IMG/VR virus record: IMGVR_UViG_3300042350_004191
Location: 124,001-188,000 of that record
DNA: 64,000 nucleotides
DNA from: a virus
Reading direction: 5' to 3' (one strand)
The position numbers and the translations under genes are program-made. Shown here in pieces: positions 1 to 64,000 of the stretch (its first letter is position 1; every line of letters begins with the position of its first letter). The notes below the pieces were generated by a model. It had not been told where the DNA came from and searched no databases. It saw nothing but the letters and a program-made list of their open reading frames with translations.

Positions 1-3000
1 CGCTGGCAAACAGATCTTTCGGTATTAATTCAAATACATCCAACATATCTAGTAATTCTGTTGGGATTTATACTACAAATACAAATGTAAACCTTAGTTC
101 ATTCGCAGTCGGTGGTCGGAATAATACTGTGGTGAATAATTCTTTTGGTTTGAATTCTTTAAATTCAAACATATCTGGTAATTCTGTAGGGATAAATGTA
201 AATTCATCTAATTTACTATTGAGTTCATTAGGTATAAACTCTTTAAACAGTTCTATAACTTCAGGCTTTGCTCACAATTCAATTAGCGTACAATCCATAA
301 GCTCTATAGCATTAAACACGACAAATTCTCAATTGAGCAGTTCTGTTATTGTAATAGGTAACAATAATGCAGTGAACAATTCAGTATTGTTTAATGGTAA
401 TAACAATCTTACACAGGACAATTCGGTTGCGATTTCTTCTAATTCAAACAATCTAAGTGCAAATGCATTTTCTACATTATCAAATACTGTAACAGCAAGA
501 AGAAATGCTACTGTTTTTAATTCTACAAACAGCGTAGTATCTTCGAATGCAATACAAATAAATGGTATTAATAACAATGTTGATAATAATAGTATTTCTA
601 TTTTAGGAAGCACAAATACTATAACCTTAACCTCTGTTGGTATTGTTTCTGATGTTAGTAGAATCATTAACAACTCAACAAACATTAACAGTTTAAGAAA
701 TATTGTTTCTGCAAGATCTGTTTCAATAAACACAGGTTCTACAACTTTGATAGATAAAGGAATTGCAATCGGTTCTTTAAATTCAAACGTATCTACTGGT
801 TCTATAAGTTTTAATAGTAATAGCGTAATTTTACAATTAAGTGGTATAGATATATCTGGACGCAGTAATACTGTCCAAAATAGATCCACAAATATAAACG
901 GAAGTAATAACACGGTCCAAAATGACAGTGCTACATTTAATACTATAAACAGTACAGCCTCTGCAAATTCACTAATCTTTGGTGGTGGCTTAAACAGATC
1001 AGTTATCAATTCACTTGTAATGAATTCAAGTGGTAGTAGAGCATCTGATGGTAGTTCTGTCATAGGTGGAAGATCTACTACCGCAAATTTAAGTTCTGCT
1101 GCAATTAATACATTCAATTCTCAAATAAATGGCATTAACTCTTTAGTTTTGGGTGGTAGTGGTCATAATTTTAGATCAGGAAATTCTGTATATTTAGGCG
1201 GTAAAGATAACGAAGCTGCTTCTACATACGGAGGAACTACCATTGGTGATAAATCTATAATTTTAGGTGGTGAAAAGGTTAGAATAGGATCTAATAGTAT
1301 TGCAGTTGGAGGACTAAACAACAATTTACAAAATGGTTCTATTACACTCGGTGGTAGTGGAAATGATACAGCATCTTTCAGTAATGTTGTTATTATAGGA
1401 AGAAACAACGTGACAGCAAACAGGGGTGACATAGTTTATCTTCCTGAAATTAATGCTTTGGGTAACTTAACAATCACAGGTAACGTATCCGCTTCTGGTA
1501 CATTTACAAATGTCAGTACTACCACAGGCACAGTTTCTTCTTTGGAATTAAATAACCTTTTATATCCTTTACATACTCTGGTTGTTAATCAAAACACACA
1601 AGCAGGAAATACTTTTGAAACTGCATTGTTTAGTTTTTACAACAACCCAAGAATGTCTGTTAACAACACTGGCGTTGCAATTAATACATTTGAAAGAACA
1701 ACCAATCCAAATCAAGCATTAACTGTTAAAGGTAATGTGTCTGCATCTGGAGGAATGAACCTTGAAGGAACATTAAATTTGGGTTTTGATACAAACTTGT
1801 ATCGTTCTGATACCAATGTTCTCAAAACAGATGACAATTTAAATGTTGGAATATTAGCAACAGGAAACACAGACAACGTAATAACACACAGTTCAAATAC
1901 ATTACAACAAAGAAATATAAATCCTAGAGCATGGGATACTACAGCGACTTTCTTGAGTGGTAGTCCAACAGTAAATCGTGTTGTTAAACTCACAAATACA
2001 AACACAATAGGTGATACTATTATTACAGATACAGGAACTAATGTCGGTATCAATACAACTACACCTAATGAAAGATTAACAGTTGTTGGTAATATAAGTT
2101 CTAATGCAGCTTTACAGTTGTCCGAAGGTACAACACAAAGTAATGGTATACAATTTGGAACAGATACAAATATATATCGCTCTACTACCAATTTATTAAA
2201 AACTGATGACAGTTTAGAGGTTACATTAAACTTAAGAGTCAGCGGTGATACAATTTTGGGTGACACTAATAACGACACTTTAACTGTACTTGCTGCACCT
2301 ATCAATTTAACCAATGCAACAACAAATACAAAAGCTTTGATATTTGGAACAGACACGAACCTTTACAGACCAAACGCTGATTTGCTCAAAACTGACGATA
2401 GTTTAGAAGTTACATTAAATTTAAGAGTAAGTGGTAATACAATTTTAGGCGATACTAATGATGATACAGTAACAATTTTAGCTGGTCCAATTAATTTGAC
2501 TAATGCAACTCAAGCATCTGATGCTTTAATTTTTGGAACTGATACGAATCTTTATCGTTCAACAACCGACACCTTAAGAACAGATGATAATTTTGTTATA
2601 GGAACATTAACAACAAATACAAACGGTAATAGTATAATAGTTGAAAACTCTGGAAAATTAGAAAAAAGAACAGTAAATCCAGATATTTGGGATACTAATG
2701 CAAATTTTGTAAGTGCTGTTTCTTTAAATTCTTTTATTCAAAATCGTGTATTAAAAGCAGATAATGCTGCTGGTATTACAAACAGTATTATTACAGATAA
2801 TGGAACTAGAATAGGAATCAATACTGCTGTTCCTTCTGGGACGTTTCATGTTTCTGGTAATACGCCTACTGGTGGTAGTAGTATTTGGGTATCTGGTCAG
2901 ATTCCCCATCTTACAATAAGTGAGTCAGACGCATCAACCGATAATAAAAATTGGGATATTACAACAGATATTGAAAATATTTATTTTAGAGCAGTAAATG

Positions 3001-5384
3001 ATGCTTATAACGCAGCAAACAATTATTTAATCGCTAATAGAACAGGCATTAATATTGATAGTGTTGTATTTCCTAATGGTAATATTGGTATAGGGACAGG
3101 TACAGGTACGCCTAACGAAAAATTAACAGTCATTGGATATATAAGTGCTAGTAGACCAAGTGGTGGAATAGGAAATATGGCCTTTGTCAATCCATATGAG
3201 GCTGGTGTTTCATTTATAAACACAACCACAAATCAACAATGGGACATTTTAAATAGTGCTCCATCCTCTCCTTTATTGGGAGGAACCTTGGCTTTTTATA
3301 ATAGGAATTTACCAGCTTCTGTGATGACTCTTTCTGGATTTAATGTTGGTATAGGGACATCATCACCAAATGAAAGATTAACAGTTAATGGAAATATAAG
3401 TGCTAATGGTGGTTTATACTTAAATTCAAACAATACTGATGCCACAGGAATTCGTTTTGGATCAGATGCTAACTTATATCGTTCCAATACAAACACATTA
3501 CAAACCGATGATACGTTTGTTATAGGTCAAAGTGCAGTTATACTCGGTACATTTTTACAAAATGCAAATACATCAAATGCTGTAGCAGTTAGAGATACCA
3601 ATACAGGCACATTAGTTGGTAAAACTATAAATTCCAGAATGTGGGACACTAATGCTACTTTCTTAAGTGCGGATTCTAGTCCAACATTAAATTCTGTACA
3701 AAAATATACGGGTCCTAATAGTCTAGGTGATACGGCTATTATAGACGATGGTTCTAATATATTTCTTAATAATAATACAATAGTTGATGATAGGCTTTTT
3801 ACAATACAAGACGATGCCTTTCCACAAATCCAATTACAAGATAGAACATATGTAAGCAACTTACCTACCAACAGATGGGCAATGTGGGTTAATATGGCAG
3901 ATATTAATAGCGGTCTTAATAAACCACTAATAATAGGGCCGTTGAATCAAGCTGGTTCTGGTAATGGATTATTAACATTAACTAGACCGTCTAGTACTAC
4001 AAATGCAATCGGTAGCGTTGGTATAGGTACGTTTGGACCATTAGCAACATTAGATGTCAATGGTACTGTGAGGGTTGGTACATTAAATATCGGCACAACA
4101 AATAACGTAGTAACACATAATAGCAATATTCTTCAAACAAGAAATATCAATCCTAGAGCATGGGATACTACTGCAAGTTTCTTGAGCGGTTCTGTTACTA
4201 ACAACACAATCCTTAAAGGTTCTGGACCAAATGCTGCTCAAAACAGTAATATTACTGACAGTGGAACAACTGTAAGTGTTGCAGGAAACGAATTTGAACT
4301 TAAAAAAGCTTCTGGAGCAGTCAACTTTAGATTATTTAATGGGACCACAAACAACTGGCTTATTGACCATAATACAACTGCTGGTGTATTAAATTTTGCA
4401 TATGGTGCAGGTGGTTCTAATACTAATAGACTTATATTAGATGCTACTAACCAACTTGTTAATGTACCTAATCGTTTACTGGTTAATGGTGCTGCTAATA
4501 ACGGGTCTTATAGTGCTATTGTAAATGGTAATATTCTAGCAGAAGATGCAGATGTTTTTGGTAATAATATATATGCAAGAACACTAACAAATACCATTAG
4601 TAGTCAGGTTGGATTAATAGCTGGTACTACTAATGCGGCGGGTTACATTGCATGGAACAGGCCAGATGGTCAAAGAATGGCATACATGGGTTGGAACACA
4701 AGTGGTAAAAATAATTTACATTTACAATTAGAGCGCACTGCATCATTTTATATTGGTGGTGGTAAAGTGGGTATCAATACATCTCATGAGAATTTACCAT
4801 CTAACCTTACCGTAAATGGGACGGTATCGGCTACGCAGTTTTATGGTGAAGGTGTAGTTCCTGTTGGAATGATTATGGCATACACTGCCACAACAGCCCC
4901 TGATGGATGGTTACACTGTAATGGTGAAACTATTCCCGCAACCGGAACTTCTATTCAAAATGTGGCTGTTACTAAATTACAAGCATTAAGAGCACATTTA
5001 TCAACTAGATTTGGTGTTGCTGGTCAATTGCCAGACCTTCGTGGTGAATTTATAAGAGGATGGTCAAGTACTAGAACAGGTGTTGGAGACGATAGTAGAG
5101 TATTTGGATCCGCACAAAGTGATGCTATAAGGAATATTTCAGGTTCTTTTGGTGGTGTAAATGGTGGAGCTAGTGTTGCTTATCAATGGGGATTTAGGCC
5201 CGGATCAGGTACTGGTCCATTTTCTGTACCTTATTCAAGAGGTGAATATAACAAATACAACGGTCTGTATTATCCAGCCGCTGGTGTAGCAGATTCAGTT
5301 TTCTTTAATGCTGCTCTTCAAGTTCCTACTGCTGCTGATAACCGTCCTAGAAACATAGCATTAATGTATTGTATTAAATACTAA
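1..5384 (+). CDS. Giant repetitive tail fibre/adhesin with C-terminal collar domain (5' end outside window)
   Basis: The frame is open from base 3, upstream of a GTG at 129, so the gene continues beyond the left edge; at least 1793 residues are visible. Roughly the first 450 residues are Asn/Ser-rich and built from short repeats of the type N-S-hydrophobic-x-hydrophobic-G-x-x-N, resembling the YadA-like beta-roll head of trimeric adhesins. The middle holds longer repeated modules with a recurring N-P-R-x-W-D-T motif and G-T-D-T-N-L-Y-R motifs, including a tandem duplication. The last ~170 residues (from about base 4860) look like a phage tail-collar domain: A-P-D-G-W-L-x-C-N-G-E, then L-P-D-L-R-G-E-F-I-R-G-W and a C-terminal N-I-A-L-M-Y-C-I-K-Y. 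Likely a distal receptor-binding fibre. The fold and trimeric state are inferred. Confidence 0.85.
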   Translation, partial: LANRSFGINSNTSNISSNSVGIYTTNTNVNLSSFAVGGRNNTVVNNSFGLNSLNSNISGNSVGINVNSSNLLLSSLGINSLNSSITSGFAHNSISVQSISSIALNTTNSQLSSSVIVIGNNNAVNNSVLFNGNNNLTQDNSVAISSNSNNLSANAFSTLSNTVTARRNATVFNSTNSVVSSNAIQINGINNNVDNNSISILGSTNTITLTSVGIVSDVSRIINNSTNINSLRNIVSARSVSINTGSTTLIDKGIAIGSLNSNVSTGSISFNSNSVILQLSGIDISGRSNTVQNRSTNINGSNNTVQNDSATFNTINSTASANSLIFGGGLNRSVINSLVMNSSGSRASDGSSVIGGRSTTANLSSAAINTFNSQINGINSLVLGGSGHNFRSGNSVYLGGKDNEAASTYGGTTIGDKSIILGGEKVRIGSNSIAVGGLNNNLQNGSITLGGSGNDTASFSNVVIIGRNNVTANRGDIVYLPEINALGNLTITGNVSASGTFTNVSTTTGTVSSLELNNLLYPLHTLVVNQNTQAGNTFETALFSFYNNPRMSVNNTGVAINTFERTTNPNQALTVKGNVSASGGMNLEGTLNLGFDTNLYRSDTNVLKTDDNLNVGILATGNTDNVITHSSNTLQQRNINPRAWDTTATFLSGSPTVNRVVKLTNTNTIGDTIITDTGTNVGINTTTPNERLTVVGNISSNAALQLSEGTTQSNGIQFGTDTNIYRSTTNLLKTDDSLEVTLNLRVSGDTILGDTNNDTLTVLAAPINLTNATTNTKALIFGTDTNLYRPNADLLKTDDSLEVTLNLRVSGNTILGDTNDDTVTILAGPINLTNATQASDALIFGTDTNLYRSTTDTLRTDDNFVIGTLTTNTNGNSIIVENSGKLEKRTVNPDIWDTNANFVSAVSLNSFIQNRVLKADNAAGITNSIITDNGTRIGINTAVPSGTFHVSGNTPTGGSSIWVSGQIPHLTISESDASTDNKNWDITTDIENIYFRAVNDAYNAANNYLIANRTGINIDSVVFPNGNIGIGTGTGTPNEKLTVIGYISASRPSGGIGNMAFVNPYEAGVSFINTTTNQQWDILNSAPSSPLLGGTLAFYNRNLPASVMTLSGFNVGIGTSSPNERLTVNGNISANGGLYLNSNNTDATGIRFGSDANLYRSNTNTLQTDDTFVIGQSAVILGTFLQNANTSNAVAVRDTNTGTLVGKTINSRMWDTNATFLSADSSPTLNSVQKYTGPNSLGDTAIIDDGSNIFLNNNTIVDDRLFTIQDDAFPQIQLQDRTYVSNLPTNRWAMWVNMADINSGLNKPLIIGPLNQAGSGNGLLTLTRPSSTTNAIGSVGIGTFGPLATLDVNGTVRVGTLNIGTTNNVVTHNSNILQTRNINPRAWDTTASFLSGSVTNNTILKGSGPNAAQNSNITDSGTTVSVAGNEFELKKASGAVNFRLFNGTTNNWLIDHNTTAGVLNFAYGAGGSNTNRLILDATNQLVNVPNRLLVNGAANNGSYSAIVNGNILAEDADVFGNNIYARTLTNTISSQVGLIAGTTNAAGYIAWNRPDGQRMAYMGWNTSGKNNLHLQLERTASFYIGGGKVGINTSHENLPSNLTVNGTVSATQFYGEGVVPVGMIMAYTATTAPDGWLHCNGETIPATGTSIQNVAVTKLQALRAHLSTRFGVAGQLPDLRGEFIRGWSSTRTGVGDDSRVFGSAQSDAIRNISGSFGGVNGGASVAYQWGFRPGSGTGPFSVPYSRGEYNKYNGLYYPAAGVADSVFFNAALQVPTAADNRPRNIALMYCIKY
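2157..2534 (+). repeat. Tandem 189-bp (63-residue) module duplication in the tail fibre gene
   Basis: The codon for the Gly of the G-T-D-T-N-x-Y-R motif occurs at 2157, 2346 and 2535, giving two complete 189-bp units and the start of a third. Both units encode L-K-T-D-D-S-L-E-V, then T-L-N-L-R-V-S-G, then I-L-G-D-T-N, then P-I-N-L-T-N-A-T in the same order. The DNA copies have diverged at many positions but the protein is nearly the same, so the duplication is not recent or has been under selection. Confidence 0.9.
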
Positions 5385-5407
5385 TTTATTGATTATTTAA
5401 AATATTG

Positions 5408-5415
5408 TTTAAATA
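5408..5415 (+). promoter_or_regulatory. Late promoter-like box TTTAAATA before the 51-residue gene
   Basis: TTTAAATA differs at one base from the T4 late consensus TATAAATA and lies exactly 5 nt before the ATG at 5421. That spacing would place the transcription start on the start codon. There is no Shine-Dalgarno sequence. Confidence 0.45.
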
Positions 5416-5420
5416 CACAT

Positions 5421-5576
5421 ATGGAATCAAATGATCAAAAAATAGATAAAGATCATGCAGAGATTTTAATTGCTCGTTTACAAGCTCAAAGAAATGATGC
5501 TTTAAATCAGGTTGTTACTCTAGAAACAGAACTTATAAAAGCCCAAAAGCTTATAGGAGAATTGCAAAAAAAATAA
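5421..5576 (+). CDS. Small coiled-coil protein, 51 residues
   Basis: Begins M-E-S-N-D-Q-K-I and ends L-Q-K-K before TAA. Nearly the whole length is a predicted amphipathic helix with heptad-spaced Leu/Ile/Val (I-L-I-A-R-L-Q-A, V-V-T-L-E-T-E-L-I-K-A). It has no signal peptide or membrane segment. It lies between the tail fibre and the lysis-type genes and has its own late-type box 5 nt before the ATG. It could be a small fibre-assembly chaperone or a regulatory coiled coil; nothing in the sequence decides this. That it is a gene is supported by the promoter position and clean coding content. Confidence 0.6.
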   Translation: MESNDQKIDKDHAEILIARLQAQRNDALNQVVTLETELIKAQKLIGELQKK

Positions 5577-5583
5577 AATATCC

Positions 5584-5608
5584 ATAGGTATTTCAGATAA
5601 ATACCTAT
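5584..5608 (+). promoter_or_regulatory. Late promoter GATAAATA embedded in a perfect 10-bp inverted repeat
   Basis: ATAGGTATTT (5584-5593) is followed by a 5-nt loop and its exact complement AAATACCTAT (5599-5608), which abuts the ATG at 5609. The late box GATAAATA lies at 5596-5603, inside the repeat, 5 nt before the ATG. On DNA it could mark a symmetric binding site. As RNA from an upstream start it would form a hairpin next to the start codon; transcripts starting at this box would not contain it. Confidence 0.6.
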
Positions 5609-5878
5609 ATGAATAAATTGTTGTTTTTGACTGTTTTTTTGACTGGTTGTGTTTGTTTAAATCCAGAACACAAAAAAAGTGCTCCTCCTATTGCCAGTAC
5701 AGGTGAGGTTATTGAGTCTTTAGAAAAAACCAAAACTGAATTAGAGAAAGCTGGCGAATCTAATACTATTGTCGGTGACAAAGTAGAAAAAGCATTAACT
5801 TTGGCTGAAAGACTTGAAAATCTTTTAGAACAAATTGAAGAGACAAACTCTAAAATTGTAAAGGAACCAATTAAATGA
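5609..5878 (+). CDS. Small lipoprotein of the lysis-type cassette
   Basis: The first 13 residues form a lipoprotein signal peptide ending in the lipobox L-T-G-C, with Cys14 as the lipidated residue after cleavage by signal peptidase II. The mature part of about 75 residues is a charged helix (E-S-L-E-K-T-K-T-E-L-E-K, then A-E-R-L-E-N-L-L-E-Q-I) likely to be a coiled coil. The gene overlaps the next one by 4 nt (ATGA) and lies three genes before the endolysin. Position and topology would fit an outer-membrane spanin subunit, but it lacks the Pro-rich character of Rz1, so this role is only a suggestion. Confidence 0.7.
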   Translation: MNKLLFLTVFLTGCVCLNPEHKKSAPPIASTGEVIESLEKTKTELEKAGESNTIVGDKVEKALTLAERLENLLEQIEETNSKIVKEPIK

Positions 5879-6390
5879 AAAAAATAATTCCATTAATTAT
5901 ATTATTAACATTAAGCACTACAAGTTTCGGTCAATTTTGGAAACCAAAACCAAAAGCTACACCAAAGCCTACTCCTGTAGTTGTTGAAAAAACAAAAACG
6001 CCTGTTCAAGATGCTAAATTAATTGTCAAAGAATTAAAAAATGAATTAAATTTAGCAAAAACAGAAAATACAAAGTTAAAAGAAAATTTAACAAAAGCAA
6101 AATCTGATTTAAATAACAGTTTTGTTCAAATTGACAAACTTAAAAAAGACATTGATACATTAAAAGAATGGGGTGTTGTCCAACAAGCAGAAGCTCAAAA
6201 GTGGCTACAAAAATATACCGATGCAGTTAAAAGATATCATAGATTAAAGTTAATCGCTGCAATCATAGCCGCTGCTGGTGGTGTATTATTGGGTTTACAG
6301 TTTATGAACATGGTTCCTCCACCATATAATTTATTAGTACCTATCGGTGGTGCTAGTTTATTTGCAATATTAGTCTGGTTATTTTTATAA
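5875..6390 (+). CDS. Exported coiled-coil protein with C-terminal membrane segments
   Basis: Residues 1-19 look like a cleavable signal peptide or N-terminal anchor ending S-F-G-Q. A Lys/Pro-rich linker (about 20-40) follows, then a long coiled coil (about 45-120) with regular Leu spacing. The C-terminal 45 residues contain two hydrophobic stretches (about 123-143 and 150-171). An AAAGG sequence precedes the start at suitable spacing. The gene sits between a lipoprotein and a two-helix membrane protein just before the endolysin, so it may belong to an envelope-disrupting complex (i-spanin-like). No family was recognised. Confidence 0.6.
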   Translation: MKKIIPLIILLTLSTTSFGQFWKPKPKATPKPTPVVVEKTKTPVQDAKLIVKELKNELNLAKTENTKLKENLTKAKSDLNNSFVQIDKLKKDIDTLKEWGVVQQAEAQKWLQKYTDAVKRYHRLKLIAAIIAAAGGVLLGLQFMNMVPPPYNLLVPIGGASLFAILVWLFL

Positions 6391-6391
6391 A

Positions 6392-6868
6392 ATGATAGCA
6401 GGAATTAATAATGCAATAAAAAGTGCCTTGGCTTTTTTAAGTAGTACAAAAGCTCCTCCTAATGCATCTATAGAATTAAGAGATGCAATGAAAAGAGAAA
6501 ATCATTTTGCTTCTAAAAAGTTTTTTATCGCAGTTACTTCTTTTGTAGGTCTTCTTTTATTTTATTTTAGTAGTGTAGTAATACTATTTTTCTTGCCACC
6601 GGATAATAATGGTGTGGTTTCAGGTTATATAACAATTTTCACTAAAACTATTGAGGTATTGGCAATTATAATTGCTGCATATTTGGGTGTACAGGCTGCT
6701 GTTGATTTGAAATATAATAGTTCATCAAATCAAACTTTCGAATCTATTAAAAGTGTAGAACAAATAGATGAAAAAATTATAACTGAACAGACAATCAAGT
6801 ATGCTGAAGTTTACAAAAACGATCCTTCATATGCCCCTATTGAATGGGCAATGAAATATGATGAATAA
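6392..6868 (+). CDS. Two-helix membrane protein, holin candidate
   Basis: 158 residues. After a polar N-terminus there are two hydrophobic segments, about 47-72 and 84-108, then a charged C-terminal tail of about 50 residues. It starts 1 nt after the previous stop and overlaps the endolysin start by 11 nt. A small multi-helix membrane protein directly before an endolysin suggests a holin, but the sequence has no diagnostic motif, and an anti-holin or structural membrane protein is possible. Confidence 0.5.
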   Translation: MIAGINNAIKSALAFLSSTKAPPNASIELRDAMKRENHFASKKFFIAVTSFVGLLLFYFSSVVILFFLPPDNNGVVSGYITIFTKTIEVLAIIIAAYLGVQAAVDLKYNSSSNQTFESIKSVEQIDEKIITEQTIKYAEVYKNDPSYAPIEWAMKYDE

Positions 6869-7568
6869 TATGAAAGAATCATTAAAAAAAGGAAGTTTTG
6901 GAGAAGAAGTAAAACAATGGCAACTTTTTTTACAAAGTGCAGGTTATAAAATACCTTATGTTGATGGTGCTTTTGGTCCTACAACAGAAAGAGAAACATT
7001 AAAGTTTCAAACAGCTAATGGTTTAAAACCTGATGGTGTTGTTGGACCCAAAACATGGAAGTTTGTCACTACAGTCAGTAATAATACACCTTTATCTCAG
7101 AAGTGGCCCAAACAAAATTATACTTCTATGGTTAATTTTTATGGTCCAGTTGGAGAAAACCAAACAAAAATTAATTTACCTTATAAATTAAAAATTGCAT
7201 GGGACAAAGGAACGACATTAAACAAAATTACTTGTCATCAAAAAGTTGCTAAGTCTCTTTATACTATTTTCGAGAATACATTAAACACTTATGGTGAGAA
7301 AGAGATTGCCAGATTAAAACTTGATGTATTTGGTGGCTGTTTAAATGTTCGTAAAATGCGCGGAGGCTCTGCGTGGTCTATTCATTCTTGGGGTGCTGCT
7401 ATAGATTTAGATCCAGACAACAATCAACTTAAATGGACCAAAGATAAAGCTACATTTGGTAAAAAAGAATATGTTCCTTTTTGGGAAATTGTTGAAAAAG
7501 AAGGCTGGATTAGTTTGGGTAGAGAACGTAATTATGACTGGATGCATTTCCAAGCAGCATTACTATAA
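6858..7568 (+). CDS. Endolysin: peptidoglycan-binding domain plus M15 peptidase
   Basis: 236 residues. Residues about 8-68 form a PG_binding_1 domain (L-K-K-G-S-F-G-E-E-V, then D-G-A-F-G-P-T-T, then D-G-V-V-G-P-K-T-W). The C-terminal half is an M15-type L-Ala-D-Glu or D,D-peptidase: S-I-H-S-W-G-A-A-I-D-L-D supplies zinc ligands His176 and Asp183, and D-W-M-H-F-Q supplies His230. There is no signal peptide, so release needs a holin. Met codons at 6858, 6861 and 6870 are all possible starts; the first is given. It is the best-supported member of the lysis cassette. Confidence 0.9.
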   Translation: MMNNMKESLKKGSFGEEVKQWQLFLQSAGYKIPYVDGAFGPTTERETLKFQTANGLKPDGVVGPKTWKFVTTVSNNTPLSQKWPKQNYTSMVNFYGPVGENQTKINLPYKLKIAWDKGTTLNKITCHQKVAKSLYTIFENTLNTYGEKEIARLKLDVFGGCLNVRKMRGGSAWSIHSWGAAIDLDPDNNQLKWTKDKATFGKKEYVPFWEIVEKEGWISLGRERNYDWMHFQAALL

Positions 7569-7874
7569 ATGAAGGACGATTTAGACAGAATTTATCAAAC
7601 ACATGTACAGGGCAAACAAACATTGCCTTTAGCTCATTTATCAAGTGGTCCAGAATTTGTTCCCCAATTTCAAAGAGATCCAGAAAGTCTTAAATTTGAG
7701 CAAAATTGTCTTTCACAATTAATTAATATATCAAAGGAGGACGATATTGAGAAAAATATTCAACCAGTTAACAATTCTCCCACAGAAACAATTAAGAGAT
7801 ATAGCTTTGAGGACGCTTTAAGAGAATTAAAAGAATTTGAAGATAATTTAAATAAGTTAAAATCTTCTTCTTAA
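7569..7874 (+). CDS. Hypothetical protein, 101 residues
   Basis: The ATG follows the endolysin stop codon directly. The protein is polar with no membrane segment; the C-terminal third (about 75-98) is a charged amphipathic helix. No motif was recognised. It is the last gene of the rightward lysis unit and faces the leftward unit ending at 7892; the 17-nt gap contains only a weak 5-bp hairpin. Confidence 0.55.
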   Translation: MKDDLDRIYQTHVQGKQTLPLAHLSSGPEFVPQFQRDPESLKFEQNCLSQLINISKEDDIEKNIQPVNNSPTETIKRYSFEDALRELKEFEDNLNKLKSSS

Positions 7875-7891
7875 ATTATAATCACCTTATA

Positions 7892-8353
7892 TTAATAAGT
7901 CAAATTATTTTTTTGTAAAAACTCAATTTCTTCACCGTTTAAGTCTATTGAGCGATAATTTAAGTATAAACCAATAGTAGTATTAAACTGTAAGTCTGTA
8001 AAATGTGTGTTTTTGTATAATTTTTTTATTATACTTTTAATTTTACCTGTAAACTTAATATAATTCTCGAATTTACAAGTAAAGACAGAGTTTACACATG
8101 GGTTATAAATTATAATACCCTTAGAAGATAATAATTTTTGAGCTTTCTTAAATAAGAAAACTTGTTCTTTGATTGAACTAATGAGATAATCTTCAAAATA
8201 ACTTATTTTATCGGGTATTTTAAAGTTTTCTGTTAAAAGACCCCATTCATCTATATATTTGAATAGGTTTTCTTCAATTACATTTGTGTAATTGTTTAAT
8301 TTAAAAATCAATAAACGATGTTTTACTGAATAAACTGCAAAATCATTGATCAT
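7892..8353 (-). CDS. Hypothetical protein, 153 residues
   Basis: Begins M-I-N-D-F-A-V-Y-S-V-K-H and overlaps the upstream zinc-ribbon gene by 11 nt, so it is the last gene of the leftward unit starting at 9361. Mixed hydrophobic/charged composition with no transmembrane segment, predicted alpha/beta. Two cysteines (in N-P-C-V-N and F-T-C-K-F) do not make a metal site. Not recognised. Confidence 0.55.
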   Translation of the reverse strand: MINDFAVYSVKHRLLIFKLNNYTNVIEENLFKYIDEWGLLTENFKIPDKISYFEDYLISSIKEQVFLFKKAQKLLSSKGIIIYNPCVNSVFTCKFENYIKFTGKIKSIIKKLYKNTHFTDLQFNTTIGLYLNYRSIDLNGEEIEFLQKNNLTY

Positions 8354-8618
8354 CAGAAGATATTATAACATCTTTTATAATATCTTCCAGCATAATATTT
8401 TCACTTTGTTCACTTAATCTATTGAGATATTCGGGTCCTCTAACATGTATTTTACCGTAGGGGTTAAATAAACAACCACTGCCTACAGATTTAGAACCAC
8501 AATAAATACAAACGGTAGGATCACCTGTATGGACATGAATTTTAGTAGGAGAAAATAAACATCCACTACCATAACTCCTTGAACCACAGTATATACATTC
8601 TGTTCTTTTATTGCTCAT
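8343..8618 (-). CDS. Tandem zinc-ribbon protein, 91 residues
   Basis: Contains two nearly identical units. Each reads C-I-Y-C-G-S-x-S-x-G-S-G-C-L-F-x-P and ends K-I-H-V; they begin near residues 8 and 36. Each unit offers Cys-x2-Cys, a third Cys and a His, enough for one zinc site per repeat. The remaining ~30 residues are an acidic helix. The gene overlaps both neighbours (11 nt each) between the resolvase-like gene and the 153-residue protein. A nucleic-acid or protein-binding role is plausible but unproven. Confidence 0.7.
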   Translation of the reverse strand: MSNKRTECIYCGSRSYGSGCLFSPTKIHVHTGDPTVCIYCGSKSVGSGCLFNPYGKIHVRGPEYLNRLSEQSENIMLEDIIKDVIISSDDQ

Positions 8619-9099
8619 ACAATCTTTCTTTGTTTTTTTCTAAAAATTCTTCTAATGATTGGATTAAATAACGGTTTTGATATATATGGTAATTTTCTTT
8701 ATATAAATCTGAAGAAAATTTGGTCATATCATAAACAACAAATATTCCTTTATTATTTATTTTAAAATATAACAACCACTTAGATTTTTGGGTTTCCGAT
8801 GCTTGTTTAATCCATCCATCCAACAAAGCATTTTGACCCAAAAACAAACCACTAAACGAGAAATCTTTATAGGATTTACATTCCATAGAGATGTGACTTA
8901 ATTCTGATGGAACGATAATATCACCATCAGCCAAAAGTTTTTGCTCCTCTGTCAGGGTTTCATACCGAAAAGCGTTTTTACCGCCCACATAGGCTCCAGA
9001 ATTGGGTATTCTTTGAAAGTTTAGACCAAAGGTTTTACTTAATATTTCACAAATCTGTCTTTCGAATGCTTTCCCTTTATTTTTGTTTTTGTTTGCCAT
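8608..9099 (-). CDS. Resolvase-like PD-(D/E)XK nuclease
   Basis: 163 residues. The layout is that of archaeal-type Holliday junction resolvases and related PD-(D/E)XK enzymes: N-terminal G-K-A-F-E-R-Q-I with the first acidic residue, then D-G-D-I-I-V-P, then M-E-C-K-S-Y as the E-x-K motif. A basic N-terminus (K-N-K-N-K-G-K) could contact DNA. It sits beside the recombination genes uvsY and uvsW across a shared promoter region, which fits junction cleavage. T4 uses unrelated endonuclease VII for this. Substrate specificity cannot be read from sequence. Confidence 0.6.
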   Translation of the reverse strand: MANKNKNKGKAFERQICEILSKTFGLNFQRIPNSGAYVGGKNAFRYETLTEEQKLLADGDIIVPSELSHISMECKSYKDFSFSGLFLGQNALLDGWIKQASETQKSKWLLYFKINNKGIFVVYDMTKFSSDLYKENYHIYQNRYLIQSLEEFLEKNKERLYEQ

Positions 9100-9361
9100 T
9101 TTTCTTTTTCTTTAATTTGTTTTTTGATAGCTTTGGTAGTTTTAAATTTTTATTGGATAAAGATTGTTGATTAATAAGTTCAGGAAAGTTTCTTTTCTGT
9201 ATAGCACCCTTAAAAGGTAATCCATGGTAGCCCGTAGAATAAGAATCTTGATTTTGTAATTGATTACCAGTTTGTATAGAAGCTGATGGTAATGAACCAT
9301 AAACACCAGCAACATCCATTTCTTCTATAACACTTAAAATAATTTGTTGTAATTCATTCAT
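9077..9361 (-). CDS. Hypothetical protein with basic C-terminus, first gene of leftward unit
   Basis: 94 residues. The N-terminal ~20 residues form an amphipathic helix (L-Q-Q-I-I-L-S-V-I-E-E-M), the middle is Gln/Ser/Gly-rich and likely disordered, and the C-terminal ~25 residues are strongly basic. It overlaps the resolvase-like gene by 23 nt. Its ATG lies 6 nt from the palindromic ATTATAAT at 9368-9375 shared with uvsY. No family recognised; a DNA- or RNA-contacting tail is likely from charge alone. Confidence 0.55.
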   Translation of the reverse strand: MNELQQIILSVIEEMDVAGVYGSLPSASIQTGNQLQNQDSYSTGYHGLPFKGAIQKRNFPELINQQSLSNKNLKLPKLSKNKLKKKKNGKQKQK

Positions 9362-9381
9362 AACTGTATTATAATATATTT
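9347..9381. promoter_or_regulatory. Symmetric bidirectional promoter built on palindromic ATTATAAT
   Basis: ATTATAAT at 9368-9375 is its own reverse complement, so it gives a TATAAT -10 hexamer on each strand. Rightward, TTGTAA (9347-9352) lies 17 bp upstream and the uvsY ATG (9382) 6 nt downstream. Leftward, the ATG of the 94-residue gene (9359-9361) is also 6 nt from the hexamer, but no good -35 is visible. Both predicted starts fall on the start codons. Confidence 0.65.
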
Positions 9382-9777
9382 ATGGATAATTTGTTCGAAG
9401 AGTATGAAAAAGAAATATTTTCTGATACAAAAATTGACGAATTAAATCTTTTAGAAAAACAATTACAGTTACCAGCCATAAAACATAAATGGGTTGCAAG
9501 ATTAATTACCCACAAAAGGAAAGTAAACAATCTTGAGAAAAAAAGAAAAGAGATTAAAGAAATAGTTTTATCTAAAATGAGCGATATCCCCAAAGGAATA
9601 CCAAAAAAATTATTAGATGCTAAAATTGACACAACCGAAGAGATTCAAAAGATAGACGAAGAAATAGAAAAACATAGTATAATGATAGAATATTTGGAAA
9701 AAGTTGAACAAATATTTAAATCTATGAGTTACGATCTTAAAAATATTATAGATATTAATAAATTAGAAACTACATGA
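9382..9777 (+). CDS. uvsY: UvsY-like recombination mediator
   Basis: 131 residues, close to T4 UvsY (137). The pattern is similar: acidic start (M-D-N-L-F-E-E-Y-E-K-E-I-F), a central helix with K-W-V-A-R-L-I-T-H-K and a charged K-K-R-K-E-I stretch, and a C-terminal helix. UvsY loads the UvsX recombinase onto gp32-coated ssDNA. Linkage to uvsW (4-nt overlap) and presence of uvsX and gene 32 in the same window support the call. It is the first gene of a long rightward unit behind the palindromic promoter. Confidence 0.65.
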   Translation: MDNLFEEYEKEIFSDTKIDELNLLEKQLQLPAIKHKWVARLITHKRKVNNLEKKRKEIKEIVLSKMSDIPKGIPKKLLDAKIDTTEEIQKIDEEIEKHSIMIEYLEKVEQIFKSMSYDLKNIIDINKLETT

Positions 9778-11201
9778 TAAAAATTAAATTTAGCGGTAAA
9801 AAGAAAAACCTCCTGCAATTAGAAGGAGATCCTTCTTTTATAGCATTATTAAGAGAAAGATTTTCTGTTCAGAATCCAGCATATCGTAGCAATAATCCAT
9901 TTGTACAACCTAGATTATATTGTATAACTCCATCAGGTAAATTTGAGATAGGTCTTCTTAAAGAAATATCTAATGCAATAGCAAACGAAGGTTTTGGTGT
10001 AGAAATTGAAGACGATATTAAAAAAGTATTCAGTCCTATAAATGTTGAAACTTGTTTTAATTTAATTCCATTAAATATGGATTATAGAGATTATCAAGAA
10101 CAAGCAATTAAGCAAACTATTGCACATGGAAGGGGTGTTATTATTTTACCTACAGCAAGTGGTAAAACTTATGTTATGGCAGGATTGATTAAAAACATCA
10201 AACTTATGTTGAATAATCCAGATGCCAAAACTTTAGTATTAGTTCCTTCGATACAATTAGTGGAACAGACGTATAAAGATTTTTTAGATTACGGATTAAC
10301 TGATATAACAAAATGGTCTGGTAAAAATAAACCAGACTTTGAAAATTCTAAAATTATTATAGCTGGTACACAAATATTATTAAGCAAAACCACTGACTTA
10401 TCTATTCTATCACAAATTGACCTGTTCTTATGTGATGAGGTTCACGGAATTAGGAAAGGAAACAGTATTAATAAGATTTTTAATTTGTTAGATACACCAT
10501 ATACGTTTGGATTTACAGGCACAATGCCCCCTTCTCTCATAGATCAATGGAATATAATTGGAAAATTCGGACCCATAAATTATGAAGAAAAAACCAAAAC
10601 ATTAGAACAAAAAGATTATATTGCAACATTTAAGATCATAATTTTAAGAATAAAACACGATAGCTTACCATCACATATCGCAGTTCCTGATCGATCATTG
10701 GAGTCTTTTCAAAGAGAATTAGAATTTTTATTACAAAATAAAAAAAGAAATGAAATGATCTGTAATTTAGCTAATAAACTACAAAATAATACTATCATAA
10801 TGGTTGATAGAATTGACCATGGAGTAGTTTTGACTAATATACTGCGTAATATTACAAAAAGACCCCATTATTTCATTCAAGGATCTACAGAAATTGAAGA
10901 AAGAGAGAATATAAGAAAACTCATGAATGAAAAAAACGATGTAATTGTTGTGGCTATGTCAAAAATATTTAGTACGGGTATTAATATACCTAATTTACAT
11001 AATATAATTTTTGCTTCTGCTGGTAAAGCTAAAATTAAAATTATGCAATCTATTGGAAGAGCACTAAGACTACATCCCAATAAAAAAGTTGCAAATATCT
11101 TTGATATAAGCGATAATACAATATATAGTCGTAAACATTTAAAACAAAGATTAGACTTATATGATAAAGAAAATTATTTATATGAAATAAAAGACCTATG
11201 A
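9774..11201 (+). CDS. uvsW: UvsW-like recombination helicase
   Basis: 475 residues, a superfamily 2 helicase with the N-terminal extension typical of UvsW. The Q-like motif is D-Y-R-D-Y-Q-E-Q-A-I, Walker A is P-T-A-S-G-K-T (about residues 125-131), the DEVH box is near 221-224, motif III is G-F-T-G-T-M, and motif VI ends S-I-G-R-A-L-R. UvsW unwinds R-loops and branched DNA and helps switch T4 from origin to recombination-dependent replication. It overlaps uvsY and gene 55 by 4 nt each, so the three are translated together. Confidence 0.9.
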   Translation: MIKIKFSGKKKNLLQLEGDPSFIALLRERFSVQNPAYRSNNPFVQPRLYCITPSGKFEIGLLKEISNAIANEGFGVEIEDDIKKVFSPINVETCFNLIPLNMDYRDYQEQAIKQTIAHGRGVIILPTASGKTYVMAGLIKNIKLMLNNPDAKTLVLVPSIQLVEQTYKDFLDYGLTDITKWSGKNKPDFENSKIIIAGTQILLSKTTDLSILSQIDLFLCDEVHGIRKGNSINKIFNLLDTPYTFGFTGTMPPSLIDQWNIIGKFGPINYEEKTKTLEQKDYIATFKIIILRIKHDSLPSHIAVPDRSLESFQRELEFLLQNKKRNEMICNLANKLQNNTIIMVDRIDHGVVLTNILRNITKRPHYFIQGSTEIEERENIRKLMNEKNDVIVVAMSKIFSTGINIPNLHNIIFASAGKAKIKIMQSIGRALRLHPNKKVANIFDISDNTIYSRKHLKQRLDLYDKENYLYEIKDL

Positions 11202-11977
11202 AAAAGAAAACTAAAGACAAAACCCCTAAGAAAAAAAATATAATAAAAAAAACTATTAAAAAAAACATTTCTAAAAGCAAAGAACTCAACGAAGTTAAAA
11301 CAAAACCTATAGTAAATAAAAAACCAAAAAAAAGAAGAAGAAAATTAGAAGAAAACATAGACGAACTTGCGGAATATGAAGATCATCTTCTCACAGAAGA
11401 AGATTTTGAACAAGAATTAGAATTAAGTTTAAAAAAACGTCTTGGATATAGCGAAGAAGATGAATTAGAAGAAACAGAAGAAGTAGAAGAACCCGAAGAA
11501 GTAGAGGAAGTAGAAATTTTAGGGGTTCCTTATAAAAACAAAAGACCAAAGGTTCCAAAAGAAAAATTTTATGTTGATCCCAAACATTTTGATGATGAAA
11601 TTGTGAAATATTATGAATCTGGTGTTATATCAAATGATTTAGCTGAAATGGTTAGTAAGATTGCCAACAAATTAAGCTTTTCATCAAATTTTGCGGGTTA
11701 TACGTATAGAGAAGAAATGGTGGGAGATGGTATTGTTCGTATGTTTAAAGCACTAATGTCAAAAAAATACGACAGAGAAAAAGGAACCAACCCATTTTCT
11801 TACTTTACAAGAATCGCCTTCAATGCTTTTAGAAATAGAATTAAAAAAGAAAAACACATTCACGAAGCACAAGAAAGATATCAACAAGAATATATGATGG
11901 TATCCGAAGGATATACTAATTTACTAAAAAATAACCAAATTAGTATAACAAAAGATTTATTAGATAGATATGATTGA
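11198..11977 (+). CDS. 55: Late transcription sigma factor, gp55-like
   Basis: 259 residues. The first ~110 residues are a low-complexity extension, first Lys-rich then Glu-rich, absent from T4 gp55 (185 residues). The core (about 120-245) matches gp55: N-F-A-G-Y-T-Y-R-E-E-M-V-G-D-G near residue 167, then N-P-F-S-Y-F-T-R-I-A-F-N-A-F and R-I-K-K-E. gp55 directs RNA polymerase to TATAAATA late promoters with gp33 and the sliding clamp. Such boxes occur before many virion genes here. The end K-D-L-L-D-R-Y-D could serve as a clamp-binding tail, but that is inference. Confidence 0.85.
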   Translation: MKKKTKDKTPKKKNIIKKTIKKNISKSKELNEVKTKPIVNKKPKKRRRKLEENIDELAEYEDHLLTEEDFEQELELSLKKRLGYSEEDELEETEEVEEPEEVEEVEILGVPYKNKRPKVPKEKFYVDPKHFDDEIVKYYESGVISNDLAEMVSKIANKLSFSSNFAGYTYREEMVGDGIVRMFKALMSKKYDREKGTNPFSYFTRIAFNAFRNRIKKEKHIHEAQERYQQEYMMVSEGYTNLLKNNQISITKDLLDRYD

Positions 11978-13001
11978 TTGTGTTAATGCTAAAATAGGAA
12001 GTTTTTCTGATATTCATATAGGGTTATATCAAGATAACCCTATATGGCACGATATATCTTTAAAATTCGCAGAAAATGTATCAACCTTTTATAAAAAAGA
12101 AGGTATTAAAGACATAATCATACCTGGTGATATATTTCATAACAGATCAGAGATATCAGTAAGAACAATACATACTGCAAAACGTTTTTTTGACTATTTT
12201 AAAGATTTTAATATCATAATATCTGCTGGTAATCATGATTCTTTCTTAAAAGAAAAAGCAGAAATAAATTCTATATGTATATTTGATGGTTGGTCAAATA
12301 TAACTATTGTTGATAAACAACCCCATGTTATAGAAACATCTAACGGCACAACAATTTCGCTGGTACCATGGGGTACACCAGTAGAAAGCATCCCCCATAC
12401 CGATATATGTTTTGGTCATTTTGAAATTAATACGTTTTACATGAACACTTACAGAGCTTGTGAAAAGGGTGAAGACTCTACTAATTTATTAAGTAAAAGT
12501 CCGTTTATTATATCAGGCCATTTTCACAAAAAAGACCATAGAACGTATAAAAAAGGTCAAATTTTATACTTGGGAAGTCCATATCAACACAATTTTGGCG
12601 ATTATGGTGATGACAGAGGTTATTATATAATAAATTTGGATACTAAAACGTTTAATTATTATTCAAATACTTTTTCGCCTAAATTTATAAAAATTAACAA
12701 AGAAAATTTAGAAGAAAAAACAATTAAAAATGTTTTAGAAAATAATTTTGTACATTTATCTTTAGATTCGTCTGTTAAAAATGATGAAATTAATAAAATA
12801 ATAACTCAATTAAAAACATATAAACCGAATGATATAAAAATTGAATATCAAAACACAGAAGAAGAGAAAAACACAGAAAAAACTTACGATTCTATAGATA
12901 TATTAGAAAATATTTATGAATATGTTCAAACTTTAGATATTGAAAGCAAAAATGAAGTTGTTAATTATCTAACAGATGTGTATAATAGTATAAACAAATG
13001 A
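11970..13001 (+). CDS. 47: gp47-like (Mre11/SbcD) nuclease subunit
   Basis: 343 residues with calcineurin-type metallophosphatase motifs in order: F-S-D-I-H-I-G (about 12-18), P-G-D-I-F-H-N-R (about 51-57), S-A-G-N-H-D (about 86-90), F-G-H-F (about 149-152) and S-G-H-F-H (about 182-186). gp47 is the nuclease partner of the gp46 ATPase in end resection for recombination-dependent replication. The gp46 gene lies 8 kb downstream at 20986, separated by the glycan island, whereas the two are close together in T4. The start overlaps gene 55 by 8 nt. Confidence 0.9.
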   Translation: MIDCVNAKIGSFSDIHIGLYQDNPIWHDISLKFAENVSTFYKKEGIKDIIIPGDIFHNRSEISVRTIHTAKRFFDYFKDFNIIISAGNHDSFLKEKAEINSICIFDGWSNITIVDKQPHVIETSNGTTISLVPWGTPVESIPHTDICFGHFEINTFYMNTYRACEKGEDSTNLLSKSPFIISGHFHKKDHRTYKKGQILYLGSPYQHNFGDYGDDRGYYIINLDTKTFNYYSNTFSPKFIKINKENLEEKTIKNVLENNFVHLSLDSSVKNDEINKIITQLKTYKPNDIKIEYQNTEEEKNTEKTYDSIDILENIYEYVQTLDIESKNEVVNYLTDVYNSINK

Positions 13002-13744
13002 AAACCGGAATTGGAATATTAGATCTATATGATGATGAAAGTCTTAAAGACCTTTTATCAAAGGTACCACAAGATGCTTATATATCAGTTATAAGCAATC
13101 GCAAAAATCCTTATAAACCAGAAGTAGACAATTATATAAGCGTAGGAGATTCGTCCTTGGCTAATATGAAAAATTTACTTTTATACGATTTTAGGATTAA
13201 AAATCTTGATTATTATTATTTAATACACACTGATCAAGTATTAAATGATGCCGATGATTTTAATAAAATTAAAAAGATTTCCGAAACTTTTGGAACATGG
13301 TTTTTAACTGGTAATATAGGAGATAAAACACTCGATATTGAAGATGATAATGGTTCAGTTTTAAAATTATCACAAAAATTAAACTCAAAATTTCTTTTTA
13401 CATTTAAAGGAATATTAAAAAATGTTGGATTCTTTGATGAAAGATTTATTAATACACAAAACTTAGATGTCTTGGATTATATTATTCGTTTAAAACAAAA
13501 AAACTTATATGTAGCAGATGGTTATTATCCAACAATTTCATTACCAATTGTTGAAAACAGAAAAACAATGAGCAATGCTTATATACAAGATTTTCCTAGT
13601 GAAGAAATGTCAGTAAGACATTCTTATGGGTTGTTTGTACATTTACACAAATACATTCCTAATCATAGTGATCCTCAACCTAAAAAAGAAGAAGAGGTTT
13701 TAAACTCTGTTGAAAATTTACAAAAAAATTATTCTAAAAAATAA
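12998..13744 (+). CDS. Glycosyltransferase-like protein (GT-A type), first gene of glycan island
   Basis: 248 residues, overlapping gene 47 by 4 nt. The central L-D-Y-Y-Y-L-I-H-T-D-Q-V resembles the end of the nucleotide-sugar site of GT-A enzymes, but an exact DxD is not seen. Further on, F-K-G-I-L-K-N-V-G-F-F-D-E-R-F matches the G-x-F-D-E-x-F/Y segment that follows the active site in GT2 enzymes. The C-terminus is Lys/Glu-rich. Probably a divergent GT2-like transferase; donor and acceptor unknown. Confidence 0.5.
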   Translation: MKTGIGILDLYDDESLKDLLSKVPQDAYISVISNRKNPYKPEVDNYISVGDSSLANMKNLLLYDFRIKNLDYYYLIHTDQVLNDADDFNKIKKISETFGTWFLTGNIGDKTLDIEDDNGSVLKLSQKLNSKFLFTFKGILKNVGFFDERFINTQNLDVLDYIIRLKQKNLYVADGYYPTISLPIVENRKTMSNAYIQDFPSEEMSVRHSYGLFVHLHKYIPNHSDPQPKKEEEVLNSVENLQKNYSKK

Positions 13745-13749
13745 ATTAT

Positions 13750-15186
13750 ATGATTTTCGTAGGTATAGTTACATGTAATCGACCAGATTATTTTAATAAA
13801 TGTTATGAGTCTGTTAAAAATGCTAATAACGTAGACGTTATTGCTGTATGTAATGACGGAAAAGACGAAGTTCTTTTAGACTCAAATTCTTTATACATAA
13901 AACATAAAGAAAATAAAGGTGTAGGTATTAGCAAAAATGATTTATTGAGGTTAGCATTGGAAAATCCTAAAATAGAACACATCTTTTTATTAGAAGATGA
14001 TATGATTGTCAAAGATCCTGATGTTTTTAATGTATATGTTAAAGCTGCTAAAAAATCAGGAATATATCATTTAAATTTTGGACCAGGATCTCCTTTTAAT
14101 AGAAAACAAAACTTTAATTTTGATTTACATAATAGACATTTGTGTAAAAATGATTCAGAATTAAATCCTAAGTTAAAAGTAGAGTATAGCGAAGACGTAG
14201 AAGTTTGGTTTTATGAGCATACGGTTGCTATGCTGTCTTATTTTCACAGGTCTGTATTAGAGGATGTAGGATTACACGATGAAAGGTTTTATAATGCATG
14301 GGAACATGTAGACTTAACATACAGAATAATAAAAGCAGGATATCATCCTCCTTTTTGGTGGTTTGCTGATGTTGCTAATAGCGATAAATTGATCGATGTT
14401 GCTCCTGAAGCTATAGAAAAAAGTTCAATTGCTAAAGATACCGAACAGTGGCAAAAAAATGTATATGGTGGTAGAGAAGTATATAAAGAAAAACATAATC
14501 ACTACCCAAACAACCCACCGTATCTTTCCAAAGAAGACGTTATACGTATAATTAAGCGTCTAAAAAGAAAGAGTGATCTTTTAGAAAAAGAAAAATCTAA
14601 TAATTTAACAGATAAGTTGCCAGATATATCTCAGATACCAGAAGAATTTGAAGAATTAATAAATGTTTATAAAACATTAAAACCTAAAAATGTATTAGAA
14701 ATTGGATCTTTGTTAGGTTGGTCTTTAAAAAGGTTTATTAAAAATGCAGAAGATAGTGCTAATATTATTTCTATCGATTATCCTGTAAGAGACTTTGTAG
14801 GACCCAATGATCAACGTGTTGACCAACAAGAGTATGGTCATATGATTCTTTGGAAAAAATGGGCTAAAGAAAAAAACATAAATTTGACAGTTTTACCTTA
14901 CTCGTCTTTTCAACAAAGCACACTTGAACAAGTAAAAAGTGTAACAAAAGAGTTAGATTTTCTTTTTATAGACGGAGATCATAGATATGAGGCAATAAAA
15001 AATGATTTTTATATGTATTATCCTTTAGTAAGGAAAGGAGGTATTATTGCTCTCCATGATATTGCAGAAAACGAAGAGGGTGGTGGTCATAAATTTTGGA
15101 ATGAGATAAAAAATAAATTTAAACACAAAGAATTTTTATTATCCGATAAAAAAGATAAAGGTATTGGAGTAGTATATGTCGAATAA
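13750..15186 (+). CDS. Fusion of GT2-like glycosyltransferase and SAM methyltransferase
   Basis: 478 residues in two domains. Residues 1 to about 270 are GT-A/GT2-like: V-G-I-V-T-C-N-R-P-D-Y at the start, L-L-E-D-D-M-I-V as the acidic metal motif (about residues 80-87), and H-D-E-R-F-Y-N-A-W-E-H-V-D further on. Residues about 305-478 are a class I methyltransferase of the Methyltransf_24 type: N-V-L-E-I-G-S-L-L-G motif I, F-L-F-I-D-G-D-H-R-Y-E and K-G-G-I-I-A-L-H-D-I. One protein may add a sugar and methylate it or the acceptor. A related stand-alone methyltransferase is at 20356. Confidence 0.75.
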   Translation: MIFVGIVTCNRPDYFNKCYESVKNANNVDVIAVCNDGKDEVLLDSNSLYIKHKENKGVGISKNDLLRLALENPKIEHIFLLEDDMIVKDPDVFNVYVKAAKKSGIYHLNFGPGSPFNRKQNFNFDLHNRHLCKNDSELNPKLKVEYSEDVEVWFYEHTVAMLSYFHRSVLEDVGLHDERFYNAWEHVDLTYRIIKAGYHPPFWWFADVANSDKLIDVAPEAIEKSSIAKDTEQWQKNVYGGREVYKEKHNHYPNNPPYLSKEDVIRIIKRLKRKSDLLEKEKSNNLTDKLPDISQIPEEFEELINVYKTLKPKNVLEIGSLLGWSLKRFIKNAEDSANIISIDYPVRDFVGPNDQRVDQQEYGHMILWKKWAKEKNINLTVLPYSSFQQSTLEQVKSVTKELDFLFIDGDHRYEAIKNDFYMYYPLVRKGGIIALHDIAENEEGGGHKFWNEIKNKFKHKEFLLSDKKDKGIGVVYVE

Positions 15187-16003
15187 TATAACATTTGTTA
15201 CACATTTAAGGTACGATAATCCAGACAGAATAAGCAATCTTCAAACAATGATTGATTATTACAGTCAAAATTTTCCAGAATCAAAATTTATTTTCGTGGA
15301 AGACGATTATGAACATAATAAAAATTTTGATAAAGTTAAATGGAAAAAAGGATCAACTTCTTATTATTTTTTAAAAAATACAGGGACATATCATAGAACC
15401 AAAGCATTAAATTATGGGTTTAATGAGGCAAAAACACCTATAGTTGTTTCCATGGATACTGATTGTATTGTTTCTAATAAATCTATATTAGAATGCGAAC
15501 AAGAATTGTTGAATGGTGCTACTGCCGCATGGCCTTATAATGGTTATTTTATCGATGTAGATTATAATCTAAAAAACTTCTTCACTCAAAATTCTTTAGA
15601 TTATAATATATTATTATCCAATCTTGATGGATGTTTAGAGTTGCCTATATGTGCATCTTACAAAAATTATTCTGTAAGGTGTACAAGTACAGTTCATTTA
15701 GGTGTAGGTGGAATTGTTATGTTCAACAAAGAACTATTTTTGAAAATAGGAGGTTACAATGAAAATTTTGTAGGTTGGGGCTGTGAAGATAATGAAGTAG
15801 AATATAGGTTAAAAACCTTGAATCAATTATATTATAGAGATAAAGATAAATCGTCTATATGTTTTCATTTATATCATGCACAAGCACAAAGGGCAGAGAA
15901 TCCATTCTATGATAGAAATGGTAAATTGTTAAACGAAATACAAGGAATGGATGAAGCTAATCTTTTGAAACATATATTAACTTGGAAAAATGATAACGTT
16001 TAG
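15176..16003 (+). CDS. Galactosyltransferase-like GT2 enzyme (GT7 C-terminal-type domain)
   Basis: 275 residues. V-S-M-D-T-D-C-I-V gives the DxD metal motif (about residue 97). G-G-Y-N-E-N-F-V-G-W-G-C-E-D-N-E is the hallmark of the GT7-type galactosyltransferase C-terminal domain found in beta-1,4-galactosyltransferases, polypeptide GalNAc transferases and chondroitin polymerases. H-L-Y-H follows, as in those enzymes. It probably transfers Gal or GalNAc from UDP-sugar. GGAG lies before the start; the gene overlaps both neighbours (11 and 14 nt). It could make the beta-Gal acceptor for the next two enzymes, but that is inferred. Confidence 0.7.
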   Translation: MSNNITFVTHLRYDNPDRISNLQTMIDYYSQNFPESKFIFVEDDYEHNKNFDKVKWKKGSTSYYFLKNTGTYHRTKALNYGFNEAKTPIVVSMDTDCIVSNKSILECEQELLNGATAAWPYNGYFIDVDYNLKNFFTQNSLDYNILLSNLDGCLELPICASYKNYSVRCTSTVHLGVGGIVMFNKELFLKIGGYNENFVGWGCEDNEVEYRLKTLNQLYYRDKDKSSICFHLYHAQAQRAENPFYDRNGKLLNEIQGMDEANLLKHILTWKNDNV

Positions 16004-16805
16004 AAATTTAGGAAAACATGGAGAATTCGGAAACCAGCTATTTCAAATAGCTGCTGTTATAGGTACTGCCATCAAAAACAATACAGTTTTTAATTTTCCG
16101 AAATGGCAAGGTTTAATATCTGGAACAGAGTATTCAACATATTTTAAAAATCCAATTCCAGAATCAGTAAACATTAATGACCATTTTGATGTTTATATGG
16201 AGCCATCTTTTTCGTATAACGAGATACCATATCAGATGAATCAAAAATTAGACTTGTTTGGTTATTTTCAAAGCGAAAAGTACTTCTTACACTGTAAAAA
16301 TGAAATTATAAATTTTTTCGAACCTTCAGAATTAATTTTTAAAAAAATAAAAAACTTAGATTATAAAAACTCTGTGAGTTTACAATTAAGGTTTTATGAT
16401 AATAAAAGACAATATTCAAATCACCTTGTTATGAACGATCCTTCGTATGGTGATTTATATTATACAGTTGAAGAGAATATTCCATATTTACAACAAGCTA
16501 TAAATTTTTTTGGGAAAGATAAAAATTATTTTGTAACTACAAATAACTTTGAAAAGGCTAAACAAATGTTTGGTGCTTATAGTAATTTTTATTTTTTGGA
16601 AAAATATTCATATTTAGAACAGTTTTTTATACAAAGTTTGTGCGAGCACAATATTATTACAAATTCGTCTTTTGGGTGGTGGGGTGCTTGGTTAAATAAA
16701 AATTTACATAAAATAGTTTTTGCGCCTTGCTTATGGTTTAAGCCAAATCATAAATCCAAAGAAGAAAGTAAAGATTTATATCCTGAAACTTGGAAAGTTT
16801 TATAA
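15990..16805 (+). CDS. GT11-like alpha-1,2-fucosyltransferase
   Basis: 271 residues, typical GT11 size. The N-terminal G-E-F-G-N-Q-L-F-Q-I-A matches the G-x-x-G-N-Q-x-F-Q donor-site motif. The C-terminal S-L-C-E-H-N-I-I-T-N-S-S-F-G-W-W-G-A-W-L matches the most conserved GT11 motif. The usual H-x-R-R-G-D motif is replaced by L-Q-L-R-F-Y-D-N-K-R, so one Arg remains but the His is lost. Enzymes of this family add fucose alpha-1,2 to galactose (H antigen). Activity or donor choice may differ because of the altered motif. Confidence 0.75.
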   Translation: MITFRNLGKHGEFGNQLFQIAAVIGTAIKNNTVFNFPKWQGLISGTEYSTYFKNPIPESVNINDHFDVYMEPSFSYNEIPYQMNQKLDLFGYFQSEKYFLHCKNEIINFFEPSELIFKKIKNLDYKNSVSLQLRFYDNKRQYSNHLVMNDPSYGDLYYTVEENIPYLQQAINFFGKDKNYFVTTNNFEKAKQMFGAYSNFYFLEKYSYLEQFFIQSLCEHNIITNSSFGWWGAWLNKNLHKIVFAPCLWFKPNHKSKEESKDLYPETWKVL

Positions 16806-17704
16806 TGAGAAGTTTAGTAACAGGTGGACAAGGATTTATTGGAAGCGTTTTAGTAAAAAAGCTACTAAACGAATGTAAAGATGATGTGATTGTTATTGAT
16901 AATAACAGTTCAAATAACAAAAATAATTTTAATGTTAAAGGAGCCAAATATTACAATGTAGATTTAAATAATTTTGACAAAATATTTCCTTTATTTAAAG
17001 ACGTTGACAGGGTATTTCATTTAGCAGCAGACGTTTCTATAGAGTTTTGTAATAAAAATCCCAGAATATCAGGTATTAATAACTCTAACATAACTCTTAA
17101 TACACTAGAATGTTGTCGATTAAATAAAGTTAAAAAATACATTTATTCGTCAACTTCTGCTGTATATGAACAAAAAAATACTAAATTGAAAGAAACCGAC
17201 AATGTTCGTCCTTTAAATTTATATTCAGCATCCAAATTATTTGGAGAAAATTTATGTAAAATATATTACGACCTTTATGGTGTAGAAACAATTTGTTTGC
17301 GCTATTTTAATGTTTTCGGTTCTTCAATGAAGAAAAGTCCATATTCTTCTGTTTTAGTTAATTTTTTAAATAATGAGTCAGAAAATAAACCATTAATTGT
17401 ACATGGTAATGGTAAACAAACAAGAGATTTTGTATTTGTTGAAGATGTAGCACAAGCAAACATCATAGCATCAACACTAAAATTGAAAAAATATGGTAAG
17501 ATTTACAATATAGGTTCTGGTAAAAGCATGTCTATAATAGACTTAGCAAAAAAAATTTCAAATAATATTACTTTTGTAAAATCACGAAGTGGTGATATAA
17601 AGAATAGTTGTTCTGATATTAAAAGATTAAAAAAAGACTTTAATTGGAAACCTGAAGTGAAAATTGAAAAATGGTTAAATAAAATAATTAAAACAAATGT
17701 ATAA
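16805..17704 (+). CDS. NAD-dependent NDP-sugar epimerase/dehydratase (GalE-like SDR)
   Basis: 299 residues from the ATG that overlaps the preceding TAA by one base; a TTG 15 nt upstream is also open but less likely. The extended SDR fold is clear: V-T-G-G-Q-G-F-I-G (residues 5-13) binds NAD, Y-S-A-S-K is the catalytic Y-x3-K, and L-R-Y-F-N-V-F-G and R-D-F-V-F-V-E-D-V-A match UDP-glucose 4-epimerase relatives. It likely interconverts UDP-Glc/UDP-Gal or the N-acetyl forms, supplying donors for the galactosyltransferase-like and GT6 neighbours. Substrate cannot be fixed from sequence. Confidence 0.8.
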   Translation: MRSLVTGGQGFIGSVLVKKLLNECKDDVIVIDNNSSNNKNNFNVKGAKYYNVDLNNFDKIFPLFKDVDRVFHLAADVSIEFCNKNPRISGINNSNITLNTLECCRLNKVKKYIYSSTSAVYEQKNTKLKETDNVRPLNLYSASKLFGENLCKIYYDLYGVETICLRYFNVFGSSMKKSPYSSVLVNFLNNESENKPLIVHGNGKQTRDFVFVEDVAQANIIASTLKLKKYGKIYNIGSGKSMSIIDLAKKISNNITFVKSRSGDIKNSCSDIKRLKKDFNWKPEVKIEKWLNKIIKTNV

Positions 17705-18380
17705 TATAGGTTTATTAATAATAGCGACAAATAAATACATAGATTTTTTAAATCCTTTAATAAAAAGTACAGATAATTATTTTTTAAAAAATCAAAATGT
17801 GAAATATTTTATCTTTACGGATAAAGATATTTCTTTTTTAAAAAGTGAAAGAGAAATTGTAAAAATTCAAACTGAACACAAAGACTGGCCTTGGATGACT
17901 TTAGGTAGATATAAAATTTTTTGTGATAGTAAAAATTTATTATCTAAAATGGATTATCTTTATTATTGTGATGTAGATATGAAATTTGTAGACGAGGTTG
18001 GTGACGAAATTTTAGAACAAATAGTAGCTACACAACATCCAGCTTTACGAGAAACAAGAGGAACTCCAGAAACTAACACAAGTTCTTTAGCGTGTGTTTA
18101 TCCTCACGAAAATATGGAATATTTTGCTGGTGGATTTAATGGCGGTTCTGCTGAACAATTTTTAAAAATGTCTAGTATTTTGTCTAAAAATATAGAAATC
18201 GATTATTTAAATGGAATTATTGCTTTGTGGCATGATGAAAGTCATTTAAATAGATATTTAATAGATAATCCTCCTACAAAAATATTAAGTCCAAGTTATT
18301 GTTACGGGGAAAACATGGAACTACCTTTCCCTAAAAAAATTCTAGCTTTAGACAAAAATCATTTTAAAATAAGATCATGA
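17697..18380 (+). CDS. GT6 (ABO blood-group-type) glycosyltransferase
   Basis: 227 residues, covering the GT6 catalytic domain without the vertebrate stem. The match to the human A/B transferases is strong at several points: C-D-V-D-M-K-F with D-E-V-G-D-E-I-L, F-A-G-G-F-N-G-G-S, L-W-H-D-E-S-H-L-N-R-Y-L, P-T-K-I-L-S-P-S-Y and C-terminal K-N-H. The D-x-D motif is intact, so the enzyme is probably metal dependent; many bacterial GT6 proteins have N-x-N instead. GT6 enzymes add Gal or GalNAc alpha-1,3 to galactose, often after alpha-1,2-fucosylation. It sits two genes after the GT11-like gene. Confidence 0.85.
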   Translation: MYNIGLLIIATNKYIDFLNPLIKSTDNYFLKNQNVKYFIFTDKDISFLKSEREIVKIQTEHKDWPWMTLGRYKIFCDSKNLLSKMDYLYYCDVDMKFVDEVGDEILEQIVATQHPALRETRGTPETNTSSLACVYPHENMEYFAGGFNGGSAEQFLKMSSILSKNIEIDYLNGIIALWHDESHLNRYLIDNPPTKILSPSYCYGENMELPFPKKILALDKNHFKIRS

Positions 18381-19039
18381 AAAAAGGAGTTATACTATAC
18401 CATAACAACATACAAAAATTGTATGATAATAGATGGATTGATAAATGTATACATTCCATGGTAAATCAAACGGATAATGATTTTACTTTTTATGAATTAA
18501 ATTATAACGGAGATTCTAATTCAGTTGTTAAAAACAATTCACAAAAATTAAAATTTTGGTCAAAAAAAATGTCAAATTATGCAGAAGCTATGAATTTTTT
18601 ATTGGATAAATCGTTTAATGATGGGTGTGATTATGTTTTTAATACAAACTTGGACGATTATTATGCATTAAACAGAATATCATCACAATTAGATATGATG
18701 TTAGAACAAGATTTAGATATAGTGAGTAGCGATTTTTCTTACATACAAGAAAGAAAAGAAAATGGTATTTCAGAAGATGTCGTAATTTTATTTAAAAATA
18801 TTGAAAAAAATAATATTAAAGACAATTTAATGAAAAGACATAATGTTATTGCTCATCCATCCGTTTGTTATAATAAAAGATTTTGGTTAGATAATAATAA
18901 CAGATATGATATTAATAAGGTTCCGCAAGAAGATCTAGACTTATGGATTCGCTCAATAAATAATGGTTATAAGTTTGGAATACATGAAAAAGTGTTATTG
19001 TATTATAGAATACATGAAAAACAAAGCAGTCAATCATGA
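18377..19039 (+). CDS. GT2-family glycosyltransferase
   Basis: 220 residues. I-H-S-M-V-N-Q-T-D-N-D-F-T-F-Y is the GT2 opening strand-helix, N-T-N-L-D-D-Y-Y (about residue 95) provides the acidic metal motif, and P-Q-E-D-L-D-L-W-I-R is the E-D-x-x-L-W catalytic-base segment. The order and spacing are standard for GT-A family 2. Start and end overlap the neighbours by 4 nt (ATGA), so it is tightly coupled to the GT6 gene before it. Donor sugar unknown. Confidence 0.75.
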   Translation: MKKGVILYHNNIQKLYDNRWIDKCIHSMVNQTDNDFTFYELNYNGDSNSVVKNNSQKLKFWSKKMSNYAEAMNFLLDKSFNDGCDYVFNTNLDDYYALNRISSQLDMMLEQDLDIVSSDFSYIQERKENGISEDVVILFKNIEKNNIKDNLMKRHNVIAHPSVCYNKRFWLDNNNRYDINKVPQEDLDLWIRSINNGYKFGIHEKVLLYYRIHEKQSSQS

Positions 19040-19707
19040 ATATATACAATTTTATCGAAAGTAATATAAACAAAAATTCAATTTTTTTTGAAATAGGATC
19101 TCATTTTGGTTCGGATACTCAAAAATTTTCTAAAATAACAAACAAATTACATTGTTTTGAACCAGATCCTAGAAATATAAAAATTTTTAAACATTTGAAT
19201 TCAAATGTACAATTAAACGAGTTTGCAATTTCTGATAAAGACGGTGTATCACAATTTTTTCTTTCTAGTGGCAATGTGTACGAATCAATGTATGGACCTA
19301 CAGAAAATGAATTAATAAACCAAAACGATTGGTCAGCCTCTTCGTCATTAATTTCTCCTAAAAATCATTTTAAAAAAACACCATGGGTTAAATTTGATAA
19401 TACTATAGAAGTCAAAACAAAACGCCTAGATACATATTGTATAGAAAACGATATTAACAATATAGATTTTCTTTGGATGGACGTTCAAGGAGCAGAACTA
19501 AGCGTTATAAAAAGTATGGGAGCCTTCAAAGATAAAATACATTACATTTATACAGAATACAGCAATGAAGAATTGTATGAAAACCAAGGAACTAAAGAAC
19601 AAATTATAGAATTATTGGGCAATTCTTGGAAAGTTTTGTGTGATTTTGGAGGCGATATTTTATTAGAAAACCAAAATTATGATATCAATTACAATACCAG
19701 CATATGA
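19036..19707 (+). CDS. FkbM-family methyltransferase
   Basis: 223 residues. F-F-E-I-G-S-H-F-G-S-D motif I binds SAM, C-F-E-P-D-P follows motif II, and I-D-F-L-W-M-D-V-Q-G-A-E-L-S-V-I is the signature of FkbM methyltransferases. These commonly O-methylate sugars or polyketides, and in surface-glycan clusters often cap or decorate a residue. It overlaps the next glycosyltransferase by 29 nt in another frame. Confidence 0.8.
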   Translation: MNIYNFIESNINKNSIFFEIGSHFGSDTQKFSKITNKLHCFEPDPRNIKIFKHLNSNVQLNEFAISDKDGVSQFFLSSGNVYESMYGPTENELINQNDWSASSSLISPKNHFKKTPWVKFDNTIEVKTKRLDTYCIENDINNIDFLWMDVQGAELSVIKSMGAFKDKIHYIYTEYSNEELYENQGTKEQIIELLGNSWKVLCDFGGDILLENQNYDINYNTSI

Positions 19708-20350
19708 AATGTGTGGAGTTGGTAGTTCTTTTTTAGAAAAAAATTTACAATTTTTAAGAGATCAAACTTTTAAAAATTTTGAAGTAGTTATATCAGATCA
19801 TAGTATTTCCGATGATATAAAAAATGTTTGTTCTTTATTTAAAGACTTGGACATAAAATATATTAGAAATGAAAAAGATCGTGGAAGTTCTTCGGCTAAT
19901 TTAAACAATGCAATACTTAATTCAAAATATGATATTATTAAATTTTTAATGCAAGACGAATATATTTTTGAGAAAAATACTCTGTTGGATATTAAAAATG
20001 CTTTTCAAAGTGAAAATGTTAATTGGGTTGCTGTAGGTTTTTATAATGGAAATATAGAAGACAAAAGAATACCTTATTATAATGATGCAGTTATATATGG
20101 AAACAATACAATCGGAAGTCCTAGTATTGTTTCCATAAGAAAAACCAAAGATTTAGAGTTATTTAATCCTGAATTGATATGGTTAATGGATTGTGATTAT
20201 TATAAGAGAATTTACAATAAATGGGGTCATCCATTTATTGTAAAAGATTATAAAATTTTCATAAATCACCACCAAAATCAAGTTACTAATATTATAGATA
20301 ATATAAGAAAAGAAAAAGAACATGTTTTTTTAAAAACAATATATAAATAA
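19679..20350 (+). CDS. GT2-family glycosyltransferase
   Basis: 223 residues. I-S-I-T-I-P-A-Y-E at the N-terminus, F-E-V-V-I-S-D-H-S-I-S-D-D, R-G-S-S-S-A-N-L-N-N-A-I and F-L-M-Q-D-E-Y-I follow the GT2 order. The Q-D-E replaces the common D-D/D-x-D, an acceptable GT2 variant. The C-terminus is basic. It is the last glycosyltransferase of the island. A late-type promoter box overlaps its stop codon. Confidence 0.75.
   Translation: MISITIPAYEMCGVGSSFLEKNLQFLRDQTFKNFEVVISDHSISDDIKNVCSLFKDLDIKYIRNEKDRGSSSANLNNAILNSKYDIIKFLMQDEYIFEKNTLLDIKNAFQSENVNWVAVGFYNGNIEDKRIPYYNDAVIYGNNTIGSPSIVSIRKTKDLELFNPELIWLMDCDYYKRIYNKWGHPFIVKDYKIFINHHQNQVTNIIDNIRKEKEHVFLKTIYK
20342..20349 (+). promoter_or_regulatory. 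Late promoter TATAAATA before the terminal methyltransferase gene
   Basis: A perfect T4-late consensus overlaps the stop codon of the upstream glycosyltransferase and ends 6 nt before the ATG at 20356. This would let the last island gene be expressed late. Confidence 0.6.
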
Positions 20351-20355
20351 GCGAT

Positions 20356-20952
20356 ATGACAAGAACACAGATAATAAACGGATTAATTAAAAAAAATAAC
20401 TATAAAAGTTATTTAGAGATCGGTGTTAATACACCTGAACAACCTGGATATAACTGGTCCAGTGTACAAATAGATTTAAAACACGGTGTTGATCCATTTG
20501 TAGACACGACATTTAAAACTACATCTGATGATTTTTTTAAAAATTACATAAATCAAAAATATGATATTATTTTTGTAGATGGGTTACATTTGTTTGAACA
20601 AGCATATAAAGATATAATAAATTCTTTAAATAATTTAAACGAAAATGGGACTATTGTAGTTCATGACTGTAATCCAATTACTGAAATAACACAACGAAGG
20701 ATCAGGGAATCGAATGAATGGCATGGTGATGTTTGGAAAGCTATTTTAAAGTTAAGATTAGAAAATCCCGATGTTGATATTTCCACAGTAAATGCTGATG
20801 AGGGGTGTGCTATCATTAAAAAAGGTCAACAAACACTATTAGAAGTATCGGAAAATATAGCTGAAGTCTATGATTATTCTTTTTTAGAAAAAAATAGAAA
20901 TAAAATATTAAATTTGATATCTACTGATGAATTTATAAAAAAATATCTTTAA
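20356..20952 (+). CDS. SAM-dependent methyltransferase (Methyltransf_24-like)
   Basis: 198 residues. S-Y-L-E-I-G-V-N-T-P-E acts as motif I. I-I-F-V-D-G-L-H-L-F-E-Q-A and G-T-I-V-V-H-D-C-N-P match the D-G-x-H and H-D-C segments typical of Methyltransf_24 proteins, as in the C-terminal domain of the 13750-15186 fusion. It has its own late box, unlike its neighbours. Likely a glycan or small-molecule O-methyltransferase; substrate unknown. Confidence 0.7.
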   Translation: MTRTQIINGLIKKNNYKSYLEIGVNTPEQPGYNWSSVQIDLKHGVDPFVDTTFKTTSDDFFKNYINQKYDIIFVDGLHLFEQAYKDIINSLNNLNENGTIVVHDCNPITEITQRRIRESNEWHGDVWKAILKLRLENPDVDISTVNADEGCAIIKKGQQTLLEVSENIAEVYDYSFLEKNRNKILNLISTDEFIKKYL

Positions 20953-20969
20953 TTTTTTAAAAAATCTGA

Positions 20970-20975
20970 TATAAT
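20970..20975 (+). promoter_or_regulatory. Sigma70-like -10 (TATAAT) before gene 46
   Basis: TATAAT in the context CTGATATAATAA lies 10 nt before the ATG at 20986. The same TGATATAATA context recurs before the gene at 22821. No convincing -35 is present, only AT-rich sequence. Confidence 0.45.
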
Positions 20976-20985
20976 AATTTGTTTA

Positions 20986-22785
20986 ATGAAAAAAATTCAA
21001 TTTAAACACCTTTTTATACAAAATTTTTTATCTGTAGGTGAAGAAAAATTGCATATTAATTTTGATAGTGGTGTTAATTTCATAACAGGTATAAACAAGG
21101 ATAAAAACAGCAAAAATGGGTGCGGTAAAACTACTATTTTAGATGCTTTATATTGGTGTATATTTGGAAATACTATAAGAGACATTAAAAAAGATAAAAT
21201 TATTCATAATCACTCAGATGTTAGATGTAAAGTTGTATTAGAATTTGATCTTATTAATAATAATACCGAATCTTATAAAATAGAAAGAACTATTAATCCT
21301 AGTAAAGTCCATTTATACAAAAAACAAGAGGATACAACATATTCTACTATACAAAAAACAGATGAAGCTATTAAAAATTTATTAGGAGCTAATGAGGAAC
21401 TGTTTAGAAATTCTGTAATAATGTCATTGGATAATACCTTACCTTTCATGGCACAAAAAAAGGTAGAAAAAAGAAAATTTATTGAAGGAATTCTTCAGAT
21501 TAATATTTTTAGTGAAATGTTATCTAAAGTTAGACAGGATTATAACGAATCTAAAAAAACTCATGAAATAAATACAAATACATTTATTGAAAAACAAAAA
21601 ATGTTAAAATTTTTAGAAGATCAAAAAGAAAAAAACGAACAGAATAAAAAAGAAAAAATAAAATCCATCAATAATAAAATTAAAGAAAACATAGAAAAAA
21701 TAAAAAACAATAAAACGGAAAATTTTGATGAAAAATTAAAAAAATTTAAAGATTCTTTAACTAAAACTGAAAATATTGCAAGTAAAATAGATGAAAAAGT
21801 TGAAAACTCAAGAAATTCCATTTTAGAAGAAACAAAGAAAGAGTCTAAAATTCAAGCGGAGATTGAAAGTTTAGAAAAACAAATCAAATCTTTGCAAAAT
21901 AAAACAGGAACATGTCCCACTTGTAAAAGAAAATTAATTGAAGAAGATGATAATTCTATAAATTCACATATCGAGAAGATAAAGATCGATATTAAAGAAA
22001 AAGAACAACAACACAACTCGATTCTTTCAGTTAAAAACAAAATTAATCTAGAAAAAAATACTTTTATATCAAAAAAAGATGAATTAGTAAAAATTATTAA
22101 AGAAATTAATTTAAAAATTACAGCTTTACAGACTTTATCAAAAGAATCACAAACATTAAAAGACAGAAATGAAGAATTGTTGGTTGAAATAGAAAATATT
22201 AAAAATCAAAAAGACGAAATTAGCGAAAAATATGAAGAAATTAAAAAAGAAATATTAAACTTAGAGAAAAATATAGAAGAACAAATTAAAAATTTAACAA
22301 TTTTAGAAAATTGTAAGTCTATTGTTTCTGAAGAGGGTGTTAAAACTTATATAGTCAAAAAACTTCTGGTTTTATTTAATAATAAATTAAATTTATATCT
22401 TAAAAAGTTAGAAGCACCATGTAATTGTATTTTTGATGAGTACTTTGATGAAATTATAACTAATGAATCAGGGAAAGAGTGTTCGTACTTTAACTTTAGT
22501 GGTGGAGAAAGGAAAAGAATAGACTTAGCCATACTCTTCACATTTCAAGACATTTTAAAATCACAAACAGGAATACATTATTCACTCAGTATGTACGATG
22601 AACTATTTGATTCTGCATTAGATGATGCTGGTTCTGCTAAAGTGTTGGAAATTTTAAAAGAAAATACAGAAAAACATCAAGAATCTGTTTATATTATATC
22701 TCATAGTTCTTCCATCAATAAAAATGATGTTAATAAAGTTATTGAATTAGAAAAAATTAACGGCCAAACCAAGATAGTTAATTGA
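20986..22785 (+). CDS. 46: gp46-like (Rad50/SbcC) SMC-type ATPase
   Basis: 599 residues, close to T4 gp46 (560). N-terminal Walker A N-G-C-G-K-T-T is near residue 43. A long coiled coil (about 170-310 and 320-440) surrounds a zinc hook C-P-T-C at about 310-313. The C-terminal lobe has the ABC signature F-S-G-G-E-R-K-R (about 504) and Walker B S-M-Y-D-E-L-F-D (about 535). With gp47 it resects DNA ends to start recombination-dependent replication. It stands apart from its partner gene 47 because of the intervening glycan island. Confidence 0.9.
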   Translation: MKKIQFKHLFIQNFLSVGEEKLHINFDSGVNFITGINKDKNSKNGCGKTTILDALYWCIFGNTIRDIKKDKIIHNHSDVRCKVVLEFDLINNNTESYKIERTINPSKVHLYKKQEDTTYSTIQKTDEAIKNLLGANEELFRNSVIMSLDNTLPFMAQKKVEKRKFIEGILQINIFSEMLSKVRQDYNESKKTHEINTNTFIEKQKMLKFLEDQKEKNEQNKKEKIKSINNKIKENIEKIKNNKTENFDEKLKKFKDSLTKTENIASKIDEKVENSRNSILEETKKESKIQAEIESLEKQIKSLQNKTGTCPTCKRKLIEEDDNSINSHIEKIKIDIKEKEQQHNSILSVKNKINLEKNTFISKKDELVKIIKEINLKITALQTLSKESQTLKDRNEELLVEIENIKNQKDEISEKYEEIKKEILNLEKNIEEQIKNLTILENCKSIVSEEGVKTYIVKKLLVLFNNKLNLYLKKLEAPCNCIFDEYFDEIITNESGKECSYFNFSGGERKRIDLAILFTFQDILKSQTGIHYSLSMYDELFDSALDDAGSAKVLEILKENTEKHQESVYIISHSSSINKNDVNKVIELEKINGQTKIVN

Positions 22786-22809
22786 TTTTTAGTATTTTAG
22801 TGATATAAT
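22782..22809 (+). promoter_or_regulatory. Sigma70-like promoter TTGATT-16-TATAAT
   Basis: TTGATT (22782-22787) starts within the last codons of gene 46 and is followed after 16 bp by TATAAT (22804-22809). The ATG at 22821 is 11 nt further, so the leader would be about 5 nt. Confidence 0.65.
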
Positions 22810-22820
22810 ATTATACAAAC

Positions 22821-24125
22821 ATGGCTTTAAAAATTAAACAAAACACCGAACAAAACGACAGAAAAACCGTTTATGAATTTTCATGTGTTAGAAGAGCTAT
22901 CCCATTCCCACCACTAGGAACAACTACTAATTTACTGAATTTTAATTATATTGCCTTAAATGCAATAAAAATACCGCCACCACTACCAGTAGAAATGCCT
23001 GAAACCTCATTACCGAGAGTTTTAAATTATTATGCAGACTATGGTGGTTGTGGTTTTTGGCGAATGATATGGCCTGAATTTCTTTTAAATTTCTATCAGA
23101 AGATGGTTTGTACTGGAATGACACAAATGGTCTTAGATACCCGTTTTTATTCCACTATAAGGGCTATAAGGTTCCAAAGACAAGCTACAGATCATCAAAT
23201 GATGTTTATTAAAGAGCTTAATAAGGTTAAGAAAGACCTTAACCTAAGATTATTGTATGAAGTAGATGATGTAGTCTTCAAAGAAGATATTCCAGAATAT
23301 AATCGTTGTAGAGATGCATTTAATGATGATAAAATTGTCAAAAATATTTTAGAAATCATAGAAATGATGGATGAAATGACAGTAACTTGTCAATTCATGA
23401 AAGATTATTATATCGAAAAAACTGGAAATAAAAAAATTACAGTTATTCCAAATTATGCCCCCAAATTTTGGCTGGATAGATTTTATAATCCTGAAAAACT
23501 AGAAGAGAATTTTGAAAAAAACAAAAAACGCCCAAGAATATTATATTCTGGTTCTGGAACTCATATAGATGTTCTTAATAGAACGGGTATGAAAGATGAT
23601 TTTAGTCATGTAATTGACCAAATTATAAAAGCTAGAAAGAAATTTAAGTTTGTTTGGAAGGGTTGTTATCCATTAGCACTAAGACCCTTCATTGATAGCG
23701 GTGAAATGGAATATGTTGATTGGTCGCCTTTACCTGATTACCCTAAAGGTTTGATGGATACAAATTGCAATGCAACTTTTGCACCTTTAATTGATAATAT
23801 TTTCAATAAATCAAAAAGTAACATTAAAATGGTTGAATCTGGTGCATTAGGTATGCCCGGTGCATATCAAAATTTATGCACTTATGAAATGGCCGAACAC
23901 AGATTTGATAAAGGTACAGATTTAATTGAAAAACTTGAATACATTACCTCTGATGTCGATAGATATATGAAAGAATCACAAAAAGCACGAAAATTCGCAG
24001 AAGGTCTTTGGTTAGAAGATCATATAAACGAATATGAGGGTCTATATTTGACTGCATGGGGTTCAAAAGAACGTAATGAGAAATATCCGAGCTTGATTTC
24101 TCTCAATAAAGATCAGATAATATAG
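22821..24125 (+). CDS. GT-B type (GT4-like) glycosyltransferase next to DNA polymerase
   Basis: 434 residues. The N-terminal half has Y-Y-A-D-Y-G-G-C-G-F-W-R (about 71-82), then L-L-Y-E-V-D-D-V-V-F (about 151), a pattern seen in phage GT4-like proteins. The C-terminal half has I-L-Y-S-G-S-G-T-H (about 245) and N-K-S-K-S-N-I-K-M-V-E-S-G-A-L-G-M-P, the nucleotide-sugar site with its acidic residue. Unlike the surface-glycan transferases it lies between genes 46 and 43 under its own sigma70-like promoter, so it would be expressed with replication genes. DNA-base or protein glycosylation is possible; neither is shown. Confidence 0.7.
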   Translation: MALKIKQNTEQNDRKTVYEFSCVRRAIPFPPLGTTTNLLNFNYIALNAIKIPPPLPVEMPETSLPRVLNYYADYGGCGFWRMIWPEFLLNFYQKMVCTGMTQMVLDTRFYSTIRAIRFQRQATDHQMMFIKELNKVKKDLNLRLLYEVDDVVFKEDIPEYNRCRDAFNDDKIVKNILEIIEMMDEMTVTCQFMKDYYIEKTGNKKITVIPNYAPKFWLDRFYNPEKLEENFEKNKKRPRILYSGSGTHIDVLNRTGMKDDFSHVIDQIIKARKKFKFVWKGCYPLALRPFIDSGEMEYVDWSPLPDYPKGLMDTNCNATFAPLIDNIFNKSKSNIKMVESGALGMPGAYQNLCTYEMAEHRFDKGTDLIEKLEYITSDVDRYMKESQKARKFAEGLWLEDHINEYEGLYLTAWGSKERNEKYPSLISLNKDQII

Positions 24126-24132
24126 GCCAATC

Positions 24133-26706
24133 ATGGCATATCGAAATATCGCATACGACAACAATAACTGTTGTATCCATCTCTGGACATGGGACGAGGA
24201 TGGACAGCGTGTTAAGTTAGAAACCTCCTATGAACCTAGTTTGTATGTAGAAAGCGCATCATCCAATGATGCTTTGTCGATATATAATACCAATTTAAAG
24301 AAAATATCGTTTAAAAACAATTATTACCGATCAAAGTATGTTAATGAAACTCCGATTAAGCGTATTTTCCAAAATTTATCTGTTGAACAAGATTTTTTGT
24401 TAAATACCTACCGTGACGATTTAAAAGATCCAGATTTTGGTAAACACCCACTAAAGATTTTTTTCTGGGACATAGAAACATATAGTCCAAACTCTTTTCC
24501 AGAACCCAGTAAAGCAGCAGATCCTATTAATCTGATTACACTTTATGACAGTTTATCCAAAAAATATTATAGTTGGGGATTGAAAGAATATGTTTCTGAT
24601 GATGAGAATGTAATTTATACACATTGTAAGAGTGAATATTATATAATAGAAAAGTTTTTAACATTTTGGCAACAAGATCCACCAGATATTATGTGTGGTT
24701 GGAATACAGAATCCTTCGACGTACCTTATTTGATCAATAGAATAAAAAATTTAAAAGGTGAAGACGAATATAAAAGACTTTCTCCTATAGAAAACGTCTA
24801 TTGTAGAGAAGGTGTTGTTATAAACAAGTACAACAAACCAATAGATAAATGGTACATCAGTGGAATTTCTAACCTCGACTACATGATCATCTATAAAGCC
24901 TTCTCCAGAGGAGATTCAGAATCATATAGCTTAAACTTTATAGCTGAAAAGGAACTTAAGGAAGGTAAAATTGATTTTGGTGGCAGTAATTTGGCTATGT
25001 TAGCAGATAAAGATTGGGATACCTTTGTAAAGTATAATATTCAAGATGTAAAACTTCTTGTAAAATTGGAAGACACCTTAAAATATTTGAAGCTAGTACG
25101 CAATTTATCATATAAGGGATTCATTCCTTTTGAAAAGGCTACAGGAAAAGTTTCGATGATTACTGGAGCGGTTGCACACGAAGCCTTGTTACAAGGCAAA
25201 ATGATCCCCACATTCAAAACGGACAACAACAAAACAGAATTTACAGGCGGTTATGTCCACGAACCTGAAAGAGGCATTCATAATGCATTAGTAAGCTATG
25301 ATGCTAATAGTCTATATCCAAATACGATTATATCCTTGAACATCTCACCAGAAACAAAGATTGGAAAGATTGTAAACAAAGAAGAAAATGTTTATTCCCT
25401 AAGATTAATAAACGGAAAAGTTGTAACTTTGGATAAGGATAAATTTGAAAAGCTTATACACAAAGAAAAATTATGTATATCAGACTATGATGTGTTATAT
25501 ACGCAAAAATTTAAAGGCGTAGTTCCGTGTTTGATTGATAAACTTTATAAAGAACGTGTTGATACCAAAAAAGAAATGCAAAAGTATCAAACAATCTTAA
25601 ACAAGGAAAAAGATTTTAAAGTAAAACAACAGATTGAAGAAAAAATACAAGACTTGGATACACAACAAAACGTTTATAAGCTTGTTTTAAATTCAATATA
25701 TGGAACCTTTGCTCAAAGATTTTCTCCTTTGTTTGATATTGACCATTCTGCGAGTGTAACATTAACGGGACAGTCAGTGGTTAAAAAAGCATCCGATATT
25801 GTTTATGAATATGCTGTTCAGAAAGGTTTTGTTGGTGACAAAAAAAATATTTATATATACGGTGATACTGACAGCATTTATATAACTATAAATCCTATAT
25901 TAAAAATAACGGGTAAACAGTTTTTAGTGGACAATAAAATAACCGACGAGGCTTCAAAGGTTGTTGATGAGATAGATAATAAATTAAATACAGATATAAT
26001 TGAATGGTCGAAACAGAAACACAATTCAATAGACCCAAGATTTGTTTTTAAACGTGAAACTATTTGTGACAAGGCACTTTTCTTGGAAAAGAAAATGTAC
26101 ATTCTTCATATTATTGATAAAGAAGGTTATAAACCAAAAGATCCATTTGTTTATAAAGGGATAGAACTAGCTCGTTCAACTTTATCCAAAGAAGTTAAAG
26201 ATCTTATTAAAAATGTTGTTGAGTCTGTTATTTTATCAGAAGATAAAACTGAAAGTGATAGAATTTTTTTCGATTCTTATAGCAGATTTAAAGATATGGA
26301 CGTAGTAACCATATCTAAACGAGCAAAAGTTTCTGATATAGAAAAATATCAAAGTAGAAGTGATGGCTTTAAAATCTATAAAGGAACGCCCATGCATGTT
26401 AAAGGATCGATTTATTACAACAATCTACTTAAAAAGTACAGTGTTGATCATTTGTATGAAAGAATAACAAACGGAACCAAAGTTAAGATTTTTTATGCAA
26501 ATAAAAACAAATATAATATACAAGTTTTTTCTTTTTTAGATGAAATGCCTGAAGAAATTATAAAAGATGTAGCACCGGATTACGATAAAATGTTTCAAAA
26601 GAACGTGTTTCCACCATTAGAAAGAATTTATAAATGTATTGGTTGGGATACACCTTCTCTTGTGCAAAACTATTGCACTGATTTAACTGAATTATTTAAA
26701 GATTAA
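24133..26706 (+). CDS. 43: Family B DNA polymerase, gp43-like
   Basis: 857 residues (T4: 898). The 3'-5' exonuclease has F-F-W-D-I-E-T-Y (Asp113/Glu115), then N-T-E-S-F-D-V-P-Y and Y-N-I-Q-D-V. Polymerase motif A is S-Y-D-A-N-S-L-Y-P (about 388-396), motif B is K-L-V-L-N-S-I-Y-G (about 516-524), and motif C is Y-G-D-T-D-S (about 576-581). Proofreading and polymerase residues are all intact. The end D-L-T-E-L-F-K-D resembles a short hydrophobic clamp-binding tail. The start follows an AGG-containing gap of 7 nt after the glycosyltransferase. Confidence 0.95.
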   Translation: MAYRNIAYDNNNCCIHLWTWDEDGQRVKLETSYEPSLYVESASSNDALSIYNTNLKKISFKNNYYRSKYVNETPIKRIFQNLSVEQDFLLNTYRDDLKDPDFGKHPLKIFFWDIETYSPNSFPEPSKAADPINLITLYDSLSKKYYSWGLKEYVSDDENVIYTHCKSEYYIIEKFLTFWQQDPPDIMCGWNTESFDVPYLINRIKNLKGEDEYKRLSPIENVYCREGVVINKYNKPIDKWYISGISNLDYMIIYKAFSRGDSESYSLNFIAEKELKEGKIDFGGSNLAMLADKDWDTFVKYNIQDVKLLVKLEDTLKYLKLVRNLSYKGFIPFEKATGKVSMITGAVAHEALLQGKMIPTFKTDNNKTEFTGGYVHEPERGIHNALVSYDANSLYPNTIISLNISPETKIGKIVNKEENVYSLRLINGKVVTLDKDKFEKLIHKEKLCISDYDVLYTQKFKGVVPCLIDKLYKERVDTKKEMQKYQTILNKEKDFKVKQQIEEKIQDLDTQQNVYKLVLNSIYGTFAQRFSPLFDIDHSASVTLTGQSVVKKASDIVYEYAVQKGFVGDKKNIYIYGDTDSIYITINPILKITGKQFLVDNKITDEASKVVDEIDNKLNTDIIEWSKQKHNSIDPRFVFKRETICDKALFLEKKMYILHIIDKEGYKPKDPFVYKGIELARSTLSKEVKDLIKNVVESVILSEDKTESDRIFFDSYSRFKDMDVVTISKRAKVSDIEKYQSRSDGFKIYKGTPMHVKGSIYYNNLLKKYSVDHLYERITNGTKVKIFYANKNKYNIQVFSFLDEMPEEIIKDVAPDYDKMFQKNVFPPLERIYKCIGWDTPSLVQNYCTDLTELFKD

Positions 26707-26709
26707 TAC

Positions 26710-26737
26710 TTGAAAAAGAAATAGACTGTGATAATAT
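26710..26737 (+). promoter_or_regulatory. Sigma70-like promoter TTGAAA-16-TAATAT
   Basis: TTGAAA (26710-26715), a 16-bp spacer and TAATAT (26732-26737) end 7 nt before the ATG at 26745, so the leader would be at most about one base. Confidence 0.55.
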
Positions 26738-26744
26738 ATTAAAT

Positions 26745-27152
26745 ATGAGCGATAAAAATAATAAATTAACCGTGTTTTTAGATTATGTTGGTAGAACAAT
26801 TATTGGAGAAATTGTTGAAGAAAATGATTCACAATTTAAAGTTAAAAATCCAGTTATTCTTTCTACTGTAGCAACTCCTGACAACAGAATGTCAATTCAA
26901 CTGTTTCCTTTGTTGTTCAGAGAATTCTTGGCTGACAAAGAAGCTGATGCTATTTTCCCTTTTAATAAGAGTTATATTACTCCTATTCATGATAATGAAA
27001 ATAAATTTATCTCTTTAGATTTTAGATTACAAGCACAATATTCTCAAATCTTTAATAAGAGTAATTTGTATGTTCCTACACAACAAACTCCTGATGCACC
27101 ACAACAAAACGCTGGAGCAGATGCTAATGTTGTTAAATTGTTCGATGAGTAA
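26745..27152 (+). CDS. Small protein with acidic, possibly clamp-binding C-terminus
   Basis: 135 residues. Residues 1-95 look like a compact beta-rich domain (L-T-V-F-L-D-Y-V-G-R-T-I-I-G-E-I-V at the start, reminiscent of Sm-like barrels). Then comes a Gln/Pro/Ala-rich linker and a terminal V-V-K-L-F-D-E. It lies between DNA polymerase and uvsX with its own promoter and a strong terminator after it. The tail resembles the DNA polymerase end E-L-F-K-D. Function not recognised; an accessory replication role is suggested by position only. Confidence 0.6.
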   Translation: MSDKNNKLTVFLDYVGRTIIGEIVEENDSQFKVKNPVILSTVATPDNRMSIQLFPLLFREFLADKEADAIFPFNKSYITPIHDNENKFISLDFRLQAQYSQIFNKSNLYVPTQQTPDAPQQNAGADANVVKLFDE

Positions 27153-27168
27153 ACAAAATTAAAACAAG

Positions 27169-27201
27169 AAAAGCCTGAATCGTAAAGATTCAGGCTTTTT
27201 T
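27169..27201 (+). terminator. Intrinsic terminator before uvsX
   Basis: A 13-bp stem (27169-27181 with 27187-27199), whose core is AGCCTGAATC, has a 5-nt loop GTAAA and runs into a T tract. It is the strongest hairpin in the window and ends 2 bases before the uvsX -35. Confidence 0.95.
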
Positions 27202-27202
27202 A

Positions 27203-27230
27203 TTGCTTTTTTAAAAAAGTATGTTAGACT
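27203..27230 (+). promoter_or_regulatory. Sigma70-like promoter TTGCTT-16-TAGACT before uvsX
   Basis: TTGCTT (27203-27208) directly follows the terminator T tract. TAGACT (27225-27230) ends 6 nt before the ATG at 27237. The same TAGACT with a 6-nt gap precedes the minus-strand gene starting at 61614. Confidence 0.55.
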
Positions 27231-27236
27231 AATTCT

Positions 27237-28379
27237 ATGGCTAAAAATAAAAAAGAAAATATAAACGATGAGACTCTTGCGATCATTGATGATGCATTTA
27301 AGGTATTGGATGATTTAAATCCTGATGCAGCCTATCTTAATGAAAATACATTATCTTCCGTAAAAGAATGGATTGATACAGGTTGTATGGCATTAAATGC
27401 TATTATTTCAGGCTCTTTATATGGTGGCGTTCCTATGGGGCGAATTACAGGCTTTGTTGGACCACAGGCATGTGGAAAAACTATGATTGTTAATAAAATC
27501 ATGGCAAATGCTCAAAAGAAAGGTATGCATATTGCATATTTTGATACAGAAAATGCATTAGATCCAGATACAGCAACTAATCTTGGTTGTGATACCAAAA
27601 AAATTAAACATTGTCCTATTGAAGTTATTGAAGATTGTAGAAATCAGATTGTTAAATTTTTAAAAAGCGTTATTGAACACAATCTTCATGGTAAGGTTGT
27701 TCTTGTGATCGATTCTTTGGGGAATTTGATCTCCGCGAGAGAAGCAAAAGTAATCGAAGATGGAAAAGATTCAGCAGATATGGGTGCAAGAGCAGTTTCT
27801 TTAAAGAGTATGCTTCGCGCAATCACACATACAGCAGCAAAAGCTAACGTTCCTGTTTTGTTTACTAATCATATATACGATAATCCTGGTGCAATGTACC
27901 CAACATTGGTAAAAAGCCAATCTGGAGGTTCTGGACCACTTTATATGAGTTCTGTCTTGGTTCAAATGGCAACTAAACAAGAAAGAGTTAGTAGATCAGA
28001 TAATAAGAACGCTAATGATGACAGTACTCCTCTATCAAAGGATGTGAACGGTTTAACAATTCGCGCATTAACAACTAAAAATCGTTTTATCCCACCATTT
28101 TTAGAGTGTGAAATGTATTTAAATTTCAAACAAGGCTTATCAAAGTATGCTGGTTTGCTTGAAATGGCAGAGGGTTATGGTGTAATAACCAAACAGGGTC
28201 ATAGATACGTCATAGGAGAAGATGTTTTAGGTTTCTATAAAGATTGGAGAGAAGACGAGACTGTTTGGGCTAAAGTTCTACCAGCATTAGAGAATAAATT
28301 AAAAGAACAATTGAAATTTAATAACGAATCTTTAAAGACTTTTACCCCAAAGTCTGAACAAGTGTTATTAAATGAGTAA
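27237..28379 (+). CDS. uvsX: UvsX, RecA-like recombinase
   Basis: 380 residues (T4: 391). Walker A G-P-Q-A-C-G-K-T is at about 75-82, followed by I-A-Y-F-D-T-E-N-A-L-D, the conserved acidic strand after Walker A in RecA proteins. V-V-L-V-I-D-S-L-G-N-L is Walker B, and S-Q-S-G-G-S-G-P lies in the DNA-binding loop region. It drives strand exchange in phage recombination with UvsY and gp32. It is isolated by terminators on both sides and has its own promoter, unlike the surrounding operons. Confidence 0.92.
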   Translation: MAKNKKENINDETLAIIDDAFKVLDDLNPDAAYLNENTLSSVKEWIDTGCMALNAIISGSLYGGVPMGRITGFVGPQACGKTMIVNKIMANAQKKGMHIAYFDTENALDPDTATNLGCDTKKIKHCPIEVIEDCRNQIVKFLKSVIEHNLHGKVVLVIDSLGNLISAREAKVIEDGKDSADMGARAVSLKSMLRAITHTAAKANVPVLFTNHIYDNPGAMYPTLVKSQSGGSGPLYMSSVLVQMATKQERVSRSDNKNANDDSTPLSKDVNGLTIRALTTKNRFIPPFLECEMYLNFKQGLSKYAGLLEMAEGYGVITKQGHRYVIGEDVLGFYKDWREDETVWAKVLPALENKLKEQLKFNNESLKTFTPKSEQVLLNE

Positions 28380-28396
28380 ATTGTTATTCATACAAC

Positions 28397-28427
28397 AAGG
28401 GGATAGGGCAACCTATCCCCTTTTTTA
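28397..28427 (+). terminator. Intrinsic terminator after uvsX
   Basis: An 11-bp stem with core GGGGATAGG (28397-28407 with 28412-28422) is capped by a GCAA tetraloop and followed by T residues to 28426. It lies 18 nt after the uvsX stop. Confidence 0.95.
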
Positions 28428-28456
28428 TTGACTTTATAGGTAAAAAAGGATAATAT
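28428..28456 (+). promoter_or_regulatory. Sigma70-like promoter TTGACT-17-TAATAT before gene 41
   Basis: TTGACT (28428-28433), an exact 17-bp spacer and TAATAT (28451-28456) end 6 nt before the ATG at 28463, so +1 is predicted on the A of the ATG. There is no room for a leader or Shine-Dalgarno sequence. Confidence 0.8.
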
Positions 28457-28462
28457 TTCTAT

Positions 28463-29842
28463 ATGGGAAAATCTCTCGATTTCGATTACGAACTTTTTGA
28501 AAAAATTATTGTATACAATTATCTGACTGATGCGAATTATTTTGAAACTGTATATGAATATATAAATTCATCATTTTTTACAAACGAAAATCATAAAACT
28601 GTAGTCAAAATTTTAAAAGAATATTATAGAAACAACCAAAAATTTCCAAACCCAACAGAATTAAAATTAAATTTTACTAGTCCAAGTGATAGACAGGCTC
28701 TAAAAGAGGTTTTGTTGAGCTTTAAAGATATTGATAAAAAATATGATAAAGAATTACTTTTAAAAAACACCGAAAGATTTTTTAAAGAGAAAGCGGTTCA
28801 TAATACAGTCATTAATACATATGTTAATATTCAAGCTGGTGATATAAACTCGTCAGAAATCTTAAAGTCTTTTGAAAAAGCTTGTTCTATTTCTTTAGTA
28901 GAAAATAAAGGATTTGATTATTTGGAAAAAATTGATGAACATTGCGATGAACTGCAAAAAGTTTTCAAATACATACCTTCTGGTTGGAAATGGTTAGATG
29001 AAAGAATAGGTGGCGGGTTTCTTGCTACAGGAAGAGCTATTTATGTGTTTTATGGTGTAACAAACGTAGGTAAATCGATTTTTCTTGGTAATATTGCAAC
29101 AAATATTCTTAGTCAGAATAAAACGGTGGTATTGATTTCAATGGAAATGCCTGAACAAGTGTATGCAAAAAGAATAAGTGCTCAACTTACTCAGATTCCT
29201 ATGGATGATTTATCATCAGAAATTCAATTATTAAAGACTAAATTAAATTCTTACAAATTAAAAAACAAAGAAGCAAAATTAATCATTAAGGAATTTCCCC
29301 CAAAGACCGTTTCGACTCTCCACATAAAAACATATATTGAAAAATTAAAAAATTCTGGAATAAATCCTGATATAATAATCTTAGATTATTTAAACTTAAT
29401 TGCTCCAGCAGACAAAGGACAATCTTCTTATGATTCGGTGAAACAAATCACTGAGGCGGTAAGGGCCATGTCATACCAGTTTGAATGTCCTATAATAACC
29501 GCTACACAAGCTAATAGAAGCGCATACAATGAGGCTAATCCGGGTCTTGAGACTACCAGCGAGTCTATGGGCTTGTCTCATACAGCCGATGCACAATTTT
29601 CTATATGGACGGAAAAAGAAGAAATGGATTTAAATTTAATTCATTTAGGTATAACTAAAAACCGCTTCGGTCCTAGAGATTGTCAAACTGTATTGGAAAT
29701 AGATTATCCCACGTTGTCATTAAAAGATCCAGAATCTGATTCAATTGTCTCGACATTTTCTTCATCAAAATCTAGTAAATCAAATTCAATTAATGATACT
29801 GTATCATTATTAGAATCTTTAGGGGATGATGTTGATAATTAA
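28463..29842 (+). CDS. 41: gp41-like replicative DNA helicase (DnaB family)
   Basis: 459 residues (T4 gp41: 475). The N-terminal ~150 residues are helical, as in the DnaB-type N-terminal domain. The RecA-like motor has Y-G-V-T-N-V-G-K-S (about 196-204), I-S-M-E-M-P (the H1a acidic site), I-I-L-D-Y-L-N-L-I (Walker B) and T-A-T-Q-A-N-R-S. It unwinds DNA ahead of the polymerase as a hexamer. A Ser-rich C-terminal tail ends D-D-V-D-N. The gene follows a terminator and a near-perfect promoter. Confidence 0.9.
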   Translation: MGKSLDFDYELFEKIIVYNYLTDANYFETVYEYINSSFFTNENHKTVVKILKEYYRNNQKFPNPTELKLNFTSPSDRQALKEVLLSFKDIDKKYDKELLLKNTERFFKEKAVHNTVINTYVNIQAGDINSSEILKSFEKACSISLVENKGFDYLEKIDEHCDELQKVFKYIPSGWKWLDERIGGGFLATGRAIYVFYGVTNVGKSIFLGNIATNILSQNKTVVLISMEMPEQVYAKRISAQLTQIPMDDLSSEIQLLKTKLNSYKLKNKEAKLIIKEFPPKTVSTLHIKTYIEKLKNSGINPDIIILDYLNLIAPADKGQSSYDSVKQITEAVRAMSYQFECPIITATQANRSAYNEANPGLETTSESMGLSHTADAQFSIWTEKEEMDLNLIHLGITKNRFGPRDCQTVLEIDYPTLSLKDPESDSIVSTFSSSKSSKSNSINDTVSLLESLGDDVDN

Positions 29843-29851
29843 AAAATTATA

Positions 29852-29859
29852 TATAAGTA
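29852..29859 (+). promoter_or_regulatory. Possible late-type box TATAAGTA
   Basis: TATAAGTA differs at one base from TATAAATA and lies exactly 5 nt before the ATG at 29865, the modal late spacing in this genome. The downstream gene is not obviously late, so the assignment is tentative. Confidence 0.35.
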
Positions 29860-29864
29860 CTTGA

Positions 29865-30755
29865 ATGACTAATAAATTATATAAAGTTTTTACCCATGGC
29901 GACTTAGATGGTGCCGTGAGTTTATTATGTTTATTATGGTCGAAACCAGAAGCCACAATAGAATACGAAGAGCTTTATAATAATACAATTGAAGAACGAT
30001 TAATAAGTTATAATCAAAAAACAATTAATAAACCAACAACTATAGTAATGGATTTCTCTTTAAGAGAATCATTTTTAAATTTCGACTCAAATGAATATGT
30101 TTTTATTGATCATCATAAAACTTCAGAAAAATTTGTAGAAAAATTTAAAAACGCTAAAATAATTTATAAAAATAACAATTCAAATACAGGGTTAATATAT
30201 AGCACATTTAATAAATCTCTTAGTTCAATATCAAAAGAACAAAAATATCTTATAGCATTAGCCGATGACTTCGACTCTTATACTTTAAGACTCCCCCATT
30301 CTTATGATTTGAATATTTTATTCTGGACAGAGTACAGAGGTCAGTTTTCTAAGTTTGTTAAGGATTATTCAAACGGATTTAAACCATTTACCGAAAAACA
30401 AATAAAATTGATCAATTTTGAAAAGAACAGTGCTTGTGAACAATCTCATAAACTTCAAAAGTATGAAGGATCTGTAACTATTAAAGGAGAAAAATATAAA
30501 ACACTAGCAGTTATAGGAGAAAAATATAATAATTTAGTGATCGATTGCTTAATAAGAGAGAATGATCCAGATTTATTTTTTTACATAAACACAAAATCGG
30601 AAAAAGTTAATCTTAGAAAAAAATCTTCGATAACATCTTTTGATTTAGGAACATTTGCAGAGAAAATATGTGAAGGTGGTGGTAACACCAACTCTGCTGG
30701 TGGAAAACTAACACCGTTATTTATGGAGTTGACAAAAAATTTAAAACCTGTATGA
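29865..30755 (+). CDS. DHH-family phosphoesterase
   Basis: 296 residues. The N-terminal F-T-H-G-D-L-D-G-A-V (residues 9-18) is DHH motif I, V-F-I-D-H-H-K-T-S (about 81-89) is the D-H-H motif, and A-L-A-D-D-F-D carries a further acidic metal-binding segment. The C-terminal E-G-G-G-N-T-N-S-A-G-G is the G-G-G-H-x-x-A-A-G-like DHHA1 substrate motif with Asn in place of His. Relatives degrade short RNAs, pAp or cyclic dinucleotides, or act as 5'-3' exonucleases (RecJ). Size fits a NrnA-like enzyme. Cyclic-nucleotide defence signals are one conceivable substrate, but that is speculation. Confidence 0.75.
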   Translation: MTNKLYKVFTHGDLDGAVSLLCLLWSKPEATIEYEELYNNTIEERLISYNQKTINKPTTIVMDFSLRESFLNFDSNEYVFIDHHKTSEKFVEKFKNAKIIYKNNNSNTGLIYSTFNKSLSSISKEQKYLIALADDFDSYTLRLPHSYDLNILFWTEYRGQFSKFVKDYSNGFKPFTEKQIKLINFEKNSACEQSHKLQKYEGSVTIKGEKYKTLAVIGEKYNNLVIDCLIRENDPDLFFYINTKSEKVNLRKKSSITSFDLGTFAEKICEGGGNTNSAGGKLTPLFMELTKNLKPV

Positions 30756-31042
30756 TTATAACATCATATCAACAAATCGAAAAATTGATAAATCCTTCAA
30801 ACTCGTTGGATGTAAATGAATTTGAAGAAATCACTTTAAAATTTGGTTCTTTTATGTGTATATGTTATAACAAAAAATTTAACTTTTTAAATCTTTTAAA
30901 AATAATTTTAGAGGACAAAAAAGTACAAAAATTGTATTGTGATTTGTTGGGAGAATACAATTTACAATATGTTATCAAGACATACATAGATAATATACCA
31001 GGTTTTTATAAGAAAATTTTTCGATCAAAATTCAACAGGTAA
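30752..31042 (+). CDS. Hypothetical protein, 96 residues
   Basis: Overlaps the DHH gene by 4 nt (ATGA). Mixed helical protein with three cysteines (C-I-C and Y-C-D) and a basic C-terminus (R-S-K-F-N-R). No signal peptide, no family recognised. It lies between the DHH protein and the helicase-loader candidate, so a role in replication is possible from position only. Confidence 0.5.
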   Translation: MIITSYQQIEKLINPSNSLDVNEFEEITLKFGSFMCICYNKKFNFLNLLKIILEDKKVQKLYCDLLGEYNLQYVIKTYIDNIPGFYKKIFRSKFNR

Positions 31043-31047
31043 TAAAC

Positions 31048-31698
31048 TTGAATATAACCGAAAAACAAAAACAGATATATAATTGCTACCTTAAACATTT
31101 ACGTAAAGGTCAGCCATACAATCCTAGAAAAAATTTTGATGACCTCAATGGTCAAACAAAAATAGATCTGTATAAACTTCAAAACTTTTTTAATAAATTT
31201 AAACAAATTAGAATGGATTTCTTTTTTGAAGCATTTGCATTTGTTTACCCGAATGACGATTATCCTCAATTGTCTTTTTTTTGTACCAGAAAAGCATTAA
31301 AGTGTTATTCCTTGTATAAGGAGCATAAAGAAAACCAATCACCAGATACGATGTTGGACGATATTAAGAAGAGCGTAATTTTTATTGGCTCATTTTGTAT
31401 GAGAAATAACATTCTTATGCAGAAGTATTTGAAACATAAAACATTATGTATTCCTACATGGATTAAACACTATAAAGAAGGAAACATAAACATATATGCA
31501 GTAATAGCATTGGGATATTCTAATGAATTGAATTCTTTACAAGAAGATGAAAGAGAACTATGGGTCCCAAACCTGTTACAAAATATAACATCTTATAAAA
31601 TAAGATATAGTAATTGTAAATCTAAAGTTAAGATTATCAAATGGTTAGAAACTACTGAAAATTTTGTCAAAAAGAATTTGACTTTCGTTGCAGACTGA
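31048..31698 (+). CDS. Hypothetical protein, candidate gp59-type helicase loader
   Basis: 216 residues, starting at a TTG with AGGT upstream. All-helical, basic composition, rich in Tyr, Phe and Lys. T4 gp59, the gp41 loader, is also a basic, helical protein of 217 residues and its gene neighbours gene 32, as here. The C-terminal part (Y-K-I-R-Y-S-N-C-K-S-K-V-K-I then W-L-E-T) is only loosely similar in pattern. The call rests on size, composition and position; clear motif similarity was not found. Confidence 0.4.
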   Translation: MNITEKQKQIYNCYLKHLRKGQPYNPRKNFDDLNGQTKIDLYKLQNFFNKFKQIRMDFFFEAFAFVYPNDDYPQLSFFCTRKALKCYSLYKEHKENQSPDTMLDDIKKSVIFIGSFCMRNNILMQKYLKHKTLCIPTWIKHYKEGNINIYAVIALGYSNELNSLQEDERELWVPNLLQNITSYKIRYSNCKSKVKIIKWLETTENFVKKNLTFVAD

Positions 31699-31706
31699 TT
31701 TAATAT
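31678..31706 (+). promoter_or_regulatory. Sigma70-like promoter TTGACT-17-TAATAT before gene 32
   Basis: TTGACT (31678-31683) and TAATAT (31701-31706) are identical to the gene 41 promoter hexamers with the same 17-bp spacer. The ATG at 31718 is 11 nt after the -10, giving a leader of about 5 nt. Confidence 0.7.
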
Positions 31707-31717
31707 ATAACAAAATT

Positions 31718-32605
31718 ATGAACAAATACTCAAACAACCTATTCGAATCCATCAAAGACGCACTCAATAAGAAAACAACTAACACAGAGAGCAGTTTTAA
31801 GGATTTTATGAAGACAGAAATGAACAAAACATATATTGTTCGTTTACTTCCAAATGTGGAATCTCCAGACAGAACATTTTTCCATTATTTTCATCATATG
31901 TGGAAAAGCGTATTAACAAATAATATGATTTCTTTTCTTTGTCCCACAACCTATGGGGAAAAATGTCCTCTCGAAGAATATAGAGGAAAGGCATATCGCA
32001 GTAAAAATGAAGCAGAGATTGAGAAAACAAGACCAATCAAAAGAAACGAATCTTGGCTTGCCAATGTTTATGTTATTAAAGATCCAACAAATCCTGAAAA
32101 TGAGGGTAAAGTAAAAATCCTCCGTTTCGGTAAGCAACTTAATAAAATTATCACTGATGCTATTTCCGGTGATGAAAGCGAAGAATTTGGTCCAAAAATC
32201 TTTGATTTATCTGAAAATGGTTGTAATTTTAAGATTAAAGTAGATTCAAATGAAGGCGGTTATCCAACATATGTTAGTTCAAAGTTTATGACACCTTCAA
32301 AACTCGAAGAGATCACTAATCCAGATGAAGTATATGCACAAGTTAAACAACTTGATAAAATCTTCACTCAAAAATCTTATGAAGAGATTAAAGAATTGTT
32401 GGATGTTCACTTCCTTGGCTTAGAGAAGGAAGAAAAGCCTTCTATTAATCAGCAGAAACCAGTCCATGAAGAAATTCCTGAAATTAATTCGATGGTTGAA
32501 GTAGAGTCTACTGATAACTCAAATAAATCAGAAGCCAAAGTAGATTCTATAGGAGATATTGATGATGCTGATGCAAAGATTGAAGAAATTCTTAAAGGTT
32601 TGTAA
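31718..32605 (+). CDS. 32: gp32-like single-stranded DNA-binding protein
   Basis: 295 residues from the ATG at 31718; an in-frame TTG at 31688 would overlap both promoter and upstream gene and is rejected. The core matches T4 gp32 (301 residues): a His-rich segment F-H-Y-F-H-H-M-W, L-C-P-T-T-Y-G-E-K-C-P in the zinc region, then W-L-A-N-V-Y-V-I-K-D-P, P-E-N-E-G-K-V-K and R-F-G-K. Only two Cys remain where T4 has three, so metal binding may use two His. The acidic C-terminal tail expected for partner binding is present (I-G-D-I-D-D-A-D-A-K-I-E-E). It coats ssDNA during replication and recombination. Confidence 0.88.
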   Translation: MNKYSNNLFESIKDALNKKTTNTESSFKDFMKTEMNKTYIVRLLPNVESPDRTFFHYFHHMWKSVLTNNMISFLCPTTYGEKCPLEEYRGKAYRSKNEAEIEKTRPIKRNESWLANVYVIKDPTNPENEGKVKILRFGKQLNKIITDAISGDESEEFGPKIFDLSENGCNFKIKVDSNEGGYPTYVSSKFMTPSKLEEITNPDEVYAQVKQLDKIFTQKSYEEIKELLDVHFLGLEKEEKPSINQQKPVHEEIPEINSMVEVESTDNSNKSEAKVDSIGDIDDADAKIEEILKGL

Positions 32606-32609
32606 GAAT

Positions 32610-33428
32610 ATGCCTGTCAAAAAATCCAAAGAAGACATTCTTTATACTGAAAAGAACGTTTCGAAAAACACACCACATCTTATACAAATAGGATGTGGTG
32701 ATGTTCATATACCAATTTCTGTTTTAAGAAAAGACGGTTCTACTAATTTTTCACAGGCTATTGTTAATGTGATGGTAGATTTGAATCCATCAGTAAATGG
32801 ATCTAATATTTCAAAAATTTTAAAGATCCTTAATAAGGACGATCATTATACATTCGAAACATTAATTGATTCTTTATTAAGAAACATCGATGAATTTAAA
32901 ATTTATGATAAACAAATCAAAATCAATCTTGATTTTATGTATTTCTTAAGAAAGAAAGCATTAGTTTCTAAAAAAGAGTCTTGGGTTGGATTTAAAACTA
33001 CATTCACAGTCCAAAAAATAGAGGAAAACATCAATTATTTTCTTAAAGTATACGTTCCATATGCATCTGTGTGTCCTACATCTAAAGAAATATCTGATTA
33101 TGGAGCACACAATCAAAGATCATTAGCTGAAATTGAAGTTCAATTAACTAACTTGGATGATAAAAAAGAATTTTGGGTCGAGGATATTGTATATTTGATA
33201 GATCATTGTGTATCTTGTCCTGTTTTTAATGTCATTGAACTTGAGGATGAAGCGTTCCAAACAGAGATGATGTATGAAAACCCAATGTTTGTCGAGGAAG
33301 TTGCAACAAAAATAGCAAAAAGCCTAGATAAACACAAAGACAAACACATTAAAAGCTATAATTTTGTCTTAAATCATTATGAAAGCATAAATGATTATAC
33401 GGTAAAGGCTATTTTACAAAACAATTAA
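32610..33428 (+). CDS. folE2: FolE2-type GTP cyclohydrolase (GTP cyclohydrolase IB)
   Basis: 272 residues from the ATG at 32610; a longer in-frame start inside gene 32 is unlikely. The family signature C-P-T-S-K-E-I-S-D-Y-G-A-H-N-Q-R-S (from about residue 155) carries the metal-binding Cys and His. Further matches are W-V-E-D-I-V near 190, the S-C-P-V-F segment and Y-E-N-P-M-F-V-E-E-V near 230. FolE2 converts GTP to dihydroneopterin triphosphate, the first step towards folate or 7-deazaguanine (preQ0/queuosine) compounds. No queC, queD or queE partner lies in this window. Immediate linkage to gene 32 suggests expression with replication. Confidence 0.88.
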   Translation: MPVKKSKEDILYTEKNVSKNTPHLIQIGCGDVHIPISVLRKDGSTNFSQAIVNVMVDLNPSVNGSNISKILKILNKDDHYTFETLIDSLLRNIDEFKIYDKQIKINLDFMYFLRKKALVSKKESWVGFKTTFTVQKIEENINYFLKVYVPYASVCPTSKEISDYGAHNQRSLAEIEVQLTNLDDKKEFWVEDIVYLIDHCVSCPVFNVIELEDEAFQTEMMYENPMFVEEVATKIAKSLDKHKDKHIKSYNFVLNHYESINDYTVKAILQNN

Positions 33429-33432
33429 CAAT

Positions 33433-33816
33433 ATGAATACAGAAACAAACGATTTAGCTATGTTAGCAGGTATGGTGAAGGGTAATATGAGAAAAATAGA
33501 CTCTTTAATGGCCGATAGACCTGATCGACCAGCAGACAATATTGATATTAGAAACTTTATCAATGAACCTAGAGTCGAAACATTACCGACAATCACAACA
33601 AATTTACCGCAACAACAGGTTTATGTAGAACAATCTGCTATTCACACACCACAACCACAAATATCACAAATTACACACCATAATGATGACCAAATTAAGC
33701 AAGATATTGAATCTATTAAGTTGACTTTGGAGAAGATTAATGTTAATCTTACAAAACTCACAGGAATGTTTGGAAAAGTGTTTCAGAGTTTAACCAAGGG
33801 CAATAAAAATGGATAA
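33433..33816 (+). CDS. Hypothetical protein with Pro/Gln linker and C-terminal helix
   Basis: 127 residues. The first ~30 are helical (L-A-M-L-A-G-M-V-K-G). Then comes a low-complexity Pro/Thr/Gln linker (about 35-75) and an amphipathic helix with Leu/Ile heptads (I-E-S-I-K-L-T-L-E-K-I), suggesting oligomerisation. It overlaps the sliding clamp gene by 8 nt. No family recognised. Confidence 0.5.
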   Translation: MNTETNDLAMLAGMVKGNMRKIDSLMADRPDRPADNIDIRNFINEPRVETLPTITTNLPQQQVYVEQSAIHTPQPQISQITHHNDDQIKQDIESIKLTLEKINVNLTKLTGMFGKVFQSLTKGNKNG

Positions 33817-34555
33817 AATATGTTTTGAAAAGGATTTTTTAGTTAAAATACTTAAAACAATCAATAGATTGTGTGATAGTTGTGTTCTTAAAATAGAGAA
33901 CAATCGAATATATTCAGTTACATCATCAAGTGACAATGTAATTGTACTGTATATTAATGGTGAATTAGTAGAAAATACTAATTTTACTGGTAAAATCAAT
34001 ATCATTGATATTAAAAGATTTTTGTGTGGCTTGGATTGTTTAGATAGTCAAAAAATTGAAATACAATTTAATGATAACTATATTAAATGTGTAACAAAAG
34101 ATAGTAATGATCCAACTCATGTAAAATATCATCTTGTTGATGATAGTGTAATGAGCAAATCTACTTTTAATATTAAGAAAATAACACAACTAACGTTTGA
34201 TACAGAATTTTCTATACCTTTAAGTGTCCAGAAAAAAATTATAACAGCTTACTCTTTCTCTGCTGACTGTCAGAAGGTTTATTTAAAGGAAAGTGAAGGT
34301 AGTATTTACGCAGAAATTAATGATCTAACTCAACACAATAAAGATAGTGTAGAGTTAAAAATTACAGATGAATACAAAGGAGATTTAATAAAGCAACCAA
34401 TTCCTATAAACATTGAAATATTCAAAAATTTGATGTACACAAAAAATAGCAATATACAAGTAAAAATAAATAACGAATATAAAGTATTAATTTTTAATGT
34501 AAAAGAAGATGATACAATAGACGTAAAATATATCATATCAGCACTTGTTAAATAA
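33809..34555 (+). CDS. 45: Sliding clamp, gp45-like
   Basis: 248 residues (T4 gp45: 228). The pattern of two PCNA-like repeats is visible: C-V-L-K-I-E-N-N-R-I-Y-S-V-T in the first, then F-S-I-P-L-S near residue 137, a strand ending Y-L-K-E-S-E-G-S-I-Y-A-E-I-N-D, and the ending V-K-Y-I-I-S-A-L. The trimeric clamp would tether gp43 and, in T4-type phages, activate late transcription with gp55. AAGGG lies upstream at workable spacing. The call rests on fold-level pattern, size and position in the replication block. Confidence 0.7.
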   Translation: MDKICFEKDFLVKILKTINRLCDSCVLKIENNRIYSVTSSSDNVIVLYINGELVENTNFTGKINIIDIKRFLCGLDCLDSQKIEIQFNDNYIKCVTKDSNDPTHVKYHLVDDSVMSKSTFNIKKITQLTFDTEFSIPLSVQKKIITAYSFSADCQKVYLKESEGSIYAEINDLTQHNKDSVELKITDEYKGDLIKQPIPINIEIFKNLMYTKNSNIQVKINNEYKVLIFNVKEDDTIDVKYIISALVK

Positions 34556-34576
34556 AAAAATTTAATAATTAATATT

Positions 34577-34900
34577 ATGGCTAAAACAAAAATTACTACA
34601 GTTAGTTATTTCTTAAAAAGACTGAGAGATAGTGGATATGTTGCTGATAAACTTTATACTAAATACAGTGATGTTGATCCTAGAAGCTGGACTATAATAG
34701 TAGATCCAGAAAATACATCAATTTTTATAACTTGTTTTAACAATAAAAATTTTTTTGGTGAAGAATTTTTTGAAATTTATGATGGTGGACAATACATACC
34801 TGAAAACTTTAGAATAAAGACTTCTTCAATTGAAGTTATTGTAGAATATTTAGTAAAGTTTAACATAAATAATAAGGCACACACTTATAAAGGAAAATAA
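34577..34900 (+). CDS. Hypothetical protein, 107 residues
   Basis: Starts M-A-K-T-K-I-T-T-V-S-Y-F-L-K-R-L and contains D-P-R-S-W-T-I-I-V-D-P with a beta-rich middle and a final helix. Soluble, no cysteine pairs, no membrane segment. Located between the clamp gene and a 127-residue unknown, all rightward. It is not recognised; composition and spacing support a real gene. Confidence 0.55.
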   Translation: MAKTKITTVSYFLKRLRDSGYVADKLYTKYSDVDPRSWTIIVDPENTSIFITCFNNKNFFGEEFFEIYDGGQYIPENFRIKTSSIEVIVEYLVKFNINNKAHTYKGK

Positions 34901-34901
34901 G

Positions 34902-35285
34902 ATGTCAACAAACAAAAAATCAAAAAAGAAAGTTGTTTTAGATGCAACTACGGGTATTAATAGTTTGTCTGCCTCAAATCAAGTTCAAATAACTGAAGAT
35001 TTAGAACAAAAATTATTTGATACTTTAAATGCAGCAGAATTAAAAAAAAGCATGGATAAGTGGCTTCGTACCGCTGAAGGAAAAAATGCAACAATTTTTA
35101 GAGATTTATCTATTTTAAAAAGCATTAACGAAGAATATTTAAATAGTTTTATTACTTTAGGTTATACAATGGATGGTGAACGTGTAATTCTTCAAAGTTA
35201 TTCATGTCCAAAAGATAAGGATGCTTTAATGGAATTCTTAAAAGTCATTTTTATTCAAAATCATCAACATTCTTCTGAGGATTAA
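34902..35285 (+). CDS. Hypothetical protein, 127 residues
   Basis: Lys-rich start (T-N-K-K-S-K-K-K-V-V-L-D), then a predicted alpha/beta domain: T-E-D-L-E-Q-K-L-F-D-T-L, W-L-R-T-A-E-G-K-N-A-T and Y-T-M-D-G-E-R-V-I-L-Q-S-Y. GGA lies upstream of the ATG. Follows the previous gene by one base. Function unknown. Confidence 0.5.
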   Translation: MSTNKKSKKKVVLDATTGINSLSASNQVQITEDLEQKLFDTLNAAELKKSMDKWLRTAEGKNATIFRDLSILKSINEEYLNSFITLGYTMDGERVILQSYSCPKDKDALMEFLKVIFIQNHQHSSED

Positions 35286-35292
35286 TTCGATT

Positions 35293-36090
35293 ATGGATTT
35301 TATTAGAAACCCAAGCAATCCAGATATATGTGAATTGCCTAAAGTCTTACCTGATTTTTCTAAGTTTCCAGGTATTACCTCAAATTTAAATAACTTAAGC
35401 GCAAGTATAGAACCTTGGCTTTGCGAAATATTAAAGATTGCAGGAGATGAAAGTAAAGACCCTGTATTAAGACCGGGTAATGAACCGGATTACAGTCCGT
35501 TCTTTGATTCATTAACTGGAATGAAGGGAGTTGGAGATCCTAGAGTTGATTTAGGATTTGTCATGACAAAAACTTTGGAAAAATATTTGCCACTATTAGA
35601 TGTTAAATTGAAAGTTCTCCAAGAGGGTTGTCAAATTATAGAAGAAACCTTGTGCGATAGTGACGGAAAACCTGTATATAAATTAAAGAGTGACTGTGAT
35701 TATGGCGAGGAAATAACATTTGATAGCGTTGCACAGTTTACTCAAAATATTTGGGAAGAAGAAACAACTAAAGCAGCCAATTCTTTTGCTGATTTTATTA
35801 AAAGAACATATGTAGACAAAAACTGGAGCGTAGAGCTTTATGCTATGGGTGATGGTAATCTACTAAAAATTGCTAGAGGACAAAGTATACCGATCTTTTA
35901 TGTGAGAGCATCATCAGGTAATCAGATAAAGTTTCACAAATATTATTTTGATGCTAGAGAAAAAGTATCTAAAGCTCTCAATATTAAATTGAATATAAAA
36001 GATTATAATTTGTTTAACAACGTTAACAATTTTCAAGAAAATACACAATTAATGCAAGTTTTAAGTGGCCCTTATTGGCCTGAGAACTAA
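35293..36090 (+). CDS. Hypothetical protein, 265 residues, end of the rightward replication block
   Basis: Pro- and Asp-rich start (P-S-N-P-D-I-C-E-L-P), then helical stretches and a C-terminal Y-W-P-E-N. No enzymatic motif or membrane segment was seen. Its TAA overlaps the TAG of the convergent spike gene in the tetranucleotide CTAA (36087-36090). Because it abuts the tail module it could be a virion or assembly protein, but the sequence does not show this. Confidence 0.5.
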   Translation: MDFIRNPSNPDICELPKVLPDFSKFPGITSNLNNLSASIEPWLCEILKIAGDESKDPVLRPGNEPDYSPFFDSLTGMKGVGDPRVDLGFVMTKTLEKYLPLLDVKLKVLQEGCQIIEETLCDSDGKPVYKLKSDCDYGEEITFDSVAQFTQNIWEEETTKAANSFADFIKRTYVDKNWSVELYAMGDGNLLKIARGQSIPIFYVRASSGNQIKFHKYYFDAREKVSKALNIKLNIKDYNLFNNVNNFQENTQLMQVLSGPYWPEN

Positions 36091-39000
36091 CATTTTGTAT
36101 CATCGACTATAATATCAATATTACCATCTGGTAAGCGTTTAAATCTGATATTGCTGCTTTGTAAACGTGTATTTGTAAAACCGGGTACTTTATCTCCGAT
36201 TCCGAAGGAATTCATTTTGTTATAATTGAAACGGCGACCACCAGAACCACCACCCCAACCACCAAATCCACCGCAACCAGCCAATGTTTTAGGACCACCA
36301 TCAGGCCCCTGACCATTGCTTCTTGCTTTGGTTGGAATAGGTCCCGGTTCTACCGCAGAATTCCTTACACCCTGAACATCATCATAATAATTCCCCTTTG
36401 GTTGAGTGTAATCATGATGGTGAGGTTTTGGATCTTCTAATTGATTATGATGCCAGTTCCAGATCCAGCCCCAAGAAACACCCGGTCCTGCTGCATTACA
36501 ACAAAAACCCAAATACAATCCAGTAGGCACTGGTTCAATTACTGTATTGATATAAATTGTATTATAAATTTGCATAACAGCTTTAACAATGTTTGTGAGG
36601 TTTAGCATAGCACCCGGCATTGCATAGTGTGTTAAAGCTGTCCTTACAGTATTTAAAATATCATTAGTCTGTGCAGGGCCAGTTGCCCAAGTTGTAAAAG
36701 GTATTCTTTGATCTGGTGAACTTCCTTGGTCTGATTGGGTTCGTTGTCCAACTGTATTTAAAAACGGCACAGACAACTCTCCATCCAATCTCATCCCACC
36801 AACAACACCTACGTTTCCGGTTGCACTAAATCCTTTGCAAACCATAGTGGGTGAATTTATTTCCACACCACCTTTATTAGTCCTATCATTTGCGTCTATG
36901 GTAACTACTCTACCTTTTAAAGTAGTATGATTTTTTGATCCGAAAACCATTTCACCGTCTGAAGCTAAAAGTTCAACAGAACCACAATTTAATTTTAATC
37001 TTCCTTTAGTATTTAATTCTATGCCAGCAGCACCAGCAACTATTTGTACAGAATTTCCGCCACGCAACATAAGATTACCGGGTAAATTGATCGGTGGGGT
37101 ATAAACAACGTTTTTTATTTCAGCAGATTTATGCCTTTGTGCAATGGTTTGTCCATCATTTGATTTTGTTTGTGTACCAACAGAAACTGACTTATTAACA
37201 GTTTCTGCATAACATGGCGCATCGTTCATTCCTCCGGGTAATCCAGCAGAAATCACAACATCTTTTGATGCTGTAACTGTAAAACTTCCACCATTTCCTA
37301 ACTGTTGTTCTGCATCAGCAATTTCTTTTTGTTTACTTGATAACTTTTTAGCCGCTTCTTTATTTGCATTTTCTATGGGTTTTTGTGGTGAAGGTATTTC
37401 GCCTTTATCACAATCAGGATTACCACATTTACCTAAGACATGCCCCGGTACAACCGAAGTAAATGGAACTAATATTAATCCCAATAAAAATTGGAAAACG
37501 TCTATAGCATACGAAAAATAAGGTGGTAATAAATTTCTTAAAAAGTTAAATGCTCTTTTTGCAAAACTTGATGCTCTGTCCACAGCATATGATGTGGAAC
37601 ATAAAGGACACGGAACTTTTTCTCCGCTTTTTGCTGTATTTTTTATCTGTTCTACTTTTTCTTTTTGAACAGTTTCGGTTATAGTTTTTAATTTTTCTAT
37701 AGCAGCTATTTCTTTATCCGTCATTCTACCAGCATTTATAAAAATATCTGACTCAACATCTGTATGAGATGTTGTGCCTATTCTTGCATTATAAGAGCCT
37801 CCTAATGATGTAAAAGCATCTGCTCTAGATTGAATATTTAAAGTATCTTGAGCTACCAATGACGTACCAGCACCATGAACCATTAAACCAGATCCTCTAG
37901 CCAACACTTCAAAAGAACTTGTATCTGTTATTAAATTTCCATCTTTTAATTTTGTATCGGTCATTGACATTTTAACTGGGCCTGATGCAAAAACGTTACC
38001 AACTCTAGCTGAATCTACATCAAGACCAATAACCGAATCAGAACCTGTTTGTATCATTTTTTTCATTGTTTCGGGTTCCAATGAATTTGCAAAATATATA
38101 GGTTTTTGAATGTCACCAGCTAAAAAGAATACAAATACTTTTGCACCAGGAAATGGTATCGATATCATTCCTGATGCTTGATCACCAGCAAGACCAGGAT
38201 CCGTTATCGGAGCATGAAAATTCGGGTTTGGAGAAGTTTGTGATCCTCCTCTAGCAGCAGCATAACCTGTTTTACCCTCTAATACATCACCCTTCCCTGC
38301 TGCTATTAAATCTTCAGCGGCAGATGCACCGGGTGGCACAGTACCATATTTTGCAAGCTGTGCTTTGACATCTTCAGCACTTTTACCTATCGTAGATTCT
38401 CTCCCTAAAACTTCAAAATTTACATTACTTACAGTATTATTAACGTTATACGTACTTCGATCAACATACATGTCTATTGTAGATCCTTGATTTGAATTTC
38501 CGTGTACGTCTGAAACTATATATACATAATTTGTTCTAGTATCTCGAATCACAGTTCCTACTGGTAAAAATTTATTATTTTGTGGAACTGCAATGATGCC
38601 TGGTGTTAGATTTTGTCCTTGAGAAGAATATCCTTTAGAAGTCCAAGAATCTGTTGTTTCATCGCCTACTGTTGTATATTGAAATACTTTGTCAGCAACA
38701 AAACTTCCTTGAACTTCTGGAGATTCTGTTGTTGTTGCGTCTTTTACTTCCAGACTTCCTTCGGTTGCTGTACTATGTGGATTTACTGTTGTTCCAGCAA
38801 CACTTTCGGATGGTTGCGTTATATCACCTCCATAATTCGGATCGAATTTGCCGTGTAAAATCTCAAATCGTCTACCATCGGGTAATTCAAATGTAGCTCT
38901 ATCTCCTACTTCTCCATTTTTAAATGTCATAGAAGAATTGTCTACCCATCTAGCTCCATTACTAAGAGTTAATGCTGCCTGTCTATTACCAAAAGCAAAA

Positions 39001-39548
39001 TCCCATCCACTGTGAGTACGTGTTCCCCCGTCCCTAGATGCATAAAAAGTTCCACCTGATGTAGTGGTTCCAGATGAAAGAGGGCTACCATCTACTTGTA
39101 CATATTGGTCTAAATCAGTTCTTTCAAAAAATCCTCTACCAACTTGTTTAATATCATAATGGCCTATTTTATTACGGGGTGATCCTATTTTTCCTTGTAT
39201 ATAAGCACCTTTTTGTGGATCTGTTACAGGAAAAGTTCTACCAGCATATGTGTCAGTTATACCTGTATTTGGATTATATGTCGCAGAAGTACCTCCACCA
39301 AATATAGGACTAGCACATTCAGCCCAAGGTAAAACAGTTTTTAATTCTTCTACTAATTCAGGAGTTAATGAACCAGAATCATGAATATGTTTGAAATTTT
39401 TGTTACTTAAATCTTTATTCCAACCAGCATGTAAAGTATTTGTTAAATAAGGAATCCATATTTGTACACGGCCTCTGAATTCTGGATCTTTATTATTAAC
39501 AACAATTCCTAAATGATTACCATAAATTGGTTCTTTTGAGAGACTCAT
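36087..39548 (-). CDS. Baseplate hub/spike protein, gp5-like, with peptidoglycan-enzyme-like domains
   Basis: 1153 residues. The start (G-N-H-L-G-I-V-V-N-N-K-D-P, R-G-R-V-Q-I-W-I-P) matches the gp5/VgrG OB-fold domain. About 177-235 resembles an M23 peptidase (H-S-G-W-D-F-A-F, then L-H-G), without all zinc ligands. About 287-365 resembles a 3D/double-psi-barrel domain as in MltA-type lytic transglycosylases: W-T-S-K-G-Y, G-I-I-A-V-P, P-V-G-T-V-I and S-T-I-D-M-Y-V-D. Near 646 and 705 are C-P-L-C and C-G-N-P-D-C, a likely zinc site flanking a hydrophobic segment. The rest is beta-rich, with a Gly-rich stretch near the end. It would puncture and locally digest the cell wall. Confidence 0.75.
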   Translation of the reverse strand: MSLSKEPIYGNHLGIVVNNKDPEFRGRVQIWIPYLTNTLHAGWNKDLSNKNFKHIHDSGSLTPELVEELKTVLPWAECASPIFGGGTSATYNPNTGITDTYAGRTFPVTDPQKGAYIQGKIGSPRNKIGHYDIKQVGRGFFERTDLDQYVQVDGSPLSSGTTTSGGTFYASRDGGTRTHSGWDFAFGNRQAALTLSNGARWVDNSSMTFKNGEVGDRATFELPDGRRFEILHGKFDPNYGGDITQPSESVAGTTVNPHSTATEGSLEVKDATTTESPEVQGSFVADKVFQYTTVGDETTDSWTSKGYSSQGQNLTPGIIAVPQNNKFLPVGTVIRDTRTNYVYIVSDVHGNSNQGSTIDMYVDRSTYNVNNTVSNVNFEVLGRESTIGKSAEDVKAQLAKYGTVPPGASAAEDLIAAGKGDVLEGKTGYAAARGGSQTSPNPNFHAPITDPGLAGDQASGMISIPFPGAKVFVFFLAGDIQKPIYFANSLEPETMKKMIQTGSDSVIGLDVDSARVGNVFASGPVKMSMTDTKLKDGNLITDTSSFEVLARGSGLMVHGAGTSLVAQDTLNIQSRADAFTSLGGSYNARIGTTSHTDVESDIFINAGRMTDKEIAAIEKLKTITETVQKEKVEQIKNTAKSGEKVPCPLCSTSYAVDRASSFAKRAFNFLRNLLPPYFSYAIDVFQFLLGLILVPFTSVVPGHVLGKCGNPDCDKGEIPSPQKPIENANKEAAKKLSSKQKEIADAEQQLGNGGSFTVTASKDVVISAGLPGGMNDAPCYAETVNKSVSVGTQTKSNDGQTIAQRHKSAEIKNVVYTPPINLPGNLMLRGGNSVQIVAGAAGIELNTKGRLKLNCGSVELLASDGEMVFGSKNHTTLKGRVVTIDANDRTNKGGVEINSPTMVCKGFSATGNVGVVGGMRLDGELSVPFLNTVGQRTQSDQGSSPDQRIPFTTWATGPAQTNDILNTVRTALTHYAMPGAMLNLTNIVKAVMQIYNTIYINTVIEPVPTGLYLGFCCNAAGPGVSWGWIWNWHHNQLEDPKPHHHDYTQPKGNYYDDVQGVRNSAVEPGPIPTKARSNGQGPDGGPKTLAGCGGFGGWGGGSGGRRFNYNKMNSFGIGDKVPGFTNTRLQSSNIRFKRLPDGNIDIIVDDTKC

Positions 39549-39552
39549 AATA

Positions 39553-41259
39553 TTATGTTCCAGTTGTATTGGAATCTAATCCAAAATTATTTGTAGGTGT
39601 ACCAAAATCACTCGGAGAACCAGCTAATGTTTTTGCGACATTATAAACACCTTCATTTATATAATTTTTACCTTTAACTAAATCTCTACCCATATTATCC
39701 AACGATCTTTGAACATTACCTCTAAATTCTGTTAAAAATTCTGGCATTACTACATTTCTGGAGGGGGAATTTGGGTCGAATAATTGTACTTGTCCAGTTA
39801 TTCCATATTTTCTAAATACCGCTGCTAAAGGATATAAAACAGGTGCTTGTGAACCAAACTGGTTTAAAAGACCGCCCATAACATCGCCTTTTAGATAATA
39901 AGCCATGTATGTATATCCATACTCCGATAAAACAGAACCCAAATAACCTAAAGGATCATTTCCTACACTGTTAACAATATTCATTATATTTTGTACTTCT
40001 TCAGGCAAGTAAGATGTCAAACTTCCGACTGGATCTGATAAAAATTCAGTTATTTCTGGGGCAATACCAAATTCTTCCAAAATGTCTGATATTTTAAGAG
40101 AACTTGAAAACCATTGCGTAAACATAGTTAAATCTCCAGCGAAAATAGATATAATATCCAAAATGAAACATATAATTTCCAAAGGTATAATTCTATCCAG
40201 TAAAGTTAATAACCATTGCATAATAACACCAGCAATTGAATCTAGTGCAGCAACAAATTCTTTCACTAATTTTAATGCTCCTTGATAAATTTCATTTATC
40301 ATTTGAGCTATGTATGCCACCACTCCTGTTATATAGTTAATAGCATATTGAATAGAACCTAATACACCAGCAGGAAGTGCTAAATATGCTTTTCCTTTTA
40401 AAACATTTATATATTTTTCTAATTCTTCTGTAAATTTTGGATGAATTTTATTTAATGCTTGTTCTAGTAAAGACGGAACTTGTTTTTCAGAACCAGTCAT
40501 TGGATTGTTAGGTAAATTATCAGTACTAGAAACAAGAGTGTTTCCTATTGCTCCTATGTCTTCGAAAAATTTATTTTTATATGCTGGTGTTTTTTTAAAA
40601 ATAGCTTGTAAGGTTGGATTATAATATCCTTTAGTGATAGCATTACCTCTATACCACATGTACATTAACATGTTACCTTCTATTGATACTGGCTGATCTT
40701 TTAAATTTCGATTTACACTACTTTGAATTGTTTTACCCGCTGCTGCTGCACCATTTAACAAAAGATAAACCCATGCTGACAATAAATTATAATTCGTACC
40801 AGTTAATGATGATGCTAATACACAAAGATCGTTTAATGTCAATCCCGCCGCTCTACCTACAGTATCATAATCTATAGATATTATTTCTCCCGTAGTACCT
40901 GTTTTGGTTTCAAATTGTGTTCTTGTTCCTTGATTTAAAGATTTAGCAGTTTCGGGTGTAACTCCCCTAGGAGCATCTGGATCTTCAGGACCCGGCGCAG
41001 ACCCCACTGCCAATCTACCACCACCAGATACTGCATCAAAGTCATCTTGTGAGATCAATTCATTAGACCAGTCCATAGGAGATTCAAAACCACCGCTTGA
41101 ACTAGATCCTGATGTATCTACAGTAGGCCCTGTTGAGGCCGAAGTTTGGGTTATTCCACGACCATATTGTGATCGATCCCCTGATGTAACAATAGGACCT
41201 CCTTGCGAAGTTACATCTTCAGCAGTAGTTGGTAATGGAATTATTTTATTATCGCCCAT
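39553..41259 (-). CDS. Large virion-type protein with hydrophobic helical core
   Basis: 568 residues. The first ~110 residues are Ser/Gly/Thr-rich and probably disordered. The central part (about 300-400) contains several hydrophobic helices (I-M-Q-W-L-L-T-L-L-D, then I-I-C-F-I-L-D-I-I-S-I-F) that could be membrane-active or a buried bundle. It is the first gene after a perfect late box on the minus strand and lies directly upstream of the spike, so it is probably a baseplate/hub component or a protein ejected with the tail. No T4 counterpart was recognised. Confidence 0.6.
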   Translation of the reverse strand: MGDNKIIPLPTTAEDVTSQGGPIVTSGDRSQYGRGITQTSASTGPTVDTSGSSSSGGFESPMDWSNELISQDDFDAVSGGGRLAVGSAPGPEDPDAPRGVTPETAKSLNQGTRTQFETKTGTTGEIISIDYDTVGRAAGLTLNDLCVLASSLTGTNYNLLSAWVYLLLNGAAAAGKTIQSSVNRNLKDQPVSIEGNMLMYMWYRGNAITKGYYNPTLQAIFKKTPAYKNKFFEDIGAIGNTLVSSTDNLPNNPMTGSEKQVPSLLEQALNKIHPKFTEELEKYINVLKGKAYLALPAGVLGSIQYAINYITGVVAYIAQMINEIYQGALKLVKEFVAALDSIAGVIMQWLLTLLDRIIPLEIICFILDIISIFAGDLTMFTQWFSSSLKISDILEEFGIAPEITEFLSDPVGSLTSYLPEEVQNIMNIVNSVGNDPLGYLGSVLSEYGYTYMAYYLKGDVMGGLLNQFGSQAPVLYPLAAVFRKYGITGQVQLFDPNSPSRNVVMPEFLTEFRGNVQRSLDNMGRDLVKGKNYINEGVYNVAKTLAGSPSDFGTPTNNFGLDSNTTGT

Positions 41260-41266
41260 TTAAGAA

Positions 41267-41274
41267 TATTTATA
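41267..41274 (-). promoter_or_regulatory. Late promoter TATAAATA (minus strand)
   Basis: A perfect T4-late consensus on the minus strand, 7 nt before the ATG at 41259. It drives the 568-residue protein and spike genes. No Shine-Dalgarno sequence lies in between. Confidence 0.75.
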
Positions 41275-41288
41275 ATATAAAAATGGGA

Positions 41289-41600
41289 TTACCACTTACC
41301 AACAGGACACTTTTCAGCTTTCAAATAAGTTTTAACAGACAAATAACAACCACATTTTTGACATCTTTGTGCTTCAGCAGAAAAAAATTCACAACCTTGA
41401 CAAATTGATAATCTTCTATTAGCCTCTGCTGGATCTATTCTTAAAGCATTTCCTTGAGCAACGCTTGCTGCATTTCTAACAACGCTTTGAGCAGCATTAG
41501 CAGCCATTCTACCTAAAGAAGGCATCTGTGGCTTATTGGAAGACTGTAATTGTCTTAATCTCGTCTGTTCTAATCTTTGTTTTAAATAATCAGGATTCAT
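41289..41600 (-). CDS. Small zinc-ribbon protein in the baseplate cluster
   Basis: 103 residues. The N-terminal half is Gln/Arg/Ala-rich helix. The C-terminal half holds C-Q-G-C, then C-Q-K-C-G-C and a final K-C-P-V-G-K-W: six cysteines, of which four make a standard ribbon. Similar C-terminal ribbons occur in small proteins of tail gene clusters of several T4-like phages, where a role in assembly is assumed. It lies between the hub-type protein (41604) and the late promoter at 41267. Confidence 0.65.
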   Translation of the reverse strand: MNPDYLKQRLEQTRLRQLQSSNKPQMPSLGRMAANAAQSVVRNAASVAQGNALRIDPAEANRRLSICQGCEFFSAEAQRCQKCGCYLSVKTYLKAEKCPVGKW

Positions 41601-41603
41601 AAA

Positions 41604-43229
41604 TTACCAATTTTTATCGTCTAAAACAGACCAATGGTTATGTAAACCATCGATTTTATTTGCATAAACGTCTGTAATGTATTTACTACTATCGAAATAA
41701 TGTACAACTTTATTAATGAGCCATTGTCCCAAAAACTTATCATCAAATGCATTTTTATCGGATGAGTCTGATCTGTCGATAAACAAAAATGTACCGGGTT
41801 GTCTTAGCGTCAATCCTTCTGTTTGAAAATATAATGCTTGATTTAAAAATATTGCATCTTTTAACATTTTTACCATCATCATGTCAGGTGGACCTTGTGT
41901 GTAAAATGCATTTTCTACACTCAAACCTTCCAATTTAGTTTTGTTTATATTTAACCAAATCTGATTTGGTCCATTTGTATTGTTCAAGAAAGAATACAAT
42001 CCTTTTTTTCCTAATGTCTCTAAATTTTCAAATATTTTTTCGGCTTTATTTTCTTCAAAATGAATACTGTATGTTCCCGTATTAAAATCCATTGTATGTG
42101 TTGGTCTATTAATTAAACGCATATCATCCACAGGAGCCATAGCTGCAAATTTATAGTTTTTCATCACAGATGTTCTTCCAGAAAAAATATTTAAAATCTT
42201 TTCATTATTATCATCAAATAAAGCAGCCCTAGCAATATAGGCTAATGTTTGTGGTTCCAGTCCGTCTTGAAGAGTCATTCTTTCAATTTGTTTGGCTTTT
42301 GAAAAAATATCACTTAATGATATTAATGACCATTTTTTATTATATCTATCTAATCTTAAAAACACTGGATCATTATCGAACCCTTTAGCATAAGACATCA
42401 TAAATTTTATGTCATCTATTGTTTTTGCGTTTGCTGGTGACGTATAAAACACAAGATTATTAGGGTCGTTAGTATTTGTTATATTCCAATTATCCTCATC
42501 AATATTATCAAAAGGTAAATTTGGGTTGTCAATAGAACCGCCGCTATCAAAACCTACTTTTAATTCACTAGTTTGTTCTTTTCCTAGAGTAAAATCGTTA
42601 CATGCGGCAGTTTTTATAATAGATTTAATTGATTCGTTAGGATTCCACTTTCTTTCTATGTCTGTAAGATAAGAAACAGAAACATTCCTCTGCTTTGCAA
42701 TATCGTTTGCTGGTCCATGAGTAGACGTTGACCATGGAATATTTCTTTCTGATAAAATTTGATATCTTTCATCTATAAAATAAATTTTTTTAAGTTTGGC
42801 TGTAGCTGAATTAGTTTCAATATCTTCAACATCATATACAACAAAATCATAATCCATTGTCCATGTTTCAGGTTTTATTAAAGGATTTCCATTAGATAAT
42901 GTTTCTATTTTGATATTAATACGGTTTCTACCATCGTGTCTAAAAACAAAAAAAGCATCTGTGCTTGTAGTATTTTGATTTTTCTCGGTATCTGATACTG
43001 TTTTAGCTGTGGTAGATCTTTCTATTACTTCAAAATCGTTTTTTAATATAATCCAACCTTTTGTCCACCAATTTGTTAAACTTTCTTCTATAACCAAACT
43101 ATCTACAATCTTGAACGGAAGGCTTAAAGGTTTTTTTGTTACAGTATTGAAAAAAACAATTCTTATGAGATAATATTGGTCTTTTATTAAGACAATATCA
43201 CCTTTATTTTTATTTAATTCTCCAGCCAT
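41604..43229 (-). CDS. Probable baseplate hub protein (gp27-like position)
   Basis: 541 residues, beta-rich, starting M-A-G-E-L-N-K-N-K-G-D. The segment V-I-E-E-S-L-T-N-W-W-T-K-G-W and the later L-T-L-R-Q-P-G-T-F-L-F-I-D-R resemble hub proteins, in which beta-barrel domains form the ring holding the spike. It lies between a tube-like protein and the spike module, as hub genes often do. Domain-level evidence is weak, so it is a positional call; no enzyme motif was seen. Confidence 0.5.
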   Translation of the reverse strand: MAGELNKNKGDIVLIKDQYYLIRIVFFNTVTKKPLSLPFKIVDSLVIEESLTNWWTKGWIILKNDFEVIERSTTAKTVSDTEKNQNTTSTDAFFVFRHDGRNRINIKIETLSNGNPLIKPETWTMDYDFVVYDVEDIETNSATAKLKKIYFIDERYQILSERNIPWSTSTHGPANDIAKQRNVSVSYLTDIERKWNPNESIKSIIKTAACNDFTLGKEQTSELKVGFDSGGSIDNPNLPFDNIDEDNWNITNTNDPNNLVFYTSPANAKTIDDIKFMMSYAKGFDNDPVFLRLDRYNKKWSLISLSDIFSKAKQIERMTLQDGLEPQTLAYIARAALFDDNNEKILNIFSGRTSVMKNYKFAAMAPVDDMRLINRPTHTMDFNTGTYSIHFEENKAEKIFENLETLGKKGLYSFLNNTNGPNQIWLNINKTKLEGLSVENAFYTQGPPDMMMVKMLKDAIFLNQALYFQTEGLTLRQPGTFLFIDRSDSSDKNAFDDKFLGQWLINKVVHYFDSSKYITDVYANKIDGLHNHWSVLDDKNW

Positions 43230-43232
43230 ATT

Positions 43233-43838
43233 TTATTTGCATACATTTTCATTCACATTAGACTCCAAGCTAACATTGATTTGATTATAACTGAAAGATG
43301 CTGTGCTTGTAATTTCGACACCATCTTGATGTGAATAATTAATTCCACCCAAAGAAGTTATAAATGCTCCTTCATATTCAAATCTTATAAGTTTTCTATT
43401 ATATTCATCTAATGTTATAATTGTTAATGTCGTAGTATAATCAGGAAATTGATTTTCTAATTCTAACTCTGGATTTGGTGGGACTTCGGCTGATCTTAAA
43501 ATTTCACTAGAAGAATTTCTAGAATCATTAAAAAGATTTAACCAATTCCAAAGAATATAATAATTATGATACCCGTTATCTATAAAAAATCTAATATCCA
43601 TTGATGGATAATCTGGTCTTGAGAAAGAACTGGTTTTATAAGTTTGTCCACCGTATCCTAAACTTATAGACGGAATACTAATATCAGGTACTGACATGTT
43701 GTATATACTCAATTGAACTTTATCGTCATTAAAATCAGATTTTAATTTAGGATCATAAAGATTGTCTAATGCTTTGGGTAAAGCAAAAAGAAATATAAAT
43801 TTATCGTTTCTAGACTTGTTTAAAATAGATTGGTTCAT
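43233..43838 (-). CDS. Tube-like or baseplate protein (gp19-fold candidate)
   Basis: 201 residues. S-R-P-D-Y-P-S-M-D-I-R-F-F-I-D-N followed by a helix with W-N-W-L-N-L-F-N-D echoes the arrangement in tail-tube proteins, where strands are followed by an acidic-aromatic helix (compare D-K-L-E-D-W-M-K-S-I-F in the tube protein here). In T4 the baseplate proteins gp48 and gp54 share this fold. It follows terminase by 3 nt. It could be a gp54-like tube initiator; this is inferred from pattern. Confidence 0.5.
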   Translation of the reverse strand: MNQSILNKSRNDKFIFLFALPKALDNLYDPKLKSDFNDDKVQLSIYNMSVPDISIPSISLGYGGQTYKTSSFSRPDYPSMDIRFFIDNGYHNYYILWNWLNLFNDSRNSSSEILRSAEVPPNPELELENQFPDYTTTLTIITLDEYNRKLIRFEYEGAFITSLGGINYSHQDGVEITSTASFSYNQINVSLESNVNENVCK

Positions 43839-43841
43839 ATA

Positions 43842-45677
43842 TTAAAATAAAATAACAGGAGAATTGTTTTCTTCATTTAAAGAATTTTCCGTTTTTTCTC
43901 CATCTTTATTACTTATATTAGGTTTACCGTCCCAAAGGTTACTAATCCAATTAAATAGTTCCATTTGATCATTTGTTGTTGGTCCAATTTCATCTTGTCC
44001 TATAAAGGATAATGGTCTATAATTGTTTTCTGTTTTTTTATAAAGACTACTTTTACCTAAAAATAAAGAACTCTTTTTTATTAGCTCAGAATTGTTTACA
44101 AATGGTTTAATTTTTAGTGGTCTACCTTGATCATCAACATCATGAATATAAAAATATTTTTCTACTATAGAAGGATCTAAAATGAAAAGACACCAAATTA
44201 AAGCAAAAACTCTGTCATCAAAATCATCATTTGTTCTTTTACTATATGTATAGTTTGGGTGTTGAATAAAGTTATTAATTTCTAAAAGTGTATCTAAATC
44301 ATAAAACTCAACAGCATTTAGAGAATTTATCCAATATCTAAGATTTGCAGTTCCTCTATATTTTGTATTAGTATGACTATGTATTCCTAGTCTATTATCA
44401 TTTTTATAAAATTTGCTCATACCTTCGCTATAGTATGATACAATATTTTCATAATTATGAATTTTACCTAAAACATCTAAAACCTGTTGACCACTATTAT
44501 TGTTTTCAATTAACACAGGAGGTCTTCCCCAATCGTCTAAAATACCCATTAAACGTGTACCGAAATGATATGGACTAATTTCATTATTAGCATAAATGGC
44601 TGCTTGTTTTATGTTGGTCAAATCCGAAACGTTCATAATCTGGACAACAGTATTTGATCTACCTATACCTTCACCTACGTCTACGCCCACTACATAAAAA
44701 TCATTTTCTTTAGGAAAATCGAATATTTTATATGAACCTTCGTCTAAAATTAAAACAGGCTCTTTACATTTAGCTTTTAATTCTTCTAAAAGTTTTGTAT
44801 CAATAACAGCTTTACCTTTTGTAAAAAATTGATTTCCAAATTCTTGTTCAAAATCTTGTTCAGAACCTAATTGAGCTATAGTTGAGCGTTTCCATTCTTC
44901 ATCTCTACCGGGCACATCCCACCAATCAACTCTTTCTAAATTCCAATCATTATTTTCTTTTAATGATTCTTGATATATTTCGTAAAATTTATTATCTGTC
45001 CCGTTAGGTGTACTAATAACAATTATTTGTGAGTTTTTAGAAGATGAAATAATAGGTATTGCAGACTTCCACAATTCTTTCATAACTTCATTTGGACAAT
45101 GTGCCATCTCATCGATAAGAAGAAGATTGCTAGTAGATCCGCGAGGTCCAGCACTTGATGTTGTGCTGACTTGTATAGCAGAACCATTACCTAAAGCAAA
45201 TCCGTTTTTTCTCCAAGACTTAACTGGTGGTTTTAAATATAAAGGCAATTCTTCAAATGCCATTTTAATACGTGCAAAAATTTCTTCAGCAGTATCGGCT
45301 TTGTTTGCAACTATAGTAATTCTTTTGTCATCAAAAAAACAAGTAAGCCATAATGCATAAATTGTTATAGTTGTAGTTTTTCCACTCTGACGGCTTGATA
45401 ATATAATGTTAAATCTATTAGATTTATAAGATTTTAATAATCTTTTTTGGTATTTATAAAGTTCAATTTTTCTTCTACCCTCATCAAGAGTTAATATAAA
45501 AAAATGATTTTCAGCAAAATGGAGAATACTTTTTCTGCATAAACGCAGATCGTCTTCCATTTCTTTTGTCCACTTTAATGTAGCATTTCCTCTTAAAAGG
45601 TTTTCATTACCTTTATAAAATGCTGCATCTACCAAAATGTCATCTGGATCTACAGGTTTTACATTTGTTTTTGGCAT
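43842..45677 (-). CDS. 17: Terminase large subunit, gp17-like
   Basis: 611 residues (T4: 610). The ATPase has Walker A S-S-R-Q-S-G-K-T-T (94-102), Walker B L-L-L-I-D-E (185-190) and the coupling motif I-S-T-P-N-G-T (221-227). The nuclease domain begins V-V-G-V-D-V-G-E-G (about 329-337), with the first catalytic Asp at about 333, and has later acidic residues near D-D-F-D-D-R-V. It packages DNA into the prohead and cuts it. Unusually it sits inside the baseplate cluster, between the gp53-like and tube-like genes, instead of next to the sheath. Confidence 0.95.
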   Translation of the reverse strand: MPKTNVKPVDPDDILVDAAFYKGNENLLRGNATLKWTKEMEDDLRLCRKSILHFAENHFFILTLDEGRRKIELYKYQKRLLKSYKSNRFNIILSSRQSGKTTTITIYALWLTCFFDDKRITIVANKADTAEEIFARIKMAFEELPLYLKPPVKSWRKNGFALGNGSAIQVSTTSSAGPRGSTSNLLLIDEMAHCPNEVMKELWKSAIPIISSSKNSQIIVISTPNGTDNKFYEIYQESLKENNDWNLERVDWWDVPGRDEEWKRSTIAQLGSEQDFEQEFGNQFFTKGKAVIDTKLLEELKAKCKEPVLILDEGSYKIFDFPKENDFYVVGVDVGEGIGRSNTVVQIMNVSDLTNIKQAAIYANNEISPYHFGTRLMGILDDWGRPPVLIENNNSGQQVLDVLGKIHNYENIVSYYSEGMSKFYKNDNRLGIHSHTNTKYRGTANLRYWINSLNAVEFYDLDTLLEINNFIQHPNYTYSKRTNDDFDDRVFALIWCLFILDPSIVEKYFYIHDVDDQGRPLKIKPFVNNSELIKKSSLFLGKSSLYKKTENNYRPLSFIGQDEIGPTTNDQMELFNWISNLWDGKPNISNKDGEKTENSLNEENNSPVILF

Positions 45678-45682
45678 GATTT

Positions 45683-46036
45683 TTATTTATTAATTTGTTT
45701 TGATATTTCAGCCAGAACTACCCCAACGTAATTGGGTCTTAAATATTTTATAAGCGTTTTTGATTTTATTTTCTCAAAGGGGTCTAAAACACTATTATAT
45801 AAACATATTAACCACCACAAATTCATATTACCATAAATTCTATGAGATATGGAGTACCATGTATCAGTGTAGTCTGATATATATTCTCCTTCCAATTCAC
45901 TGTTATTTGACGGGAAAATTGATATATTTTTTAATAAATTAAAAAAACGAAACCCTTGGTCATTTTCGTATATATTAAAAAAATTTTCGTAACTAAAAGA
46001 ACTACTATTAATTTCTGGTATATCTGTTTTTCTCAT
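45683..46036 (-). CDS. 53: Baseplate wedge protein, gp53-like
   Basis: 117 residues. The core S-H-R-I-Y-G-N-M-N-L-W-W-L-I and L-Y-N-S-V-L-D-P-F match the T4 gp53 LysM-like pattern (I-Y-G-N-P-Q-L-Y-W-V then N-D-N-Y-D-P-Y). gp53 joins baseplate wedges around the hub. It is shorter than T4 gp53 (196), consisting mostly of the LysM-like part. No promoter box or Shine-Dalgarno precedes it, so it is read from the upstream unit. Confidence 0.75.
   Translation of the reverse strand: MRKTDIPEINSSSFSYENFFNIYENDQGFRFFNLLKNISIFPSNNSELEGEYISDYTDTWYSISHRIYGNMNLWWLICLYNSVLDPFEKIKSKTLIKYLRPNYVGVVLAEISKQINK
45684..45691 (-). promoter_or_regulatory. Late promoter AATAAATA (minus strand) before terminase
   Basis: AATAAATA on the minus strand ends 6 nt before the terminase ATG at 45677. 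It overlaps the TAA of the upstream gp53-like gene. Confidence 0.6.
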
Positions 46037-46050
46037 TTTAATTATTAACC

Positions 46051-47109
46051 TTATTCAGGTCCACCTCTTGTATTTGGTCCACCCCCAAAAGGATTAGTTC
46101 CAACTACTTCCACTTTAGCACCACCAACAGCCCCTTGGAAAATATTGGTACTTTGTGGTAACATTTCCTGTAATGTTATATTAACATCATATGCCTCTGG
46201 TACTAGTACGGTTTTACCGGGTATTATATCATCGGTGATTTGTCTAACAGTTCCTATATTATTAATTTTTAATTCTCTCATATATGCTATAGGCATATAT
46301 ACACCATTCATACCTTCACAAGATACTGTATATACTGATGGTGGAACATATGTAACAAGGGATGTTCTGTTTTTTAGATTTTGATAAGTCAATAGTATGG
46401 TAAAGTAAAAATTATCTATTGTAGATTGAATATTAAAAGTATTATATAAAGGAAATCTTATATTAAGTGTCATACAATTGGTAGTAGAAAAGGTATAGAT
46501 GGGATCTACTTCTATACCTGGTGTTAGAAAACCAGCCGCACCACCTATTGCTCCACCAAAAAATTGAGAAAGTTTAGAATTAGGTGCTCCGGTACTACTG
46601 CTACTACTTCTCGGTGAAAACCCCTTATTATCATTCCAAGTATTTGTTATACTTCTCAAATTACTACCGCTATTTAACAACCATGGTATTCTGTATTTGA
46701 ATGGACTGTTATTTTGTTCTATAACATACAATTGAGCATATGGCTCAGACATAGCTGCTTCAAAAGATTCGTTTTGTGCAGTGTCGATAACATTTCTAAA
46801 AGTATTAATAACATTAGATATTGTTGCAGCTATTCCTCTCATGGCTAAAGTTTTTTCTTCTAAAATCAAGGACGGAACTTCATTTAGTACGGAATCATCT
46901 TGTGCTTCTGAAGAATTTCTCCATTTAAAACCATTTCTAATGTCTACCATGTTACCATTAGATCTTAGTCTAATTCTTTTTAAAAAATTAGTTACTGCTG
47001 TATCACCTGATCCAGCAAGTGTTTCTGAATATTTTTCTAAAGTAAACAAATTATTTTGTTGACTTACAGCACTTTCAAACAAGGAATAATCTTTATCAAA
47101 ATCTGCCAT
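46051..47109 (-). CDS. Baseplate tail-tube junction protein, gp48-like
   Basis: 352 residues, close to T4 gp48 (364) and gp54 (320). The C-terminal Y-D-V-N-I-T-L-Q-E-M-L-P-Q-S-T-N-I-F resembles the ending of tube-junction proteins, and the middle is Ser/Gly-rich. It overlaps the tape-measure gene by 14 nt and has a good AAGGAG before its ATG, as expected for an internal gene. gp48 caps the hub and nucleates the tube. It could equally correspond to gp54. Confidence 0.55.
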   Translation of the reverse strand: MADFDKDYSLFESAVSQQNNLFTLEKYSETLAGSGDTAVTNFLKRIRLRSNGNMVDIRNGFKWRNSSEAQDDSVLNEVPSLILEEKTLAMRGIAATISNVINTFRNVIDTAQNESFEAAMSEPYAQLYVIEQNNSPFKYRIPWLLNSGSNLRSITNTWNDNKGFSPRSSSSSTGAPNSKLSQFFGGAIGGAAGFLTPGIEVDPIYTFSTTNCMTLNIRFPLYNTFNIQSTIDNFYFTILLTYQNLKNRTSLVTYVPPSVYTVSCEGMNGVYMPIAYMRELKINNIGTVRQITDDIIPGKTVLVPEAYDVNITLQEMLPQSTNIFQGAVGGAKVEVVGTNPFGGGPNTRGGPE

Positions 47110-50100
47110 ATGTATTACTCCTTAGAAACTCTGTTCTTGATAAATATATTTCGTCTCTGCCACCGCTTATTTTTACTTTTTCTGAAGCATTTTCCATACT
47201 ACCGTTATTATTATTTATAATAATAGGTTCTGTTGGGGTGTTATCTATTTCTGGATTTCTTCTTTGATTTAACATATCGATCTCTTTAGACATTAATAGT
47301 CTTTCCATTTTTTTAGATAAATTTTCTACACTATTGGTTAAATTAATAAATGTTTTGTCTACAGCATCTCCTTTTTTAGATGCAAAAATAGTGTCATCAG
47401 AAGACAGTTGAATAGCATTACCACTTCTGTCTAATATTATTTTTCCGTCTTTTGAATCAAATCTTTTTTCTATAAATGAAGATTTTGAAGGACCTTCAAA
47501 AGCAGTGTCTTCTAATAACATATTTGAAAGTTTTTTATCATCGGTATAAAAATTAGCTTTTTCTGGTTCAATAACTTCTTTGTTTTTTTTATCCATCAAT
47601 TCTTGAAGCTCTTGTCTCAACAAGTTTAATTTTTGTCCTTTGGTTCTGTCCCTAGATTGACTGATTTTTTCAATTTTTTCTTCTATCAATGAAATTTGTT
47701 TGTCTAATTCAGTCTCTGGCAATACCCCTAAATCTTCAGCAGTCGTAACTTGTTTACCTTCCTTCAGTTCTTCATATCTTTTGAGTTTGTAATTTAATGC
47801 TTTTTGAGATTCTAATATATTCTCTCTTTGTCTTTCTAACATTTCTATTTTTCTATCATCTCTTGATATAAAATTTTTGTTTTTTTCTTCTTCAATAGAA
47901 GCTTCTAATTCTTTTCGGTTGGAGATTAATCCTTTTGCATTATCTTTTAATTCAGTCTCATCTTTTTCATTGTATTCGGTTGGAAGATTTCTTATAACAT
48001 TCTTTTCAACTCCAGACATTTTTGGTTGTTTAATCTCAGATATTGGAGCATTATTTTCTACAAGTTCTTTTGTCTTTTCATCGTATGTATATCCAAACAT
48101 ACTAGCAAACCAAGATTTTATACCGAATCCTTCTGGGAAAAAATTTACTAAATTTTTATACAAGTTCTTTTTTAAATTGTCTGCTAATTTAGTAAATGAA
48201 AATTTTGTAGTAGTTACGCCTGTTTTTGAATCGGTTGTGGTTTCAAATGCATCTAATATTGATAAAAATGTTCCTGCTACAGAACCGAAAAATGGTAATT
48301 CATTGATCAATTCTAAACCCTCACGTATATTGCCTGTAAACAAAGAATATAGACCTTCACCAGCTTTGATTAAGGTTCCTACCAAATAACTTTCTCTGAG
48401 ATATTTGTAAAAAGAACCAAACCAGTTTCCCATAATAGAAGCTTTACCAGTAGATGTATCTGAACCTTGTTGGTAATCTAAAACGCTGTTTAATATATCT
48501 ATACCTATAGCCAACGTTGTACCTACACCGGGAACAAACGCAGCAATGCCTGATACTATATCCAAAACACCGCCTAAGATATCGTTTTGTTGAAACCTTC
48601 CCCATGCTAAACCAAAACTTAAAAGAGAACCAATAACAGGTATAAATTTTAATTTACTTCCTATTTTAGCTACCCAACCTACGGCTTTCATTAGCATCGC
48701 TGTTATGCTCAATCCTGTCTCGGCCTTTTGTTCTTTTTCTTCACCGCCCTTTAAGTCGATAAAGGTATTTAAAAGGCTTAAACCTATAGACAGAGCAGTT
48801 CCTACACCGGGAACCAAACCAGTGACTCCAGCGGCTATGTCTATCAAACCTTGCATATATTCACCTTCACGAAACCTTGCCCAAGCCTGACCAAAGCTAA
48901 TAACTGTGCCTATTAATGGAATGGCTTTTAATGCGGTCAAAGATACACCTTTCAAAAGTAAACCAGCACCTCTAGCTAAAAGACCTTTTAAATTACGTCC
49001 CACAGTAGATCCAGCCACTTTTCCACCAACTTCAGCACTTTCACCTATGATATTATCAAACACACCAGAAAACATTTGAGTAGCATATGTTGCCAGCTTT
49101 TCACTAATACTACCAAAGAATGTACCAACGGTCTTAAAAGCATTCCCAAAGGTCATTTGGAGTCCACCCATAGTAAAAAATTTACTCATGGCATTCACTA
49201 CTCCTTGAAATTTATCAAAAGTTTCAGCAGCCTTATCGCCAAATTTCTCACTAATGTAATTTTTAATTTCAGGCCAATAAAAGGATGTAATAGCTCCTAT
49301 GCCACCTATAGCCGCCATAGCACCTCCAATCAAACCAGCAACGCCACCTAGACCATTTAATAAACCACCAAACAAACCACCAAACAAACCACCACCTTGT
49401 TGTATTGTAACATTCGATGTTTCTTCGGATTTTTCTTTTAAAATTTTATCTACTAATTTAGATAAAAAATCACTTGTCTGAGTAGAAAAAGTTATAATTG
49501 TTTCTGTTGGTTTGTTTTCAAATAATTTTTGTTCTTCTGAAGTTGTTTGTGTGTTATTTGTTGGATTTTCGTTATTGGCTTTAATGAATTCTAGCGTGTT
49601 ATTTTTTTGTAAATCTAAAACATTTACTAAATTACCAATCAGATTATTGTTGTTTTCGTTGTTTAAATTGAAAATATTTTTAATATCAAAAATAAAACTT
49701 TTAAGAGTATCACTTAAATCGAATTTTTGATTTTTTAAAATATTTTTGTTATTGAGTGTTTCAACATCTGTCGTTTCTTCCGTATTTTTTTTCTGATAAG
49801 CTTCTTTTATTTTAGAAAAAATATCTGAAAATATATTTTGATAGTCGGTTAAGAAATTAAAATCTGTTTGAACATTTGTATCTTTTACGGGTTGTTTAGG
49901 CTGTTCAACTAATCTCGGAGACTCTTTGGATGATTTAGCTTGAATGTCGGTTACTTCTTTGTCTTTGGTTTGAACTTTTTGAATTAATGTGTTCAGCTTT
50001 TCATATATCTCAGTAGCCCTTTCAGAAGAATTTTCAACATTATCTGTTAAAGTTTTCCATTTTTTGACCAACTTTTCTAATATATTCCGTTTAAAATCTC

Positions 50101-50224
50101 TTCGAATTAACTGTAAATCTTGATCGTTGACAAATATCTTTACAAGAACATCTAAAGGATTTTCCTTTAATCCCTTTTCTGTAAATTCTTTTATAAAGCT
50201 TTCTATGTCAGGATTCGCTACCAT
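47096..50224 (-). CDS. Probable tail tape-measure protein with duplicated hydrophobic modules
   Basis: 1042 residues. The N-terminal ~250 residues are charged and coiled-coil-like. From about 275 a Gly-rich hydrophobic stretch (G-G-L-F-G-G-L-F-G-G) follows. Two homologous ~58-residue modules, about 432-490 and 527-586, share I-P-x-I-G-x-x-x-S-F-G-x-A-W and L-V/F-V-P-G-V-G-T. The C-terminal ~350 residues are mostly charged helices. Length, coiled coil, hydrophobic centre and position between sheath/tube and baseplate genes indicate the tape measure, although T4 gp29 is shorter (590). Confidence 0.7.
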   Translation of the reverse strand: MVANPDIESFIKEFTEKGLKENPLDVLVKIFVNDQDLQLIRRDFKRNILEKLVKKWKTLTDNVENSSERATEIYEKLNTLIQKVQTKDKEVTDIQAKSSKESPRLVEQPKQPVKDTNVQTDFNFLTDYQNIFSDIFSKIKEAYQKKNTEETTDVETLNNKNILKNQKFDLSDTLKSFIFDIKNIFNLNNENNNNLIGNLVNVLDLQKNNTLEFIKANNENPTNNTQTTSEEQKLFENKPTETIITFSTQTSDFLSKLVDKILKEKSEETSNVTIQQGGGLFGGLFGGLLNGLGGVAGLIGGAMAAIGGIGAITSFYWPEIKNYISEKFGDKAAETFDKFQGVVNAMSKFFTMGGLQMTFGNAFKTVGTFFGSISEKLATYATQMFSGVFDNIIGESAEVGGKVAGSTVGRNLKGLLARGAGLLLKGVSLTALKAIPLIGTVISFGQAWARFREGEYMQGLIDIAAGVTGLVPGVGTALSIGLSLLNTFIDLKGGEEKEQKAETGLSITAMLMKAVGWVAKIGSKLKFIPVIGSLLSFGLAWGRFQQNDILGGVLDIVSGIAAFVPGVGTTLAIGIDILNSVLDYQQGSDTSTGKASIMGNWFGSFYKYLRESYLVGTLIKAGEGLYSLFTGNIREGLELINELPFFGSVAGTFLSILDAFETTTDSKTGVTTTKFSFTKLADNLKKNLYKNLVNFFPEGFGIKSWFASMFGYTYDEKTKELVENNAPISEIKQPKMSGVEKNVIRNLPTEYNEKDETELKDNAKGLISNRKELEASIEEEKNKNFISRDDRKIEMLERQRENILESQKALNYKLKRYEELKEGKQVTTAEDLGVLPETELDKQISLIEEKIEKISQSRDRTKGQKLNLLRQELQELMDKKNKEVIEPEKANFYTDDKKLSNMLLEDTAFEGPSKSSFIEKRFDSKDGKIILDRSGNAIQLSSDDTIFASKKGDAVDKTFINLTNSVENLSKKMERLLMSKEIDMLNQRRNPEIDNTPTEPIIINNNNGSMENASEKVKISGGRDEIYLSRTEFLRSNTYGRF

Positions 50225-50229
50225 AATAA

Positions 50230-50237
50230 TATTTATG
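50230..50237 (-). promoter_or_regulatory. Late promoter CATAAATA (minus strand) before tape-measure gene
   Basis: CATAAATA lies exactly 5 nt before the ATG at 50224 on the minus strand, in the 32-nt gap after the gp26/gp51-like gene. Confidence 0.6.
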
Positions 50238-50256
50238 GCCGATTACTGTTATAGTG

Positions 50257-51069
50257 CTACATTAGGAACAAAAGATTATCTAATGTTAGAGTCTTTTTAT
50301 ACTCTCCATTCTTAGAAGAAACTGTTAAAAAAGAATCTAATTCGGTTTTCCAGTCTGCAATTTTTTGTAGTACTTTTTGAGTCAAATCAGCAGTCAAAAG
50401 TTCTGTTAATTTTATTCTCTGGTTTATAGTAAGTCCTTCTAAACTAATGACTTTATCATCGAATGCTATTTTACTTATAAATTTAGATACTTCACCAATA
50501 AATGCATCTGACAAAAGTGTTCCCATGTCATTTACATTTTTAACATCATCTATTTTTTTATAAGTTTTTGATAATTCTAATTCATATTTCGATTCCAAAG
50601 TTATTGTCGGGATTAAAACTTCGACGTTTATAGATACTCCATCTTTTACAATATTGATACTTTCAGTAGAAGGGTGATTATACTTTAAGCTGTTATCAAT
50701 TATTGGCTGCAATTCTACAGATTCAGAGTAAACGGGATTTTCATTAAAAACCACATTTAAGTTATTAGATATTTTTGATCTTAAAAATAAACCTATATAA
50801 ACTTTATCGTAGATTGTTAGTTTTTCTACTTCTACACCTTCGGTAATTAAATTCTCTTTAATAATTTTTAAAAAATTTTGGGTGAATTTACTTTTATATA
50901 TTGATGTATCAGTTACCGTTTCCAATAAATCTTTTTGTTGTTTTGTATTAAGTTCTTTAAACTCAACGTTTTTCTTAAGAGAAGGTATATATACAGATAA
51001 ACTAAAAGTATTTGATATATCTGTTAATGATTTTAAAATATCATTAAAATTTTGTGTATTATCGCTCAT
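50257..51069 (-). CDS. gp26/gp51-like baseplate-hub assembly protein
   Basis: 270 residues. The start contains S-V-Y-I-P-S-L-K-K-N-V-E-F-K-E-L-N-T-K-Q-Q-K-D-L-L, the P-x-L-x-K-x-V-x-F-K-E pattern seen at the start of T4 gp26/gp51-type proteins. A second beta-strand block (V-S-I-N-V-E-V-L-I-P-T-I-T-L) follows near 150. In T4 these proteins help assemble the hub. Its neighbour at 51082 has the same opening pattern and looks like a paralogue. It lies between that gene and the tape measure. Confidence 0.55.
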   Translation of the reverse strand: MSDNTQNFNDILKSLTDISNTFSLSVYIPSLKKNVEFKELNTKQQKDLLETVTDTSIYKSKFTQNFLKIIKENLITEGVEVEKLTIYDKVYIGLFLRSKISNNLNVVFNENPVYSESVELQPIIDNSLKYNHPSTESINIVKDGVSINVEVLIPTITLESKYELELSKTYKKIDDVKNVNDMGTLLSDAFIGEVSKFISKIAFDDKVISLEGLTINQRIKLTELLTADLTQKVLQKIADWKTELDSFLTVSSKNGEYKKTLTLDNLLFLM

Positions 51070-51081
51070 TTATTAAAATAA

Positions 51082-51987
51082 TTATAAATTCACGTTAGAA
51101 TTCAAGTCAGAATTTTGATTAGACTTGGTTATTTGCTCAACATATTCATGAATATAGTCAGCCTTCTCTAATGGTGTTAAATTATTAATTTCTTCCAATG
51201 AAAAATTATATTTTTTCAAAAAAATATTTTCTTGTAAAATAGATCTTTCATCACCAGAAAATATAAATCTAATTAAATCTTGCATTGTTGCATTAAAAAA
51301 TTCTAATTTATATTCATTAAATTCTTTTATTTCAAAAAGAGGTATAACAGAAATTTCTTTGAGTAAAGAAAGAACATTTGTTTGAATAATTTGTTTTATT
51401 GATAACGGTATAGATTCTAACAAAGTATTTTTTTGTTTTGCATCAAATTTTTTAAATTCAAAGTTTTTATCTTTGATAATTATTTTTTCAATAAACAACG
51501 GTAAAGATTTTAAAAATTTATCTAATTGATCATTTGTTAAATTTTCTAAAAAGAACTCTTCGTCTTTTAACATCGGCCAATTTAAGTGTATTTCTATATT
51601 TTCGTCTTTTATAATTTTATATTTTTTGATATTTTCAGCTATATCATAAACAGATTTTAATAAATCAAAAAAGTTTATAATAATTTTAGTATTTTTTGTT
51701 TCTTCGTTTTTTATGGAAAGTTCTACTGTATGTCCAACAGATATTGTTCTTAGACGAATACAAAACATTAAAAATTCTACAATATTTAAATCAAAAATTT
51801 TTTCTTTATCCTTTAAACATTCAGATAAAATATTTATAATGGTATAATGATAATCTATTCTGTAGTCTGCTTCTGGTGGTAAATTAGTATTACTCTTTAT
51901 TAGATTATGATATTGCTTATTATTAAATTCTTTAAAATGTAAAACTGTATTAGTATATGGAAACTGTAATGCGTGTGTATAAAACAT
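51082..51987 (-). CDS. Paralogue of the gp26/gp51-like protein, internally duplicated
   Basis: 301 residues. T-V-L-H-F-K-E-F-N-N-K-Q-Y-H-N-L-I (from residue ~15) and N-F-E-F-K-K-F-D-A-K-Q-K-N-T-L-L (from ~172) are two copies of the same strand-turn-helix motif, also present once in the neighbour at 50257. The rest is charged helix. It probably forms with that neighbour a pair of hub or tape-measure assembly chaperones, as gp26 and gp51 do in T4. The specific T4 equivalent cannot be assigned. Confidence 0.5.
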   Translation of the reverse strand: MFYTHALQFPYTNTVLHFKEFNNKQYHNLIKSNTNLPPEADYRIDYHYTIINILSECLKDKEKIFDLNIVEFLMFCIRLRTISVGHTVELSIKNEETKNTKIIINFFDLLKSVYDIAENIKKYKIIKDENIEIHLNWPMLKDEEFFLENLTNDQLDKFLKSLPLFIEKIIIKDKNFEFKKFDAKQKNTLLESIPLSIKQIIQTNVLSLLKEISVIPLFEIKEFNEYKLEFFNATMQDLIRFIFSGDERSILQENIFLKKYNFSLEEINNLTPLEKADYIHEYVEQITKSNQNSDLNSNVNL

Positions 51988-52035
51988 TATATTATAGCTT
52001 ATTCTACAAAGCTTGAAAATAAAGGCTTTTGTTTA

Positions 52036-52749
52036 CTATCTTGTTAAATTTAATAAATTTGGTGTGTTTTGATCTCTTACGTAATATTGATCATATACAA
52101 AATCTACAGAGGTATATTTCATATCATCGGCCATATATGAATATTGTTCTCCATCAATACCCACCGGAACAATATTGTTAAATCTATAAGTTTTTCGTAT
52201 GGCTTGTTTATTACCACTACCTACTCTTGCCATTAAGTTAACATCACAGTATGAACACTTTACGTTTCTTGTGCTATCAAAATCTCTAGATATTAAACCA
52301 TAATACGAAGACAATACCATCCAAGGTCTTATTACTAGATCAACAAAAGACGCATTTGTTTCCAAGAAAGTTATTCTTAATTTTGAATATTTTGTTCTAG
52401 TATTAGATGTTGCTGGTGGTAAAAATCCACCATATTCTAATCCAGTATTTCCAGCATCAATACCATCATTTGGAAGATTTACTTGTCTTGCAAATACACA
52501 GCCAACGCCATATTGTGTATTATATTCCCAATCAGTTAATTTAGTAATACTGTCTTGTTTAACATGCCAACCAGCCTGACCAAAATTTGACTCAATTGCA
52601 TTTAATCTCTTAGTTACGTCTCCTTGCAAAGCAGGTACACTGTCTATATCGAATATTAGCCACCATTGACTAGCAGACGCAAGAGCAGTAGGCCACGCAG
52701 CTAAAGACTTGAAATAATTTTCATAAGGATAAGGATCTTCACTAGCCAT
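52036..52749 (-). CDS. Second tail-tube-like structural protein
   Basis: 237 residues, immediately downstream of the gp19-like gene. It has long beta-rich segments, e.g. Y-S-K-L-R-I-T-F-L-E-T-N-A-S-F-V-D-L-V-I, then R-P-W-M-V-L-S-S-Y, and N-V-K-C-S-Y-C-D, and ends L-L-N-L-T-R. A strand-helix order as in tube proteins is likely. It may be a tail terminator, tube-completion protein or second tube protein. There is no enzymatic motif. Confidence 0.55.
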   Translation of the reverse strand: MASEDPYPYENYFKSLAAWPTALASASQWWLIFDIDSVPALQGDVTKRLNAIESNFGQAGWHVKQDSITKLTDWEYNTQYGVGCVFARQVNLPNDGIDAGNTGLEYGGFLPPATSNTRTKYSKLRITFLETNASFVDLVIRPWMVLSSYYGLISRDFDSTRNVKCSYCDVNLMARVGSGNKQAIRKTYRFNNIVPVGIDGEQYSYMADDMKYTSVDFVYDQYYVRDQNTPNLLNLTR

Positions 52750-52762
52750 ATGCTATATGAAT

Positions 52763-52770
52763 TACTTATC
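52763..52770 (-). promoter_or_regulatory. Possible late-type box GATAAGTA (minus strand)
   Basis: GATAAGTA lies 13 nt before the ATG at 52749, in the 32-nt gap after the tube gene. It has one mismatch to NATAAATA and longer spacing than most, so it is tentative. Confidence 0.3.
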
Positions 52771-52781
52771 CTTAAGTAAAA

Positions 52782-53321
52782 TTATTCTACTCTCCAGTAT
52801 TGGTAAGCAATAGTAGCTGGAACTGTGACAATATCACCAGCAGTGCCAACATTCAGTGTCATTTCTCCCAAATTAGTAATATAGCAACCATAGAGATGAT
52901 ATCTTCTAAGTCTGTTACCATTTTTACCAATCAAGTCGAGAGTTGTAACACCTTCATCACCAGCGGGAATAGAATATTCTCCGGTGCTGGTTTCATCATC
53001 AAAGATGCTCTTCATCCAATCTTCAAGTTTGTCACGGACATCAAGCTCTGCATCCATTCTCATAGTAACCTGCCATGCGTTACTATTTGGATACTGAACC
53101 GTACCGGGAACATTGAATTGAAGTCCCATATAAGGAACTTGAATGTTGTTTATTGTCTTGCTAGGGAGTGTTGTTGATTCGATGTAAAGCAAATCATCAT
53201 CGTTGAAGAAGTTTGCTCCACCGAATGCAATTACTCTAAAAAGATTTTGTCTGAAGAAATCTTTTCTACCAGCAACTTCGTGGAAGTTTCTAATGCCTTG
53301 TTGATCTAATATTCCTGCCAT
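52782..53321 (-). CDS. 19: Tail tube protein, gp19-like
   Basis: 179 residues (T4: 163). F-R-V-I-A-F near residue 30, the V-P-Y-M-G-L-Q-F-N-V-P-G segment, W-Q-V-T-M-R-M-D, D-K-L-E-D-W-M-K-S-I-F-D and a C-terminal Y-Q-Y-W-R follow the order of contractile-tail tube proteins. It forms the inner tube through which DNA passes. The gene directly follows the sheath gene, as in T4, and has its own late box. Confidence 0.88.
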   Translation of the reverse strand: MAGILDQQGIRNFHEVAGRKDFFRQNLFRVIAFGGANFFNDDDLLYIESTTLPSKTINNIQVPYMGLQFNVPGTVQYPNSNAWQVTMRMDAELDVRDKLEDWMKSIFDDETSTGEYSIPAGDEGVTTLDLIGKNGNRLRRYHLYGCYITNLGEMTLNVGTAGDIVTVPATIAYQYWRVE

Positions 53322-53326
53322 AATTT

Positions 53327-53334
53327 TATTTATC
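53327..53334 (-). promoter_or_regulatory. Late promoter GATAAATA (minus strand) before tube gene
   Basis: GATAAATA ends exactly 5 nt before the ATG at 53321 on the minus strand, in the 27-nt gap between sheath and tube genes. A tube-specific promoter fits the high copy number of this protein. Confidence 0.7.
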
Positions 53335-53348
53335 CTTTTATTCTATAA

Positions 53349-56045
53349 TTAGTTGATTAATGCATCTAAGTCTGTACCAGTTCTGGTAGCAACGAAGTCA
53401 GCCAAGATAAATTCAGCGGCTCTAACAGGTTGAATATATATTGCAACTCTGAGTTCGTTTCTATCGATTGTGTCTGGTGTGTTATTTCTTTCATCACAGA
53501 TAATTCTGTAATCATAGATGCCTTCTCTTGTCTTTGCTCTTTCGAATAAAGGTGTTAATCTAAGAACAACTCTGTTTCTTGTTGTGATTGTATTTGGTTC
53601 AAATACAAATCTATTTAAGATAGTTGTTGTGCTCTTTTCTAACCATAAGAAGAGGTTTCTTACATTCAATCTATCGAATGCTGTTTGATAATTTATGAAT
53701 GTTTTTTGACCATAAACTACCATACCTTCTCTTGGGAAGTTAACGATAGGATTGTAGGAATGTCTATAAAGAAGATCTCTTTGTCTTTGATTTGGGTTGA
53801 GTGCTAGATCTACAACGCCAGTCAATCTTCCATAATTAAATCCTGCTGGAGCTAACCATGGTGCTCTTCTTCTGGTATTGAGGAGAACTCTACCAGCAAA
53901 GCCTGATGGTGGCAACCAAACAAATTCGTCTGAGGCTGCATCATAACGTCTCATCCAGTTTGCATATGTTGCCATGTATGTTGAGCGACCAATTTTTGCA
54001 TAAAGCACATTCAGAGGTCTTAAAACATCATCAACGAAGTTGAATGTTCTTGAATCGGCTATTTTAGCGTTTTTGCCTTTGACAAAAACATACCTCAATG
54101 GATCAGAAATAAATACGTGATTTTTTCTATTTTGTGCATAATTTCTGAATTTTCTCTGAACATCAACGTAAGCTTCTCTTACGACATCAAACTCTTGGTA
54201 ATAAGCTCTCCAGTTCTTAGGAATGACTTTAAGATTGTTGACATCGACATCTCTTGTGTCATCAAAGTGACCCGCGAGATCTGAACCAACATATGGGTTA
54301 AATCTTGCAGCACTTAATGCTACGTTTATTGTGCCTAAACCAGCTTCACAAACAATGTCTATGAATGTACTTTCATTTTCAGTTAATTCATATGTTTGGA
54401 AAACTCTGTCTAATTTAAGACTGAGATCACCAATATTTTTGTTTTTATTATCAACTGATGTAGGTGAGAACAGACTGTGACACCAAATAGCTTTGGTTCC
54501 TTCAGCAACTCTTACCTTCTTGACAGGTCTACCAAATTGATCGATCCATACGCCTGTTTCAGATATGTTAGGATTAGTTACAAATTTAATTCTAGAATTG
54601 AGATTATTTTCAATTCTATTTTCGATGTTGAAGCTAACTAATCTTCCACCGCGAGGGTCATTTTGCTTTCTCTTGGCATACAATGAACCAGCATATGCTT
54701 CCACTGTGCTATAATCTAAAGTTATAGCATCCTGAAGGAAAGGTGAAGTGTTTAATCTGTATACAAACAGTTTCAAGGAATCATTGAATGCATCATCTGA
54801 GAAATCATAAGCAGGGAATCTTGACATTCTTTCAGAAACACTTTGGAATGTTACACTTGAATAAGACTCTGTTAATGTGAAGTTTAATCTTTCATCAGGA
54901 ATTCTATAGAAAGACTGACCGACATTATTTCCAGAATTAACTGCGAAAATTGATGTTACAGAACTAAAATCTGTATAAGGAGTATCATCTGAATTATCTG
55001 CAAGGGCAATGTAAAACCCTTCAAACATATCATTAACCCCTAATTTATCACTGTTGATGATAACAATACCAGCCTTACTTAAATCTTCTGGGCCATTGAT
55101 TGTTAATGCGTTTAATGATCTCTTATCATGATAGTTAAGATCATATGATATTACAGTTCCTACACCATTACTGTTACTTGAAACATAATTTGTCCAAGAA
55201 CTTAATGTGTTTAAATCTGTGTTTACTGTTGCCCAAGCAATAGGAGCACCGCCAACCAAGTTTTTATCTAACTTGTTGGCATCATTTATAAGCCCATTGT
55301 CAGCAGCAACAATTCCATCAATATAATCTTGAACTCTTTGATTAAAGTATGCTTGGATATTGAATGCTGTTAAAGGTCTTTGTACTACTTGTTGGTTTGG
55401 TAAAACAGCAGGACCTTGATATGCATTAGGAGCATATGGGAAATATTTATTGACTTCAGAAACATCACTAACTCTTAAATCATTAACTACGTCTAAGAAT
55501 AAAGCACTAGCTACTGTTCTGTTTAAAGTGAAGGTTTGGTTTGCTACTGTTGATACAGAACTTACTTGTGTACTCCATGTTACACTTCCTTCTCTGATGT
55601 ATTTATCGTATTGATTTTGGTCAAATTTAACAGATTTAGGAGGAAGAATGTAATATGCTTCTGCATCAGAATAAGTTTTACCGTGTGGTAAAACTGGAAA
55701 TACTAAGGCACTATAATGATTCTGAGGATCTTCTTCTCCTCCATTGGCACCATAGGGCATTCTTGTTACATGAACATCAGAACCAGTACTAACCAATTGT
55801 TCTACAGTATGGGAGAGATAACGCTCTGCGGCTGTTTCAGGTAAGCCGAAAACGGTATTAAATTGAGCCATGCTTGTGATTCTAACAACTTGTTCAGTAG
55901 GACCCTGTGAAGCGAAACCAGTAACAACTGCGGCTGGTCTAATTGCTGCACCTCCTCCACTAGGTAGTCTTGTTAAGTCAGTTTCAGTAATTTGAACTCC
56001 GGGTGATTCAATTCTTCTTGGTGTTTGTATAATTCTTGTTGCCAT
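53349..56045 (-). CDS. 18: Tail sheath protein, gp18-like
   Basis: 898 residues, longer than T4 gp18 (659). The opening E-S-P-G-V-Q-I-T-E-T-D-L-T, then V-V-T-G-F-A-S-Q-G-P and the C-terminal I-Y-I-Q-P-V-R-A-A-E-F-I are hallmarks of contractile sheaths. The extra length lies in the middle (about 130-450), likely surface-exposed insert domains. The sheath contracts to drive the tube through the envelope. It is the first gene of the leftward tail unit and has a late box 12 nt upstream. Confidence 0.93.
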   Translation of the reverse strand: MATRIIQTPRRIESPGVQITETDLTRLPSGGGAAIRPAAVVTGFASQGPTEQVVRITSMAQFNTVFGLPETAAERYLSHTVEQLVSTGSDVHVTRMPYGANGGEEDPQNHYSALVFPVLPHGKTYSDAEAYYILPPKSVKFDQNQYDKYIREGSVTWSTQVSSVSTVANQTFTLNRTVASALFLDVVNDLRVSDVSEVNKYFPYAPNAYQGPAVLPNQQVVQRPLTAFNIQAYFNQRVQDYIDGIVAADNGLINDANKLDKNLVGGAPIAWATVNTDLNTLSSWTNYVSSNSNGVGTVISYDLNYHDKRSLNALTINGPEDLSKAGIVIINSDKLGVNDMFEGFYIALADNSDDTPYTDFSSVTSIFAVNSGNNVGQSFYRIPDERLNFTLTESYSSVTFQSVSERMSRFPAYDFSDDAFNDSLKLFVYRLNTSPFLQDAITLDYSTVEAYAGSLYAKRKQNDPRGGRLVSFNIENRIENNLNSRIKFVTNPNISETGVWIDQFGRPVKKVRVAEGTKAIWCHSLFSPTSVDNKNKNIGDLSLKLDRVFQTYELTENESTFIDIVCEAGLGTINVALSAARFNPYVGSDLAGHFDDTRDVDVNNLKVIPKNWRAYYQEFDVVREAYVDVQRKFRNYAQNRKNHVFISDPLRYVFVKGKNAKIADSRTFNFVDDVLRPLNVLYAKIGRSTYMATYANWMRRYDAASDEFVWLPPSGFAGRVLLNTRRRAPWLAPAGFNYGRLTGVVDLALNPNQRQRDLLYRHSYNPIVNFPREGMVVYGQKTFINYQTAFDRLNVRNLFLWLEKSTTTILNRFVFEPNTITTRNRVVLRLTPLFERAKTREGIYDYRIICDERNNTPDTIDRNELRVAIYIQPVRAAEFILADFVATRTGTDLDALIN

Positions 56046-56057
56046 ATGTTATGAAAA

Positions 56058-56065
56058 TATTTATC
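56058..56065 (-). promoter_or_regulatory. Late promoter GATAAATA (minus strand) before sheath gene
   Basis: GATAAATA lies 12 nt before the sheath ATG at 56045, in the 72-bp divergent region 56046-56117. The leader would be about 7 nt, longer than for most late genes here. Confidence 0.65.
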
Positions 56066-56102
56066 TTATTTAAGTACCAATTTACGTAAAATTATAAAAA
56101 AA

Positions 56103-56110
56103 TGTAAATA
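56103..56110 (+). promoter_or_regulatory. Late-type box TGTAAATA (plus strand)
   Basis: TGTAAATA has one mismatch to TATAAATA and ends 7 nt before the ATG at 56118. Together with the minus-strand box at 56058-56065 it makes the 72-bp gap a divergent late promoter region. Confidence 0.45.
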
Positions 56111-56117
56111 GTAGTAT

Positions 56118-56441
56118 ATGAAATCATATAATGAACTTTATACACAGTTACTTAGTGAATATCAAAATACAAATACGGATGTCCAAAATCCCAATTTTTT
56201 AAAATTACAAAATTATTTTAAGCAACTTGGCCAAAATATCGATCCTAAAACTATAGAAGGAATTCTAAAAACATTGGAAGATAAATCTGAAAATGTTACG
56301 CAAAATACAAATGCAACAGAAAACGAAGAAGACCAAAATCAACCAGAAGTTCCAAAAGAAAAACAAACTTCCCCTAATGTTAGTCCAGTAATGAATAACC
56401 CATTGAACCCTTTCAATAAAAATCAACAAGCAACAGTATAA
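56118..56441 (+). CDS. Hypothetical protein, 107 residues, disordered C-terminus
   Basis: Residues 1-55 are helical (Y-N-E-L-Y-T-Q-L-L-S-E-Y, then I-E-G-I-L-K-T-L-E-D-K). The rest is Asn/Gln/Pro/Glu-rich and probably unstructured. It is the first gene rightward of the sheath with a late-type box, so probably a late or virion-associated product. The box for the next gene overlaps its stop codon. Not recognised. Confidence 0.55.
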   Translation: MKSYNELYTQLLSEYQNTNTDVQNPNFLKLQNYFKQLGQNIDPKTIEGILKTLEDKSENVTQNTNATENEEDQNQPEVPKEKQTSPNVSPVMNNPLNPFNKNQQATV

Positions 56442-56444
56442 ATA
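56437..56444 (+). promoter_or_regulatory. Late promoter TATAAATA (plus strand)
   Basis: A perfect late consensus overlaps the upstream stop codon (TAA 56439-56441) and ends 6 nt before the ATG at 56451. Confidence 0.75.
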
Positions 56445-56450
56445 TAATAT

Positions 56451-56735
56451 ATGTTACCAGAAAATTTCGATAATTTAGTAACTGAGCTTTTGGAAGAAGC
56501 CAAATGCACAGGACCAACGAAAAAAGCTTCATCTACAGCCAAGGGTAAAAAGTGGATGAAGTGTGTAAAAAACCCAAGTGGTGGTGGATATAAAAGAATA
56601 CATTGGGGTCAAAAAGGTGTTCGTGTAACTGGTAAATCCGGTAACACAAAACGTAAAAAATCATTTCGTGCAAGACATAAATGCTCTGGAGCAAAGGCTG
56701 GCACACCACGTTACCAAGCGTGTAAAGATTGGTAA
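56451..56735 (+). CDS. Small, very basic Lys/Arg-rich protein with Cys motif
   Basis: 94 residues. A short acidic helix at the N-terminus (L-V-T-E-L-L-E-E-A) is followed by a strongly basic part with K-K-S-F-R-A-R-H-K-C and a closing Y-Q-A-C-K-D-W. I recall related S-F-R-A-R-H-x-C segments in small or C-terminal parts of phage proteins, of unknown function. Charge suggests DNA or acidic-protein binding, e.g. packaged internal protein. It has its own perfect late promoter. Confidence 0.6.
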   Translation: MLPENFDNLVTELLEEAKCTGPTKKASSTAKGKKWMKCVKNPSGGGYKRIHWGQKGVRVTGKSGNTKRKKSFRARHKCSGAKAGTPRYQACKDW

Positions 56736-56743
56736 CTTCTTCA

Positions 56744-57544
56744 ATGAAGTCAAAAAAAAGTAAAAAGAAACAGACAGACTCTGTTCAAAAAAGCCATTCT
56801 CAAAACCGTGAGGATACTTCTCCTTATGTATACCAAAGAGAAAAAATTAATTTTGAATTTGGTATTAGGGAACTACCGTGGACAAATAAACAAAAAGAAC
56901 TAATTGAAGCTATTTTAGATAAACATACAAGATGTGTTTTTATTGAAGGGCCAGCAGGTACATCAAAGACATTAACTGCTGTTTATGCCGCACTGAACCT
57001 TTTGAAAAATAAAAAAATTTCTGACATAATCTTTGTAAGAAGTGCTGTTGAAAGTGCTGATTCTAAAATAGGTTATTTACCCGGTTCTATTGATGAAAAA
57101 TTTGAAGCGTATATGGTTCCCTTTATGGAAAAACTTGAAGAACTTTTAGATAAAGGTGCATTGAATAGATTAAGACATGACGAAAGATTTAGTGCAACGC
57201 CTGTGAATTATATCCGAGGTTTACATTGGGCAGCAAAAACGATCATCGTTGACGAAGCACAAAACATCACATTCAGAGAATTGGTAACAACTATTACTAG
57301 AATGGGTGAATTTTCAAAAATTATTTTTTGTGGAGATCCTATGCAATCAGATTTACCAGAAGCAAAAGCTGGTGGTTTTTCTAAAATGTGTGATTTATTT
57401 TCAGATGATGAATGTAAAAAATACGGTATTCATCATTTTAGATTTACAAATGAAGACGTTGTACGATCTGAGTTTGTGAAATTTATTGTTAATCGCCTTG
57501 AAAATGAAAAAGACACTTGGAAACCAAAAAATGTAAGTAAATAA
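56744..57544 (+). CDS. phoH: PhoH-like ATPase
   Basis: 266 residues from the ATG at 56744; a TTG at 56729 is open but overlaps the previous gene. Walker A is G-P-A-G-T-S-K-T (about 72-79), V-R-S-A-V-E-S follows, Walker B is T-I-I-V-D-E-A-Q-N (about 172), and sensor F-C-G-D-P-M-Q-S-D. PhoH proteins are ATPases of helicase type found in many marine and T4-like phages; their role there is unsettled (RNA metabolism or phosphate response). A basic, Ser/Lys-rich N-terminal extension precedes the domain. Confidence 0.88.
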   Translation: MKSKKSKKKQTDSVQKSHSQNREDTSPYVYQREKINFEFGIRELPWTNKQKELIEAILDKHTRCVFIEGPAGTSKTLTAVYAALNLLKNKKISDIIFVRSAVESADSKIGYLPGSIDEKFEAYMVPFMEKLEELLDKGALNRLRHDERFSATPVNYIRGLHWAAKTIIVDEAQNITFRELVTTITRMGEFSKIIFCGDPMQSDLPEAKAGGFSKMCDLFSDDECKKYGIHHFRFTNEDVVRSEFVKFIVNRLENEKDTWKPKNVSK

Positions 57545-57548
57545 TAGA

Positions 57549-57719
57549 ATGGATCAAAATCAACAAAAAGTAGATTATAACAAAGTATCAAACAGACCAG
57601 TTACATGTATTTATTGTGGTGCTACAGTTGTAGGAAGAGTTCAAAAAACACCACAAGGAGAACAAATAAAGTGGATTTGTGATAGATGTAATCAACTAGT
57701 AAAAGTAGGAAATGTATGA
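57549..57719 (+). CDS. Small zinc-ribbon protein, 56 residues
   Basis: The frame runs from ATG at 57549 to TGA at 57717-57719 and overlaps the next ATG by 4 nt. The sequence has V-T-C-I-Y-C-G-A-T and, 20 residues later, W-I-C-D-R-C-N-Q: two Cys-x2-Cys knuckles forming one zinc ribbon. Likely a nucleic-acid or protein-binding module. It fills an otherwise empty 170-base gap after phoH. Confidence 0.75.
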   Translation: MDQNQQKVDYNKVSNRPVTCIYCGATVVGRVQKTPQGEQIKWICDRCNQLVKVGNV

Positions 57720-58120
57720 ATTTAAAGGATATTATTGAAGAAACTATTACGAATGCGGGTAGCATGAAAGCATATTCTGCTTATGAACAACCTGCTCGTA
57801 AAGACTTCATTCCTTTAAATCAATCAGATTATAATTTTCAATACAATCAAAATGTAAGACCCGGTGGAGAAAGACTTCCAGAACCACCTATACAAGGAGC
57901 CGTTCCTTGGCCTTTAGAGGGTGTTGTAGACGATTTTACTAGTAGTTATGTAAATCTCTACACCGCTGGTCAAAAAATCAATGCTTCAATAAAAGCTAAT
58001 AAGGCATTATCTGATAATCAAAAAGAAGAATTAAAAAAGTTTTTAAAAGATATTAAAACTATTTTAAATCATATAAAAACACTTGGGTCTAAAATAGTAG
58101 ACGTTTCCAAGATCAATTAA
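57716..58120 (+). CDS. Hypothetical protein, 134 residues
   Basis: Starts M-N-L-K-D-I-I-E-E-T-I-T-N-A, has a Pro/Tyr-rich middle (P-L-N-Q-S-D-Y-N, P-E-P-P-I-Q-G-A-V-P-W) and a Lys-rich helical C-terminal third (L-K-K-F-L-K-D-I-K-T-I). The E-E-T-I-helix start resembles the N-terminus of small virion-associated proteins but no family is recognised. Translationally coupled to the zinc-ribbon gene. Confidence 0.5.
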   Translation: MNLKDIIEETITNAGSMKAYSAYEQPARKDFIPLNQSDYNFQYNQNVRPGGERLPEPPIQGAVPWPLEGVVDDFTSSYVNLYTAGQKINASIKANKALSDNQKEELKKFLKDIKTILNHIKTLGSKIVDVSKIN

Positions 58121-58128
58121 AAATTTTC

Positions 58129-58157
58129 TTGACCTTACAAGAAAATTCTAGTAATCT
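58129..58157 (+). promoter_or_regulatory. Sigma70-like promoter TTGACC-17-TAATCT
   Basis: TTGACC (58129-58134), exact 17-bp spacer and TAATCT (58152-58157) end 8 nt before the ATG at 58166. The predicted leader is at most about 2 nt. Confidence 0.65.
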
Positions 58158-58165
58158 CGTTATAG

Positions 58166-58567
58166 ATGAAAAATCTTATAAGATCTATCTCTATTAATTT
58201 AATAGTTTCTGCTTTATTCGGATTGGCCAATGTACTGTTTGGTGGTAATTTTCTTTACGTATTTGCGTTTGCTTTTTTAATTCAATACGTACTTTACTCT
58301 GTAATAGCAACTATCATAATAAACTATTATAGAGAAAAAACAAAACAAATAGAATTAAATAAATTAGAAAATTTATCGACTATTCTTGAGTGTGCTTATT
58401 GTAAGCAAAAAAATTTATTAACATTTATACCTGAACAAAATGAAAGAACAGAGTTTATCTGTACTTCTTGTAATAAAGAAAACGCTGTGATTATTAATTT
58501 TACAGTTGCCAGAATCACAGATTCTTTGCCAATCAATTCACTTTTAACTGATGAAGACAAAAAATAA
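58166..58567 (+). CDS. Membrane-anchored zinc-finger protein
   Basis: 133 residues. Two hydrophobic segments (about 7-27 and 29-52) form a membrane hairpin, followed by a basic linker and a zinc knuckle pair C-A-Y-C and C-T-S-C separated by about 22 residues. The soluble part would face the cytoplasm. Its own sigma70-like promoter suggests early expression, e.g. in host takeover or superinfection exclusion, but there is no direct evidence for a role. Confidence 0.65.
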   Translation: MKNLIRSISINLIVSALFGLANVLFGGNFLYVFAFAFLIQYVLYSVIATIIINYYREKTKQIELNKLENLSTILECAYCKQKNLLTFIPEQNERTEFICTSCNKENAVIINFTVARITDSLPINSLLTDEDKK

Positions 58568-58844
58568 AACTAAACAAACTAACATTGACCTGTCCGGTAA
58601 AAATATATACGAAGAAACTATGTATTATGCTAGATGGATAGCTTTATACGAAGCAATCAACATGATTGCTGAAGAAGCAAAACAGAGAAAAAAAGAGTTT
58701 GATGTTCTCAAACTTAGTCCAGTTAAGATTAAAAAATACATTTCTAGTGTAGAAGATCATATTCAAAAAAGACTTTTACAAGAAAAATTAGGTGTTGATT
58801 TTTATATTAAAGACAAAGATAAAGAAAAGACCTATTCTGTCTAA
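58551..58844 (+). CDS. Hypothetical helical protein, 97 residues
   Basis: Lys/Thr-rich start, then helices with Y-Y-A-R-W-I-A-L-Y-E-A-I and D-H-I-Q-K-R-L-L-Q-E-K-L. Overlaps the upstream membrane protein by 17 nt. Its TAA shares the tetranucleotide CTAA (58841-58844) with the TAG of the convergent neck gene. Not recognised. Confidence 0.5.
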   Translation: MKTKNKTKQTNIDLSGKNIYEETMYYARWIALYEAINMIAEEAKQRKKEFDVLKLSPVKIKKYISSVEDHIQKRLLQEKLGVDFYIKDKDKEKTYSV

Positions 58845-59470
58845 TAATCACCATAGACATTATCATTACTACAGGGGTTCTGTAGGTATGAAAAATTTTC
58901 TTGGGAGTCTTGTTCGATAGTATCATTGTCACTGACATTGGTATTATTTCCAACACCAGCACCGGGACCACCTGTTTCGTGGCTGTAATCATACCTACGA
59001 CCCTTGAAGAACCAAAGATAATGTCCAGCTATAGGATTTATTTGAAACTCGTCTATAACCTCTGTTAATTCAAATACATTAGCACCACGTTTCGGAAAGT
59101 GTATTCTATCAGCACCAAATTCTGTCAATTCAATAACATCACCAGCTTTGGGTTCACTACCGACACCAAATAATGCTTCAAACATTTCAGGATGAATAAC
59201 ACCATTTATATCACTATCGGCTACAATACCAAATTTAGAAAGAAGATATGAATCATTGTTAAGATTTAATAGAACAACAAGTTCTTTCCCTTCACCAAAA
59301 CCCGAAACCGTATCTTCACCATATAAATCGTCAGCAGAAGATAAAGAAGTTAAATTAGAAAAAAACTTAACTTCTTGACCAAACATTTCAATTTGTTCTT
59401 TGTTCCAACGATTGAAGTTTGACCTTTCGTTAGCATTAATTTTTTTATTTAAAAATCTAACCTTTTCCAT
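58841..59470 (-). CDS. 14: Neck protein, gp14-like
   Basis: 209 residues (T4 gp14: 256). E-M-F-G-Q-E-V-K-F-F near residue 30, Y-L-L-S-K-F-G-I, then P-K-A-G-D-V-I-E-L and V-F-E-L-T-E-V-I-D-E, with H-Y-L-W-F-F-K-G-R-R-Y-D-Y, follow the order of T4 gp14, which with gp13 completes the head neck. The tail after 180 is Asn/Asp-rich. It is separated by 3 nt from the upstream gene and shares its late promoter at 59833. Confidence 0.6.
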   Translation of the reverse strand: MEKVRFLNKKINANERSNFNRWNKEQIEMFGQEVKFFSNLTSLSSADDLYGEDTVSGFGEGKELVVLLNLNNDSYLLSKFGIVADSDINGVIHPEMFEALFGVGSEPKAGDVIELTEFGADRIHFPKRGANVFELTEVIDEFQINPIAGHYLWFFKGRRYDYSHETGGPGAGVGNNTNVSDNDTIEQDSQENFSYLQNPCSNDNVYGDY

Positions 59471-59473
59471 ATT

Positions 59474-59827
59474 TTATTTTTTACGTACAACAAAATATTT
59501 TGTACCCTTTCTTACTAAAAATAAATCTGTTCTTCCTAGAGATTTTTTAAAATCACCAGTTTCTTTTTCTATATTTCGTCTAAAAATTTTTGCTAACTCT
59601 TTTGCTACTGTAAGTGGAATTTTATCAAATTTTAAATTTTTATTCATTTTAAATCTTTTGATAATATAATGTGATCGTTTAATATTATCAGAATCAGGAA
59701 CAAAATTTAAACCTTTTTTACGGTCTATCGTATTTCTATTTAAAGACTGTGTGTGTTTTCTAGAATTTTTTGTAGGTTTTACAATATCAGATTTTTGGTT
59801 ATAAAAATTTTTAAAGCTAGAAATCAT
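59474..59827 (-). CDS. Hypothetical basic protein, 117 residues
   Basis: Lys/Arg/Asn-rich throughout, with a C-terminal beta-like segment (T-D-L-F-L-V-R-K-G-T-K-Y-F-V-V-R-K-K). A helix with A-K-E-L-A-K-I-F-R-R-N-I lies near residue 85. It is the first gene behind a perfect late box and lies just upstream of the neck gene, so probably a head/neck or assembly protein. No family recognised. Confidence 0.55.
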   Translation of the reverse strand: MISSFKNFYNQKSDIVKPTKNSRKHTQSLNRNTIDRKKGLNFVPDSDNIKRSHYIIKRFKMNKNLKFDKIPLTVAKELAKIFRRNIEKETGDFKKSLGRTDLFLVRKGTKYFVVRKK

Positions 59828-59832
59828 ATATC

Positions 59833-59840
59833 TATTTATA
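59833..59840 (-). promoter_or_regulatory. Late promoter TATAAATA (minus strand), 5-nt gap to ATG
   Basis: A perfect consensus on the minus strand, exactly 5 nt before the ATG at 59827 (TATAAATA-GATAT-ATG). It lies directly after the terminator at 59843-59875. Confidence 0.8.
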
Positions 59841-59842
59841 AA

Positions 59843-59875
59843 AAAACTCCATCTTTTCAGATGGAGTTTTCTTTT
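59843..59875 (-). terminator. Intrinsic terminator, possibly bidirectional
   Basis: A 9-bp core stem ACTCCATCT/AGATGGAGT with a 4-nt loop is extended by A-T pairs to 12 bp and flanked by an A run on one side and a T run on the other. It ends transcription of the leftward acidic-protein gene (stop at 59894) and could act in both directions. Confidence 0.9.
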
Positions 59876-59893
59876 TTAATTTTTATTAATTAA

Positions 59894-60742
59894 TTATTTG
59901 TTGTCAATTATTCCTTTGCCAACATTTACTGCTGCTACTTTGTTATTTTTGTTTTGTAAAGATTTTCCAGCAGAATCACTTTGTTTTGTTAATTCGCCTT
60001 TGAATCCTTTACCAGTAGAAGGAACTTGAGCTTTCTTTTTATGAGCCTTGATTGTGCTCTTAACAACGTTATTAGAAGGTTTGTTCATTCCTTTAAGAAG
60101 TTTTTCTTGGTCAACCAATGCATGACCAACGACTTCTGCATCAACCTCTTCTTTAACGGTTTCTTCTTCGTCTTCAGATTCTTCATTTTCTTCGTCAGAA
60201 GCACCGAAATCAAATTCTTCATCTTCAGATTCTTCATTTTCAGATTCTTCGTCTTCAGATTCACCGCCAATAGCAGTTTGAAGAACGTCGATAAGTTTTT
60301 GGGCAGTTTCTTTATCAAGGGTAAGAGTTACTTCTTCAGATTCTTCTTCTTCTTCTTCAGATTCTTCTTCAGACTCATCAGAATTTTCGAGTGAAGGAAC
60401 TTCATTGTCGATTTCTCCCATACCATTATCACTACCATTTTCAATTTCCCATCCAAAAGCGTCTTCTTGAAGAATTTTGTTATACAAATCTTCAAAAGGA
60501 TTAGCAGCTTCTTTATAGGTAGGAGCTTTTTCTAAAGCACCGTCTTTTTCACCTTTTTCGTCACTAGAATTTCTTTTATCTTCGACAGGTTTATCAAGAT
60601 CAACATTTACATCAGCTTCATCAGCTTTGTTAAGTTTTTCAGTGCCTTCAAACGAATTTCCTGTTTTTAAAGTTGTTTTAACAACACCAGTATCATTGCC
60701 TTCGTTTAAAACTTCTAAGTATTTTTCGGTTAATGGGTCCAT
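59894..60742 (-). CDS. Acidic low-complexity protein, prohead-core candidate
   Basis: 282 residues. Residues about 118-205 contain long Glu/Asp/Ser runs broken by one regular helix (L-D-K-E-T-A-Q-K-L-I-D-V-L). The C-terminal ~70 residues are basic and Lys-rich. Such acidic/basic polarity is common in scaffold or core proteins of T4-like proheads (T4 gp67, gp68 and gp22 are highly charged), so an internal scaffold role is possible. It has a 26-nt gap to the upstream nuclease gene and is followed by a strong terminator. Confidence 0.55.
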   Translation of the reverse strand: MDPLTEKYLEVLNEGNDTGVVKTTLKTGNSFEGTEKLNKADEADVNVDLDKPVEDKRNSSDEKGEKDGALEKAPTYKEAANPFEDLYNKILQEDAFGWEIENGSDNGMGEIDNEVPSLENSDESEEESEEEEEESEEVTLTLDKETAQKLIDVLQTAIGGESEDEESENEESEDEEFDFGASDEENEESEDEEETVKEEVDAEVVGHALVDQEKLLKGMNKPSNNVVKSTIKAHKKKAQVPSTGKGFKGELTKQSDSAGKSLQNKNNKVAAVNVGKGIIDNK

Positions 60743-60768
60743 AATTTTTGTTTGTAATAATATTTACT

Positions 60769-61614
60769 CTATTTAGGTACATTTTCATCAAAAAATGACT
60801 CTTTGTTTAAAATAAACTCTGCTTCCTTTTCCAAATCCAACGGTTTGATTATTTGATAATCTTTATTTTCAGGAAACCATACGATGTATAAGTCATCTAC
60901 TTTATAACCAGAATTTTTTTCGACTATTTTTTTATAAATGTGTAATTGTAAAGAATATTTACTCAACTCACAATCTTGTAAATGAGACAAACCATTTAGC
61001 ATAGTTTTTCCGTTGAATCCTTCAGTTTTGATCGATTGGTTGGTTTTATAATCAAAAATAGATAAGTTTTTTGTTTTTCTATTATATGAAAGATTATCAA
61101 TTGTACCACAAATTTTACTACCAACATCACCTACAACAAATTCTGATCTTATACAATAATATGATTCATCATACCATTTATAAAAATTTAAAAAGTTTTT
61201 AACCATGAAACGCATCGTTTCTCGATACTGTTCTTTCTTTTTTTCAGCATCCAATTCTTGCCCTTCTTGAAAAAGCATATAATGAAACCCGTCCATATCT
61301 AAAGACACAAATTTTTTATTTAAAAAGTTTTCAACATATTTGTGAAAATCAGTTCCTTTAAAACAAGCATATTCTTTTTTGAAATTCCATTCTTTTAAAA
61401 TATCTTCTACAGGTCTTCCTTGTTTAAAGGCTACATTTTTAGCCACACCCGCAGAATCAAATTCTTCTGCATAATTTTTGAGAAGTGTCGTAACCGAATA
61501 TTTGCAAAGTTCTCCATTTATTTTATATTTGTGATCTTTCTCGTAAAATTTTACTTTTTTAAAAGTCTCTTCGAGAAGTAAAAGGTCATCAAAAGTTTTT
61601 ATTGCTTTTAGCAT
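60769..61614 (-). CDS. RecB/Cas4-like PD-(D/E)XK nuclease
   Basis: 281 residues. G-T-D-F-H-K-Y-V-E-N (about 89-98) supplies the first conserved His/Glu region. I-C-G-T-I-D-N-L-S (about 168-176) and L-S-I-F-D-Y-K-T-N (about 184-192) give the D and D-x-K catalytic motif. S-K-Y-S-L-Q-L-H-I-Y (about 220-229) is the Q-x3-Y motif of RecB/AddB-type nucleases. No iron-sulfur cysteine cluster is obvious. Such stand-alone nucleases act in phage recombination or DNA degradation. Confidence 0.75.
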   Translation of the reverse strand: MLKAIKTFDDLLLLEETFKKVKFYEKDHKYKINGELCKYSVTTLLKNYAEEFDSAGVAKNVAFKQGRPVEDILKEWNFKKEYACFKGTDFHKYVENFLNKKFVSLDMDGFHYMLFQEGQELDAEKKKEQYRETMRFMVKNFLNFYKWYDESYYCIRSEFVVGDVGSKICGTIDNLSYNRKTKNLSIFDYKTNQSIKTEGFNGKTMLNGLSHLQDCELSKYSLQLHIYKKIVEKNSGYKVDDLYIVWFPENKDYQIIKPLDLEKEAEFILNKESFFDENVPK

Positions 61615-61649
61615 CCAAAGAGTCTATCATAATTCGTCAACCAATGCAA
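61602..61649. promoter_or_regulatory. Overlapping divergent sigma70-like promoters
   Basis: Leftward: TTGCAT (minus, 61644-61649) and TAGACT (minus, 61621-61626) with a 17-bp spacer, 6 nt before the nuclease ATG at 61614. Rightward: TTGCTT (61602-61607), 17 bp, TATCAT (61625-61630), 13 nt before the methyltransferase ATG at 61644. Each -35 overlaps the start region of the opposing gene. Confidence 0.55.
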
Positions 61650-62729
61650 ATATATTCACAAGAAAAATGGTCTGAAATTTTAACAAAATATCCTAAACCA
61701 GAAGATCTTATAAAAGAAGATATTTGGATTAAAACCAGAGGATTAGATCTTAAAAAAGAGATAACATTAGACCAAGCTAAAGATGATTTTAATTTATTAA
61801 AGTCGTTAGAAACAAATAATTTAATCAAAGAAAGAAATATCTTTTCAAGATATGATTATAAATGGGAATTGGGAAGCAAATATATAGACTCTTGTAATAT
61901 TGGTAACAAATCTTCGAATTATTTTCATCAAGCTACTCGTTGGAAGTGTGATTCGATTAACTCACCGTCACCAGAAAGAAATTGGAATGAAAAGAAGTTC
62001 TTTTTTACTTTATTAAACTCTCTGTGGTCATTAAAGGTTAAAGAAGTTTCTTTGGATACATTAAGAACATGTATGTCCATGAGAAAATATGTAGCAAGCC
62101 AATTTAGACCATCTGCTGCAAAATGTTTATATGATCATTTTAAAGCTAAAAGAGTTTTAGATTTTAGTTCGGGTTGGGGTGATCGTTTATCAGCAGCAAT
62201 GAGTTCTGAAACTGTAGAACAATATGTGGGTATTGATCCAAACGAAGAGCTTTTTGAGAATTATAAAAGACAAATTAATTATTTTAATACAAATAAAAAT
62301 ATTCAACTTATAACTGCACCAGCAGAAGAAGTGTTTCAAAATTCACTAATAACAAAAGAAGATATCGAACCTGATCTTGTATTCACTTCACCACCATATT
62401 TTATAGTTGAAAGGTATTCAAAGAGCGATACTCAATCATGGGTTAGATATAAAAAAATAGATAAATGGTTAACGGGATTTTTGTTTCCTGTTATAGCTGG
62501 AAGCTTAAATATATTAAAGACCAATGGTATTTTGGCAATAAACATAAGTGATGTTTATTGTAATCATACTGTTAATCAAATTTGCGATCCTATGAATGAT
62601 TATATTCAAAGTCTAGGTCTAGCTGACAAGATTGAAAATATTAATTATAGAATGGCAAAGAGAACAAATAGTAAATCGAACAAACAAGGAATATTTGTAG
62701 AACCTATTTGGATATGGAGAAAAAAATGA
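61644..62729 (+). CDS. DNA amino-methyltransferase (SPPY motif)
   Basis: 361 residues from the ATG at 61644; an in-frame TTG at 61602 overlaps the opposing gene. V-L-D-F-S-S-G-W-G-D-R-L (about 173-184) is the SAM-binding motif I, G-I-D-P-N is motif II, and L-V-F-T-S-P-P-Y-F (about 248-256) is the catalytic motif of N6-adenine or N4-cytosine methyltransferases. The N-terminal ~160 residues may recognise the target. No partner restriction enzyme is present, so it is probably a solitary modification enzyme, possibly protecting phage DNA. Confidence 0.8.
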   Translation: MQIYSQEKWSEILTKYPKPEDLIKEDIWIKTRGLDLKKEITLDQAKDDFNLLKSLETNNLIKERNIFSRYDYKWELGSKYIDSCNIGNKSSNYFHQATRWKCDSINSPSPERNWNEKKFFFTLLNSLWSLKVKEVSLDTLRTCMSMRKYVASQFRPSAAKCLYDHFKAKRVLDFSSGWGDRLSAAMSSETVEQYVGIDPNEELFENYKRQINYFNTNKNIQLITAPAEEVFQNSLITKEDIEPDLVFTSPPYFIVERYSKSDTQSWVRYKKIDKWLTGFLFPVIAGSLNILKTNGILAINISDVYCNHTVNQICDPMNDYIQSLGLADKIENINYRMAKRTNSKSNKQGIFVEPIWIWRKK

Positions 62730-63064
62730 AATTTACAACCAGACAATTAAACAAACTTTATTCTGATTGCTTGAATTTATTAAAAAAGCAAAAACCAGAT
62801 TTTTTTCATTTAAGAAAAATGAGAGGTATATGGGGTCTGTGTTATGATGATAAATTAGAATTCGATTACAGATACTCAATAATTCCAACAATGTTTCATG
62901 AGTGTATTCATTTTTTATACCCCAACTGGTCTGAAACAAAGGTTTTACAAGCAGAATCTAGACTTATGAATTTTATTACACCATTACAAGTCGCGGAGTG
63001 TTTAAAAATTTTTGCTAACAAACTTTATCGAAGTGAGCTTAAAAAGTCATTTTTTAATGAGTGA
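62726..63064 (+). CDS. Small HExxH metallopeptidase-like protein
   Basis: 112 residues from the ATG at 62726, which overlaps the methyltransferase stop (ATGA); longer starts inside that gene are less likely. P-T-M-F-H-E-C-I-H-F (about 51-60) is an H-E-x-x-H zinc motif, followed by P-N-W-S-E and A-E-S that offer a third acidic ligand. A protein this small would be a minimal zincin. Its target, if any, is unknown. It overlaps the convergent gene by 18 nt. Confidence 0.6.
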   Translation: MKFTTRQLNKLYSDCLNLLKKQKPDFFHLRKMRGIWGLCYDDKLEFDYRYSIIPTMFHECIHFLYPNWSETKVLQAESRLMNFITPLQVAECLKIFANKLYRSELKKSFFNE

Positions 63065-63802
63065 ATGGAATGGACATTTTTCTATTGAGTAAGACTTCTT
63101 TGCTCTAAAGTTATTTTTATAGATATTAAAAAACGAAGCACTTGCTTTGTACCAACGATAAAGCAAACTGTTATCATACTTTTTAAATCTCAATTTAAAA
63201 TTTTCGCGTTTAAATGGAATTATTTGAGCAATAGGTGTTCCTTTTGGAATTAAACCAACGAAATCTTTTTTCAAAAAGAATGGAAAATTTACCGACAAAG
63301 GAAAATTATCAGTATCTACTAAACCTCCTAATGTTCTAAAAGGTAAGTCTTCATAATAAGAAGGATGTGTGAAGATACAAGACCAATTCGGCGGGGTTTC
63401 TATAATCCAAAAATTATTAAATTTAAATGGCATTTTTTCAAATTCTTTATGTATAGGATAGCCTTTAGATTGAATTTCCATATGAGGCTCGATCAATGGT
63501 AAATTATCCAAGGCCCACCGAAAATTTACACTCTGATTACCGCCATCATCAAATGTTCTTTCAACCCAAACATCACAAGGTAATGGAATATGATAACCAC
63601 ACGATATTAAATCTCTTACAGGCATACAATTTTTAATTGTAGCTGTGGGCATATTAAATTGATCTAAACTTTTTTCTTTTGTGTAATATAAAGAGATATT
63701 TTTTATCCAATCCGGCAATTTTGAATTTGCTGGATATGGTTTTTCTAAAAACTCAGCATATTCGTTTCTAACAGGATAAATTTTTAATCTGATACTAGAC
63801 AT
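63047..63802 (-). CDS. Conserved-looking phage protein of unknown function (DUF6065-like)
   Basis: 251 residues. Features are N-S-K-L-P-D-W near residue 27, N-C-M-P-V-R-D-L-I-S-C-G-Y near 58, T-P-P-N-W-S-C near 136, G-G-L-V-D-T-D-N-F near 158 and P-K-G-T-P-I-A-Q-I-I-P-F near 195. This order resembles a family of phage-encoded proteins of unknown function that I associate with DUF6065; I am not certain. It has a strong promoter of its own and a cupin-like beta-rich composition is possible. Confidence 0.6.
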   Translation of the reverse strand: MSSIRLKIYPVRNEYAEFLEKPYPANSKLPDWIKNISLYYTKEKSLDQFNMPTATIKNCMPVRDLISCGYHIPLPCDVWVERTFDDGGNQSVNFRWALDNLPLIEPHMEIQSKGYPIHKEFEKMPFKFNNFWIIETPPNWSCIFTHPSYYEDLPFRTLGGLVDTDNFPLSVNFPFFLKKDFVGLIPKGTPIAQIIPFKRENFKLRFKKYDNSLLYRWYKASASFFNIYKNNFRAKKSYSIEKCPFHSLIKK

Positions 63803-63809
63803 GTGTGTA

Positions 63810-63838
63810 ATATTAAAACATTTTTATGTAAATGTCAA
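63810..63838 (-). promoter_or_regulatory. Sigma70-like promoter TTGACA-17-TAATAT (minus strand)
   Basis: A perfect -35 TTGACA (63833-63838), exact 17-bp spacer and TAATAT (63810-63815) end 7 nt before the ATG at 63802. It is the best sigma70 match in the window. Confidence 0.85.
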
Positions 63839-63877
63839 ATACTTGCTTTCTTAAAAAAAGAAATAATTAAAAACACA

Positions 63878-64000
63878 ATGGAATACGTCTATTTTATTTT
63901 AGCTTATTTCTTTTTTCTTTTAGGTGATATTTGTAGCAAAATTCCAACCCAAACTTTTTTTATTTTATATCAAAGATTTATGAATATTTCGTTAACCCTT
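63878..64000 (+). CDS. Membrane protein N-terminus, cut by window end
   Basis: 41 codons are visible and open to the right edge. The first 17 residues are strongly hydrophobic and aromatic (Y-F-I-L-A-Y-F-F-F-L-L-G), a membrane anchor or signal. Upstream, TTGCTT at 63843-63848 and a weak TAATTA at 63864-63869 (15-bp spacer) may form a promoter divergent from the one at 63810. The 75-bp divergent gap holds nothing else. Function cannot be judged from this fragment. Confidence 0.5.
   Translation, partial: MEYVYFILAYFFFLLGDICSKIPTQTFFILYQRFMNISLTL

What the first reader, a model, noticed from the sequence alone, without database searches (positions are those of the whole stretch)
15176..18380. 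Phage-encoded set of enzymes that could build a blood-group A/B-like glycan
Four adjacent, overlapping genes encode a GT7-domain galactosyltransferase-like enzyme, a GT11-like alpha-1,2-fucosyltransferase, a GalE-like NDP-sugar epimerase and a GT6 ABO-type alpha-1,3-Gal/GalNAc transferase. In the order beta-Gal, Fuc alpha-1,2, Gal/GalNAc alpha-1,3 these activities would yield an H then A/B-type structure. The combination in one phage operon is striking. It could remodel host surface glycans (superinfection exclusion, changed adsorption) or decorate virions. The motifs are seen; the linkage pathway and purpose are inferred.
Basis: partly seen in the sequence, partly recalled or inferred. Interest (0 to 1): 0.9.

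Follow-up and report, generated by a model that had tools for sequence, protein, structure and literature searches.

The report
Phage sugar-coat island with GalNAc-type cap
A T4-like virus of bacteria carries a ten-gene cassette for building a surface sugar chain, including a close relative of the human ABO blood-group enzyme; such cassettes are already known in other phages, but here the gene that should add fucose has lost the residues that recognise its usual substrate, so a true blood-group A or B sugar is doubtful.

Summary
15176-18380 encodes a GT7C/GT2-type GT-A enzyme, a GT11-family protein, a GalE-like epimerase and a metal-type (DVD) GT6, in overlapping genes. They are the core of a ten-gene island, 12998-20952, between gp47 and gp46 of a T4-like virus (210.6 kb IMG/VR record). 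The slot is an exchangeable cassette: two other contigs keep these four genes in order, and sister phages fill it differently. GT6+GT11 phage islands are not new (P-SSM2, S-8S56, S-CAM9). New here: a GT11 lies within about 10 kb of 51/66 dereplicated viral GT6 genes versus 12/65 control epimerase loci, which supports the general H-then-A/B idea. In this phage, however, the fucose step fails a residue test: its GT11 and three orthologues form a clade under purifying selection in which HxRRGDY became QLRFYD, SDD became TNN and a conserved Asp became Gln; no GDP-fucose synthesis genes were found in the record. The GT6 (AGG triplet) and the epimerase (Ser at the C5 pocket) both point to UDP-GalNAc. 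Best reading: a host-surface-glycan remodelling island with an alpha-1,3-GalNAc cap; the sugar added by the GT11 is unknown and may not be fucose. Function and linkages are inferred.

The parts
11970..13001 (+). gp47-like (SbcD-like) nuclease subunit, left border of the slot
   Evidence: phrog_100 E 1e-66; same border in L259, L019, L260-L264, L272, L273
12998..13744 (+). gene A, GT2-like protein of the slot (weak phrog_2456 match)
   Evidence: conserved as first gene of the slot
13750..15186 (+). gene B, GT2-type glycosyltransferase fused to Methyltransf_24
   Evidence: split into two ORFs in L259, L260-L264
15176..16003 (+). GT7C/GT2-type GT-A glycosyltransferase (DxD D94/D96, GWGCED)
   Evidence: AF2 pLDDT 91; Foldseek best chondroitin polymerase K4CP, also B4GALT1
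15990..16805 (+). GT11-family protein with altered donor motifs (QLRFYD, TTNN)
   Evidence: AF2 pLDDT 92; Foldseek FUT8/AtFUT1/NodZ/POFUT1; divergent clade SH-aLRT 100
16805..17704 (+). GalE-like SDR epimerase, YxxxK kept, Ser at E. coli GalE Tyr299 (listed start TTG 16790; likely start ATG 16805)
17697..18380 (+). GT6 (ABO-type) alpha-1,3-GalNAc/Gal transferase, DVD metal motif, AGG donor triplet, WHDESHLN
18377..19039 (+). GT2-like glycosyltransferase
   Evidence: below cut-off; EpsE-like match; conserved in L259, L019
19036..19707 (+). FkbM-family methyltransferase
19679..20350 (+). GT2 glycosyltransferase
20356..20952 (+). Methyltransf_24 methyltransferase
20986..22785 (+). gp46-like (SbcC-like) ATPase subunit, right border of the slot
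   Evidence: phrog_77 E 1.2e-91; same border in L259, L019, L260-L264

Best explanation
12998-20952 is an exchangeable polysaccharide-modification cassette in the gp47-gp46 slot of a T4-like virus. During infection its cytoplasmic glycosyltransferases and methyltransferases most likely extend or cap the host's own surface glycan, altering the receptor presented to competing phages. Within it the epimerase and GT6 act as a pair: the epimerase supplies UDP-GalNAc and the GT6 adds alpha-1,3-GalNAc to a beta-Gal-type acceptor (an A-like cap). The GT7C-type enzyme and the GT11-like enzyme build the acceptor before it. The GT11-like enzyme keeps the fold and the phosphate-binding Arg but has changed the residues that recognise GDP-fucose, so it probably adds a sugar other than fucose. 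Shown: genes, families, residues, conserved order, clade, purifying selection. Inferred: donors, linkages, order of steps, the target and the benefit.
For: Ten co-oriented, mostly overlapping GT/MT genes. Fixed slot, with order GT7-GT11-EPI-GT6 kept in L259 and L019 and a different filling in L260-L264. GT6 has all catalytic residues, DVD and AGG; AGG gives A-type activity in human AT. Epimerase Tyr299 is Ser, the large C5 pocket of UDP-GlcNAc/GalNAc epimerases (PMC6668579). GT6-GT11 association in 51/66 viral GT6 loci against 12/65 controls. GT11 donor motifs changed in a clade of four, with dN/dS 0.15 and 0.10. No GMD/Fcl in the record. No initiating transferase PF02397, so it would act on host-made acceptors. 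No thymidylate-synthase-fold enzyme that would hint at modified DNA bases. Phage O-antigen modification is the prevailing reading for P-SSM2 and pelagimyophages (PMC7824862, PMC7029224).
Against: No biochemistry and no host known. The record may be incomplete, so GDP-fucose genes could lie elsewhere or in the host. GT11 proteins with an altered second Arg of motif I (e.g. HVRLGD) occur in other phages, so some motif drift may be tolerated. Enzymes of this kind could also glycosylate virion proteins. In one relative (L259) the GT6 lacks the catalytic block, so the cap may be dispensable there.
Confidence: 0.5

Rival explanations
1. One reading: beta-Gal, then Fuc alpha-1,2, then Gal/GalNAc alpha-1,3, giving a true H then A/B-type structure, with GDP-fucose taken from the host.
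For: Families and order fit; GT6 and GT11 co-occur widely in viral and bacterial loci; E. coli O86 makes B antigen with such a set (PMC4202792); the GT11 keeps the fold, the first Arg (R134), D137 and S226.
Against: The GT11 lost the His, the second Arg, SDD and the conserved Asp/Glu at 211. FUT8 His363 and Asp453 bind the guanosine (PMC7033129); mapping position 211 to Asp453 is inferred. No GMD/Fcl in the record. L019 keeps the altered GT11 and adds a canonical GT11 and a GMD, as if the two GT11s were not redundant.
Confidence: 0.2
2. The island glycosylates the phage's own virion proteins (for example the large tail fibre at 129-5384).
For: No initiating lipid transferase of the PF02397 kind in the record; the phage has a very large tail fibre protein.
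Against: GT6/GT11/GT7C/FkbM sets are typical of surface polysaccharide loci; relatives carry NDP-sugar pathways seen in O-antigen loci.
Confidence: 0.2
3. The genes are cargo of little function ('stuffer DNA') kept by chance or turned over by recombination.
For: PMC3037559 raised this for cyanophage LPS clusters; the L259 GT6 has an in-frame loss of the catalytic block.
Against: Order and reading frames kept across contigs at 55-73% identity; dN/dS 0.10-0.30 for the genes that could be tested.
Confidence: 0.07

Closest known systems
Prochlorococcus phage P-SSM2 LPS-type gene cluster (PSSM2_257-271)
   Same: T4-like phage; GT11 (PSSM2_265), FkbM-like protein (PSSM2_267), GT6 (PSSM2_268, 47% identical) and an epimerase (PSSM2_270) close to ours (phmmer 205 bits)
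   Different: P-SSM2 also encodes GMD and a GDP-fucose-synthase-like epimerase; its GT11 has canonical HIRRTD and SDD; its GT6 and GT11 are not adjacent; it lies near hli03, not between gp47 and gp46
Synechococcus phages S-8S56 and S-CAM9, epimerase-GT11-GT6 block
   Same: epimerase, GT11 and GT6 directly adjacent
   Different: GT6 only about 31% identical; canonical GT11 in S-8S56; order epimerase-GT11-GT6, no GT7C gene in between
Escherichia coli O86 blood-group-B O-antigen cluster (alpha1,2-FucT and WbnI GT6)
   Same: GT11 and GT6 working in sequence on one glycan (PMC4202792)
   Different: bacterial; fucosyltransferase activity demonstrated; bacterial GT6 enzymes mostly NxN, ours DxD
Human ABO transferase and BoGT6a (GT6)
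   Same: same family; WHDESHLN, H233, K346; DxD as in ABO
   Different: no stem or membrane anchor; T at 176, A at 235, AGG at 266-268, G at 326
Huge phages LR745206 and LR756502
   Same: closest GT6 in the phage record collection (63.6% and 60.9%)
   Different: other neighbours (sugar-nucleotide and glycosyltransferase genes of other kinds); not the four-gene order

Membership tests
GT6 (ABO-type alpha-1,3-Gal/GalNAc transferase) | Match to PF03414 over the curated cut-off | tested here: met
   144.2 bits vs 25; phrog_3317 190 bits
GT6 (ABO-type alpha-1,3-Gal/GalNAc transferase) | Catalytic/acceptor residues H233, W300, H301, D302, E303, K346 and a DxD (or NxN) motif | tested here: met
   all present; DVD
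GT6 (ABO-type alpha-1,3-Gal/GalNAc transferase) | Transfers Gal/GalNAc alpha-1,3 to (Fuc alpha-1,2)Gal | not testable with these tools
   needs an enzyme assay; AGG triplet suggests GalNAc (PMC6351642)
GT11 (alpha-1,2-fucosyltransferase) | Match to PF01531 over the cut-off and a fucosyltransferase GT-B fold | tested here: met
   36.5 vs 23.9 bits; Foldseek FUT8/AtFUT1/NodZ/POFUT1, prob 1.00, TMq about 0.5
GT11 (alpha-1,2-fucosyltransferase) | Motif I HxRRxD (GDP-fucose binding) | tested here: not met
   QLRFYD in window and 3 orthologues; H in 167/178 and second R in 159/178 of the set
GT11 (alpha-1,2-fucosyltransferase) | Motif II SDD and conserved Asp/Glu at window position 211 | tested here: not met
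   TNN at 184-186 and Q211; first Asp of SDD present in 168/178
GT11 (alpha-1,2-fucosyltransferase) | GDP-fucose supply encoded with it (usual but not obligatory) | tested here: not met
   no GMD or GDP-fucose synthase found in the 210.6 kb record; record may be incomplete and the host may supply it
GT7 (beta-1,4-galactosyltransferase) | GT7C domain with W-G-x-E-D and DxD | tested here: met
   PF02709 47.8 bits; invariant D94, D96, E204, D205
GT7 (beta-1,4-galactosyltransferase) | Closest to beta4GalT among solved folds | tested here: inconclusive
   chondroitin polymerase ranks first, B4GALT1 ninth, TMq about 0.5 each
GalE UDP-hexose 4-epimerase | SDR with S/T-Y-K catalytic triad | tested here: met
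   T, Y, K aligned to E. coli GalE S124, Y149, K153
GalE UDP-hexose 4-epimerase | NCBIfam TIGR01179 equivalog cut-off | tested here: not met
   150.3 bits vs 262.3
Phage LPS/O-antigen-type modification island (P-SSM2 kind) | Several GT families, epimerase and methyltransferases in one run of genes in a variable region of a T4-like genome | tested here: met
Phage LPS/O-antigen-type modification island (P-SSM2 kind) | Changes the host's surface polysaccharide during infection | not testable with these tools
   needs infected host cells; host unknown

The most novel reading that the evidence does not exclude
The altered GT11 clade is a new GT11 subfamily that uses a donor other than GDP-fucose, so that the phage makes an ABO-like cap (alpha-1,3-GalNAc) on a disaccharide in which fucose is replaced by another sugar: a blood-group-A analogue not known from cells.
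Probability: 0.3. Interest if true: 0.6.

Novelty: new variant of a known kind. Interest (0 to 1): 0.42.

Why it matters
GT6 genes with blood-group specificity have been discussed mainly in vertebrates and gut bacteria. The scan shows that DxD-type GT6 genes are common in phages and usually travel with a GT11, so phages are a large reservoir of ABO-like capping pathways. The altered GT11 clade is a defined, testable case of a fucosyltransferase-family member that has exchanged its donor-recognition residues while staying under purifying selection. The gp47-gp46 slot gives a clean setting for watching phages exchange surface-glycan cassettes.

Tried and rejected
Nucleotide search of 9774-23000 against 50,697 phage records gave no match, so there is no close named relative. 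FkbM as a control query gave only a near-identical contig; an epimerase alignment was used as the control instead. A cyanophage host was considered: no photosystem reaction-centre family (psbA/psbD) in the record, and the DNA polymerase is only about 30% identical to cyanophages and other T4-like phages, so the host is left open. DNA glycosylation was considered: no thymidylate-synthase-fold enzyme; this is weak evidence only. The promoter/terminator scan gave no more sites than shuffled sequence, so no operon claim rests on it. The phylogenetic link of ABO to phage GT6 is unresolved: the ABO row is a long branch with no supported placement. R to F in motif I alone was rejected as a diagnostic, because other phage GT11s have L, M or I there; the combination with H to Q, SDD to TNN and D to Q is what is peculiar. 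An odd GT11 in L415 (CVREYND, SNN) shows a second altered form. The co-occurrence loci are not phylogenetically independent; dereplication at 90% and 70% left the association unchanged.
Full report
What was checked. The four ORFs are real and overlap one another. Pfam places them, all over the curated cut-offs, in Glyco_transf_7C, Glyco_transf_11, Epimerase and Glyco_transf_6; PHROG matches for GT11, epimerase and GT6 agree. The GT6 scores 131 bits against human ABO transferase among solved structures. The epimerase is in the GalE/SDR family but scores 150 bits against a GalE equivalog cut-off of 262. Its listed TTG start at 16790 probably should be the ATG at 16805, which overlaps the preceding stop as TAATG. 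The window is part of a 210,586-base IMG/VR virus record (window = 124001-188000) with a T4-like DNA polymerase, UvsX-like recombinase, DnaB-type helicase, terminase and tail sheath.

The real unit. The four genes are the middle of a ten-gene run, 12998-20952, made of glycosyltransferases, methyltransferases and the epimerase. It is bounded by gp47-like (SbcD-like, 11970-13001) and gp46-like (SbcC-like, 20986-22785) recombination genes. Other viral contigs show the same borders. L259 (IMGVR_UViG_3300008262_004551) keeps the whole set in order. L019 (IMGVR_UViG_3300010885_035415) keeps A-B-GT7-GT11-EPI, then GT6 after an inserted GT10-like gene, and adds a canonical GT11, GMD, and DegT-type and hexapeptide genes. 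L260-L264 keep A, B and an epimerase but have no recognisable GT11 or GT6. L273 keeps GT7-GT11 with no GT6 in the 3.3 kb before its contig ends. So the slot is an exchangeable cassette, and GT7-GT11 and EPI-GT6 look like two sub-modules (the latter point is inference from few contigs).

GT6. Against human ABO and 170 phage and bacterial relatives, the window protein keeps H233, T245, W300, H301, D302, E303 and K346, and has DVD at 211-213 and AGG at 266-268. DxD predominates in viral GT6 (90 of 93 have D at 211), while 49 of 78 bacterial ones have N. AGG in human A transferase gives strong A activity and no B activity (PMC6351642), so UDP-GalNAc is the likely donor. The epimerase position aligned to E. 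coli GalE Tyr299 is Ser; small residues there mark epimerases that accept UDP-GlcNAc/GalNAc (PMC6668579). The two genes therefore agree on GalNAc. This is inference from residues. GT6 in two cyanophages was already noted in 2014 (PMC3961637).

GT6-GT11 link. 257 viral stretches encode GT6 relatives. Among the best 80 loci, 63 hold a GT11 within the roughly 10 kb fetched on each side; after dereplication at 90% identity 51/66, at 70% 39/49. Of 65 viral epimerase loci without GT6, 12 hold a GT11 (Fisher p 9e-12 at 90% dereplication; with loci of at least 15 kb 37/47 versus 8/27, p 5e-5). Bacterial GT6 loci show it too (48/78). This supports the general H-then-A/B logic for the family, though loci are not independent. 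Sequenced phages already show the pair: P-SSM2 has GMD, a GDP-fucose-synthase-like gene, GT11, GT6 and epimerase in one cluster, and S-8S56 has epimerase-GT11-GT6 adjacent.

GT11 in this phage. The fold is a fucosyltransferase GT-B fold (AF2 pLDDT 92; Foldseek FUT8, AtFUT1, NodZ, POFUT1). But in the window, L259, L019 and L273, motif I HxRRGDY is QLRFYD with an inserted loop, motif II SDD is TNN, and the conserved Asp/Glu upstream of motif III is Gln. No other member of the 178-sequence set has this combination. With the motif I and II columns removed, the four still form a clade (SH-aLRT 100, stem 0.99 changes per column). dN/dS is 0.15 (L259) and 0.10 (L019), with dS above 1 and so near saturation. 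In FUT8, His363 and Asp453 bind the guanosine and Arg365 the pyrophosphate (PMC7033129). The phage clade keeps the Arg but replaces the His; the match of window Q211 to Asp453 is my inference. No GMD or GDP-fucose synthase was found in the record. The sugar it adds is therefore open, and fucose is not the safe assumption.

GT7C. AF2 pLDDT 91; best structural neighbours are chondroitin polymerase K4CP, LARGE1 and B4GALT1 with TMq about 0.5-0.6. DxD and GWGxED are present. Whether the donor is UDP-Gal, UDP-GalNAc or another sugar cannot be told.

How it most likely works. The record has no initiating sugar-lipid transferase of the PF02397 kind, so the enzymes probably act on host glycan intermediates or on proteins. 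By analogy with P-SSM2 and pelagimyophage islands (PMC7824862, PMC7029224), remodelling of the host's O-chain against competing phages is the best-supported use. I found no demonstration of it for these marine phages, and others have called such genes possible stuffer DNA (PMC3037559).

Verdict. A real, conserved phage surface-glycan island, ordinary in kind, whose ABO-like GT6 is genuine. The new points are the strong GT6-GT11 association across viral contigs and the GT11 clade with an exchanged donor signature, which weakens the literal blood-group A/B reading for this phage.

Noticed in passing
L259 9410-10015: GT6 of the closest relative has an in-frame loss of 26 residues that removes WHDESHLN, the catalytic block; either a dead enzyme or an assembly fault.
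   Followed up: partly
window 13750-15186; L259 5424-6879; L260-L264: Gene B is one GT2-Methyltransf_24 fusion in the window and L019 but two ORFs in L259 and L260-L264.
   Followed up: partly
L177-L195: Nearest cellular relatives of the phage GT6 (about 45-54% identity) are mostly in Dependentiae/Babeliales, Chlamydiae and other uncultured bacteria.
   Followed up: partly
L415 9387-10193; L378 10001-10780: Two further viral GT11s with altered motifs I and II (CVREYND/SNN; HLRTYSR/SDN), possibly intermediates or independent cases.
   Followed up: partly
G000:C1:104567-104842 (outside the window): Another GT2 domain inside a 624-aa frame of the same virus, far from the island.
   Followed up: no
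L001 11995-12675; L002 11239-12831: Two 635-642 kb phage genomes carry GT6 61-64% identical to the window's; in L001 it lies in a run of sugar-nucleotide and glycosyltransferase genes.
   Followed up: partly
window 53349-56045: Tail-sheath-like protein of 898 aa in which the best match covers only residues 683-892, suggesting a large extra N-terminal part.
   Followed up: no
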